The position numbers and the translations under genes are program-made. Positions 1 through 37,769 of a DNA stretch of 37,769 nt are shown in pieces; position 1 is the stretch's first letter; each line of letters opens with the position of its first letter. Source of the stretch: a virus; IMG/VR virus record IMGVR_UViG_3300032294_003113, positions 1 to 37,769 of that record. One strand, 5' to 3'. The notes below the pieces were generated by a model. That model was not told the origin of the DNA. It saw nothing but the letters and a program-made list of their open reading frames with translations, and made no database searches.

Positions 1-3000
1 ATTAGTAGAAGGATTATAAGTAAACTCAGCATCAGTTAATGCTGATGTGATTCCACTGGTTGTTGAAGATAAAACTACAGGTCGATTAGCATTTGTATTA
101 TTATCACTTACTGCAGTAATACTCGAAGACGAACCAGTTAAGTTACCAAATAATGTATTGGCATACAGAGTACCCCATCTATTTGTTGGAGATCCTAAAT
201 CAAAAGTACCAGTTGGAGTTAATCCACTTCCAATTCGAGAAGTGAATGTAACTGCGGTTCCAGTTGAATTACCTAAAACTATATTACCAGTTGTGTTTAA
301 ATTTTGTAATGATAATGTACCTGTGGATGGCACATAACTAATTCCACTATTTACAAGTGCAGATGAAACACCATTAGTTGAAGTAGAAGATAGAATTAAA
401 AATCTTGGAGATGATGAAGTATCACTTACGATAGAAATTGATGATGCTGCACCGCTTAGATTACCAGATATTGCATTTACATATAAAGTACCCCATTTAT
501 TTGTCGGAGAACCCAAATCAGAAGATCCAGTAGTTGAAGAAGGAATTAAACTACTACCAATTCTAGCATCAAAAGAAACTACATCCGAGGTTGAAAATCC
601 CAATGTTGCAGTTCTAACTTTATTAAATGCAGCATTAGTACCATAAAGACTTCCTCCAATTCCAACTCCACCAGAAACAATTAAATCTCCAGTAGTCGTA
701 GATGTAGATTGATTTCCTTGAATTATTCGAACGGTCTTACTAAAAGTCGCAGGTGATTTAACATTAATATCTTTATTAAATGTTACTGGTCCATTAAATT
801 GAGAAAGAACAGATCCAGAATTTCCGCCTTCAACTAAAAGTCTTTCTTTGATTGTAACTTCATCAAATGCAACACTAAGTTTATTAGGATCTTCACCTGT
901 TACTGTTGGTTTTGGAATATCAAAAGAAGTAATTTCTCCACTAGAAGCAGAAGTTTTTGTATTTCCATTGAATACATCACCATCACTATTCATGGCACTG
1001 TATACAACAACACCACAAGAACGCTCTTGAGATTGTGCTAAGAAGTTTTCTTGATCATTTAGAGTTTTTACTTGTACTTGTGGAAGACCAGTAGAGTAAT
1101 TTCCAGGACCATATCCAAGATATTCAAAAGTATGACCAGATGCACGTAGAATAGAAGGTCTACGAAACTCAACTGCAATTGGATTTATTTTTCGAACGAC
1201 CGAATTTGCATCATGATTTTCTTGATTTGTACCTAAAGCACCTCGAAGAACAGTTACTGTAGTTATATTATTTCCACTTATTACTCTCATAATTTCACTA
1301 TCAATTTGAATATAAGATCCAAGAATAAGTCTTGAAGCATTCGTTATACTCAAAGTTGTTCCAGTAGTGACACTAGAACTTAAAATAAAGGAATCATCAT
1401 AGAAAGATACATGTCGAACTCCAAAATTCTCTTCTCTCTCATCAGAAATTCCTATATTCGAAGATATTCCATGTCTCAGAATATATCCATTTGTTGCCGA
1501 AATACTCGAATTTGTGACTGCTGTAAAAGATGTGACACTTAATCTATCTTTTACAATATAATCACCCAAATTATTATTTGAAGAATCATTTACTCTAAAT
1601 TTATTACCAACAATTAATCCATGTGAAGTAGTTGTTACAAAAGTCGTGACACTTGTACTAGAGTTAAAAGAAGTTGATTGTATTTGAACCGAAGGTCCAA
1701 CTACAAATGCATATTGAGTGGAATGAATTGAAGGATCACCAGAAGTTTTGGCAATAGCAATTTGAGTGGATGATAAAATTGAAGTAATTCGATAATAAGA
1801 ATCAGAGACTCTTCCATCTCCAGTAAATTGAATTACATTTCCAACATTATTTTTAATTCCAGTAGAACTTACATTAAATAATGCATTAGTTCCTGCACCA
1901 ATCTTAGATGCATCAAAATATAAAGAACCTGAGGTATAACCAGAACCAGGAGATACAATGCTCGCGGAAGATACAGATCCACCAGATACAACTACATTTG
2001 CAGTAGCACCATTCCAAGTACCAGATTGAGAATTATTTAAAAGTTTTACGTTGTAATAAGTTCCACTGGTGTACCCAGATCCAGCAACTACTGATCCAGT
2101 GATAATACCTGCGAGTCCATGAAATCTAGAAAAACTAATAGTAGAAATTCCAGAAGAAGATGCTACTGAAGAAATCGTGAGACCTATTCCAAGAGTTTTT
2201 AAAGTTAAATCTGCAGTTTCTCTAGTGATACTCTTCTTCAAATCATTTGTTACAATTGCACCTAGAGGTGATGATTTTGCATATGTTTTTGCTGCTTTAG
2301 GATTCGATTCAACGTTATCTCTATCTAATTGGGGATAGAGATCCACAGGAATTTGACTATATTTTAGATCTGTAAATTCGTTTGAAATCGAATTATTTGC
2401 ATTCAGTACATATAAATGATATATACCATCTTGTTGATTATAAATGTATGGAGAAATGACTTCAGTTCTATAAATATAAAGATTTGATTGCAAATCATTT
2501 CTTTCAAATCTGGGCAGATTCTCGTCTCTTGTATTAACACTATTTTGAGTAAAGACACCAGGATCATAAGATGTAATATACTCAAAACTATGTGAATTTA
2601 AAATATTTGTTACTTTAAATCTTCCATTATAACCTAACCCATCTTCACCACTTGCATTTGTGGAACTCTTCACATTTTTGATATTAATTAGATCTCCAAT
2701 TTGAAGATTGTGTGGAAGTTCCGATAAAATCGTAGTCGTATAAGTGGTGACAGAACCAACAGTATTTGCAACTACTGAACAATTTGCAATTAATCTAAGA
2801 TTCTTTCGATATTCATAATCTTTACCATCAATACTTGTTCTTGTAAAATCCAATGAACTTCTAAGTCCAGTTGTTTTAGATTCCTGAATAACAAAACCAA
2901 CTTGAGGGTCTCTTGCATTTTGCAATTCTTTTGGAATTACAGCTCTAAATTTATAGAGTTTTTCATTCAGACTTCTCTCATCACTAATTCTCTTGATAAA

Positions 3001-5355
3001 AGTGAGATCAGTAGTATCTCCATATACTGATGTACCTCCAGATAAAAGTGCATTATAAATTTCATTGTTTCGATTTACATGAATAAACCAGTTTTTATTT
3101 AATGCATCATATTGAATAGGGGAACCAAGATCTCCAGAAGATTTATCAGAAACTCTACTTAAAATTTTAAGATTTGTTCCACCCGAAACAGTAATTGGTT
3201 GATTTTGAAGAGCATCAGTATATGATGCCGCCAATTTAATAGTATTATTATCACCATTATTAATAGAATAATAAGTTTCATGCTCTGTAATATTTTCCGG
3301 AAGATTCCCATCATCACTGAGAATTTTAACTTTTTCACCAGTAAGAAGAGCGTTCGTTCCAATCGTAAATACTGTTGTAAGTCCGGATGTTGGTATTGAC
3401 GCATTATAAGATTTTACTGAAACTGTAGACCCAAGAGCAACAGTAAACGCAGATTTACTAATTTCATTATCACACATACATACGAATGCTGAATATGTGG
3501 ATCCAGAACCCACAAAACAGAGTTTATCATTTTCTCTTGCACCCACTCTATATCCCTGTATCAATATCGAAGGTGGATCATCTTGAGAAGTAAATCCATA
3601 AAGATAAAGATGACTAGAAATTCCAACAGTTGTAGTAAGTCCTACATTTAATGATAACCATTCAATAGTTTCTTCTGAATTTTCAATTTCTCTTGGAGGA
3701 ACAATAGATGTAATAAAAACATTATTATCCTTATCAAAAGATTCTCTTTTAAATCCAGAAGAATTTAAAGAAATTTGACCAAAATTAGAGTTGGAATTTG
3801 TAATAGACGCATCTCCACCAGATTCTGCATCAAAATGTTTCGAAAATCCAATTGCAAAAATAGAAACAATTTGAATAAATGCATCATTTGTAATCTTGAT
3901 ATGACTGGATTCCCATCCACTTCTATAAACAGCATCTGGATCCAAGTGATAAATTTTAGTCGAATCTGTTTGTGATGCCCCATCTGGTAAACTAGATCCA
4001 GAAACAGGAAGAATTGGAGTTACAGATTGATAAGTTCTAGATAATTTGTCATATTTTGCAAAAGCCCTATCATCTTTTTGCAAAGAAATGGCTGTAAATT
4101 GTGCTACGACTATACTTCTAAATCCAGAAGACTTACTACCATCTGCATGAAGTCCATTCATACCCCATACAGATCTCAAAGAACAGTTAGAAATATATGG
4201 TGATGCGCCAGAAACAGTATCAGTTTCAACAATTACTTTTGCTGAAGATGAAGAGGGTGATGGATTGATTGAAGGATACGCAGAAATCGCAGGTAATAAG
4301 TAAGTAAATGAAGTTGGACTCAGAATATTTTGAACTACTGTTGATATATTGTATGGTGCAGTCACACCAGAACCACTTACTCCACTTATTTTTATAGGAG
4401 TACCTCTATCTAATTTGTGAGGTGTGGAAGTGGTTACTGTAATGATACTTGTTGCAGTAGAACCATTACCAGAAATAATTGAAGAAATACTGATCGGATC
4501 AGATACAAGTGTGCCTACAATTTCCCATTCAGGATTTCTTTTTGCAAATCCACCTGCAGATTGAGGATATTTTTGATCTATAAAACGATAATTTTGATTA
4601 TTAAATGCATTTGATAATTTCGCATAATACATGTCCAAATCAGTGATTCCATAAGAACCAATCTTATTCACACCATCGCAATATTCAAAACAAGTTAATT
4701 TATGGTGTGAAAAATTTGGTGTAGACTGATTTACTGTAGTAAAATTATCCGGATCTGTATAAACCAATCCAGATGAATCTCCATCAAAAATAGAAATTTG
4801 CCAGAAATATGATGCCCCAGTTAATCTAAAAATTGCAGACTTTTGTACATTTGAATCAGTTGGATTCGGAACATATTTTGGACGGATTTTTGTCTTTCTT
4901 AAATCCAATCCTATGATTGATGTTCCTCTAGGAACCACAACACCACCATAATAACTGTTGAATTTATAGAGAATATTATCTTCTTGAGTTAGATCAAAAT
5001 TTGAATTTAATTCGAGTGATAAGACAGATGATGCTAAAACACCAACTCCACCTGATCTGGGAACAGCATACGCAGAATTTGAATTATTATAGATTGCAAA
5101 TCCAGGTCTATTATCAATAATATACTCACCTGGAAAAAGTAAGATCGTGGTCTTTTCTACTATATCATTGTTCTCCCCATTAACATAAGAGAATCTTGCA
5201 GATTCTATTAATGCTCTTTGTATCGTTTTAAAAGGAGTTGTTAAACTTGTACCATCATTTGTAATCGCATCTGTCGCATTAAGATCATTTGAGTTTACAT
5301 ATAAAATACGTCCTTCAATATTGCGAATAAAATTATCCAGTTTTGATAAAGGCAT
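1..5355 (-). CDS. Giant tail-fibre-like virion structural protein (C-terminus beyond left edge)
   Basis: The ATG at 5355 opens a frame that runs to the left edge (at least 1785 codons). I checked many lines of it and saw no in-frame stop. The N-terminus (MPLSKLDNFIRNIEGRILYV, then a stretch with PFKTIQRAL and FPGEYIIDNRPG) matches my memory of the very long cyanomyovirus structural proteins with a pectin-lyase-like beta-helix start. The visible distal end is built from modules of about 106 residues: the phrase DLGSPTN(R/K)WGTLY recurs at about 163-204 and 480-522 (+ coordinates), spaced 318 nt. Composition is rich in Ser, Thr, Gly and Asn, as in trimeric fibres. It probably acts on the virion surface in host contact. 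The attachment site on the baseplate and the true length cannot be seen. Fibre or baseplate-peripheral protein is likely; the exact T4 equivalent is unknown. Confidence 0.8.
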   Translation of the reverse strand, partial: MPLSKLDNFIRNIEGRILYVNSNDLNATDAITNDGTSLTTPFKTIQRALIESARFSYVNGENNDIVEKTTILLFPGEYIIDNRPGFAIYNNSNSAYAVPRSGGVGVLASSVLSLELNSNFDLTQEDNILYKFNSYYGGVVVPRGTSIIGLDLRKTKIRPKYVPNPTDSNVQKSAIFRLTGASYFWQISIFDGDSSGLVYTDPDNFTTVNQSTPNFSHHKLTCFEYCDGVNKIGSYGITDLDMYYAKLSNAFNNQNYRFIDQKYPQSAGGFAKRNPEWEIVGTLVSDPISISSIISGNGSTATSIITVTTSTPHKLDRGTPIKISGVSGSGVTAPYNISTVVQNILSPTSFTYLLPAISAYPSINPSPSSSSAKVIVETDTVSGASPYISNCSLRSVWGMNGLHADGSKSSGFRSIVVAQFTAISLQKDDRAFAKYDKLSRTYQSVTPILPVSGSSLPDGASQTDSTKIYHLDPDAVYRSGWESSHIKITNDAFIQIVSIFAIGFSKHFDAESGGDASITNSNSNFGQISLNSSGFKRESFDKDNNVFITSIVPPREIENSEETIEWLSLNVGLTTTVGISSHLYLYGFTSQDDPPSILIQGYRVGARENDKLCFVGSGSTYSAFVCMCDNEISKSAFTVALGSTVSVKSYNASIPTSGLTTVFTIGTNALLTGEKVKILSDDGNLPENITEHETYYSINNGDNNTIKLAASYTDALQNQPITVSGGTNLKILSRVSDKSSGDLGSPIQYDALNKNWFIHVNRNNEIYNALLSGGTSVYGDTTDLTFIKRISDERSLNEKLYKFRAVIPKELQNARDPQVGFVIQESKTTGLRSSLDFTRTSIDGKDYEYRKNLRLIANCSVVANTVGSVTTYTTTILSELPHNLQIGDLINIKNVKSSTNASGEDGLGYNGRFKVTNILNSHSFEYITSYDPGVFTQNSVNTRDENLPRFERNDLQSNLYIYRTEVISPYIYNQQDGIYHLYVLNANNSISNEFTDLKYSQIPVDLYPQLDRDNVESNPKAAKTYAKSSPLGAIVTNDLKKSITRETADLTLKTLGIGLTISSVASSSGISTISFSRFHGLAGIITGSVVAGSGYTSGTYYNVKLLNNSQSGTWNGATANVVVSGGSVSSASIVSPGSGYTSGSLYFDASKIGAGTNALFNVSSTGIKNNVGNVIQFTGDGRVSDSYYRITSILSSTQIAIAKTSGDPSIHSTQYAFVVGPSVQIQSTSFNSSTSVTTFVTTTSHGLIVGNKFRVNDSSNNNLGDYIVKDRLSVTSFTAVTNSSISATNGYILRHGISSNIGISDEREENFGVRHVSFYDDSFILSSSVTTGTTLSITNASRLILGSYIQIDSEIMRVISGNNITTVTVLRGALGTNQENHDANSVVRKINPIAVEFRRPSILRASGHTFEYLGYGPGNYSTGLPQVQVKTLNDQENFLAQSQERSCGVVVYSAMNSDGDVFNGNTKTSASSGEITSFDIPKPTVTGEDPNKLSVAFDEVTIKERLLVEGGNSGSVLSQFNGPVTFNKDINVKSPATFSKTVRIIQGNQSTSTTTGDLIVSGGVGIGGSLYGTNAAFNKVRTATLGFSTSDVVSFDARIGSSLIPSSTTGSSDLGSPTNKWGTLYVNAISGNLSGAASSISIVSDTSSSPRFLILSSTSTNGVSSALVNSGISYVPSTGTLSLQNLNTTGNIVLGNSTGTAVTFTSRIGSGLTPTGTFDLGSPTNRWGTLYANTLFGNLTGSSSSITAVSDNNTNANRPVVLSSTTSGITSALTDAEFTYNPSTN
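163..522 (-). repeat. Tandem fibre module, period 318 bp (106 aa)
   Basis: Within the giant fibre gene, the motif encoding DLGSPTN(R/K)WGTLY occurs twice with its aligned core 318 nt apart. It is followed in both copies by a GNL(T/S)G-type and then a VSD-type stretch, and flanked by SALVNSGISYVPSTGT in one copy. This is an in-frame protein module repeat. Further copies may lie beyond the left edge. Confidence 0.6.
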
Positions 5356-5387
5356 TTTATTATAACTACTGAGTTAGTTCTATGTTA

Positions 5388-5395
5388 TATTTAGT
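5388..5395 (-). promoter_or_regulatory. Weak candidate late promoter for the giant fibre gene
   Basis: On the minus strand this reads ACTAAATA, one mismatch from the NATAAATA form remembered for T4-like cyanophage late promoters (T4: TATAAATA). It lies about 33 nt upstream of the ATG at 5355, a sensible distance. Weak on sequence alone in such AT-rich DNA. Confidence 0.3.
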
Positions 5396-5464
5396 TGACA
5401 AAATCTTTAAAATGTTCAGTTCAAAAGAGGTTCTGATCCAATTTTAAAAGTGGCACATCACCTA

Positions 5465-5493
5465 TTGACGTTCTTGAAAAAAGACCTTATATT
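5465..5493 (+). promoter_or_regulatory. Sigma70-type promoter
   Basis: TTGACG (5465-5470), a 17-nt spacer, then TATATT (5488-5493). This is close to the bacterial housekeeping consensus with ideal spacing. It sits just upstream of the two small rightward genes and the tRNA, and implies early transcription by unmodified host RNA polymerase. The start site would be near 5500, about 20 nt before the ATG at 5521. Confidence 0.65.
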
Positions 5494-5520
5494 AGGAAGG
5501 TAATCAGAAATACAACCTGA

Positions 5521-5718
5521 ATGAATACTGATATTGATACTGAAGAAACACTCACTAAATGCGTTGTAAATACATTTACGAAAACTTTTACTCTATACTC
5601 AAATAAAGGTAGTGAAAAAAGCGTAGAATGTGATGACACCGATCAATTTCTAAATGTTTTGACCTATATAAAAAATAACATAAGAGAAGAAGAGATCGTC
5701 TATTTAGATCCAATCTGA
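5521..5718 (+). CDS. Small unknown protein, 65 aa
   Basis: A short, acidic soluble protein (starts MNTDIDTEETLTKCVVNTFT, ends EEIVYLDPI) with no domain I recognise. It follows a near-consensus sigma70 promoter, so it is probably an early gene. No strong Shine-Dalgarno sequence lies within 12 nt of the ATG; an AGGAAGG at 5494-5500 is about 20 nt away and may belong to the transcription start region. It faces opposite to the large structural genes on both sides, making this strip a small early island between late operons. The open frame, promoter and lack of overlap with another gene support a real gene; its function is unknown. Confidence 0.55.
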   Translation: MNTDIDTEETLTKCVVNTFTKTFTLYSNKGSEKSVECDDTDQFLNVLTYIKNNIREEEIVYLDPI

Positions 5719-5756
5719 CCACATTAAACTAAATAACAAAAATTTCATAAAATAAT

Positions 5757-5900
5757 ATGAATCACAATAAAGAAAGTAACTCATTTTCATCATCCAAATA
5801 TGAAGAATCTAATAACAAATTAGACCCTTCTCCTAGCAATTTTGACGATAATGAAAAAGATCTTATAAAAATGTATACAGATCACGAAGAAGGATCATAA
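5757..5900 (+). CDS. Tiny unknown protein, 47 aa
   Basis: ATG at 5757, TAA at 5898-5900. The product (starts MNHNKESNSFSSSKYEESNN) is hydrophilic, Ser/Asn/Glu/Asp-rich, without Cys, and probably disordered; it ends with DLIKMYTDHEEGS. It lies 38 nt after the upstream 65-aa gene and 15 nt before a tRNA, presumably in the same transcript. No family recognised. Short length makes it uncertain, but nothing else occupies this stretch. Confidence 0.4.
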   Translation: MNHNKESNSFSSSKYEESNNKLDPSPSNFDDNEKDLIKMYTDHEEGS

Positions 5901-5915
5901 TAATCCTACTTTTCT

Positions 5916-6003
5916 GCGAGTGAGACTTGGTAGTCAGAGGAGCCTTATAAACTCTTTCCGCCAGATTAGCGGCTTTGACCTGGTTCGAATCCAGGCACTC
6001 GTA
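5916..6003 (+). tRNA. tRNA with long variable arm; isotype uncertain
   Basis: Acceptor GCGAGTG (5916-5922) pairs with CACTCGT (5996-6002, one G-T wobble). The T arm is perfect: CCTGG (5979-5983), TTCGAAT loop, CCAGG (5991-5995). A variable arm CCGC (5958-5961)/GCGG (5969-5972) makes it class II in shape. The D arm is short: GAC (5924-5926)/GTC (5933-5935) around TTGGTA. The anticodon stem AGGAG (5938-5942)/CTCTT (5952-5956) encloses nine bases, CCTTATAAA. Reducing this to seven bases allows a C-A mismatch and gives anticodon UAU, which is odd for a class II tRNA. CCA is not encoded. Either an unusual phage tRNA or a degenerating one. Confidence 0.65.
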
Positions 6004-6018
6004 CTTTACTGATAAAAT

Positions 6019-6588
6019 TCATCCTATTATATTATTGATAACTTTACTAGTAGGTCCTCCAGTTACTTTATCAAGAATATCTGCACCAACAAAACTACCA
6101 TCAAAAACTTGTTTGGTAAAACCAGATCCTAAAGCATTAACTAAATTACCAGTTGCGCCTTTTACATCTAATTTGATGCCATCCATCATAATTCTACCCG
6201 AACCAGACTTCATACTTATATTTCTACCAGCTTTAAACTGAATATCTTCATCAGCTTCTATCATAATATTTGTGGCATATATTCTTACCATTCCATTTTT
6301 AGCGGAAATTGAAACATTTCCATTGAGTCCAATAATAACTATATCTTCTCTACCTTTTTCATTTTTTGAACCACCACAAATTTCTATTGTTCGATCATTA
6401 TAGAGTGAGAATAATCCTCCACTGGTTAAATTAATGGAAGATTGATTATCTCCATTATCAGTTACTCCATATATTTTGTATACATCAGTACCAGTCGCTC
6501 CCATTTGAGGGTTTGCAGTATCAATTCTGAAATTTGGATTAAAACTAATAAGTTGTCTTTTAAAAATATTTTTATTTCTTGCTGCCAT
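6019..6588 (-). CDS. Small beta-helix baseplate/spike-like structural protein, 189 aa
   Basis: Last gene of the leftward hub operon, one base after the gp5 stop. Residues about 60-150 alternate short hydrophobic strands with Gly/Asn turns (NGNVSISAKNGMVRIYATN, then AGRNISMKSGSGRIMMDG). This is the pattern of the C-terminal beta-helix of T4 gp5 and VgrG spikes. The cyanophage gp5 next door does not end in such a helix, so this protein could supply the membrane-piercing spike or cap as a separate chain; that is inference. No signal peptide or membrane segment. Close coupling to gp5 supports co-assembly. Likely a virion protein. Confidence 0.6.
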   Translation of the reverse strand: MAARNKNIFKRQLISFNPNFRIDTANPQMGATGTDVYKIYGVTDNGDNQSSINLTSGGLFSLYNDRTIEICGGSKNEKGREDIVIIGLNGNVSISAKNGMVRIYATNIMIEADEDIQFKAGRNISMKSGSGRIMMDGIKLDVKGATGNLVNALGSGFTKQVFDGSFVGADILDKVTGGPTSKVINNIIG

Positions 6589-6589
6589 T

Positions 6590-9370
6590 TTAAATAGTAC
6601 AATTTACAGAAGTTTGAACATTTCCAGTAGTTTTCAATACACCCAAGATTGGATGAAGTATAGCACCGGAACCAGTATCCGAACTAACTGTAATGATTGG
6701 AAAACTATCGACAACTGTATTTATGGATATATTCTCATAGATTTGACCATTAACAGGAATGCCATTTATTGTTGCAGTTAATGAAGTGATCTGATATGTC
6801 TGATCATCAATCGTAATTACATTTGTTGAAGGAGTTGCCTGATAATTTTGATTATCTACAACAATATTATCATTAAATTGAATTGGTTGATTATCAATTT
6901 GAACATTTTCATCCACAGGACTAATTTCATAATTTTGACCGTCAATAGAAATTATACTTGTCGAAATGACTAATTGACCATTTACAATATCAACTGAAGG
7001 AATAAACTGACCATCAACAATATTAATCGAAGGTATTAATTTCCCATCAATGGCATCAATCGGGAGAGACAATTCTCCATTAATTATTGAATTAATAGGT
7101 ATCGATTTACCATCAACAATAATTGATAAAGGTGCTGTAGAAGGTATTATTTCGTAGTTCAATCCATTTATTTGAATTATATTTGAAGGAGTATCATCTC
7201 CAAAATAACGTGTTACTTGATAATTTGTTCCACCAATTTGAATAATATTTGAATCAGATCCAGTTTCAAGATCTTCATCTCCAACTATAATATCATCACT
7301 TAGAGGTGTTATCTGATAATTAATCTCATTTATTTGAACAATACTTGGAGAAGGATTTACCTGAAATTGTTCATCACCAATTACCAAATTATCATCAGAA
7401 AGTGTTAATTGATAATTTCGTCCATCAATAATTATATTATTATTCAATGGATTTATTTGATAATTTTGCCCACCAATTATATCATTATTATTCGATGGCG
7501 TAATTCTATAAATTTGCCCTTCAATCACGACAATTGCATCTTTTTTATTTGAAGGTTTAACTTGATAGATTTGTCCATTAACAATTTGGAAATTATAATA
7601 ATTGCCAAAATTATCTCTAACTTGAGCATCTCTATAACCATTACCACCATCTTCGATATACACATCAATAATAGAATAATCACGAATATTGCCGACAGTA
7701 TAATTTTCACCTTCAGAAACAATATAAATTGATTTTACTTGCCCCTTTGAATTAATTGTTGCTCTTGCAACCGCACCATATCCTTGATCATTATCATCAA
7801 CGATCTCAACAAAAGGTGGGAAAGTATATCCAGAACCTCGATTTGTAACTTGAACACCAATAACGCTTGCAGTAGTTTGACCACCATTAGTTTGAACTAT
7901 ATTACCAAAAATTGGCGATGCGGTAGCACCTTTACCATCTGCACCAAAAATTCTAACTTTAGGAGGATTTGCTCTTTTTAGTGATCCTGTAAAACATTTC
8001 TTTACAGAATTAATATCTGCTCCAGATTTTATAATATCTACAGTATCTTTTACTGAATTATAAGTATTCGCCATGGAATTTACTAATGATGAAACAGATC
8101 CAGACGATCCACCTCCAATTGCCCATTCATTTACCATTCCTTTGAATGATTGTGTACTTTGATTACATGCAAATCCAACGACTGCTTTAGTAAGTGCTCC
8201 TGCCCCCTCTCTTAAAATATTTCCCAAATCAAATCCTGAAACGAATTTCAATATAGTTTTAACAGCCCCTAAAGGACCACCCATTAAATTTTCTATTACT
8301 CCAACAATAGAATTTAATAATGAACCTGTAAATTGTTCTGCCGCACAACTCACAAATCTTTTCACATTTGATAAAGTTGAATCTAAGATTTTCGAAACAT
8401 AACCCTTCAAGGAATTCATTACATTTCCAAGTACACAAGAAAAAGATTCCTCCAATGCTTTCACTGGACCAGTCATTGCCTTTTGTGCAGCAACACCTGC
8501 GAGATGAGATACGACAGGATTTCCAGTAGCAGCAAATACCGTAGCATAAACGAATTTATATAACGCATCCAATCCCATTTTTAAGAGAGGTGTTAATTGA
8601 CTAATCATGAAATCAAATACAGTTCCAACTAAGTCATTAGCTAATGTGACTACTTTATCTACAACATTACTAATTTCGGAACGAATTCTTTCAACATTTC
8701 CTTGAAATTTTTCAATTTTTCTGATAAGATTATTAACTGTAGATGTAATCTTATCAAATTGAGTATTTTTTGTGGTATTTGCGAGTGGAGTTTTTTCTCC
8801 AATTGCAAAATTTAATGAAACTATTTTTTCTCCAACTTTACTAGATACTTCTCTTGCCTGCTTATCTGAAATATTTTGAGGAGTGCGATTCGACGTTTCT
8901 TTTGGTTCGTTTGATTCCGCATTCGAATTAGGTGATGGAGTAAGTGCACTATTTTTAGGAATTAAACTAGAATACCCAGTAAATGCCTCGAATGGTGATC
9001 TCCAAGTTTTCGATGGAGTGGAATCTGTTCTTCCAAAAGTGGAAAGAATCACAGGAATTTGAGCATTATCTCCATCAAGAAAGAATCCAAGAACAACATC
9101 TCCAGGTTGTAATTGAACTCCAGTACAAGCATTTGCTGCTCCTGATCCAGCAGTTGTTGGAATTAATGCCTGTGCCCAAGGAAGATCTTTACTGGGAAGT
9201 TCTGCCTCACTATATGGATGATACCCAAGTATTCTAACCTTAAATCTATTACCCCATCCACCACCAGTTAATTGATTCCCCATAGATTCTATAGGTGGAA
9301 TTTGTCCTATCCACCAACGAAATCCATCTCTTCCTATAAAATGACTTTGAAGTAATGATTGGTCTAACAT
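6590..9370 (-). CDS. 5: Baseplate hub protein gp5 (OB-fold type, no lysozyme domain)
   Basis: The N-terminus (MLDQSLLQSHFIGRDGFRWW, then GGGWGNRFKVRILGYHPYSE and QPGDVVLGFFLDGDNAQIPV) is the characteristic OB-fold start of cyanomyovirus gp5, part of the central hub at the tail tip. A helical/amphipathic middle follows (about 190-470), then Gly-rich beta segments (YTFPPFVEIVDDNDQGYGAV). From about residue 590 there is an unusual run of roughly 15-20-residue beta repeats. T4 gp5 carries a lysozyme domain between the OB fold and the beta-helix; none is visible here, and wall hydrolases sit two genes upstream. It lies 3 nt after the gp27-like hub gene, matching the T4 gp27-gp5 complex. ATG at 9370. 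Confidence 0.85.
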   Translation of the reverse strand: MLDQSLLQSHFIGRDGFRWWIGQIPPIESMGNQLTGGGWGNRFKVRILGYHPYSEAELPSKDLPWAQALIPTTAGSGAANACTGVQLQPGDVVLGFFLDGDNAQIPVILSTFGRTDSTPSKTWRSPFEAFTGYSSLIPKNSALTPSPNSNAESNEPKETSNRTPQNISDKQAREVSSKVGEKIVSLNFAIGEKTPLANTTKNTQFDKITSTVNNLIRKIEKFQGNVERIRSEISNVVDKVVTLANDLVGTVFDFMISQLTPLLKMGLDALYKFVYATVFAATGNPVVSHLAGVAAQKAMTGPVKALEESFSCVLGNVMNSLKGYVSKILDSTLSNVKRFVSCAAEQFTGSLLNSIVGVIENLMGGPLGAVKTILKFVSGFDLGNILREGAGALTKAVVGFACNQSTQSFKGMVNEWAIGGGSSGSVSSLVNSMANTYNSVKDTVDIIKSGADINSVKKCFTGSLKRANPPKVRIFGADGKGATASPIFGNIVQTNGGQTTASVIGVQVTNRGSGYTFPPFVEIVDDNDQGYGAVARATINSKGQVKSIYIVSEGENYTVGNIRDYSIIDVYIEDGGNGYRDAQVRDNFGNYYNFQIVNGQIYQVKPSNKKDAIVVIEGQIYRITPSNNNDIIGGQNYQINPLNNNIIIDGRNYQLTLSDDNLVIGDEQFQVNPSPSIVQINEINYQITPLSDDIIVGDEDLETGSDSNIIQIGGTNYQVTRYFGDDTPSNIIQINGLNYEIIPSTAPLSIIVDGKSIPINSIINGELSLPIDAIDGKLIPSINIVDGQFIPSVDIVNGQLVISTSIISIDGQNYEISPVDENVQIDNQPIQFNDNIVVDNQNYQATPSTNVITIDDQTYQITSLTATINGIPVNGQIYENISINTVVDSFPIITVSSDTGSGAILHPILGVLKTTGNVQTSVNCTI
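6700..7600 (-). repeat. Degenerate short beta repeats in the gp5 C-terminal half
   Basis: The encoded protein contains about a dozen or more imperfect units of the form I-I-x-x-G-x-x-Y-Q-I-x-P-S-x-N, for example IIGGQNYQINP, IIIDGRNYQLT, IIQIGGTNYQVT, IISIDGQNYEISP and TIDDQTYQIT. The units are 15-25 residues long. The nucleotide copies have diverged, so this is not a recent expansion. Confidence 0.65.
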
Positions 9371-9373
9371 TTA

Positions 9374-10729
9374 CTAGTTTCTTGCGCCTACATTAATACC
9401 AAATGTATCTCTCACTAATTTCATAGAAGTATATGAACGAGAAGCATCAAAATGATGACACAACTCCTTAATCATATATAGTCCACTTATTTCCTGATCA
9501 TATTCTTTTGCATCTGTTTGAGTAATTTTTGGAAATAAGCATTCAATCACATCACCTGCTCTTAAGTTTGTGTTTGAAGGTACAATAATACTTAAGGTCT
9601 GAGTGAATAAAATATTATACCTCATCAAAACTTGTGATTGGTATTCAGTTTGATTCGAATTGATCTGAGTAGAAACTCCTACATCTAAGGTACCAACATC
9701 ATAAATGGATGTAATAATTCTAGTCGGTACATCACCTAAACTCTTATTTGATCCATCAGATAATGGAGGAAGTTTAATTTTACTTCCGAGATTTTTAGTT
9801 TTTGATACATAATTTTTCAGTGTGAATAAACCTTCTTCTGGTTTAGAAAAAGAAAAATTCAACGGATTGAAAAACATTCTATGAGTCGCATAAGTCCCAA
9901 GTTTAAGTTTTTCAATTAAATTTTGATTTTTTTCTGTAAAATAATTTAGAATTTTAAAATCATTATTAATTTTATTGTCATTTACATCGTAAGACACATT
10001 AGCCTGATTATAAGTATAAACTATACTTCTTCCATTTACATCTTTTCTTGGTTTTTGATTAACCAACCGATCTACAGATCGAAATTGAAAACCATCTTGA
10101 GTTTGATAAAATAAGAAACCTGCAGTTGCGCCACCAGAACTCTCTGGAACTGCTTTAGATGCTAACCAAACTAAAACAGTAAAAGGTTTTCTCATATTAC
10201 CAATAAAACCATATTTGTTTGAGGTTTTATCAATAACTCCAATTTTAGAAGTTTTAAGAGTATTTCTTAAGATATCTTGAACAGAATCACTAATTTTTAA
10301 ACTTGTTGGATATTTTCTAGAAACTCTTGTAGTTTCATTTGTAATCGCTTCTCTTGAAACTAAATGAAGAGTAAAACTCTCTTGATTTGTTTCTGAAATT
10401 ACATCTGTAATACTTGAAACATATAAGTAATCTTCAACTCTTCTTGAAAAATTTAATCCAGGATTTGTGGTAGAATTTCCAGCAATTTTCATTGAAAGTC
10501 TTTCACCACCTCTTAAAGGAAGTCCATTGTAAATAGATTGTTTTGTTGCACCATTCTGGGAAACAATTGAGTTTCCTGTATTTACAACTTTAATTTTTGC
10601 AGTAATTGTAGGTGAAAAAATGTCTTCATAATAATCTATTGAAATTACACCAGTGGAGATATTAACAGATCTCTTACGATCATTTGATTCTAAAGTTAAT
10701 TCTTCGTATATAGATTTTGTAATTGACAT
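9374..10729 (-). CDS. 27: gp27-like baseplate hub subunit
   Basis: 451 aa. It sits between the tape-measure-like genes and gp5, the position of the gp27 hub ring in T4-like phages. Its start overlaps the preceding stop as TAATG, so translation is coupled. The sequence is beta-rich with a start resembling hub proteins of this size (FSPTITAKIKVVNTGNSI), and a C-terminal part with RAGDVIECLFPKI and then MIKELCHHF, the tube-like hub domain style in which an adaptor binds gp5. Cyanophage homologues are usually annotated only as virion structural proteins; the gp27 assignment rests on length, context and fold-like features rather than on a diagnostic motif. Confidence 0.65.
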   Translation of the reverse strand: MSITKSIYEELTLESNDRKRSVNISTGVISIDYYEDIFSPTITAKIKVVNTGNSIVSQNGATKQSIYNGLPLRGGERLSMKIAGNSTTNPGLNFSRRVEDYLYVSSITDVISETNQESFTLHLVSREAITNETTRVSRKYPTSLKISDSVQDILRNTLKTSKIGVIDKTSNKYGFIGNMRKPFTVLVWLASKAVPESSGGATAGFLFYQTQDGFQFRSVDRLVNQKPRKDVNGRSIVYTYNQANVSYDVNDNKINNDFKILNYFTEKNQNLIEKLKLGTYATHRMFFNPLNFSFSKPEEGLFTLKNYVSKTKNLGSKIKLPPLSDGSNKSLGDVPTRIITSIYDVGTLDVGVSTQINSNQTEYQSQVLMRYNILFTQTLSIIVPSNTNLRAGDVIECLFPKITQTDAKEYDQEISGLYMIKELCHHFDASRSYTSMKLVRDTFGINVGARN

Positions 10730-13527
10730 TATAAGTACGCCATATCCAATAAGAGTTTATTTTTAATAAAATTATTTAACATATCAAAATCTGATATTTG
10801 AGGCATGGTATTTGCAGACTCATTTTGATTTGAAATTATAATATTCTTATTCGAAGGATTTTGTATCACAACAATATCTTGCCCTCGTCTTTCTGGAGTA
10901 ATAGAAGAAGGAACTTCTTTACTTTTTTCAGGTGAAGACATTTTTACAGGAGATGGATTAATATTTACATCTTCTTGATCAGTTGGAGATAAATTTACTT
11001 CTCCAGATTCAGACAACGAATTAATATTCTGAATTATGTTTGAAGACATAAAAACATTTTCATTATTTATAATTGAAGGTATATTTTTAATTTCTTGTGA
11101 AATCGTACTCATCTTTTCTGGAATCATAGTAAAAGAAGTTTCAGGAGATCGTTCAGAAGAAATAAATGCATCACTCGAAAAAGGAACAAAAGAATTGAGA
11201 TTAGTCTTTAATATCTGAGAAATATTTGTGAAATTAAAAGTCTGAGTCTGAGGATTGATAACTTGAGACTCATTCATTTGTAACTGATTTGGTAAATTAT
11301 TATCAGGAATCACTTCTTCTGTTTGAGGAATTGAATAAGATATTTTCTGAGGAGTTAATGAATTTGTCGAAAAAGTTGGAATAATTGGTGCTGCTTTTGC
11401 AGTTATTAATTGTGTTTGTGGTTGATTTAAAACATTGACATTTTCTTCTTCTTTTATCAACGGAGAAGATAAAGGTTCAACTGATTCATCTCTATTCACC
11501 AGAATAATTGGAGATGTTATCTCTGAATTCATTAATTGTGTCTGTGGTTGAATTTGAATATTATTATTTGGAATCTCATTCTCTCTTCTTGGAATTGAAT
11601 AAGATACTTTCGGAGGAGTTAATGAATTTGTTGAGGTAATTGATGCTATTTCTGAATTCACTAATCGTGTTTGTGGTACAGAAAAGATAGAATCTATTTC
11701 TCGCAAACTCTGAAGAGATTGTTGGGGATTTCTAGGAGTAATCGACGATCTAACTGGTGGACTTGCATTAGATTTATTAGATGGTGGAGTTACAACTCTA
11801 TTTTGCTTAAAACTTTGATTTGAAATATTTGGTTTCGAAATTGGCGCTGCTGGTACTTGTCTTGGTTTTTCTATTCTAGGAGAAGTATTAGTTTCGGGTT
11901 CAGTATAAAATGGTGCATTTGCACTATATCTATTAAGTGGAGAAAATTTATTTGTTATTTGATATCCAGTCCACCCTGTTCCTGCTTCCCAGTGAAGATG
12001 TGGCCCAGTACTTCTTCCCGTAGATCCAACAGATCCAATCACTTCACCTTTTTTAACCTTACCTCTTTTTTTATAACCAGGTAACATATGACCATATAAA
12101 TGATGAATTCCTTTATCATCTACCATTATTAAAAAATACCCCCATCCTTTGTGATAATCAGAATCGATAATTTCTCCATCTGAAATTGCTCTTAATGGTG
12201 TTCCAGAAGGCATTGCTAAGTCATCACCGTGATGTATCCTACCAAATTTACCTTCCTTATCATATCTACCAGTAATTGTTGGTTTGATTTTATTTTTTGG
12301 AATAGGTACCTGTTTAATAGATGTTTCGGGTCTTGTTGCAGGTATTTCTGAACTTTTTTTAACTTTATTTAAAGCAGATAGAATATCATTTGGTTTTAAA
12401 TAACTACGTTGACCTGAATATGAAAAATTACCACTAGCGTTTGGTAAAGCTGCCCATTCATTTGCAAGACCTTGCATAAAACTTTCATTGGACATTTTTC
12501 CCGCTAACCATTGATTACCACCCCGTTTTTCGATTAATTTTATAGCAAGTACATCTTGTACGGCAGGAGTAAAAATAGTTTTTTCATTATATCCAGCATC
12601 TTTTGCACGTTGTAATAAAAATTCTGGCATCTGTTGATAACGTCCTGACGCACCAGGAGCATTTCTAGCAATTTCCCCAATTGTCATTTGACTCAAACCA
12701 GGTCTTACTCCACGAGGAGCGCCATTCTGAGCATCATATCCATTATTTTTTTTGTCCGTTGAAGATTCTACAGAAGCAATCAAATCTAATAATGGTTTCC
12801 ATCTACCTCCTCTGGATAATGATCCGGATGGTGGTTGTTTTTCATATGCACCTTCACCAGTTACTTGAGTACCGAATTCAGGTATTTCTGCTCCACTATA
12901 TTTCGGTTGAGTGAGTGGAGTTGTGACTAATCCAAATGCCTCTTCGATTTGATTACCCAGACCACCCATTGTTGTATTTAATTGATCTAAAGAATTTCTT
13001 AGGCGCTTAGATGAATCAAAAAAATCAAATGTCATTATATTCTGACCCAAAGATCCCAGAAGACCACCAAAATTTCTAAACAAATCAATTGTTCCACCCA
13101 AAAATTTAGTCATAATTTCAACTGTTTTTTGAATTCGGGCAATAAATTCTTTACCCATCCCAATAAAAGTTGAAAGATTATTTAATACCCATCCTGCAGA
13201 CAGATATCCAATAAATCCTAAAATTCTATCAAAAAATCCACTATAGGTGTCAGATTGTATAAGTTGAAAAGGTCCACCGGGTTGTATCACCACATTAGGA
13301 CTTTCAAGTTCATCTTCAGACTGTTTTCTTCGTTCATATTCAAATCTTTTTTCTTTATAAGATTTAATTTGAGTATAAGAATCTTTTTTTGCCTTTACAT
13401 TTTCAGAAATTGTTTCATAAACTTTTTTAATATTCTTATTAGAATTTAAAATTCCTTTATTTAAGGATGTTGTAGTTTTTTCTACTTTCTGAATATCTAA
13501 AGGTGATTTTAATGCTAAAGCTGCCAT
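10729..13527 (-). CDS. Tape-measure-like tail protein with muramidase-like and M23 peptidase domains
   Basis: 932 aa. Residues 10-75 form a charged coiled coil and 95-165 a hydrophobic helical stretch (FFDRILGFIGYLSAGW), as in tail-length or hub proteins. Residues about 245-375 resemble a lysozyme/transglycosylase fold: DLIASVES with E254 a candidate catalytic acid, then MTIGEI and GRYQ. Residues 415-520 are an M23 (LytM) zinc endopeptidase: HHGDD (H432, D436), LYGH (H480) and HLHWE (H510, H512) give the metal and active-site residues. A long Pro/Ser/Asn/Gln-rich tail follows. Two peptidoglycan activities in one virion protein fit local wall digestion during DNA entry, replacing the lysozyme missing from gp5. 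Placed between the other tape-measure-like gene and gp27. Confidence 0.8.
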   Translation of the reverse strand: MAALALKSPLDIQKVEKTTTSLNKGILNSNKNIKKVYETISENVKAKKDSYTQIKSYKEKRFEYERRKQSEDELESPNVVIQPGGPFQLIQSDTYSGFFDRILGFIGYLSAGWVLNNLSTFIGMGKEFIARIQKTVEIMTKFLGGTIDLFRNFGGLLGSLGQNIMTFDFFDSSKRLRNSLDQLNTTMGGLGNQIEEAFGLVTTPLTQPKYSGAEIPEFGTQVTGEGAYEKQPPSGSLSRGGRWKPLLDLIASVESSTDKKNNGYDAQNGAPRGVRPGLSQMTIGEIARNAPGASGRYQQMPEFLLQRAKDAGYNEKTIFTPAVQDVLAIKLIEKRGGNQWLAGKMSNESFMQGLANEWAALPNASGNFSYSGQRSYLKPNDILSALNKVKKSSEIPATRPETSIKQVPIPKNKIKPTITGRYDKEGKFGRIHHGDDLAMPSGTPLRAISDGEIIDSDYHKGWGYFLIMVDDKGIHHLYGHMLPGYKKRGKVKKGEVIGSVGSTGRSTGPHLHWEAGTGWTGYQITNKFSPLNRYSANAPFYTEPETNTSPRIEKPRQVPAAPISKPNISNQSFKQNRVVTPPSNKSNASPPVRSSITPRNPQQSLQSLREIDSIFSVPQTRLVNSEIASITSTNSLTPPKVSYSIPRRENEIPNNNIQIQPQTQLMNSEITSPIILVNRDESVEPLSSPLIKEEENVNVLNQPQTQLITAKAAPIIPTFSTNSLTPQKISYSIPQTEEVIPDNNLPNQLQMNESQVINPQTQTFNFTNISQILKTNLNSFVPFSSDAFISSERSPETSFTMIPEKMSTISQEIKNIPSIINNENVFMSSNIIQNINSLSESGEVNLSPTDQEDVNINPSPVKMSSPEKSKEVPSSITPERRGQDIVVIQNPSNKNIIISNQNESANTMPQISDFDMLNNFIKNKLLLDMAYL

Positions 13528-13528
13528 T

Positions 13529-16500
13529 TTATATCACCACATTATAACTAAGTTGAGAATATAAAATATAAAAATTATCAACATTTCCGGAAGGAATAAA
13601 CGGCACATCTGTTAGAGGTTCTTCTTGTGGAGTACCAATAATTTGAGTTTCATTTTTGTCACTATTTGCAATAATAATATTAGGTTTTGGTTCAGGTAAA
13701 GAAGTAACTTGATTCAAAGGTTTTTGAGGTTTTTGAATATTTGCAGGAGATACAGTTTCCACATCCTTTAACTTCATTTCTTTCCAATCATATCCTTTTG
13801 ATATTGCCCAATTTTTTGCTTGTTGTTTTTGCTCTGGATTTAATTCATTCCACTTCTGCTGTATCTTACCTCTCGCTAAAGGATTATTTCTATATTTCCA
13901 TGCCATCTCAAATCCTTGAATCATTTCTGGACTTGGTGGTTTTGTTTGTGATTGAATTTGAGGTTTTGCAGATGTTTGGGGTTGAATAGATGGTGGTGTA
14001 GGAACCTTTGACTGAATTGAAGTTGAATTTGAAACTGTAGTTTCCATATTCTTTAACTTCATTTCTTTCCAATTATATCCTTTTGATGTGGCCCAGTCCT
14101 TTGCTTGTTGTTTTTGCTCTGGACTCATTTGATCCCATTTTTGTTGTATTTTCCCTTTTGCTAAAGGATTATTTCTATATTTCCATGCCATCTCAAATCC
14201 CCGAATCATCTCAGGACTTGGTGGTTTTGCTTGTGATTGAATTTGAGGTGTAATAGGAGTTTGTGATTGAACAGATGATGTAGGAATTGTAGAAATTTTC
14301 GGAACTGATGTAGAAAGTAAGGGAGTTTGTGATTTATTCTCAGGTATTGTAAAAGTTGTCGGTGATTGCGATGAAGTTTGATTTTCAGAGTTAACTGGAA
14401 TTTGTGATTGAGTCGAAGGAGTTGCAAGAGTCTGTAATTGATTTAAAGGAGGAGAAGAAGTATTAAAAAAATTAGAAAAAGATTGAATAAGCGAAGAAAC
14501 TATAGATTTTTGTGGTTGAGTTATAGATTTCTGAAGAATTAAAGAGGATTGTGATTCTGTTGAAGGAATTACAGGAGTTTGTAATTCACTTTTAGGAGTT
14601 GTAGGAGTTTCTAAGGATTGTGAATCATTTGATGAAAATATAGATTTGGGCAATTGAACAAAAGAATATGGTGAAGATGTAGGAGTCTGCTGTTGAATTA
14701 TAGGTACAGCAGATGTTTGTGGTTGATTAGAAGATATTTCCGTTGTTATAAAAGGTTGAGATTGAATAGAAGAAGGTTGTATAATTATAGGTGTCTGAGG
14801 TTGAATTGGAGAAAATGAAGGAGATTGAGAAGTTATCTGAGATTTCTCTAAAGGAGATGCGGATGTCTGTGGTTGAATTGTAGGAGTTGTAGGTGCCTGT
14901 GGTTTAATCGAAAAGTTCGTAGAGGTTACAGGTGTCTGCGGTTGAATTGTAGGAGTTGTAGGAGTTGTAGGTTCCTGTAGTCGAACCATAGGCGATGCAG
15001 ATCCCTGTGATTGAACAGGTGATGGCATAAGCGATGTGGTTCCCTGTGATTGTCCAGGTGATGGCATAGGCGATACAGATCCCTGTGATTGAACAGGTGA
15101 TGGCATAAGCGATGTGGTTCCCTGTGATTGTCCAGGTGATAACATAGACGCTGCAGGGATCTGCGATTGAACAGGTGATGGCATAAGCGATGTGGTTCCC
15201 TGTGATTGTCCAGGTGATAACATAGACGCTGCAGGGATCTGCGATTGACTAGATGCACCTTCAGGCATTTGTGAACGGGATAAAGATGTTGTAGGAGTTT
15301 GTGGTTGAACAACAGGCATCTGTGATTTGCCAGGAGATGTTGCAGGAGTTGGTAAAGATTGTGATTGTCTCTGAGATGAAGATTTTAAAGGTGAAGATGG
15401 TGGGGAAGGTTTATTTGATTGTGTTGCAGGTTTTTGTTTATCTTTGTTTTCAGAATCATAAACCATAGATTGACCAAATGCCGCTGCGCTTAATCCCAAA
15501 GAAGGTAATTGTAATCCAGGAATTAATGAAGTTAATGCTGCAGCACCATATAATCCTGCACCTGCAAGATTACCTTTACCTAATTCAGTACCAGCACCAT
15601 AAACATCTATGGCAGTTCCGATAACAGGTAATCCTTTTCCAAGCATTTTTGCGCCTTTACCGAAAAAGGAAGGAATTTTTTTAACTGAAGTAAAGAAATT
15701 ATCAACAGCACCACCAGATTTAGATAAAGGTTTACTTCCACTTTTTGCCGCAGAAGAACCAGTGGATGAAGATGGTTTAGGTGTAGTCATTGCTTTTGCG
15801 GCACTAGCACTTGCCCCAAGAGCCTTTGCTGCAACAAATCCAGCAGCTTTAAATGGTGCAGATACAATTTTAGCAGTTAATCCAGCAAGTCTTAAAGAAA
15901 GACCAGTAATTGTCCTAATTACAAGATCAAATCCAATTTTAATTGCCGTAAATGCACCTACTGAATATAAAACATTTTTAATTACATGATTTTTAATTTC
16001 TTCAAGTTTTTTTGTATTTCCTTCCGTATATGCTCTTATAGTTTCAATTAATTGATTGGTTAACCAACCAAAAAATAATGTAGTTAAAGAATTTTTAATT
16101 CTATCAAATAAACCAGTAATATTTTTCTGTAAACTAACAATAGGACGAGATAAAGCAGCAGTAATTCTCCTTTCAAGAAGATTTTCTTTTCCTATTCTTA
16201 CATTTCTTTCATTTAATTTTCTTTCAGAATCTTGTTGATCCTGAAGATTTTTCTTTTCTATTAAACCTTCGAGTTTAAGTTGTTTCGAAGTATTCTGAAT
16301 ACCATCATTTAAAAATCGAATATTTGCCGCAATAATGTTTAAACTTTTTTGTAGAGTTCCAACATATTGCTGAGTTTGAGTAATTCTAGAATTCTGAGTC
16401 TGGTCCACCAAACTCACTTGAGGTCTTACTACAATTGCACTACTTTTATTTGATATACCACTACCACCTCCTCCACCAATTACACTTCTTCCACCACCCC

Positions 16501-16654
16501 CACTACCTGTATTTTTTCTGAAAACCGAACTCGGTAAAGTTCTAATTCTTCCTAAAGAGAATTTTTGCAACTGAACTCTTTCATTGCTGGTATAATAACC
16601 ACCCTCAGGCCTTTCCCCACTTTGAGCCCTTATACCAGCTTCTTCTCTATTCAT
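13529..16654 (-). CDS. Tape-measure-like long structural protein with QSQ/PQT-rich linker
   Basis: 1041 aa. The Gly/Ser-rich N-terminus and coiled coil (about 75-170) lead into hydrophobic helices (about 190-290, including LTTLFFGWLTNQLIETIRAY and an Ala-rich part) resembling tape-measure or hub proteins. Residues about 300-800 are a low-complexity Pro/Ser/Thr/Gln linker with 26-residue tandem repeats. Two copies of a small folded domain follow (SPEMIRGFEMAWKYRNNPLA, then GKIQQKW, QQAKDWA, GYNWKEMKLK). It lies downstream of gp26 and gp51, where T4 carries hub genes including the gp29 tape measure; equivalence to gp29 is inference. A late-promoter motif at 16690-16697 precedes the ATG. Confidence 0.65.
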   Translation of the reverse strand: MNREEAGIRAQSGERPEGGYYTSNERVQLQKFSLGRIRTLPSSVFRKNTGSGGGGRSVIGGGGGSGISNKSSAIVVRPQVSLVDQTQNSRITQTQQYVGTLQKSLNIIAANIRFLNDGIQNTSKQLKLEGLIEKKNLQDQQDSERKLNERNVRIGKENLLERRITAALSRPIVSLQKNITGLFDRIKNSLTTLFFGWLTNQLIETIRAYTEGNTKKLEEIKNHVIKNVLYSVGAFTAIKIGFDLVIRTITGLSLRLAGLTAKIVSAPFKAAGFVAAKALGASASAAKAMTTPKPSSSTGSSAAKSGSKPLSKSGGAVDNFFTSVKKIPSFFGKGAKMLGKGLPVIGTAIDVYGAGTELGKGNLAGAGLYGAAALTSLIPGLQLPSLGLSAAAFGQSMVYDSENKDKQKPATQSNKPSPPSSPLKSSSQRQSQSLPTPATSPGKSQMPVVQPQTPTTSLSRSQMPEGASSQSQIPAASMLSPGQSQGTTSLMPSPVQSQIPAASMLSPGQSQGTTSLMPSPVQSQGSVSPMPSPGQSQGTTSLMPSPVQSQGSASPMVRLQEPTTPTTPTIQPQTPVTSTNFSIKPQAPTTPTIQPQTSASPLEKSQITSQSPSFSPIQPQTPIIIQPSSIQSQPFITTEISSNQPQTSAVPIIQQQTPTSSPYSFVQLPKSIFSSNDSQSLETPTTPKSELQTPVIPSTESQSSLILQKSITQPQKSIVSSLIQSFSNFFNTSSPPLNQLQTLATPSTQSQIPVNSENQTSSQSPTTFTIPENKSQTPLLSTSVPKISTIPTSSVQSQTPITPQIQSQAKPPSPEMIRGFEMAWKYRNNPLAKGKIQQKWDQMSPEQKQQAKDWATSKGYNWKEMKLKNMETTVSNSTSIQSKVPTPPSIQPQTSAKPQIQSQTKPPSPEMIQGFEMAWKYRNNPLARGKIQQKWNELNPEQKQQAKNWAISKGYDWKEMKLKDVETVSPANIQKPQKPLNQVTSLPEPKPNIIIANSDKNETQIIGTPQEEPLTDVPFIPSGNVDNFYILYSQLSYNVVI
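13755..14235 (-). repeat. Duplicated ~65-residue domain, 285-bp period
   Basis: Two copies (14040-14235 and 13755-13950) encode nearly the same domain, with core FEMAWKYRNNPLA(K/R)GKIQQKW and then EQKQQAK(D/N)WA and SKGY(N/D)WKEMKLK. Aligned bases are 285 nt apart. Similarity at DNA level is high, so the duplication is fairly recent. The Trp/Lys-rich helical domain could bind a cell-wall or partner surface; that is a guess. Confidence 0.75.
15024..15257 (-). repeat. 78-bp (26-aa) tandem repeats in tape-measure-like gene
   Basis: The string GGCATAAGCGATGTGGTTCC (+ strand) begins at 15024, 15102 and 15180, an exact 78-nt period. The encoded unit contains PSPVQSQ, then SMLSPGQSQGTTSLM. The last two units are practically identical. 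In-frame tandem repeats like this can vary in copy number and so change linker length. Confidence 0.8.
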
Positions 16655-16689
16655 TTCGTTGATTCTTTAGAATTCTCTTCAATATAACT

Positions 16690-16697
16690 TATTTATC
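16690..16697 (-). promoter_or_regulatory. Late-promoter motif GATAAATA
   Basis: Minus-strand GATAAATA matches the T4-like late -10 form NATAAATA. It is about 36 nt upstream of the ATG at 16654, in the intergenic gap after gp51, and would allow extra late transcription of the two tape-measure-like genes and the hub. Confidence 0.55.
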
Positions 16698-16720
16698 TAA
16701 TTGAAGAGAAGGTAAATCAT

Positions 16721-16891
16721 TTATTTTTGTTGATTTTTCAAGTTTTCTTCTTCAATATGTTGTTGAAGAAGACTAATATAAACCTCTCGTTCCCAAGGAA
16801 GCATATCTTCAATTTCACTTAAAGACCAATGATGATGTTGTATAAGGGAGAAGTTAGTCTGATAATAAGATGCAAGATTTGTATGCATCAT
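16721..16891 (-). CDS. 51: gp51-like baseplate hub assembly factor, 56 aa
   Basis: ATG at 16891 (a second ATG follows at once), TAA at 16721-16723. The product begins MMHTNLASYYQTNFSLIQHH and continues WSLSEIEDMLPWEREVYISL, ending in a Glu/Gln-rich helix. The pattern of an N-terminal NF.LIQHH followed by E.E.MLPWERE.Y matches the small cyanophage protein annotated as gp51, the hub assembly catalyst of T4. It starts 2 nt after the gp26 stop, the same gp26-gp51 neighbourhood as in T4. Probably helical, soluble and needed during assembly rather than in the virion. Confidence 0.75.
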   Translation of the reverse strand: MMHTNLASYYQTNFSLIQHHHWSLSEIEDMLPWEREVYISLLQQHIEEENLKNQQK

Positions 16892-16893
16892 TC

Positions 16894-17622
16894 CTAGACG
16901 AAAAAAGAGTTTAATCCCTCTAACACTACTTTACTTTCAACTTTAGTATTTGGATTTTTTATTTTAATCGTATGAGAAAGTTTAGGCATGGTATCGAAAA
17001 ATTTCTCAATTTCTTTGAACTGTTTTGAAGTTAATTGATCCACAAATTCTCGAATTTCATCTTTACTAAAATCAGTTGCCACCCAAGTCTCTTCTTTATC
17101 ATAAATCTGTTCAATGCAAGAACATATAATATCTAAAGTTTCATCAACTTTTGGAGAAGACTCATCATTACTAAATGAAAAATTATTTTTCACGAATTGA
17201 GACATAGAAGGATACTTCATTCTTATTGACAATTCATTATTTAATTTAATATCTTTCTTATGCTCTTTACTAAAAACAACTTTAATTTCATCCAGATCAA
17301 CATTTACTGGAACCTGAGTCGTCCCATCATCTGGGCAAGTAATAAGAACTTCTACATTTTCTCCTACAGATTTTCCTCTAATGTTAAGAAATAGATATTC
17401 GATATCAAATGTCGTTAATTGATCAACATCTAAATCGGATGTAAGAATACAATTCGTAATAACAGTTTTAACTGCTTCTGCAATCTGTTTAGAATCTTCA
17501 CTTTCCATTGCAATAATTAAAACTTTTTCTTCCTTTACTAAAAAAGGGCGATATTTTATTGTTTTCTTTATTGATGGTATTTCCAATTCATAAGTAGGCG
17601 TTGCAATTTTAGGTAATGCCAT
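16894..17622 (-). CDS. 26: gp26 baseplate hub subunit
   Basis: 242 aa. The N-terminus (MALPKIATPTYELEIPSIKK, then IKYRPFLVKEEKVLIIAMES) is a strong match to the conserved start of T4-like gp26, a hub component required for baseplate assembly. No membrane segment. The stop TAG (16894-16896) is followed 2 nt later by the gp51 start. An AATAAATA late-promoter motif lies about 32 nt upstream, and the ATG at 17622 is the only sensible start. Assembly partners would be gp51 and the hub proteins encoded downstream. Confidence 0.85.
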   Translation of the reverse strand: MALPKIATPTYELEIPSIKKTIKYRPFLVKEEKVLIIAMESEDSKQIAEAVKTVITNCILTSDLDVDQLTTFDIEYLFLNIRGKSVGENVEVLITCPDDGTTQVPVNVDLDEIKVVFSKEHKKDIKLNNELSIRMKYPSMSQFVKNNFSFSNDESSPKVDETLDIICSCIEQIYDKEETWVATDFSKDEIREFVDQLTSKQFKEIEKFFDTMPKLSHTIKIKNPNTKVESKVVLEGLNSFFV

Positions 17623-17653
17623 AATCTATAACACGAAATAATACTGTTTGAAC

Positions 17654-17661
17654 TATTTATT
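17654..17661 (-). promoter_or_regulatory. Late-promoter motif AATAAATA for gp26
   Basis: Minus-strand AATAAATA, an exact match to NATAAATA, in the 59-nt gap upstream of gp26. The expected transcription start is about 17645, leaving a 20-25 nt leader. Confidence 0.6.
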
Positions 17662-17681
17662 CACTAAATCTAAGCTTTGTT

Positions 17682-18356
17682 TTAGGATGGGACTCTATTA
17701 TTATTATTTCCGGATATAAATTGACTAAATGTACTCGTTTTTCCTGGAATATAATAATCGTAAGAAAAAAATGCAGTAAATTTAAGAATATCATTATTCG
17801 AATAACTTACTGGTAATGAAGATATATTTTTTGGATAAAGTCCTCTGAATTCATATTCAATTTCTTTTCGATAATCTCTATCAAATTTGATAATTTTTAC
17901 TGAATTTGCTTTATAGTATGCTGGATATTGCATTCGAATAAAATATCCATCAGAATTTTGATTAATTTCAGTTGTTTCTCCATTCAATCCAATATGATTG
18001 AACGATCCACTTGAAATAAATTCCATCCAACTTTCCATAAATACTAACATTTTATAATCACTATCTACATAAAAATCCAATGAAATTTCATCATATGATC
18101 TAGTATGTGCAAATTTCTCTTGAACTCCGATATAATTTGTAACAGAATTTGATGCAAGATTTGTTGTAGGAAGAGATGCAGAATAGCACAAAAGTCCAGC
18201 ATTTTCAGAAATAAATCTGGATGTAATTCCTTTTGTTGAAAGATATCTTTGTAACTCAGGAGGAAGTGTACCAAATCTCACTTCATAATGAGTAGTTTGG
18301 GCAAGATTCGTGAGTATTGGTTTAATCTCTGATATTTTACGAGGTCTTACGGCCAA
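17682..18356 (-). CDS. Tail-tube-fold protein, probable baseplate tube initiator (gp54-like)
   Basis: 224 aa. It contains the features of gp19-type tube folds: YEVRFG near residue 24, a SASLPTTNL strand, QEKFAHTRSYDEISLDFYVD, then a hydrophobic MLVFMESWMEFI helix and EYEFRGLYPKNISSLPVS. In T4, gp54 and gp48 are tube-like proteins that seed the tail tube; gp48 is present at 19280, so this one is the best gp54 candidate, but a tube paralogue of unnamed type is possible. The reading frame starts at TTG (18354-18356) with AAGG about 9 nt upstream; no in-frame ATG occurs before residue 103, so TTG is the likely start. It heads the leftward hub operon. Confidence 0.65.
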   Translation of the reverse strand: MAVRPRKISEIKPILTNLAQTTHYEVRFGTLPPELQRYLSTKGITSRFISENAGLLCYSASLPTTNLASNSVTNYIGVQEKFAHTRSYDEISLDFYVDSDYKMLVFMESWMEFISSGSFNHIGLNGETTEINQNSDGYFIRMQYPAYYKANSVKIIKFDRDYRKEIEYEFRGLYPKNISSLPVSYSNNDILKFTAFFSYDYYIPGKTSTFSQFISGNNNNRVPS

Positions 18357-18395
18357 TCTATATACCTTATGTGAATTTTATAATATAAGTATTTA

Positions 18396-18403
18396 GATAA
18401 ATA
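18396..18403 (+). promoter_or_regulatory. Late-promoter motif GATAAATA for gp4 operon
   Basis: GATAAATA on the plus strand in the divergent gap between the tube initiator and gp4. It is about 43 nt upstream of the gp4 ATG and would drive gp4, the 126-aa gene, gp48 and gp53. Confidence 0.55.
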
Positions 18404-18446
18404 ATTGAAAATTTAGATTTTTAGAAAATCTATAAAAGATTAAAGA

Positions 18447-18884
18447 ATGTCATATAAAGGAAAGTTTAAACCATTAAATACTCAAAAATATAAAGGAAAT
18501 ATTTTAGATATAACATATCGTTCTTTATGGGAAAGAACTTTTATGATTTACTGTGATACTAATGAAAATGTAATTGAATGGGAATCAGAAGAGAAATTTA
18601 TTTTTTATCGCTCACCATTGGATGGAAAAATACACAAATATTATCCAGATTTTCTCATCAAAGTTAAAGAATCTAATGGCACTATTAAAAAATACATGAT
18701 CGAAATTAAACCTTTAAAACAAACAATCCCTCCACCTAAACCAAAAAGACAAACTAAAAAATATATTAGTGAAGTTTATGAGTACGCTAAAAATCAATCA
18801 AAATGGGCAGCGGCTAAAGAATGGTGTGCCGATAGAGGATATGAATTCAAAGTCATTTCAGAAAAAGAAATTTACGGAAAATAA
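18447..18884 (+). CDS. 4: Head completion protein gp4
   Basis: 145 aa, the usual size for T4 gp4 (also called gp50/gp4). The start (MSYKGKFKPLNTQKYKGNIL, then DITYRSLWERTFMIYCD) matches the family closely. The TnsA-like PD-(D/E)XK nuclease core is visible: YYPDFLIKV with D68, then MIEIKP with E86 and K88. In T4 the protein finishes DNA-filled heads before tail joining; the nuclease role is family knowledge. First gene of the rightward late operon, 7 nt before the next gene. Confidence 0.9.
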   Translation: MSYKGKFKPLNTQKYKGNILDITYRSLWERTFMIYCDTNENVIEWESEEKFIFYRSPLDGKIHKYYPDFLIKVKESNGTIKKYMIEIKPLKQTIPPPKPKRQTKKYISEVYEYAKNQSKWAAAKEWCADRGYEFKVISEKEIYGK

Positions 18885-18891
18885 TTAATTC

Positions 18892-19272
18892 ATGCCCAGA
18901 AAATCACTTAAAAATAGGAAAAATAATAATCGTATATCACCATTGGTTAAAAAACTCATCGGGACAGAAACTGCCGATGATTTAATGTTGAAATTGACAA
19001 GTATTTTAGAAGAAACTAAAGAAATTCCAGTAGTTGGGCAAATATATATTTTTAGATATCGAGCAAAAACTCCTTTAATTCGTTATGATAGACATCCTTT
19101 AATACAAGTTACAAACGTTTACATATGGGGATTCAGTGGATTTAATTATCATTGGAATGAAATAAGACAATATACTTGGGATGAAATCTATAATGGAATG
19201 TATGAAATTCATAAAAATGAACTTCAAGATTTGAGACGAATTCCTTTTGGTGATATTCAACTAAATATTTAA
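18892..19272 (+). CDS. Conserved cyanophage structural-operon protein, unknown function, 126 aa
   Basis: A basic N-terminus (MPRKSLKNRKNNNRISPLVK) is followed by a compact aromatic domain with IYIFRYRAKTPLIRYDRHPL and GFNYHWNEIRQYTWDEI. I remember similar proteins sitting between gp4 and gp48 in cyanomyoviruses, where they are called hypothetical or structural. No catalytic motif, no signal peptide. Spacing of 7 nt on each side places it in the gp4-gp48-gp53 operon, so a role in head or baseplate assembly is probable. Confidence 0.75.
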   Translation: MPRKSLKNRKNNNRISPLVKKLIGTETADDLMLKLTSILEETKEIPVVGQIYIFRYRAKTPLIRYDRHPLIQVTNVYIWGFSGFNYHWNEIRQYTWDEIYNGMYEIHKNELQDLRRIPFGDIQLNI

Positions 19273-19279
19273 AAAATAA

Positions 19280-20182
19280 ATGGAACGTTTTAGATACCCA
19301 TTAAAAAAATTAGATATAGCCGAAGATTATTTAATGATTGAATGTCTAGAATATATTCCTCCGGGTGTAAATGAAACCCCAAATACTTTTTTTCAACCAA
19401 GTTCAGATGATGCTTATAGTAGCATAGGAACAAAAGATATTCGAGGTACCATTATTCTACCGATACCAGAAAACTTACCATCAAACGGTAATGCAACAAA
19501 TTGGGGAGATAGTTCTATGGGACCCTTAACAACTGCAGGTATAGGAGTTGCAGAATCAGCAATTGAAGGTGGATTTTTTAAAGGAATTGATGCATTAAAA
19601 ACTGCAGCTACTGCAGGAATAGATGCAATTAGTCAAACAGGTAGAGGTCAAAAAATGGTTCAGTCATTTTTTGCAACAAAAGCAGTAGAACAACTTTTAG
19701 GTCAAAATGACAATTTATTTGGAACAGTTTTAGGAAGAACAACTGGTGCAGTTTTTAATGAAAATATTGAACTTTTATTTCGCGGATTAACTCTTCGAGA
19801 TCCTTTTAATTTCACTTTTAATATGACACCTAGATTTAAAGAAGAAGGTGAAATCATAAAGTCAATGATTCGATTCTTAAAAAAGGAAATGTCCGCAAAG
19901 AAAGGAAACAGAGAAGGGGCGGCTGCAGGTTTATTTCTTACTGCGCCAAGTGTTTTTAGAATTAGATACATGAGTGGACAAAATCCACATCCTTATTTGA
20001 ATCGTTATAAAATTTGTGCATTACAGAATATAAATGTAAATTTTAATGGTTCAAACATATATTCAACTTATTCAGATGGTACTCCAGTTCATATGATTCT
20101 ATCATTGGATTTTAGAGAACTCACTCCGATTTATAATGAGGATTATGATTCGGGTGAAGGTCAATTGGGAGTTGGATACTAA
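19280..20182 (+). CDS. 48: Baseplate tail-tube cap gp48
   Basis: 300 aa. Residues about 160-200 carry NENIELLFRGLTLRDPFNFTFNMTPRFKEEGE, the signature of T4 gp48, in which a tube-like fold caps the baseplate and starts tube growth; broken here as NIELLFRGL, then RDPFNFTFNMTPR. The C-terminus has PSVFRIRYMSGQNPHPYLNR. The central Gly/Ala-rich segment (about 85-135) looks like a flexible or amphipathic insert common to cyanophage versions. The stop overlaps the gp53 start as TAATG, so the two are translationally coupled. A gp54 assignment is less likely. Confidence 0.8.
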   Translation: MERFRYPLKKLDIAEDYLMIECLEYIPPGVNETPNTFFQPSSDDAYSSIGTKDIRGTIILPIPENLPSNGNATNWGDSSMGPLTTAGIGVAESAIEGGFFKGIDALKTAATAGIDAISQTGRGQKMVQSFFATKAVEQLLGQNDNLFGTVLGRTTGAVFNENIELLFRGLTLRDPFNFTFNMTPRFKEEGEIIKSMIRFLKKEMSAKKGNREGAAAGLFLTAPSVFRIRYMSGQNPHPYLNRYKICALQNINVNFNGSNIYSTYSDGTPVHMILSLDFRELTPIYNEDYDSGEGQLGVGY

Positions 20183-20859
20183 TGACATACTTCAGAGAGT
20201 TACCAGATTTAGCATATCCATCATTTTTATCAGATAAAAATTCATCGGATCAATATCTGGTTGTAAAAAATCTTTTCCGTAGAGTTAAACTTCGTGATGA
20301 TTTGCAAAATATTTTTACTGCTTTCGATAAGTATCAAATACCAGATGGACATCGACCTGAATTAGTTGCGGAAGAACTTTATGGAAGTACTCAATATGAT
20401 TGGATAGTTTTAATCTGTGCTGGAATCACAAGAGTTAGAGATCAATGGCCATTATCTGATAAACAAATTTATAATTATTCAGAAGAAATATATGGATCTG
20501 ATTTAAATTCAATTCATCATTATGAAACAATTGAAGTTAAAGATTCTCAAAATAAATTAATTCTTCCTGCAGGTAAAGTTGTAAATTCAAATTTTAAAAT
20601 TTCCTATTACGATAATGGACAGATTTATACAAATGAAGTCTCATTAGGTCCAAATAAAGTGAATATTCCAGATCCTATTATTGGAATTAGTAATTATGAA
20701 TATGAAGTGAGAAAAAATAATCAAAAGAGATCTATATACGTATTAAAACCCAGATATCTACAACAAGTTTTAAATGATACCAGAAAAGCAATGATATATG
20801 ATAATTCATCATCATATGTTAATGATAAATTAATCAAGACAGAAAATATCGTTTCATGA
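20182..20859 (+). CDS. 53: Baseplate wedge subunit gp53
   Basis: 225 aa. Residues 1-105 hold the gp53 pattern: MTYFRELPDLAYPSFL, KNLFRRVKLRDD, then a segment with PELVAEELYGSTQYDWIVLI and QWPLSDKQ. The LysM-like fold of gp53 clamps the wedge complexes of the baseplate (T4 knowledge). The C-terminal half is a beta-rich extension with YEVRKNNQKRSIYVLKPRYL. It is the last gene of the rightward operon, followed 2 nt after its TGA by a strong hairpin terminator. Confidence 0.85.
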   Translation: MTYFRELPDLAYPSFLSDKNSSDQYLVVKNLFRRVKLRDDLQNIFTAFDKYQIPDGHRPELVAEELYGSTQYDWIVLICAGITRVRDQWPLSDKQIYNYSEEIYGSDLNSIHHYETIEVKDSQNKLILPAGKVVNSNFKISYYDNGQIYTNEVSLGPNKVNIPDPIIGISNYEYEVRKNNQKRSIYVLKPRYLQQVLNDTRKAMIYDNSSSYVNDKLIKTENIVS

Positions 20860-20861
20860 AA

Positions 20862-20885
20862 AAAGGGGGAGGTAAATCCCCCTTT
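20862..20885. terminator. Bidirectional hairpin terminator between gp53 and gp32
   Basis: AAAGGGGGA (20862-20870), loop GGTAAA, TCCCCCTTT (20877-20885): a perfect 9-bp GC-rich stem. On the minus strand it is followed by a T run, and on the plus strand the stem itself ends in TTT. It separates convergent gp53 and gp32. Confidence 0.85.
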
Positions 20886-20889
20886 AATC

Positions 20890-21375
20890 TTAGTCTTCTT
20901 CTGTTAATTTTTGAAAATATTCCAGTGGATCTTCATCATCTTCACTAAGAGATGATGTCGAATTTCTTGAAGACTGAAGACTCATAATTTCATTTCGAAG
21001 ATCATCATCAAGATCTCTTGATCTTTCGTTATCTTCATTTTCAGTTTCTTCATCGATAACTACATTCTTTGCACCAAGAACAAAGTTAAGACGACGCTTC
21101 AATTCTTCATATGTTTTGAATTTGTCTGGTGAAACAAATTCAGATAAAGAATACTGTTTTTTCCAGATTGCTTCCAAAACATCATCATCAGAATTTAAGG
21201 GAGCGACTTTAGTAAATTCACTAGAATCATAATTACGATAACCCGCTACATTTTTTGCTTTGAGTTTAAAGTTTGCACCTTTCCAGAAATCAAATGGATC
21301 AATTGGATCCTCATCATCAAATTCCGGTTGCATTGCTGCAGTCAATTTATCAAAGATTTTTTTTCCGTATTTAAA
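20890..21375 (-). CDS. 32: gp32 single-stranded DNA-binding protein, exon 2 (C-terminal)
   Basis: Codes for 161 residues plus stop beginning FKYGKKIFDKLTAAMQPEFD, then FDFWKGANFKLKAKNVAGYRN. This is the C-terminal half of the OB-fold core of gp32, and the acidic C-terminal tail (SEDDEDPLEYFQKLTEED) recruits other replication proteins in T4. The exon start is set by the predicted group I intron 3' end: the last intron base is G at 21376, and TTT AAA TAC continues the frame left by exon 1. An unspliced frame would open within the intron, which is why a separate ORF appears here. The joined protein would be 304 residues. No cysteines, so the zinc site of T4 gp32 is absent, as in other cyanophage versions. 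Confidence 0.9.
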   Translation of the reverse strand, partial: FKYGKKIFDKLTAAMQPEFDDEDPIDPFDFWKGANFKLKAKNVAGYRNYDSSEFTKVAPLNSDDDVLEAIWKKQYSLSEFVSPDKFKTYEELKRRLNFVLGAKNVVIDEETENEDNERSRDLDDDLRNEIMSLQSSRNSTSSLSEDDEDPLEYFQKLTEED

Positions 21376-21891
21376 CTTTATGTTCAGATTGGTTTGCAAG
21401 TCCAATCCCGATCTTATTCAGCTACATTTCTCAATGCAGAACAGACTATATCATAATCCACAATTAGTGGACCCCAAGCACTTCGGTTATCATTTGCTTA
21501 TAACCTACTCCGATAAACGGATAGTCGTTGAACCTTACCTTCTGTGATAGGTCTTGGCTGCTGATTGTCTCTATTAAACTGTTTTTACACATTTCAGATT
21601 CTTTAGGTTCCCATACAACTAGAAATGGTACATATCCTGCATTTTTAGATGCTTTCATTTTTGACAATACATTATCCTTATGGATTTTTAAAGTATAAAA
21701 AGATTTTACTTCAAATAGTAAATTATCAACTATGATATCTGGATAATAACGTCTTGTTTTTCCGTTTTTATCTTTGTACCTTACAGTTTTCTTTCACAGT
21801 GAATCTGTTTTAGTCAGTTTACCTAACAAGAGTTTCCAGCAATTCACTTGGTTTTCATATAGTATTACTACTATATGCCTCTTTTAAATTA
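21376..21891 (-). other. Group I self-splicing intron in gp32, about 516 nt
   Basis: Conserved core elements read in order on the minus strand: P (AATTGCTGGAAA, 21833-21844), Q (AATCAGCAGCCAAGA, near 21552-21566), R (GTTCAACGACTA, 21522-21533) and S (GATATAGTCTG, 21442-21452). P and Q pair as GCTG/CAGC; R and S pair as GACTA/TAGTC to form P7. The 5' site: exon end CCTT pairs with GAGG at 21878-21881, giving the required U-G pair. The 3' site is the terminal G at 21376. Splicing joins KVFL to FKYGKK, restoring gp32; without it, TAA is the first intron codon. The peripheral loop holds a homing-endonuclease remnant. Confidence 0.88.
21464..21793 (-). pseudogene. Truncated PD-(D/E)XK homing endonuclease inside the gp32 intron
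   Basis: The frame is open from just after a TGA (21794-21796) to TAA at 21464, about 109 codons; only a late internal ATG at 21667 exists. It reads TVRYKDKNGKTRRYYPDIIV, DNLLFEVKSFYTLKIHKDNV, then KASKNAGYVPFLVVW. This is the C-terminal nuclease half of a common phage homing-endonuclease family (PD...EVK catalytic core, then the KK..A...GY tail). The DNA-recognition N-terminal half is missing. The end of the frame runs through the intron core (Q and R), so only about the first 60 residues are protein-derived. Likely a remnant without activity. Confidence 0.75.
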
Positions 21892-22320
21892 AAGGAAGAC
21901 TTTACCTTCGTTTTCTGGATTTGCTGGGTCTTTTACAACGTAGATATTACTAATATAAGTAAGTTTACGTTTCTGTTTTCTTGCTTGCTCTTTACCTGCT
22001 TCTGTGCCATTGTTCCACAATTGAGTATTCAATTCACCCAGAGGATCTTTTTGTCCCAGAGTAGTTAAACTCTGTTCAATATACCATCCAGACGGACCTT
22101 GGAAAGCATGACTATAAATTTTGACAAAAGGTAGATCTTCATCCGGAGGTGAAGGAAGAAAACGAATAATAGCAGAACCATTATTTGCTTTATCTACAGT
22201 CAACTTCCAGAATCTATTATCTTCAGATGAAGTTGAGGAATTCATTTTTTCGACTTCATCGACAAGTTTTTGTGTCAGTGAACCGAGTTTGGATTGTTTT
22301 TTTAAATCTTGAAATGACAT
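21892..22320 (-). CDS. 32: gp32 single-stranded DNA-binding protein, exon 1 (N-terminal)
   Basis: 143 codons from the ATG at 22320 to the predicted 5' splice site. The start MSFQDLKKQSKLGSLTQKLV, then RFWKLTVDKANNGSAIIRFL and KIYSHAFQGPSGWYIEQSL, and the KQKRKLTYISNIYVVKDP strand, are clear cyanomyovirus gp32. It binds ssDNA cooperatively during replication, recombination and repair. Transcription begins at a consensus promoter just upstream, giving gp32 its own unit that ends at the hairpin after exon 2. No good Shine-Dalgarno sequence precedes the ATG; the leader is A/C-rich and weakly structured apart from a 5' hairpin, recalling the self-regulated T4 gene 32 leader. Confidence 0.92.
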
Positions 22321-22356
22321 TTGAATAATTGGTATTGTTGGATTGTTTTTGTGTTT

Positions 22357-22370
22357 GCGCTTGAGTGCGC
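22357..22370 (-). promoter_or_regulatory. 5' leader hairpin of gp32 mRNA (possible autogenous operator)
   Basis: GCGC (22367-22370), loop ACTCAA, GCGC (22357-22360) on the minus strand, at or next to the predicted mRNA 5' end. About 36 nt of unstructured A/C/T-rich leader follow to the ATG. In T4, gp32 represses its own translation by nucleating at a 5' pseudoknot and spreading over an unstructured leader; the arrangement here is similar but only a simple hairpin is visible. Confidence 0.4.
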
Positions 22371-22376
22371 TTTGGT

Positions 22377-22405
22377 ATTATAGAATGATTTTCATTAAAA
22401 GTCAA
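22377..22405 (-). promoter_or_regulatory. Consensus sigma70-type promoter for gp32
   Basis: Minus strand TTGACT (22400-22405), 17-nt spacer, TATAAT (22377-22382). This is virtually the perfect bacterial consensus, with the start expected near 22370, 50 nt before the gp32 ATG. Confidence 0.8.
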
Positions 22406-22407
22406 AT

Positions 22408-22746
22408 CTAGGCATATTTTTCGAGATAATTAATTAAAGAATGAATCGTATGTTTAAGACTCTTGAATAATGAATTCATTTCAGTATTTGACGAATACCC
22501 AAAAAAAGAAAAAGATTGTTGAATATATTCTTTTAATTGAATTGCTCTTGGGTCATTTGAAAGAGAAAGTCTCATATACATAATATTTTGTTTTTCAATC
22601 AATTCTTCCATTTTTTTAAGTTTGTCTATTTTTTCTTTGACACTTTTTGTACTGAATTCAAGAATATCTTCATAGACATCATCTTGAAGTTTTTTAATCT
22701 CATTTAATTCTTCAATAATAATATCAGATTCAAAAAAATTACTCAT
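22408..22746 (-). CDS. Unknown helical protein between gp59 and gp32, 112 aa
   Basis: Starts MSNFFESDIIIEELNEIKKL; almost all helix-forming with heptad-like stretches (VKEKIDKLKKMEELIEKQNI). No motif I recognise. The start overlaps the gp59 stop by 8 nt, so it is translated with gp59 and gp33. Position in the gp33-gp59-gp32 block suggests a replication or late-transcription accessory, but nothing in the sequence proves it. Confidence 0.7.
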   Translation of the reverse strand: MSNFFESDIIIEELNEIKKLQDDVYEDILEFSTKSVKEKIDKLKKMEELIEKQNIMYMRLSLSNDPRAIQLKEYIQQSFSFFGYSSNTEMNSLFKSLKHTIHSLINYLEKYA

Positions 22747-23329
22747 TCACAATCTCCTGTAATATTTTTTTATAAGAAGGGGCATCAATAGAGAGAAATG
22801 GTGAGTATTTCTCAATTTTTAAGTTCACAATTTCCCATACGGGATCCAAAAGTTTTGAATTAAAATATTTTGAAAAATGGAATATTTTCTCGTAAATGAC
22901 TAAGACTTCTGGATCTATTTTACTACTTAAAAAACTTTTTAAAATAATTGGATGCCCTCTATCACAATTAAAGAGAGATTCCAATTCATTTTTTGATAAA
23001 AGTTCTTCCGATTGTTCTTTAAATAAGTATCTTAAACTTTGCTTGCGACGAATCCAATCTTTATATATTTTTTCTCCAGAATTTATAATCTCTCCAATCC
23101 ACATACTTTGAATACTACTAGATGCTATAAAGTTTGAAACAAAAAAATCTACTATTTCTTTGTCTTCGTATTTTCTACTTATTTTTTCAAACCAATAAAT
23201 ATCCTTTCGTTTTTTAAATGAATTTTCAGTTACTCTAACTTTTTTATTATATTTAAAGTAATCGTATTTTGGATTAGAGAAATGACTTTTTAAGGCCAAA
23301 TATTCACGGTATACATTAAATGGAGTCAT
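22739..23329 (-). CDS. 59: gp59 helicase loader
   Basis: 196 aa, a little shorter than T4 gp59 (217). The N-terminus MTPFNVYREYLALKSHFSNP followed by YDYFKYNKKVRV, FKKRKDIYWFEKISRKYEDK and VDFFVSNFIAS matches the gp59 HMG-like and helical domain pattern. It loads the gp41 helicase on gp32-coated DNA (T4 knowledge). Its start overlaps the gp33 stop by 1 nt and it ends inside the start of the next gene, the same 33-59-32 gene order as in T4. Confidence 0.85.
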   Translation of the reverse strand: MTPFNVYREYLALKSHFSNPKYDYFKYNKKVRVTENSFKKRKDIYWFEKISRKYEDKEIVDFFVSNFIASSSIQSMWIGEIINSGEKIYKDWIRRKQSLRYLFKEQSEELLSKNELESLFNCDRGHPIILKSFLSSKIDPEVLVIYEKIFHFSKYFNSKLLDPVWEIVNLKIEKYSPFLSIDAPSYKKILQEIVNE

Positions 23330-23631
23330 TATATAGGCAATTTTGCTTGAGAAGTTTTTTTAATAAAATTTAATTCAATTGCATCATGTTTGAGTTTTTC
23401 TTTTAAAGATTTTGAAACTAATTTTGTAACAGAATCAATTTCAAGATCATTTTTTTCACAAAACATTACAATAGCATCAATGTAATTAACTTTTTCTTGA
23501 CTTACAATAGTTTCAATTTCTGATGAAAATTTTGCAGAAGTTAAGAATTTATTTTCTATAATTTCATTTAATTCTTTATTTATTTTTTTATTTGAGGTCA
23601 TACCCAATAATCGTTCTAAGGTGTTAAGCAT
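23329..23631 (-). CDS. 33: gp33 late transcription co-activator
   Basis: 100 aa, near the T4 length of 112. The central region (FSSEIETIVSQEKVNYIDAI, VMFCEKNDLEIDSV, LKEKLKHDAIELNF) aligns with T4 gp33, which binds the RNA polymerase flap and links it to the sliding clamp for late transcription. The clamp-binding C-terminal hydrophobic motif of T4 is not obvious; the protein ends KLPI. Presence of gp33 agrees with the several NATAAATA late-promoter motifs in the window. ATG at 23631, coupled to gp59 downstream. Confidence 0.8.
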   Translation of the reverse strand: MLNTLERLLGMTSNKKINKELNEIIENKFLTSAKFSSEIETIVSQEKVNYIDAIVMFCEKNDLEIDSVTKLVSKSLKEKLKHDAIELNFIKKTSQAKLPI

Positions 23632-23642
23632 TTTTCAACAAA

Positions 23643-24380
23643 TTATTTATAAGAATTTGAAATTAATTGTAATTTATCATTTACATATTTTTGAGTATAA
23701 TCATATACTAATCTCATGTATTTTGAAAGATCTCTTTCTTGATAAGTTACACATTCACCATTTTCACATGTCATGATAATTACAAGTTTTTTCACTTTTT
23801 TACCAGTCATTTCATAATATGCCATAGCATAAAACATTGCCTGAACAAAATAATGTTCGATCCATTCTAGTGGTTTTGGTTTTTCTGCAGTTTTAAAATC
23901 TATAACAGAAAGTTCACCATCATGTTCCGCAATACAATCGGTTGTACCGGCAACACCGAGAATTTTACTATATAAAGATCCTTCAAGGCAATGAATATTA
24001 TTAATTCGATTTAATTCATCTTTAGCAATGTTAAAAAGAATTTTGGATAGTGGTTGAACCTCTGGAAGTTCTTTATTGAGTAAATAATTCTCGATTAGAG
24101 TATGAGTATCGGTTCCACGACTAGTTGCTCTTTGAGTAATTCTATTTGCTACATCTTCTCCAACTCTCTTACGCCATCTGACAAAAATTTCTTTATTGTA
24201 ATGACTAATTACGGATGTTATCGAAACAAGTTTAATGAAATCATCACCGTCTTTTACTTTATAATAACGAGTATTATCAATAGTAACTCTTTCTAAAGTT
24301 GGAAGATTGATTTTCACAAAAGTAAATTTTTCTTTTTTTACTTTTTTTAATTCATAATATTTTTCAATTAAAGCAGACAT
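23643..24380 (-). CDS. PD-(D/E)XK exonuclease (RecB/MGME1-like)
   Basis: 245 aa. Motifs in order: SRGTDTHTLIENYL (H93), LEGSLYSKILGVAGTTDCIA (E133, D148), ELSVIDFKTA (D161, K163) and YFVQAMFYAMAYYE (Q180). This H-E-D-(D/E)XK-Q series is that of RecB-family exonucleases including mitochondrial MGME1, and such proteins are routine in cyanomyoviruses. It probably acts on DNA ends in recombination or host DNA breakdown. It lies 3 nt after the PhoH gene and just before gp33, in a leftward run of DNA-metabolism genes. Confidence 0.8.
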   Translation of the reverse strand: MSALIEKYYELKKVKKEKFTFVKINLPTLERVTIDNTRYYKVKDGDDFIKLVSITSVISHYNKEIFVRWRKRVGEDVANRITQRATSRGTDTHTLIENYLLNKELPEVQPLSKILFNIAKDELNRINNIHCLEGSLYSKILGVAGTTDCIAEHDGELSVIDFKTAEKPKPLEWIEHYFVQAMFYAMAYYEMTGKKVKKLVIIMTCENGECVTYQERDLSKYMRLVYDYTQKYVNDKLQLISNSYK

Positions 24381-24383
24381 ATT

Positions 24384-25136
24384 TTATAAACCAAGAGATT
24401 TTTTAGCAATAACAAATTCTTTAACCAATGGCGATCTTACGATATCATCAACATTAAATTCAATTTTTTCAAAGGATGGCATAACTTCAATTACACGAAT
24501 AAAATCAATAATTCCTTGTCTTTCTGTCATTTTCACTAAATCTGATTGCTCAATATCACCCGAGAACATGATTTTGGTGTTTTCACCGCAACGGGATATT
24601 ACAGAAAAACTTTCATGTGAAGATAAGTTTTGAGTTTCATCCACAATAATGATGGCATTATCGAGAGTAATTCCTCGAATAAACGAAGTTGACCAAAAAG
24701 AAATAGTATCTTGTGCTTTTAGATTTCCATAGAGCATTTCGAATTCATCATCGCTTGCCATCTGAAACATGTATTTTACCATACTTTTGTATGGAACTTC
24801 AAAAAGAGATTTCTTTTCCTGGTCATTTCCAGGCATAAAACCGATTTCTCTAGTTTGAACAAGAGATCTTATAATATAAATTTTTTCATAAGGAGTGGAT
24901 ACATCTAAAACATCTTTAAGTGCTTTATATAATAGACAGAACGTTTTACCTGATCCTGGAACTCCATGAGCAAAAATGTTTTTACCTTTATCATAATACT
25001 CATATAAAAGTTTTTGATTTTCAGTAAGAGGTTCAATATCAATTAATTGTTGTGAATTAATAGGTTTTCTGCGTTTTTTTTGATAAGTCGTTAAATTAAC
25101 GTCTTCCGATTTTCCGTTTCTTTTTCTTCTTGTCAT
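24384..25136 (-). CDS. phoH: PhoH-like P-loop ATPase
   Basis: 250 aa. Walker A GVPGSGKT at 58-65, Walker B AIIIVDET at 161-168, then a SGDIEQSD sensor-like segment, typical of PhoH proteins. The basic N-terminus (RRKRNGK, QKKRRKP) is a phage addition. PhoH is widespread in marine phages; it belongs to the phosphate regulon in some bacteria, but its biochemical role (RNA or DNA helicase-like ATPase) in phages is unsettled. Gap of 6 nt from the upstream 80-aa gene, so co-transcribed. Confidence 0.9.
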   Translation of the reverse strand: MTRRKRNGKSEDVNLTTYQKKRRKPINSQQLIDIEPLTENQKLLYEYYDKGKNIFAHGVPGSGKTFCLLYKALKDVLDVSTPYEKIYIIRSLVQTREIGFMPGNDQEKKSLFEVPYKSMVKYMFQMASDDEFEMLYGNLKAQDTISFWSTSFIRGITLDNAIIIVDETQNLSSHESFSVISRCGENTKIMFSGDIEQSDLVKMTERQGIIDFIRVIEVMPSFEKIEFNVDDIVRSPLVKEFVIAKKSLGL

Positions 25137-25142
25137 GAGTAA

Positions 25143-25385
25143 TTACAGTTTTTTTACGTTTGAACCTGGAGTCTTACCAACTTTTTCTAAAATAGAATTC
25201 CATGAAGGATGTTTTTGAGTCAATTTTGACCTCCATTCACCAACTTCTCCAACATTCATCTGAGTTGGAATTAATGGTTTTAAATGAGGATTTTCTTTTA
25301 AATATGGTTCTTTTTCGCTCATAAGCATCCATTTTTCAAAAATTTCATTGGTCTTAGTATCTTCAAATCGATAAGTTGGGCACAT
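25143..25385 (-). CDS. FmdB-like small cyanophage protein, 80 aa
   Basis: Starts MCPTYRFEDTKTNEIFEKWM, like the FmdB-type zinc-ribbon N-terminus (PTYRF...T.E.FE), but without the CxxC pairs of true FmdB proteins; only one Cys, at position 2. The middle has PHLKPLIPTQMNVGEVGEWR. I remember similar proteins beside phoH or baseplate genes in cyanomyoviruses, with unknown role. Real gene by conservation memory and tight packing between ThyX and PhoH. Confidence 0.7.
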   Translation of the reverse strand: MCPTYRFEDTKTNEIFEKWMLMSEKEPYLKENPHLKPLIPTQMNVGEVGEWRSKLTQKHPSWNSILEKVGKTPGSNVKKL

Positions 25386-25411
25386 AAGTTATAAATTCAA
25401 GATAAAAATAT

Positions 25412-26173
25412 TTATGGCGATAATTTTGCCTTTCTTAATCTCTTCTCTTCATAATATTGCCAAACATTAGGCGACCATTTCTTAAGTTCGGGCGCAATTG
25501 CTTCACATAATGCTTGTATTTCAAGTTGAGCATCAAGTTTTGCTCTTAGATCCATAAAGTGAAGAACAGAACGTAGATTGAATGAAACCACAAAGTTCTG
25601 TCGAATTGCCTGAGGAAGATAATCACGAATATGTTCTTCACACATTCCTTGCTCATAGTAATGAGAATACTCCTCACATTCATCCATAATACGCCTTAGT
25701 TTGCGTTGGCGATGATCTTGTGTCCATTCGTACTTCTTACCACTACGGTTAGTATAGAACCCCTCAGGACGTACATAGAAGACTTCTTCGATATCAAGTT
25801 CATGTTTAGCAACTTTAATCACACGCTTACCCGTATATCGTTGCGATTGAACGTCCCAACTAGTTCCAATACGATGAGTTCTTGCCTGAACAATTACACT
25901 ATGCACAAATCCAGCACAAGAAAATGTAATTTGTGGATGTTCCAAGGGACCCCAATGACCTCTTTCATTTGCAAGTAATTGGTCAACAATCCATTCACCA
26001 CATTCCTGATGATTAGATACTTCCACCTTATGAATCGGAATCTCAGAATAATCACCCTTTCCAGCCTGCCAAATAACTTGTTCTGGAATCGGATAACACT
26101 GAAGTTTCACTACTTCAAGATGTTTATCAAGTTCCAATAGATCTTTTGCTTTAATAGGTTTCATTTTTCCCAA
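25412..26173 (-). CDS. thyX: Flavin-dependent thymidylate synthase ThyX
   Basis: 253 aa. It makes dTMP from dUMP with FAD, NADPH and methylene-tetrahydrofolate. The signature lies at about 98-112: RTHRIGTSWDVQSQRY, a variant of RHRx7S with eight spacer residues, as in other cyanophage ThyX proteins. The C-terminal part (NLRSVLHFMDLRAKLDAQLE) carries the conserved R...H...R...D/Q active-site helix. Supplies nucleotides for phage replication. Codon use seems less AT-skewed here than in the flanking small genes, which may reflect strong protein constraint. The start overlaps the preceding small gene by 23 nt. Confidence 0.93.
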   Translation of the reverse strand: MGKMKPIKAKDLLELDKHLEVVKLQCYPIPEQVIWQAGKGDYSEIPIHKVEVSNHQECGEWIVDQLLANERGHWGPLEHPQITFSCAGFVHSVIVQARTHRIGTSWDVQSQRYTGKRVIKVAKHELDIEEVFYVRPEGFYTNRSGKKYEWTQDHRQRKLRRIMDECEEYSHYYEQGMCEEHIRDYLPQAIRQNFVVSFNLRSVLHFMDLRAKLDAQLEIQALCEAIAPELKKWSPNVWQYYEEKRLRKAKLSP

Positions 26174-26348
26174 ATCCTTTTGATATTTTTGATTCGATTG
26201 CAGATAGTTCTTGTTTCAATATTCTCAACTGTTTTTTCATTTCTATTATTTTTTCTGCATCATAAATATGATCTTGTTTAATTAATTTTTCCATCAATTT
26301 AATTAATTTTCTTGCCCGACTATTCTTTGTCATGTTCGTCATAATCAA
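26151..26348 (-). CDS. Small coiled-coil protein, unknown, 65 aa
   Basis: Basic and helical throughout (ARKLIKLMEKLIKQDHIYDA, then EMKKQLRILKQELSAIESKI). The ATG at 26348 gives 65 residues; a second ATG six codons inside (MTKNSRARK) is an equally good start. It overlaps the thyX start by 23 nt, and its own start abuts the preceding stop. I do not recognise a family with a known role, though short proteins of this type are common next to thyX in cyanophages. Confidence 0.6.
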   Translation of the reverse strand: MIMTNMTKNSRARKLIKLMEKLIKQDHIYDAEKIIEMKKQLRILKQELSAIESKISKGFGKNETY

Positions 26349-26540
26349 TTATTCCTCGTCAGATTCGTAGAAAATTTCATCATAATCATATGACATTACT
26401 TGTTTAATTTCCTCATATCCATCTCGAATTGGGGTATCGGAATAAAGTTCTGCCTTTAATGAATTTACCAATATTTCCAAATTTCTAGTAATTAATTTTA
26501 ATCGTTCTTTGTCCATCGTTTGAAAACCAATTTTATTCAT
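26349..26540 (-). CDS. Small acidic protein, unknown, 63 aa
   Basis: Starts MNKIGFQTMDKERLKLITRN; the inner ATG at 26516 (MDKERLKLITRNLEILVNSL) is the more likely start by comparison with remembered cyanophage homologues. It ends in a strongly acidic tail (SYDYDEIFYESDEE). No catalytic motif. Directly abuts the next small gene, so probably co-translated with it and thyX. Function unknown. Confidence 0.6.
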   Translation of the reverse strand: MNKIGFQTMDKERLKLITRNLEILVNSLKAELYSDTPIRDGYEEIKQVMSYDYDEIFYESDEE

Positions 26541-26581
26541 AATAACAGAAAATTAGAAGTAAGTCAAGATTTTTTGATATT

Positions 26582-26622
26582 AAAAAACCCCTGAACTTAA
26601 AAAATTTTCCGGGGATTTTTTT
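26582..26622 (-). terminator. Hairpin terminator after the 112-aa gene
   Basis: CCCC (26588-26591) pairs with GGGG (26611-26614), with inner GAA/TTC pairing and A-run/T-run flanks (one bulged A). On the minus strand the stem is followed by TTTTTT. It lies 17 nt beyond the stop of the 26639-26977 gene and before the next start. Confidence 0.65.
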
Positions 26623-26638
26623 GGGAGTTTAGGGGATT

Positions 26639-26977
26639 TTAATCCTCTTTTTTCTTTTGAGGTTTTTTAGAATTCCAAATTCTTGGATTACTTATACCGC
26701 AACCGAATTCAATAGTTTTTAAGTTTTCACGAAACTTATCCCAATACATATCGAAGATATTATTTCTTGCACCTCTTGTTAAATCAAAACATATTTTTTG
26801 ATTTACATGATATTTAACAATATAAGTATCATTTGGAACTTGTTTGTTACACACATCAGAATAGGACCCATTTTCAATAATAATTTCGCAGTTATAGAAT
26901 AATTTACAGTTTTCTTTTTCTACTGGAGTCCAATATTGCTCATCCGTATTACTATCTGGCGCATCTATTGTTGTCAT
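26639..26977 (-). CDS. Conserved cyanophage protein of unknown function, 112 aa
   Basis: Starts MTTIDAPDSNTDEQYWTPVE; the core has GSYSDVCNKQVPNDTYIVKY and FDLTRGARNNIFDMYWDKF, a pattern I remember in short cyanomyovirus hypotheticals of about this size. The C-terminus is lysine-rich (KKPQKKKED). Four or five cysteines but no clear metal-site spacing. Ends 17 nt before a terminator hairpin, so it closes a leftward transcription unit that begins upstream near the glutaredoxin genes. Confidence 0.65.
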   Translation of the reverse strand: MTTIDAPDSNTDEQYWTPVEKENCKLFYNCEIIIENGSYSDVCNKQVPNDTYIVKYHVNQKICFDLTRGARNNIFDMYWDKFRENLKTIEFGCGISNPRIWNSKKPQKKKED

Positions 26978-27008
26978 AATTTACCATTCAAAAAGTGACT
27001 TTTAGAAA

Positions 27009-27617
27009 TTAAGATCTTCCACCCCATTGAATATCGGGATATGCTTCCATTACATTTGCTTGTGTAATATTGTATTTTGTTTCTAATTTTTTATCCTTAA
27101 CTAAGCAGAGAACTTCAGCTTCTAATGGATGAAGTCCTTGTAACAAATTAATAAACATGGTCTCTCTACGCATAGAAGAAAGTCCATCATTTCCACCTTT
27201 TACAAAATTATAGAATTTGGTATATTCTTTACGAATAGAAGATCTTCCTTGATCCTGAGAACCAAGAGAATTACTTCCAATTTCATTCATTTTATTCACA
27301 GCATCGTCAATTTTCTCGGATAAAGTACCTTGAAATGAATGTTGTTCATCTAATCCAGCATAAGGAACTTCTCCAGGAGGAAGTGCTGAAATTATACTCG
27401 AATCAAAATTCCAAATTAAAATTGTTTTAAGTGAAGGAGTAGAATACTTTTGAAGTACTTCAACTTTTTTTACATCACTTTTAAGTTGTGATACTAGATT
27501 TAGAATTTCAAAAATAAAAGGATTTGCTGGAAGTTCTAAAATTTTTTCCGAAGAAGTTTTTTTAGTTGTTCTACGATTTGCGGGTCTTGCACTCTTTGTT
27601 TCGGTCATCATTGCCAT
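27009..27617 (-). CDS. Conserved T4-like phage protein of unknown function (DUF6433-like), 202 aa
   Basis: A basic N-terminus (SARPANRRTTKKTSSEKILE) precedes a helical domain with NPFIFEILNLVSQLKSDVKK, LKTILIWNFDSSIISALPPG and a C-terminal part with METMFINLLQGLHPLEAEV-like sequence. I associate this layout with the T4-like family DUF6433, from memory only. Function unknown. The start could be the first ATG (27617) or the fourth codon (MTETKSARP). Soluble; no signal peptide. Confidence 0.7.
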   Translation of the reverse strand: MAMMTETKSARPANRRTTKKTSSEKILELPANPFIFEILNLVSQLKSDVKKVEVLQKYSTPSLKTILIWNFDSSIISALPPGEVPYAGLDEQHSFQGTLSEKIDDAVNKMNEIGSNSLGSQDQGRSSIRKEYTKFYNFVKGGNDGLSSMRRETMFINLLQGLHPLEAEVLCLVKDKKLETKYNITQANVMEAYPDIQWGGRS

Positions 27618-27648
27618 AAAAATATAAAATTAAAAATTATAGGAATAT

Positions 27649-27882
27649 TTAGTCTTCATCGATGTTGTCTGCATCATCGTCATCAAAATAATCAGGATTA
27701 AAACTAATTGCTAAGACTTCATCTGGTATAATGTTTCCATTTTTGTCATAAAATTCTGGATGAAGTTTGGGTCTATCTTGATAATTCATCATATATTCTC
27801 GAATATTCCAACCAATCGTAACTCCGATTAAAAAGAATAGAATAATTATCGAGGAAATAAAAATTGAACCAGATACTAACAT
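27649..27882 (-). CDS. Small single-pass membrane protein, 77 aa
   Basis: One N-terminal transmembrane segment (about 4-26: SGSIFISSIIILFFLIGVTI) followed by a short basic/aromatic stretch and a very acidic C-terminus (FDDDDADNIDED). Likely in the host inner membrane with the acidic tail in the cytoplasm. Similar small membrane proteins occur beside glutaredoxin genes in cyanophages. Overlaps the upstream gene by 7 nt. Function unknown. Confidence 0.65.
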   Translation of the reverse strand: MLVSGSIFISSIIILFFLIGVTIGWNIREYMMNYQDRPKLHPEFYDKNGNIIPDEVLAISFNPDYFDDDDADNIDED

Positions 27883-28061
27883 TTTTTTCTCCGTGAAGTT
27901 ATAAAAAATTCAAAATGAATATTTACATCCCATTTTGAAAGGGAGAAAATTCTTTTAAAAATAAGATTAAAAAATTTAGACTGCTTTTTTTTACCTCCGT
28001 TCAAGATAAAATCTACACCACGATTTTGATGTATATTACTATTTAGATCTTTATTTGACAA
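27876..28061 (-). CDS. Small basic protein, unknown, 61 aa
   Basis: Starts MSNKDLNSNIHQNRGVDFIL, then a lysine/phenylalanine-rich part (KKKQSKFFNLIFKRIFSLSK). It overlaps the glutaredoxin stop by 11 nt and the next start by 7 nt, the compact packing expected of a real phage gene. No family recognised. Possibly DNA- or membrane-associated given charge and aromatic content, but that is a guess. Confidence 0.5.
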   Translation of the reverse strand: MSNKDLNSNIHQNRGVDFILNGGKKKQSKFFNLIFKRIFSLSKWDVNIHFEFFITSRRKKC

Positions 28062-28290
28062 TTTGTTTTTCTTTTAGAAATTGAATAGATTGAACACATC
28101 CACCTAACTTTTCTCCATCACAGAGTACTTGAGGAAAAGTTGAACCTTCTCCAAACTCCGAATAGAATTGTTCTTTAGTGAAATGTTCATCCAGATTATA
28201 CACGACAAACTTATTTCCTGTCAATTCTAAAATCATTTCAATTTTTTTGCAGAAGGGGCATCCTTCTTTGGAATAAACTACAAAATTCAT
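28051..28290 (-). CDS. grx: Glutaredoxin
   Basis: 79 aa with a thioredoxin fold. Active site CPFC at 11-14 after strand NFVVYSKEG, the cis-proline segment TFPQV near 52-56, and GGCVQSIQFL in the glutathione-binding end. It reduces disulfides with glutathione, most likely supporting ribonucleotide reductase during phage DNA synthesis. Common in cyanomyoviruses. Sits in a run of small leftward genes; overlaps the next gene. Confidence 0.93.
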   Translation of the reverse strand: MNFVVYSKEGCPFCKKIEMILELTGNKFVVYNLDEHFTKEQFYSEFGEGSTFPQVLCDGEKLGGCVQSIQFLKEKQIVK

Positions 28291-28316
28291 ATTTTTTAAG
28301 AATAAGTTAAAGATTT

Positions 28317-28532
28317 TTAGTATTCATCAGAAGATTCTTCTTCCGCTGCAATTTCTACAGAGTTTTCATCTGAAATTGATACTCCGATTTGTTTTAAATA
28401 TTGTACTATACCTTCGAGCAAAAGAATGGTTTTTTGTTTGGTGTTAATTTCTTCATTCAGAGTATTGATTTCAACCTGTAATTGCTTCTGTTGATCAAGT
28501 GCATTTTTTAAATGTTTTTGTTGTTCAGTCAT
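28317..28532 (-). CDS. Small coiled-coil protein, unknown, 71 aa
   Basis: A continuous coiled coil (residues 2-50, QQKHLKNALDQQKQLQVEIN, TLNEEINTKQKTILLLEGIV) with an acidic tail (AAEEESSDEY). Shape suggests a small oligomer; function unknown. Lies 26 nt upstream of the glutaredoxin gene and 40 nt downstream of the accessory region's 214-aa gene, probably the start of the small-gene operon. Confidence 0.6.
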   Translation of the reverse strand: MTEQQKHLKNALDQQKQLQVEINTLNEEINTKQKTILLLEGIVQYLKQIGVSISDENSVEIAAEEESSDEY

Positions 28533-28572
28533 AATATTTTAAATAAAATTATTTCATAATATATATTCTGTT

Positions 28573-29217
28573 TTATTCCTGTTTGAAAATGGCAATAAAT
28601 TCTTCAGGTGAATTAGATTCCTTTGCGAGATCTATCAGTTTTTCTATTAATTCTGGTGGAGGTGGAATAGTATTCACCATAGAAGTCCAGACAAAGATAA
28701 AATCATCATAAGATCCCTGTGTCAAATTATTGAATATATCTGGAATTGAAGTTATCATTAAAGGATAATATGGAAAAATTTGTAGAATATAATCATTTAA
28801 TTCTTTTAAAACTGATGCTCCTGTCCGAAATTTTTTCCAATCTGGTTCTTGAGGTTTTTCATCAGTAGAATTATCTCCATTATCAATTGGATCATAATAT
28901 TGAATATCTGAAATTATACTCGTACTATCCTGATAAATCAATTCATTGATACTAGTATCAACAATTATGAATTTACGAAAATATCTATACCAGGCAATCT
29001 TTTGAGTTCGTGGATCATAATCATAAGTTTCTACAATATTATCTTCAGTATCAATAACATGAGGAGTTGGAATTTGAATTGGACCAATCCAATCAATACT
29101 ACTAAGTTGTTGATCTGTCAATGATTGCAAATTATTCATTATCATTCCACCGGGAAATCTCCATCTATCCGGAAGTTCTTGGGGATACTCTCCTCCAGGT
29201 GGACTATATAAATTCAT
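28573..29217 (-). CDS. Unknown protein, 214 aa, possible tail-fibre accessory
   Basis: Starts MNLYSPPGGEYPQELPDRWR, then SLTDQQLSSIDWIGPIQIP, a Pro/Trp-rich beginning reminiscent of tail-fibre assembly chaperones; the middle is acidic (YYDPIDNGDNSTDEKPQEPD), the end helical. It overlaps the start of the downstream gene's neighbour by 4 nt (ATGA type) with the DUF6165 gene. It sits in the fibre/adhesin region, which makes a chaperone role plausible, but no diagnostic motif is visible. Confidence 0.6.
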   Translation of the reverse strand: MNLYSPPGGEYPQELPDRWRFPGGMIMNNLQSLTDQQLSSIDWIGPIQIPTPHVIDTEDNIVETYDYDPRTQKIAWYRYFRKFIIVDTSINELIYQDSTSIISDIQYYDPIDNGDNSTDEKPQEPDWKKFRTGASVLKELNDYILQIFPYYPLMITSIPDIFNNLTQGSYDDFIFVWTSMVNTIPPPPELIEKLIDLAKESNSPEEFIAIFKQE

Positions 29218-29597
29218 ATTTTCTCTGACTTATGTGAGTATTTATGAAGTTTAATTTCACGATATTCAGAATTTGTTTTTTGGTTAATTCTTTTTTTAAT
29301 CTCTGCTCTTTCATCATTTGTCAGATAAACTTGTCGAGCTAACTGAATAAAATTTTCAGAAAAATCTTTTTGATTTTCGTATTCTCTAATCTCATCTTCA
29401 ATTTTCCAAAGTTTTTGATTTACGAGTAAAAGTTCTGATAATTCATTTTCATGATAAACAGAATTTGATTTTGCTATGCTGATTAATTCAGAAAGTTCTT
29501 TATGTATAAAAGAATTATTTGAATATTGAGACTTGATTTGTAAGATTGTAATCTTATCTAAAAGTTCGCCTACTGATATTGGAATCGTAATGTTCAT
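29214..29597 (-). CDS. DUF6165-family protein, 127 aa
   Basis: The start MNITIPISVGELLDKITILQ and the end with QLARQVYLTNDERAEIKKRI are the two hallmarks of DUF6165, small helical proteins often near glycosyltransferase and surface-polysaccharide genes in bacteria (from memory). I place the start at ATG 29597; an earlier TTG at 29624 would add nine residues not matching the family and would run into the preceding variable gene. Lies just downstream of the DGR target at 29628. Biochemical role unknown. Confidence 0.75.
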   Translation of the reverse strand: MNITIPISVGELLDKITILQIKSQYSNNSFIHKELSELISIAKSNSVYHENELSELLLVNQKLWKIEDEIREYENQKDFSENFIQLARQVYLTNDERAEIKKRINQKTNSEYREIKLHKYSHKSEKI

Positions 29598-29627
29598 AAT
29601 TAAAAAACAAGTAACAAGAAACAAGTA

Positions 29628-30116
29628 TCAATAAGTAACACACCGGAAGGCACGCACGCAGCAGGTGCTCGTCTTATTGTTGCAGTACGTAGTACCATTG
29701 TTAAAGCACAGAAAGCAACCGAGAGTAGCACTAAGCTCCGTAGAAGACCAATAAATGGCGGCGGAGAACGTATCCCACTGAGATCTACAAATATAACCAG
29801 GATTATTTAATTGTGATATTGAAGGAACAAACCAATCAGAAGGATTAAATCCACAATTAGCCAATTGAGATTGCAATCCCGGCCATTCAAAGATGCAACA
29901 TTTATTTCCAACTAATGTTGAATTATATTGCCCTCCAGCCCATTGTGATCCTACTTGAGTACAAGCAGGGGCGACAATCCAAGCAGTACCACCTGCCTTA
30001 CATATAACTCTACTTCCATCAGGTAGTGTGGTTCCTGTGGGACATATAATTGCAAAATAACTCGCACCTTCAGTAGTTCTTAACCACCATTCAGAAGGTC
30101 CTACGGTAACTCCCAT
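29628..30116 (-). CDS. DGR variable protein 1 (C-type-lectin-like / DUF1566-type adhesin)
   Basis: 162 aa, cysteine-rich (13 Cys). After a short distinct N-terminus (MGVTVGPSEWWLRTTEGASY) it shares with the two genes at 35957 and 36523 the sequence CPTGTTLPDGSR, GGTAWIVAPACTQVGSQWAG and DWFVPSISQLNNPGYICR. The end has YWSSTE and VRAFRCVTY, the C-type-lectin fold used by DGR targets. The last 130 coding bases are variable repeat 1; variable residues include I, L, L, F, C, T, Y, C, S and C. No signal peptide, so it fits a virion protein. It is 5.5 kb from the template, in the same orientation, with its own late-promoter motif 27 nt upstream. Confidence 0.9.
   Translation of the reverse strand: MGVTVGPSEWWLRTTEGASYFAIICPTGTTLPDGSRVICKAGGTAWIVAPACTQVGSQWAGGQYNSTLVGNKCCIFEWPGLQSQLANCGFNPSDWFVPSISQLNNPGYICRSQWDTFSAAIYWSSTELSATLGCFLCFNNGTTYCNNKTSTCCVRAFRCVTY
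29643..29772 (-). repeat. DGR variable repeat 1 (VR1)
   Basis: 130 bp, colinear with the template at 35299-35428 without gaps. I count 17 differences, all at template A (coding sense): for example AAT to CTT, AAC to TGC, ACC to GCC. The 3' end GCGTGCGTGCCTTCCGG is identical and acts as the presumed initiation of mutagenic homology. Differences run the whole length, up to the second codon of the repeat's 5' part. Confidence 0.95.
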
Positions 30117-30135
30117 TTATTTTATTTCATACATT

Positions 30136-31119
30136 TTATACATATTTATTCAATTTAAAAGTCTTTTTTTCAGTCTCTTTAAAATTCATTGTTTTTTCTT
30201 GTTTGTTTTCAATATTTTCTATAATTTTTTGACACCAATACTCAATTTCTTCTTCGGTAAACTTTATTCTTTCTTCATTTAGTCTTGTATAAAGAGAACT
30301 GTCATAAGAACATATTCTCATTGGAGAATGATAATAAGGCACATCTCTTTCAATAATATGAAAGTCTTCTGGATACGATACATTTTCTTTACATGTCCCA
30401 GAAATTAAAACAGATGCTTTTTGTCCAACTGCCTTCGCAAAATGCTGTCCACAACTATCACATCCAATAAAATAATCCGCTTCTTGAATGATTCCCATCC
30501 ATTCTCTCATATTTGGATCAGGTTGAGGTTTATAAGAAATTCCATCATGATGTTCATGAGGTCCCATATAAATGATATTATAATTTTTAGAAAGTTCCTT
30601 TACAATTTTTTCATAGAAGTTCTGAGGAAAAGATCTAAAAGAAGGATCAAAAATTCCTACTGGACAGCGATTTGCTGTGCTGCCATATGGTTGAATTACG
30701 ATCGTTTTTTTCTTCTTTTGTAGTTGTTCAACTTCATGAACGATCTGTTGACCCTTAATTATTTCAAATTGAGATAATTTAACATATTTTTTTGATAAAT
30801 TCTCATAATCTTTTGCAGCATTAATTTCTTGATGAAACGCCTGAATTAAATTAATTTCTCCTCGATAATATTCCGGAAGTCGATATGGTTCTGGATTTAT
30901 AATTTTCTCTGCTTTCCAGAAATACTGATCAAAAATTCCTTTTGTTTCCGGATTAAAGGTTCGATTTTGAAGTTCTGGAAATCCCCAAGTTACAAAATCC
31001 CATCCATGAATCATGAAATAGAATTCTTCATTTTTATGTTTTTCTGCAAAATATAAAAGAGCAGGTACAGATGTAAATGCTCTTCCAATTCCTCCATCAA
31101 TTGTAATAATTGTACTCAT
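30136..31119 (-). CDS. GT9-like (GT-B fold) glycosyltransferase
   Basis: 327 aa. The N-terminus (MSTIITIDGGIGRAFTSVPA) and the C-terminal nucleotide-sugar half (TIVIQPYGSTANRCPVGIFD, GCDSCGQHFAKAVGQKASV, LISGT) resemble heptosyltransferase-type GT9 proteins, in which D/G..H..A..G.P.....G forms the donor site. Substrate unknown. Its start overlaps the sulfotransferase stop by 4 nt, so the two are coupled. Likely part of a glycan cassette acting on virion fibres or host surface sugars. The gene's end carries the late promoter motif of the next gene. Confidence 0.65.
   Translation of the reverse strand: MSTIITIDGGIGRAFTSVPALLYFAEKHKNEEFYFMIHGWDFVTWGFPELQNRTFNPETKGIFDQYFWKAEKIINPEPYRLPEYYRGEINLIQAFHQEINAAKDYENLSKKYVKLSQFEIIKGQQIVHEVEQLQKKKKTIVIQPYGSTANRCPVGIFDPSFRSFPQNFYEKIVKELSKNYNIIYMGPHEHHDGISYKPQPDPNMREWMGIIQEADYFIGCDSCGQHFAKAVGQKASVLISGTCKENVSYPEDFHIIERDVPYYHSPMRICSYDSSLYTRLNEERIKFTEEEIEYWCQKIIENIENKQEKTMNFKETEKKTFKLNKYV
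30143..30150 (-). promoter_or_regulatory. Late-promoter motif AATAAATA for DGR target 1
   Basis: Minus-strand AATAAATA, an exact NATAAATA match, 27 nt upstream of the ATG at 30116 and inside the 3' end of the glycosyltransferase gene. Same position relative to the start as at the other two targets. Confidence 0.55.
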
Positions 31120-31934
31120 TTATAAGAAAGCAATGTTTTAACAGAATTTTTAGAATTTTTTTTCCAGAATTCCATACTCGCATTTGAATATTTTTCAATG
31201 ATTTCTGGTGGTAAAATCATTCTAGGTGGATTATATTCCACTTTTCTTTTTACAGTATGTAGATCTTTAAGATTACAAACAATATCGAAAGATTCATTTG
31301 AATATTCAAGATTCTCAAAATCATGTTTATAATAAGGAAGATTCAAAAAATTATAAATTTGTCTTAGAGTATTCTCTGGATTTTTACAAAGATTTTCATA
31401 TTCCACAAGATAAATCATTTCTGGATATGAATAATATCCTTCTTGAAGATTTAACCAATTTGTTGTAATGATACCCTCTTTATTATCCATCAAAGAATCA
31501 CATCTTGAAAAGACATGATGCCTCAAATCTTCTTTAACCAATGTATTTGCGTATAATGAATTCTTTTTAAAAATAATCTCAAATGAATTTAAAATTTCAA
31601 CAATATCTCTTACACAACAAAGAATTTTTGTATCAGGAAAAAGAGTTTTCAATAATGAAATTCTTTTTGTCCATGCACGAGAAGTATCAACAACAATCGG
31701 TTTTTCAATTTCAGAATAAAATCCTTCAAAAATATGTTGAAGAATTGAAATTCTTCTTTTTTCATTTACAATAAAATTACTCTCACATCCAGTTAATAAA
31801 TCAATTGCAGTTGTGCAAAGTCCTTCTACTGGAGATGAGATGTCTGCATAAATGTCTGAATTTTGTCTTAGAATTGCAGACAATAATGTAGACCCAGATC
31901 GAGGTAGACCCGAAATAAAATAATAATTATGCAT
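31116..31934 (-). CDS. Sulfotransferase
   Basis: 272 aa. The PAPS 5'-phosphosulfate loop is SGLPRSGSTLL (8-18), and the 3'-phosphate site is CCVRDIVEILNSF with R109 and S117. The remaining helices and YLVEYENLCKNPENTLRQIY are typical of P-loop sulfotransferases. It would move sulfate from PAPS to a hydroxyl or amine; substrate unknown, perhaps a glycan. The start overlaps the carbamoyltransferase end by 8 nt and its end overlaps the GT9-like gene, so three enzymes are co-translated. Confidence 0.85.
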   Translation of the reverse strand: MHNYYFISGLPRSGSTLLSAILRQNSDIYADISSPVEGLCTTAIDLLTGCESNFIVNEKRRISILQHIFEGFYSEIEKPIVVDTSRAWTKRISLLKTLFPDTKILCCVRDIVEILNSFEIIFKKNSLYANTLVKEDLRHHVFSRCDSLMDNKEGIITTNWLNLQEGYYSYPEMIYLVEYENLCKNPENTLRQIYNFLNLPYYKHDFENLEYSNESFDIVCNLKDLHTVKRKVEYNPPRMILPPEIIEKYSNASMEFWKKNSKNSVKTLLSYK

Positions 31935-33624
31935 AACCAGTTTTTGTTTTACGATCTTTTTTTACAATAAAATTACCAATTACTAGAAAATCCAAATCTA
32001 AATGATTAAATGCATTCACTGCATCTTTTGGCGATTCTATAATTGGTTCACCATTATCATTGAAAGATGTATTTAGAATCACCGGAACTTTAGTAAGTTT
32101 ATAATAACTCTGAAGCAATTGAGTCATTTCTGAATGATATTCTTTGTTTATTGTTTGAATTCTACAAGTGTGATCTACATGAGTAATTGCTGCAATTTCA
32201 TTTCGTTTTTTCTCTTTTACTGTAAAAGAGTATAGCATATAAGGAGAGAAAAAATCTTCTTCAAAATATTCTGACAAATATTCTTCTAATATAATTCCAG
32301 CAAAAGGTCTCCAATACTCACGATGCTTAATTCTAGAATTTAAAATATTCTTATTTTCTTTAGGGGTAGGATTCATTAAAATTGATCTTGATCCAAGTGA
32401 TCTTGCACCAAATTCAGATCGATTTTGAAACCATCCTATAATTTTATTTTGAGAAAGTTGAATTGCAGTGAAATCACATAATTCATCAAAATTATCAAAT
32501 TTTTGATATTCCAATTCTTTTAATTCAGATTCAATCTCATCATTCGAATATTCTTTACCCAGAAGAGAAATATTATAAGGAAGTTCAATTCGTTGTTTAT
32601 TTTGAAATACACCATAACAGGCTGCTCCAAAATGAAGACCAACATCATTTGTGTATGGTGGAATATGAATATTATATTCCTTATTTCTTAGACAAGAATT
32701 ACCTAAAACATTCAGGAATGATCCACCTGCAAGACAAATATTCTCTTCGAGAAAATTCAAGTTTTTGAGTTCTGCAAAATAATCAATTAGAGCATTTTCA
32801 AAATTTTTCTGAAGAATATATGCTTGTTCATCTGCGGTTTTCAATTCAAAATGTTTCTGATATTCGAAAACCACATATGGAAATTCGGAATAAGAAAGAT
32901 CTTTTGATAAGGAGTATTCCTTTAAGAAATTTAAATTCTCGTTCTCACCATAAGCAGAAAGTCCCATGATTTTTCCGTCCCATGTTTCACGATATTTCTC
33001 ATTCATAGGATCAATATTCTTTCTTATTTTTTTACAATAAATTTTATGAGAAGTATCATGATAATAGGAACCAAAATTATTAGTTCCAGAAATACCATTA
33101 AAAAATCTTATATAATTCTTAGACTTATCGAAATAACCAATTAAATTTGTTTCCGCTTGAAGAGAGTTTCTATAATCTGCATCATAAATTAATGAACCTG
33201 CTCCATCTAAAGTAATAAAGCATCCATTTTCAAAATCTGAAGTAAATATAGAAGATGATGCATGTGCTAAATGATGAGAAATAATTTTTAATTTTGAATT
33301 AGGAAAAAGTTTTTGAATCTTTTTCGAAATAATTTTATCATTTAATTGACGATAAAAAACCTCTAAGCACATAGAAGGAATGAGAATTAAATCTATATTT
33401 TCATGAGTTAAATTACCCTCTTTCAAACAATATTCGATCGAAGAAATTGGAAAATTTCCATCATGTTTAATTCTCGTTAATCTCTCTTCAGAAATACTGC
33501 AAATATGTTTTGATTTTATAAAAAGAGTTGCACCTGAATCATGAACCCAAGTTAAATTTTGATGATTATCAAATGATGAATTTGCATTCCAATCAAATGC
33601 ACCATATATTCCAAGAATATTCAT
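31927..33624 (-). CDS. Carbamoyltransferase (NodU/CmcH/TobZ family)
   Basis: 565 aa, the family's length. The N-terminal Kae1-like domain has MNILGIYGAFDW, ISEERLTRIKHDG, SHHLAHASSS (metal-binding histidines at 117-121) and FITLDGAG. The C-terminal YrdC-like domain has GWFQNRSEFGARSLGSRSIL, HREYWRPFAG and PVILNTSFNDNGEPI. It transfers a carbamoyl group from carbamoyl phosphate via carbamoyl-AMP to a hydroxyl, as on Nod factors or antibiotics. In this phage the acceptor is unknown, possibly a sugar made or modified by neighbours. Precedes and overlaps the sulfotransferase. Confidence 0.88.
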   Translation of the reverse strand: MNILGIYGAFDWNANSSFDNHQNLTWVHDSGATLFIKSKHICSISEERLTRIKHDGNFPISSIEYCLKEGNLTHENIDLILIPSMCLEVFYRQLNDKIISKKIQKLFPNSKLKIISHHLAHASSSIFTSDFENGCFITLDGAGSLIYDADYRNSLQAETNLIGYFDKSKNYIRFFNGISGTNNFGSYYHDTSHKIYCKKIRKNIDPMNEKYRETWDGKIMGLSAYGENENLNFLKEYSLSKDLSYSEFPYVVFEYQKHFELKTADEQAYILQKNFENALIDYFAELKNLNFLEENICLAGGSFLNVLGNSCLRNKEYNIHIPPYTNDVGLHFGAACYGVFQNKQRIELPYNISLLGKEYSNDEIESELKELEYQKFDNFDELCDFTAIQLSQNKIIGWFQNRSEFGARSLGSRSILMNPTPKENKNILNSRIKHREYWRPFAGIILEEYLSEYFEEDFFSPYMLYSFTVKEKKRNEIAAITHVDHTCRIQTINKEYHSEMTQLLQSYYKLTKVPVILNTSFNDNGEPIIESPKDAVNAFNHLDLDFLVIGNFIVKKDRKTKTGYA

Positions 33625-33632
33625 ATGAAAAA

Positions 33633-34253
33633 TTATTTTTGTGTTTCTGGAATGGGGAAATTATCTTGTGGTAGAACAACCATATTAAATGATATCGAAA
33701 TTCTTTCATCATCATGAGAATTTGTTTCTACAGAATGTGGAATATAAGAAGGAAAGAGAATAATAGATCCTTCTTCTGGTTCTATTCGCATCATTTCACC
33801 AGTGAATGAGTTCTTTTCTTTTGCCAACTGACATCCGGACCAGAGACGATTCATTCCAGGATTTGAAAGAACAAATTTTCCACTTTTTTCTGGGCATTTG
33901 AGATAAAAAACTCCAGAAAGAACTTCACCATGAACATGTTCAGAATTCATACATTCACGAGAATCATTGAAATTCACCCATGCTTGAGTAAGAAAAATAT
34001 TATTGTCTACGAAATTTAAATCAATGACTGCTTGCATTGCCATTTCACAGACATATTGAAAAAGAGGACGAAGTTCTTGTTCAGATTGAAGTGTAAATGG
34101 AGATTGATATCCTGCAATATTTGATTTTTGAATTCCTTCAGGATTTTTTTCTCTGAAGTTTCTTACACAAGTTAAAAAAGATTCTTTATGTTGTTCGAAA
34201 TCTGGAAATACAGACATCCAGACGGGAATTGAAAAAATTGGGGAAAGTTCCAT
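33633..34253 (-). CDS. 2-oxoglutarate/Fe(II) oxygenase-like protein
   Basis: 206 aa. A double-stranded beta-helix with SEHVHGEVLSGVFYLK (H108-x-E110 or H106 as iron ligands), SGKFVLSNPG, then IILFPSYIPHSVETN (distal H173) and ERISISFN with R184, which would bind 2-oxoglutarate. It matches the phage TIGR02466-type putative hydroxylases that are common in cyanomyoviruses. Target unknown. It begins 2 nt after the reverse transcriptase stop, so it is probably transcribed with the DGR core, and 8 nt before the carbamoyltransferase gene. Confidence 0.8.
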   Translation of the reverse strand: MELSPIFSIPVWMSVFPDFEQHKESFLTCVRNFREKNPEGIQKSNIAGYQSPFTLQSEQELRPLFQYVCEMAMQAVIDLNFVDNNIFLTQAWVNFNDSRECMNSEHVHGEVLSGVFYLKCPEKSGKFVLSNPGMNRLWSGCQLAKEKNSFTGEMMRIEPEEGSIILFPSYIPHSVETNSHDDERISISFNMVVLPQDNFPIPETQK

Positions 34254-34255
34254 AA

Positions 34256-35287
34256 TTAAATTAATTTTGAATAGTTAAACATTTTTAAGTCGTTTTTAAT
34301 CGCAATGGATTTTCTAAGATTATAGCATGAACCATGCCTCATTAGTCCATAATAGGAATTAATAGATTCTCTTGTTTGAGATTTCTTTGCTCTTTCTTTT
34401 ACTGAATTTCGAATGTAAAGGGAGAAAGGTTTTACAATGTATCCAACTAAATTTACACCGCATTCTAACTTATTATGTTTTGTTTTGCAAGGATTCAATT
34501 TTAAATTCAAAGTATTCAAAAAATAATTAATTTCTAAAATTGTTTGTTGAATAGAAATTGTTTTTGGTAAAATTAAAACCATATCATCCAAATAACGAAA
34601 ATAATAAGGAGTAATATTTTCTAGAATCCAATGATCAAAATCATTTAAATACAAATTTGCAAATATCTGAGATGTTAAGTTGCCAATTGGTAAACCTGTA
34701 TTTTTATTAAATAAAGATTTTCTTTCTGGTATTAATTTTTTTAAATTTGGATTACCTTTATAAAAATATTTCTCCGTAGGATTTTGATGAATAAAAAAAC
34801 TTAATAATTCTAATGTTTTAGAGTTGTCAATAATTTCATAAACTTTATCTTGTAAAATTTGTTTATGAATTGAAACATAAAAATTTGCAATATCTACTTG
34901 AAGATAAAGATAATCTTCTTTTTGATTCCAGAATTTTCTTAAACATTTTTGAAATTCTTTTGCACACCTTAGAGTACCTCGATTCTTTAAACAAGCATAA
35001 GTCGTTGAAATATAATCGTCTTCTATGTGAGAAATTCTATTATAAAGCAAATGATGAACAATTCGATCTCTAAAATTTGCTGCCCATACTTCTCTTGGTT
35101 TTGGTTTTGTTATAATAAAGTAAATATGCGAATCTGGATAATAGATATCATTTTTTAATTCTTCATAAAGATTCCATAAATTTTCTTCCAAATGAAATTC
35201 AAATTGTATTTGTTGAAATGTATTTCTCTTATTTCTTCTACAATCATAATATGCAGAAACAACTTCAGAAAATGTGATGTCATTCAC
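34256..35287 (-). CDS. DGR reverse transcriptase
   Basis: 343 aa. It copies the template RNA into mutagenised cDNA. Motifs: KPKPREVWAANFRDRIVHHL (61-80), QVDIANFYVSI with catalytic D132, GLPIGNLTSQ (198-207; the G-x-x-x-SQ version specific to DGR enzymes, in place of QG in other reverse transcriptases), and YFRYLDD with YLDD at 232-235. A C-terminal thumb follows, with no maturase or endonuclease domain. The frame starts at GTG (35285-35287), fixed by an in-frame TGA 9 nt upstream; a GGAG about 9 nt before it lies at the template's 3' end. Downstream of the template, in the order avd-TR-RT. Confidence 0.95.
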   Translation of the reverse strand: MNDITFSEVVSAYYDCRRNKRNTFQQIQFEFHLEENLWNLYEELKNDIYYPDSHIYFIITKPKPREVWAANFRDRIVHHLLYNRISHIEDDYISTTYACLKNRGTLRCAKEFQKCLRKFWNQKEDYLYLQVDIANFYVSIHKQILQDKVYEIIDNSKTLELLSFFIHQNPTEKYFYKGNPNLKKLIPERKSLFNKNTGLPIGNLTSQIFANLYLNDFDHWILENITPYYFRYLDDMVLILPKTISIQQTILEINYFLNTLNLKLNPCKTKHNKLECGVNLVGYIVKPFSLYIRNSVKERAKKSQTRESINSYYGLMRHGSCYNLRKSIAIKNDLKMFNYSKLI

Positions 35288-35572
35288 AACTATTCACTCC
35301 GGAAGGCACGCACGCAGTTGGTGTTCGTCTTATTGTTGTTGTTCGTATTACCATTGTTAAAGTTCAGATTGCAACCGTTAGTAGCACTATTCTCCGTAGA
35401 AGACCAATAATTGGTGGCGGAGAACGTAATTAAATTTACTATCACAAGTCAATTTTTAGAATTGAGTGTTCGTTAGAACTTCTACCTGTGTTTTCAGGTA
35501 AGTAAATCGCGTGAATTGAGATCACTGTCATCTCGCTAGAAAATGACATTCTGCTCATTGTGAATGACTCTA
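35288..35572 (-). ncRNA. DGR template RNA region (between Avd and RT)
   Basis: The stretch from the Avd stop to the RT start contains the template repeat and 144 nt of leader without an ORF. The leader has perfect short hairpins: ACCTG-loop-CAGGT at 35484-35499 and GAGAT-loop-ATCTC at 35518-35534, and an alternative TGTCAT/ATGACA pairing (35526-35548) that excludes the second. Structured RNA upstream of the template is needed with Avd and RT for cDNA priming in the Bordetella phage DGR (family knowledge). RNA boundaries are inferred. Confidence 0.65.
35299..35428 (-). repeat. DGR template repeat (TR)
   Basis: 130 bp matching all three variable repeats. In coding sense it has 14 AAY codons (AAT/AAC), with the densest run AAC AAC AAC AAT AAG ACG AAC ACC AAC; these are the adenines mutated in the targets. 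It would read NYWSSTENSATNGCNLNFNN if translated. The 3' end GCGTGCGTGCCTTCCGG matches the targets exactly, then diverges (AGTG here, TGTG in targets). No gene uses it as protein. Confidence 0.96.
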
Positions 35573-35908
35573 TTATTTAGAGTACTTAAACCATCCTGTT
35601 GCTTGTTTTACACAAGGTCTACTGACTTCAACATAAAGTCCATATTGCCTTTCAGTAATAATATTCATATCTTTTCCAATACGAATAAGATAGGAAAGAA
35701 AATCTAAAGAAGAAACTAGATTATCTAAATATTCTGTTTTATTTTTATGTCTGGCTGATTTATAAATTAAATCTACACAATCTAACGCTGTATTTTGAAT
35801 TCTTATTCCTATTGTAAATTTATATTCTCTAGGAAAATTTTTAACAATAATAAAAACTCTTTTGACCATTTCACTAATATCACGATAAATTTGCAATTCT
35901 TCTACCAT
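35573..35908 (-). CDS. avd: Avd-like DGR accessory protein (four-helix bundle)
   Basis: 111 aa, all helical, basic. FPREYKFTIGIRIQNTALDC, then LVSSLDFLSYLIRIGKDMN and RQYGLYVEVSRPCVKQATGW match the bAvd/S23-like four-helix-bundle family, whose barrel-shaped pentamer binds RT and template RNA in the Bordetella phage system. Lies between the second target and the template, the classic avd-TR-RT order. ATG at 35908; the upstream gap has a CAAG-type short repeat and no clear Shine-Dalgarno sequence. Confidence 0.9.
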   Translation of the reverse strand: MVEELQIYRDISEMVKRVFIIVKNFPREYKFTIGIRIQNTALDCVDLIYKSARHKNKTEYLDNLVSSLDFLSYLIRIGKDMNIITERQYGLYVEVSRPCVKQATGWFKYSK

Positions 35909-35936
35909 AATTTAAAAAAAAACAAGTAATAAGGGA

Positions 35937-35963
35937 CAAGTAACAAGAAACAAGTATCAATAG
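35937..35963 (-). repeat. CAAG-rich short repeat downstream of DGR target 2
   Basis: + strand CAAGTAACAAGAAACAAG, then TATCAATAG, overlapping the stop of target 2 (35957). The same string follows target 1 at 29608-29633, and a shortened form (CAAGTATCAATAGG) follows target 3. In target 2 an extra unit, ACAAGTAATAAGGG, precedes it (from 35922). Homology therefore extends beyond the variable repeat on its 3' side. Confidence 0.6.
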
Positions 35964-36427
35964 GTAACACACCGGAAGGCACGCACGCAGATGGCGCCCG
36001 CCTTATTGTCGTTGCCCGTAGTACCACTGCCAAAGAACAGATTGCAACCGTTAGTAGCACTATTCTCCGTAGAAGACCAATAATTGGTGGCGGAGAACGT
36101 ATCCCACTGAGTTCTACAAATATAACCAGGATTATTTAATTGTGATATTGAAGGAACAAACCAATCAGAAAAATTAAATCCACAATTAATCAATTGAGCT
36201 TGCAATCCCGGCCATTCGAAGATGCAACATTTATTTCCAACTAATGTTGAATTATATTGCCCTCCAGCCCATGCTGATGATACTTGAGTACAAGCAGGGG
36301 CGACAATCCAGGCAGTACCACATGCTTTACATATAATTCTACTTCCATCAGGTAGTGTGGTTCCTGTGGGGCATACTGAAATTAAACTCGATTGCCACCA
36401 TGAAGTGGGTCCAATAATAAATCCCAT
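35957..36427 (-). CDS. DGR variable protein 2 (C-type-lectin-like / DUF1566-type adhesin)
   Basis: 156 aa, 11 Cys. Starts MGFIIGPTSWWQSSLISVCP, nearly the same as the 36523 gene in the constant part (TAWIVAPACTQVSSAWAGGQ, NYWSSTENSAT, CVRAFRCVTY). The last 130 bases of its C-terminal part are variable repeat 2: the first half is still identical to the template, and the second half reads NLFFGSGTTGNDNKAGAIC. No signal peptide. It has its own late-promoter motif 23 nt upstream and lies between the Avd gene and the third target. Probably a receptor-binding tip protein of the virion fibre encoded upstream. Confidence 0.9.
   Translation of the reverse strand: MGFIIGPTSWWQSSLISVCPTGTTLPDGSRIICKACGTAWIVAPACTQVSSAWAGGQYNSTLVGNKCCIFEWPGLQAQLINCGFNFSDWFVPSISQLNNPGYICRTQWDTFSATNYWSSTENSATNGCNLFFGSGTTGNDNKAGAICVRAFRCVTY
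35972..36101 (-). repeat. DGR variable repeat 2 (VR2)
   Basis: 130 bp against the template: 14 differences, all at template A. All lie in the half nearest the 3' end (IMH side); the four AAY codons at the 5' end are unmutated. This one-sided pattern suggests a partial cDNA copy or a crossover inside the repeat. Confidence 0.95.
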
Positions 36428-36449
36428 ATTTCTCTTACAATTTATTTCT

Positions 36450-36457
36450 ATTTATTT
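36450..36457 (-). promoter_or_regulatory. Late-promoter motif AATAAATA for DGR target 2
   Basis: Exact NATAAATA match on the minus strand, 23 nt upstream of the ATG at 36427. The stretch AAATAAATAGAAATAAATTG and on to the ATG is duplicated before target 3, so promoter, leader and gene were copied together. Confidence 0.6.
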
Positions 36458-36512
36458 AAGTGTAATTACGCCCGATGAATTTGTACATGATATATTTTGA
36501 ATTCTTGCTCCT
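36453..36512 (-). pseudogene. Remnant of a fibre C-terminal coding segment between targets 3 and 2
   Basis: On the minus strand this frame reads GARIQNISCTNSSGVITLK then TAA. It matches the fibre gene segment NIAICTNPSGPITLN (37331-37375) in protein and in DNA: AAGTGTAATT, then GATG.ATTTGTACAT, shared on the + strand. No start codon or full gene exists here. It looks like the leftover 3' part of a duplicated fibre gene. Confidence 0.5.
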
Positions 36513-36522
36513 AATACAAGTA

Positions 36523-36993
36523 TCAATAGGTAACACACCGGAAGGCACGCACGCAGTAGGTGCGCGCCTTATAGCTGCCGAACGTATTACCATTGATAAA
36601 GCACAGAAAGCAACCGCCAGTAGCACTAGTCTCCGTAGAAGACCAATAAGTGGTGGCGGAGAACGTATCCCACTGAGTTCTACAAATATAACCAGGATTA
36701 TTTAATTGTGATATTGAAGGAACAAACCAATCAGAAGGATTAAATCCACAATTAGCCAATTGAGATTGCAATCCCGACCATTCGAAGATGCAACATTTAT
36801 TTCCAACTAATGTTGAATTATATTGCCCTCCAGCCCATTGTGATCCTACTTGAGTACAAGAAGGGGCGACAATCCAAGCAGTACCACCTGCCTTACATAT
36901 AATCCTACTTCCATCAGGTAGTGTGGTTCCTGTGGGACATGCCGTAATTAAACTCAATTGCCACCATGAAGTAGGTCCAATAATCAATCCCAT
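36523..36993 (-). CDS. DGR variable protein 3 (C-type-lectin-like / DUF1566-type adhesin)
   Basis: 156 aa, 11 Cys. Starts MGLIIGPTSWWQLSLITACP; constant part almost identical to target 1 at DNA level and to target 2 in protein. The C-terminus has TYWSSTETSATGGCFLCFIN and the invariant VRAFRCVTY end. Its variable repeat is the most changed (19 sites). It lies 67 nt downstream of the tail-fibre gene stop, in the same orientation, with a late-promoter motif in the gap; a fibre-tip adhesin is the natural reading. The three copies let one template diversify several binding surfaces. Confidence 0.9.
   Translation of the reverse strand: MGLIIGPTSWWQLSLITACPTGTTLPDGSRIICKAGGTAWIVAPSCTQVGSQWAGGQYNSTLVGNKCCIFEWSGLQSQLANCGFNPSDWFVPSISQLNNPGYICRTQWDTFSATTYWSSTETSATGGCFLCFINGNTFGSYKARTYCVRAFRCVTY
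36538..36667 (-). repeat. DGR variable repeat 3 (VR3)
   Basis: 130 bp against the template: 19 differences, all at template A, spread over the entire repeat (for example AAC to GGC, TTC, CGC and TAC; AAT to TTT). C, G and T positions are untouched. Confidence 0.95.
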
Positions 36994-37014
36994 ATTTCTC
37001 TTACAATTTATTTC

Positions 37015-37022
37015 TATTTATT
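37015..37022 (-). promoter_or_regulatory. Late-promoter motif AATAAATA for DGR target 3
   Basis: Exact NATAAATA match on the minus strand, 22 nt upstream of the ATG at 36993, in the 67-nt gap after the fibre gene. Downstream leader identical to that of target 2. Confidence 0.6.
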
Positions 37023-37060
37023 TGAGAACAATTATTGTTTCAAATTAAAAATAAAAGAAC

Positions 37061-37769
37061 TCATCTAAAGCTACCATTCAACATCCCAAAAATTGTATAA
37101 TTCGAAGCAGTACTTGCAGAACCAACTGTATTGATACCAGTGAAATTAAAAATATCATAAGAATTCGTTCCACCTATGGCAACTATACCTCCAGACCAAA
37201 GAATAGATCTAGTTACTCCATTTAGACTGATATTACTACAAGCATATCCAATGAAACTTTGATTTACTATGACAGAAAAAGTAATAGATCTATTATTAAA
37301 TGAACTATCAGTAGGAATGCCTGTTACATTAAGTGTAATTGGTCCTGATGGATTTGTACATATTGCAATATTACCACTTCCGGTATTATAAACTAAATTA
37401 ATTGTATTTCCGTTAATAATATTTGTCTTTTCACTGGACGAATTTAATCTAGTATCAGTTACACTAGAAAATCCTGAAATTAAACTATTTCCGATTACAT
37501 GAAGTTTTTCTGATGGATTTGAAATTCCAATTCCAAGATCACCCATTAAATCAATATTAACAATAGAATCCCCAGAACCAACTTGAAAAGGTTGAAATAC
37601 TCTTGTCGTTCTTATTCCTACATATCCTTCAGAAGTAATTGCGACTACTCTATTATTAGACCTAGTTCCAAAAGTCAATGGAACAGAAGATCTAATAATA
37701 TCAGTATTCAAAGTACTTCCACCAATACCAATTGAGTTGCTACCAATAGAAGTAACTGTAGTTCCAGAA
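37061..37769 (-). CDS. Tail-fibre-like protein, C-terminal part (start beyond right edge)
   Basis: The frame is open through the right edge (GTTVTSIGSNSIGIGGSTLN upstream of the TTG at 37711), so this is the end of a longer gene, not a 216-aa protein. It contains fibre-type repeats (TSEGYVGIRTTRVFQPFQVG, then LMGDLGIGISNPSEKLHVIG, the G(I/V)G-x-x-x-PSEKLHV pattern of fibre shafts), followed by a beta-rich tip ending IFGMLNGSFR. It likely forms a trimeric fibre on which the DGR adhesins encoded just downstream sit; the physical link is inference. Confidence 0.8.
   Translation of the reverse strand, partial: SGTTVTSIGSNSIGIGGSTLNTDIIRSSVPLTFGTRSNNRVVAITSEGYVGIRTTRVFQPFQVGSGDSIVNIDLMGDLGIGISNPSEKLHVIGNSLISGFSSVTDTRLNSSSEKTNIINGNTINLVYNTGSGNIAICTNPSGPITLNVTGIPTDSSFNNRSITFSVIVNQSFIGYACSNISLNGVTRSILWSGGIVAIGGTNSYDIFNFTGINTVGSASTASNYTIFGMLNGSFR

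Follow-up and report, generated by a model that had tools for sequence, protein, structure and literature searches.

The reverse transcriptase operon of a viral DGR continues into a putative glycan operon among adhesin genes

Results

We confirmed that the genes for a 2OG-Fe(II) oxygenase, a carbamoyltransferase, a sulfotransferase and a glycosyltransferase of GT9-type fold form a tight operon directly behind a genuine DGR reverse transcriptase (RT) in IMGVR_UViG_3300032294_003113, an IMG/VR fragment of 37,769 bases that was analysed as a whole and is referred to here as the window. We favour a model in which the RT operon of the DGR leads on into a glycan operon that would be expressed late and serve the same tail-fibre module, with the fibre or adhesin as the modified substrate, and give this model about an even chance of being correct. 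The baseplate genes of the window are similar to their T4-like cyanophage counterparts, and the closest homologues of its tail-tube cap are found in S-SRM01, S-SKS1 and S-CAM7, at 38-45% identity. No Rfam families were found in the window, and a seeming 5-kb gene desert at its left end is a single long open frame that leaves the contig.

The features of interest lie on the minus strand in the order fibre, target 3, target 2, Avd (accessory variability determinant), template repeat (TR), RT, 2OG oxygenase, carbamoyltransferase, sulfotransferase, GT9-like gene, target 1 and DUF6165. The DGR comprises target 3 (36523..36993), a 156-aa adhesin with the variable repeat (VR) at its C-terminus, target 2 (35957..36427, 156 aa) and target 1 (29628..30116, 162 aa), all recognised by comparing VR with TR, together with Avd (35573..35908; Pfam bAvd 4.2e-17; PHROG Avd 4.8e-22), the TR (35299..35434), which belongs to a four-copy repeat family, and the RT with its GTG start (34256..35287; Pfam RVT_1 7.3e-15). 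The gap from the RT stop to the start of the first cassette gene, the 2OG-Fe(II) oxygenase (33633..34253; PF13759, Pfam 2OG-FeII_Oxy_5 4.6e-21), is 2 nt in the window. This gene is followed by those for a NodU/TobZ-family O-carbamoyltransferase (31927..33624; Pfam Carbam_trans_C 3.9e-64, Carbam_trans_N 6.4e-25), a PAPS-type sulfotransferase (31116..31934; Pfam Sulfotransfer_3 2.3e-20), which overlaps its predecessor by 8 nt and its successor by 4 nt, and a glycosyltransferase with a predicted GT9/heptosyltransferase fold (30136..31119; AlphaFold2 and Foldseek). Past target 1 lies the gene for a DUF6165 protein (29214..29624; Pfam PF19662 1.7e-8), whose true start is probably the ATG near 29597. 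Gene coordinates and Pfam matches agree with an earlier note on this DNA, according to which four enzyme genes, overlapping or nearly so, lie between the RT and target 1 with DUF6165 beyond; where it describes the cassette as inserted inside the DGR, a better wording is that the RT operon runs on into the cassette.

The DGR is real, with substitutions almost exclusively at TR adenines. The VRs of targets 3, 2 and 1 differ from the TR at 22, 17 and 20 of 43 adenines, respectively, and each of them at 0/33 cytosines and 0/27 guanines, and the T mismatches between the TR and the three VRs (3/37) are confined to the left edge. In the IMG/VR relatives L205 and L208, 22/46 and 18/44 adenines are changed, alongside two and one other changes, respectively. 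The named RTs nearest to that of the window include RTs of DGR phages, BPP-1 among them, at 37-38% identity at best, and the target protein, examined for a C-type-lectin-like fold, matches Pfam Lcl_C at E 0.0051, which is under the curated cut-off.

IMG/VR was searched in four ways, namely starting from the GT9-like and 2OG genes, from the targets, from the sulfotransferase and from the RT, and because the arrangement recurs in other phages, the placement of the cassette behind the RT is not due to chance. Among RTs of at least 60% identity, a cassette gene stands immediately after the RT in 9/9 other IMG/VR contigs (10/10 with the window), a set that includes near-duplicates and represents some six separate lineages apart from that of the window. 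The RT stop and the next start overlap by 4 nt in seven of the nine measured loci (L236, L237, L238, L239, L240, L241 and L292), and L235 has a gap of 7 nt at this place. Down to an RT identity of about 61%, relatives preserve the gene order and the coupling to the RT, and the identity of the 2OG oxygenases follows that of the RTs (r = 0.90 over 15 non-independent pairs). With distant RTs, a cassette gene was found nearby in 1/68, which is a lower bound because several of these loci are short; this one case, L243 from a different kind of phage, has an RT of 41% identity and, two genes downstream, a sulfotransferase 52% identical to that of the window. The search by GT9 and 2OG genes placed the cassette next to the same target family in L002, L003, L086 and L089, and the sulfotransferase search yielded more loci with the 2OG-sulfotransferase-GT9 set. 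The target search gave 25 distinct contigs with homologues of the targets: 17 have a 2OG gene, a GT9 gene or both within the stretch retrieved, three show DUF6165 alone (two of them truncated) and five, mostly from large phages, have targets without the cassette. The view of the cassette as a set for modifying glycans, with carbamoylation and sulfation as its chemistry and a fixed place among adhesin genes, is supported. Homologues scattered at unrelated loci would have spoken against it, and this check came out in its favour, close relatives holding the set beside the same targets.

Gene content at this place varies among relatives. L205 and L208 carry an extra GT4-family enzyme (PF00534, tested in L205) and two additional genes that we label GT2L-type and that have no Pfam match, and L208 further encodes a sulfotransferase of a different family (PF03567) and one more 2OG oxygenase. 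Carbamoyltransferases number two in L237 and zero in L002 and L089, and the smallest version, in L241, consists of RT, GT9 and target. Changing content at a fixed place is expected where a locus serves to build and trim a glycan, and given this variation, the conclusion that the cassette assembles and decorates a glycan is well supported. The cassette also outlasts the RT, in that several relatives retain targets and cassette with remnants of Avd and RT or with none. In L089, the first 60 residues of Avd are fused in frame to the last 59 residues of the RT, exactly between target and 2OG gene, and in L002 the same position is occupied by a truncated Avd with a TnpB gene behind it. No RT was found in the contigs L002, L003, L086, L089 and L008, and because all of these are fragments, an RT could be supplied in trans.

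Consensus matching revealed putative promoters of the T4 late type. Late-promoter-like motifs (NATAAATA, CTAAATA, CTTAAATA) lie 19-37 nt upstream of 14/14 targets in the window, L002, L003, L086 and L089; those of the window are AATAAATA at -29 of target 3 and at -34 of target 1, and CTTAAATA at -33 of target 2. The motif is mostly missing upstream of the carbamoyltransferase, sulfotransferase and GT9 genes, is present at -49 of the 2OG gene in L002, L003 and L086, and is not in front of the target in L205 and L208.

The designation of the glycosyltransferase as GT9-like fails in Pfam on its own sequence and is borne out by the predicted structure, whose top PDB matches are only GT9 heptosyltransferases. 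PF01075 (GT9) matches neither the window protein nor that of P-SSM2, the former giving a weak pyruvyl-transferase match only, and the bacterial relatives L113, L121, L144 and L182 do match it; a sequence search against the PDB found nothing. The model reached a pLDDT of 39.6 without an alignment and of 89 (AlphaFold2) with an alignment of 62 sequences, and Foldseek placed WaaC (E 2.4e-8), RfaF, a Veillonella GT9 and TibC at the top (E 2e-8 to 1e-6), the best 30 PDB matches all being GT9-type enzymes, with moderate TM-scores of 0.43-0.64. We consider the predicted GT9 fold solid. The C-lobe motif D-[ST]-x-x-x-H is present, with D221 and H226 unchanged in 62 sequences. At the N-terminal GD-motif position, bacterial relatives keep the Asp that is catalytic in WaaC; since this position is Arg (R13) in 54/54 phage members, we infer the reaction of the enzyme and do not regard transferase activity itself as certain. 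C220 is the sole strongly conserved cysteine in the phage family, from which the four-cysteine iron finger of BAHT enzymes (TibC/AAH) is absent, and a TibC-type protein heptosyltransferase identity was rejected for want of this finger.

The remaining cassette enzymes retain characteristic residues of their families. H106, H108, H173 and R184 of the 2OG oxygenase, candidate metal-ligand and 2OG-binding residues, are unchanged across three phages. Both NodU/TobZ domains of the carbamoyltransferase (PF02543 and PF16861) exceed the Pfam cut-off, its profile matches TobZ at 2.5e-64, and HxxxH (SHHLxHA), D140 and D327 are kept. In the sulfotransferase, the P-loop-like 5'-PSB motif GLPRSGSTLLS (PRSGST loop) and the 3'-PB motif R109...S117 are unchanged in four phages. 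Its nearest solved structures are, weakly (7e-7), protein-tyrosine sulfotransferases, with the CurM sulfotransferase at a comparable level; membership of the protein-tyrosine family was rejected because the GEET glutamates of TPST are absent, the aligned segment being ADISS. The maximal 19-residue hydropathy of the four enzymes (1.13-1.57) gives no membrane-helix-like peak, which is still compatible with acceptors at the inner-membrane face.

DUF6165 is part of the cassette in most phage relatives. Among 80 bacterial loci collected with a DUF6165 profile, 48 have a gene matching an extended GT9 profile within 300 bp, where this extended profile contains some bacterial sequences from the same loci and the phage-only profile reached 12. 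Several of these neighbours are GT9 by Pfam, Prochlorococcus has as neighbour a TPR protein whose C-terminus is GT9-like, and in a single Neomarinimicrobiota locus TPR-GT9-like protein, DUF6165 and flagellin follow in that order. FlmG, a TPR and GT-B protein, O-glycosylates flagellin (PMC7591256), and by analogy the bacterial neighbourhoods of DUF6165 with TPR-GT9-like proteins weakly hint at protein glycosylation. A literature search for DUF6165 gave no match; its probable role is that of a partner of a GT9-type enzyme.

Discussion

In the model that we prefer, transcription from gp55-type late promoters at the targets would read through, so that Avd, TR, RT and cassette share a transcript. 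The GT9-fold enzyme, acting in the cytosol before virion assembly with the assistance of DUF6165 and, in relatives, also of GT4/GT2 enzymes, would transfer a sugar or short glycan to a fibre or adhesin protein, to which glycan the carbamoyltransferase would add carbamoyl groups and the sulfotransferase sulfate, and the 2OG oxygenase might hydroxylate either the sugar or the protein that accepts it. The DGR would thereby vary the amino acids of the tip and the cassette set the chemical coat on the fibre, which may affect adsorption, stability or escape from receptor-like decoys. The evidence for the fibre over the host surface is indirect. It leans on the constant neighbourhood of fibre and target genes, the coupling to the RT and the lack of membrane-helix-like peaks, and further on the late-promoter-like motifs at the targets and the pairing of DUF6165 with GT9 in bacteria. 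In addition, TibC indicates that GT9-fold enzymes are able to glycosylate adhesin proteins (PMC4358343). In P-SSM2, S-CAM1 and S-SRM01, too, the related genes, whether GT9-carbamoyltransferase or sulfotransferase, are flanked by fibre genes. We think it quite improbable that diversification has two layers, in which tip residues changed by the DGR, many of them becoming Ser, Thr, Tyr or Asn, would themselves be glycosylated, carbamoylated or sulfated by the translationally coupled enzymes; if true, mutation would create and destroy modification sites and the phage would sample chemical groups that the 20 amino acids do not offer.

LPS is the more frequent substrate of GT9 enzymes, which classically build its core, and cyanophage relatives pair GT9 with sugar-nucleotide genes in clusters labelled LPS, which both count against the fibre. 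They would fit a possible, if doubtful, alternative in which the enzymes build or alter LPS or exopolysaccharide of the host at a late stage, so that rivals, or the phage's own progeny on debris, stop binding, and in which the adhesin-adjacent placement would set what the phage binds beside what it hides. The GT9-carbamoyltransferase pairs of P-SSM2, S-CAM1 and S-SSM7 are indeed clustered with a PfkB kinase, a cytidylyltransferase-like protein, a cupin and an epimerase, a grouping that has been presented as LPS genes whose function is unknown (PMC3037559), and variable gene content is typical for surface-glycan loci. However, the cassette has no recognised flippase, polymerase, ligase or membrane-anchored transferase, its enzymes show no membrane-helix-like hydropathy peaks, and such a role does not require so strict a tie to the fibre and target genes or to the end of the RT. 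The matching unit in cyanobacterial surface-polysaccharide loci, which the earlier note had proposed to look for, did not turn up in the genomes searched: a model of the phage GT9 subfamily, which finds phage members and misses distant bacterial GT9 proteins, matched 0/200 genomes of one Synechococcus-containing order, and sulfotransferase homologues in 10 cyanobacterial genomes were all distant, with the other cassette genes absent within about 9 kb at the four loci inspected. Heptose is not known from the LPS of marine Synechococcus, a point that is given no weight here.

It is unlikely that the cassette represents hitch-hiking morons, that is, metabolic and glycan genes gathered in the hypervariable slot that T4-like cyanophages have between fibre and nrdC/td genes, and functionally unlinked to the adhesin. 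The slot beside glutaredoxin and/or thymidylate synthase genes is also variable in P-SSM2, S-SKS1 and AG-345-L05, and a 2010 survey raised 'stuffer DNA' (PMC3037559), yet passengers of this kind are difficult to reconcile with a gene order and RT coupling that persist to about 61% RT identity, with 2OG identities that parallel those of the RT, albeit over non-independent pairs, and with a cassette retained where the RT was lost. Very improbable, finally, is a direct modification of the protein without a glycan, with adhesin tyrosines being sulfated, the adhesin hydroxylated by the 2OG enzyme, and glycosyltransferase and carbamoyltransferase acting elsewhere. The weak likeness to protein-tyrosine sulfotransferases would suit it, as would L243, where a sulfotransferase comes after the RT and no glycosyltransferase was recognised in the intervening ORFs, but the GEET glutamates are not conserved, CurM matches comparably and the remaining operon genes are sugar enzymes.

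The window shares RT, Avd, TR and three adenine-mutated VRs within adhesin genes with BPP-1-type DGRs, but its RT operon runs into a glycan operon. Cyanophage 'LPS clusters' (P-SSM2, S-SSM7, S-CAM1) likewise have a GT9-like gene and then a carbamoyltransferase among fibre genes, a pair seen in 70/78 IMG/VR loci of the wider GT9 family, whereas they are larger, contain sugar-nucleotide pathway genes missing from the window, and showed no DGR. Their 'heptose pathway' is a mere label, because the P-SSM2 'phosphoheptose isomerase' has no Pfam match and one 'nucleotidyltransferase' is a cupin. S-SRM01 also has DUF6165 (56% identity), a sulfotransferase, glycosyltransferases and a TPR-GT9-like protein adjoining its tail-fibre genes, but no homologue of the DGR targets, and the TPR-fused enzyme replaces the stand-alone GT9. 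BAHT enzymes (TibC/AAH) resemble the phage enzyme in GT9-type fold (TM 0.54-0.60 to TibC) and in being sited with adhesin genes, and differ in their conserved iron finger and by an identity of about 10%. With FlmG the phage system may share the GT-B logic of protein glycosylation, DUF6165 following TPR-GT9-like proteins in Prochlorococcus and in the one flagellin locus, but TPRs are missing from the phage enzyme, whose likeness to the GT domain of FlmG is an analogy. Phage-encoded gtrABC genes, which glucosylate the O-antigen, similarly alter surface sugars, although a membrane flippase and membrane-anchored transferase of that kind were not recognised in the window cassette.

Glycosyl-, sulfo- and carbamoyl- genes find no mention in the main text of a large DGR survey (PMC8144416) or in a paper on Bacteroides phage DGRs (PMC6199706). 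A DGR with a coupled glycan operon appears to be new, an earlier notice elsewhere, for example in supplements or subscription papers, being possible.

DGRs are, to our knowledge, known to vary protein sequence only. With a conserved glycan operon coupled start to stop to the RT ahead of it, a single programme would cover the sequence variation of receptor-binding proteins and their chemical decoration, and the gene arrangement suggests that the phage may vary its binding tip in protein as well as in chemistry. The DUF6165 family thereby gains a probable partner role, and the cassette offers a compact handle on the question, posed in 2010, of whether the 'LPS genes' of cyanophages are functional or filler (PMC3037559).

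The DGR itself seems to have been lost to different degrees among viral relatives that carry the cassette beside the same targets. In L089, deletion of the template repeat and of most of the RT has produced a clean, in-frame Avd-RT fusion (9623-9997) while the targets are retained, a snapshot of a decaying DGR. In L002, the position of the window's Avd, template repeat and RT is taken by a truncated Avd and, after it, a TnpB gene (6331-7668). The targets are followed in most relatives by a protein resembling PHROG 28130 (window 28573-29217), which has an internal repeat in some of them. Target homologues are also present, and the cassette absent, in large phage contigs (L201, L207 and L209-L212; 139-250 kb), at several far-apart sites in some; these contigs may carry further DGR systems whose targets are scattered. 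The window's near-identical twin, L197 (IMGVR_UViG_3300033571_029008), starts inside target 1 and could extend or confirm the window.

A DGR lies near a sulfotransferase gene also in a phage unrelated to the window's (L243, IMGVR_UViG_3300016643_000033, 5088-9738), in the order fibre, target, Avd, template repeat, RT, tail-assembly-like ORF and sulfotransferase; the ORF and the RT share 4 nt. The sulfotransferase is 52% identical to the window's, and this association is either independent or transferred.

The published gene labels of the P-SSM2 cluster may be wrong: the 'putative nucleotidyltransferase' (L005 16355-16711) shows similarity to a cupin domain, and no Pfam family matches the 'phosphoheptose isomerase'. 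In a bacterial locus (L128 8421-11504), genes for a TPR-GT9-like protein, DUF6165 and flagellin are consecutive, hinting at a role of DUF6165 in protein glycosylation. At the GD-motif position, where bacterial GT9 enzymes have Asp, all 54 phage GT9-like proteins have Arg (codon 13 in the window, 31081-31083), and they may use a different catalytic mechanism.
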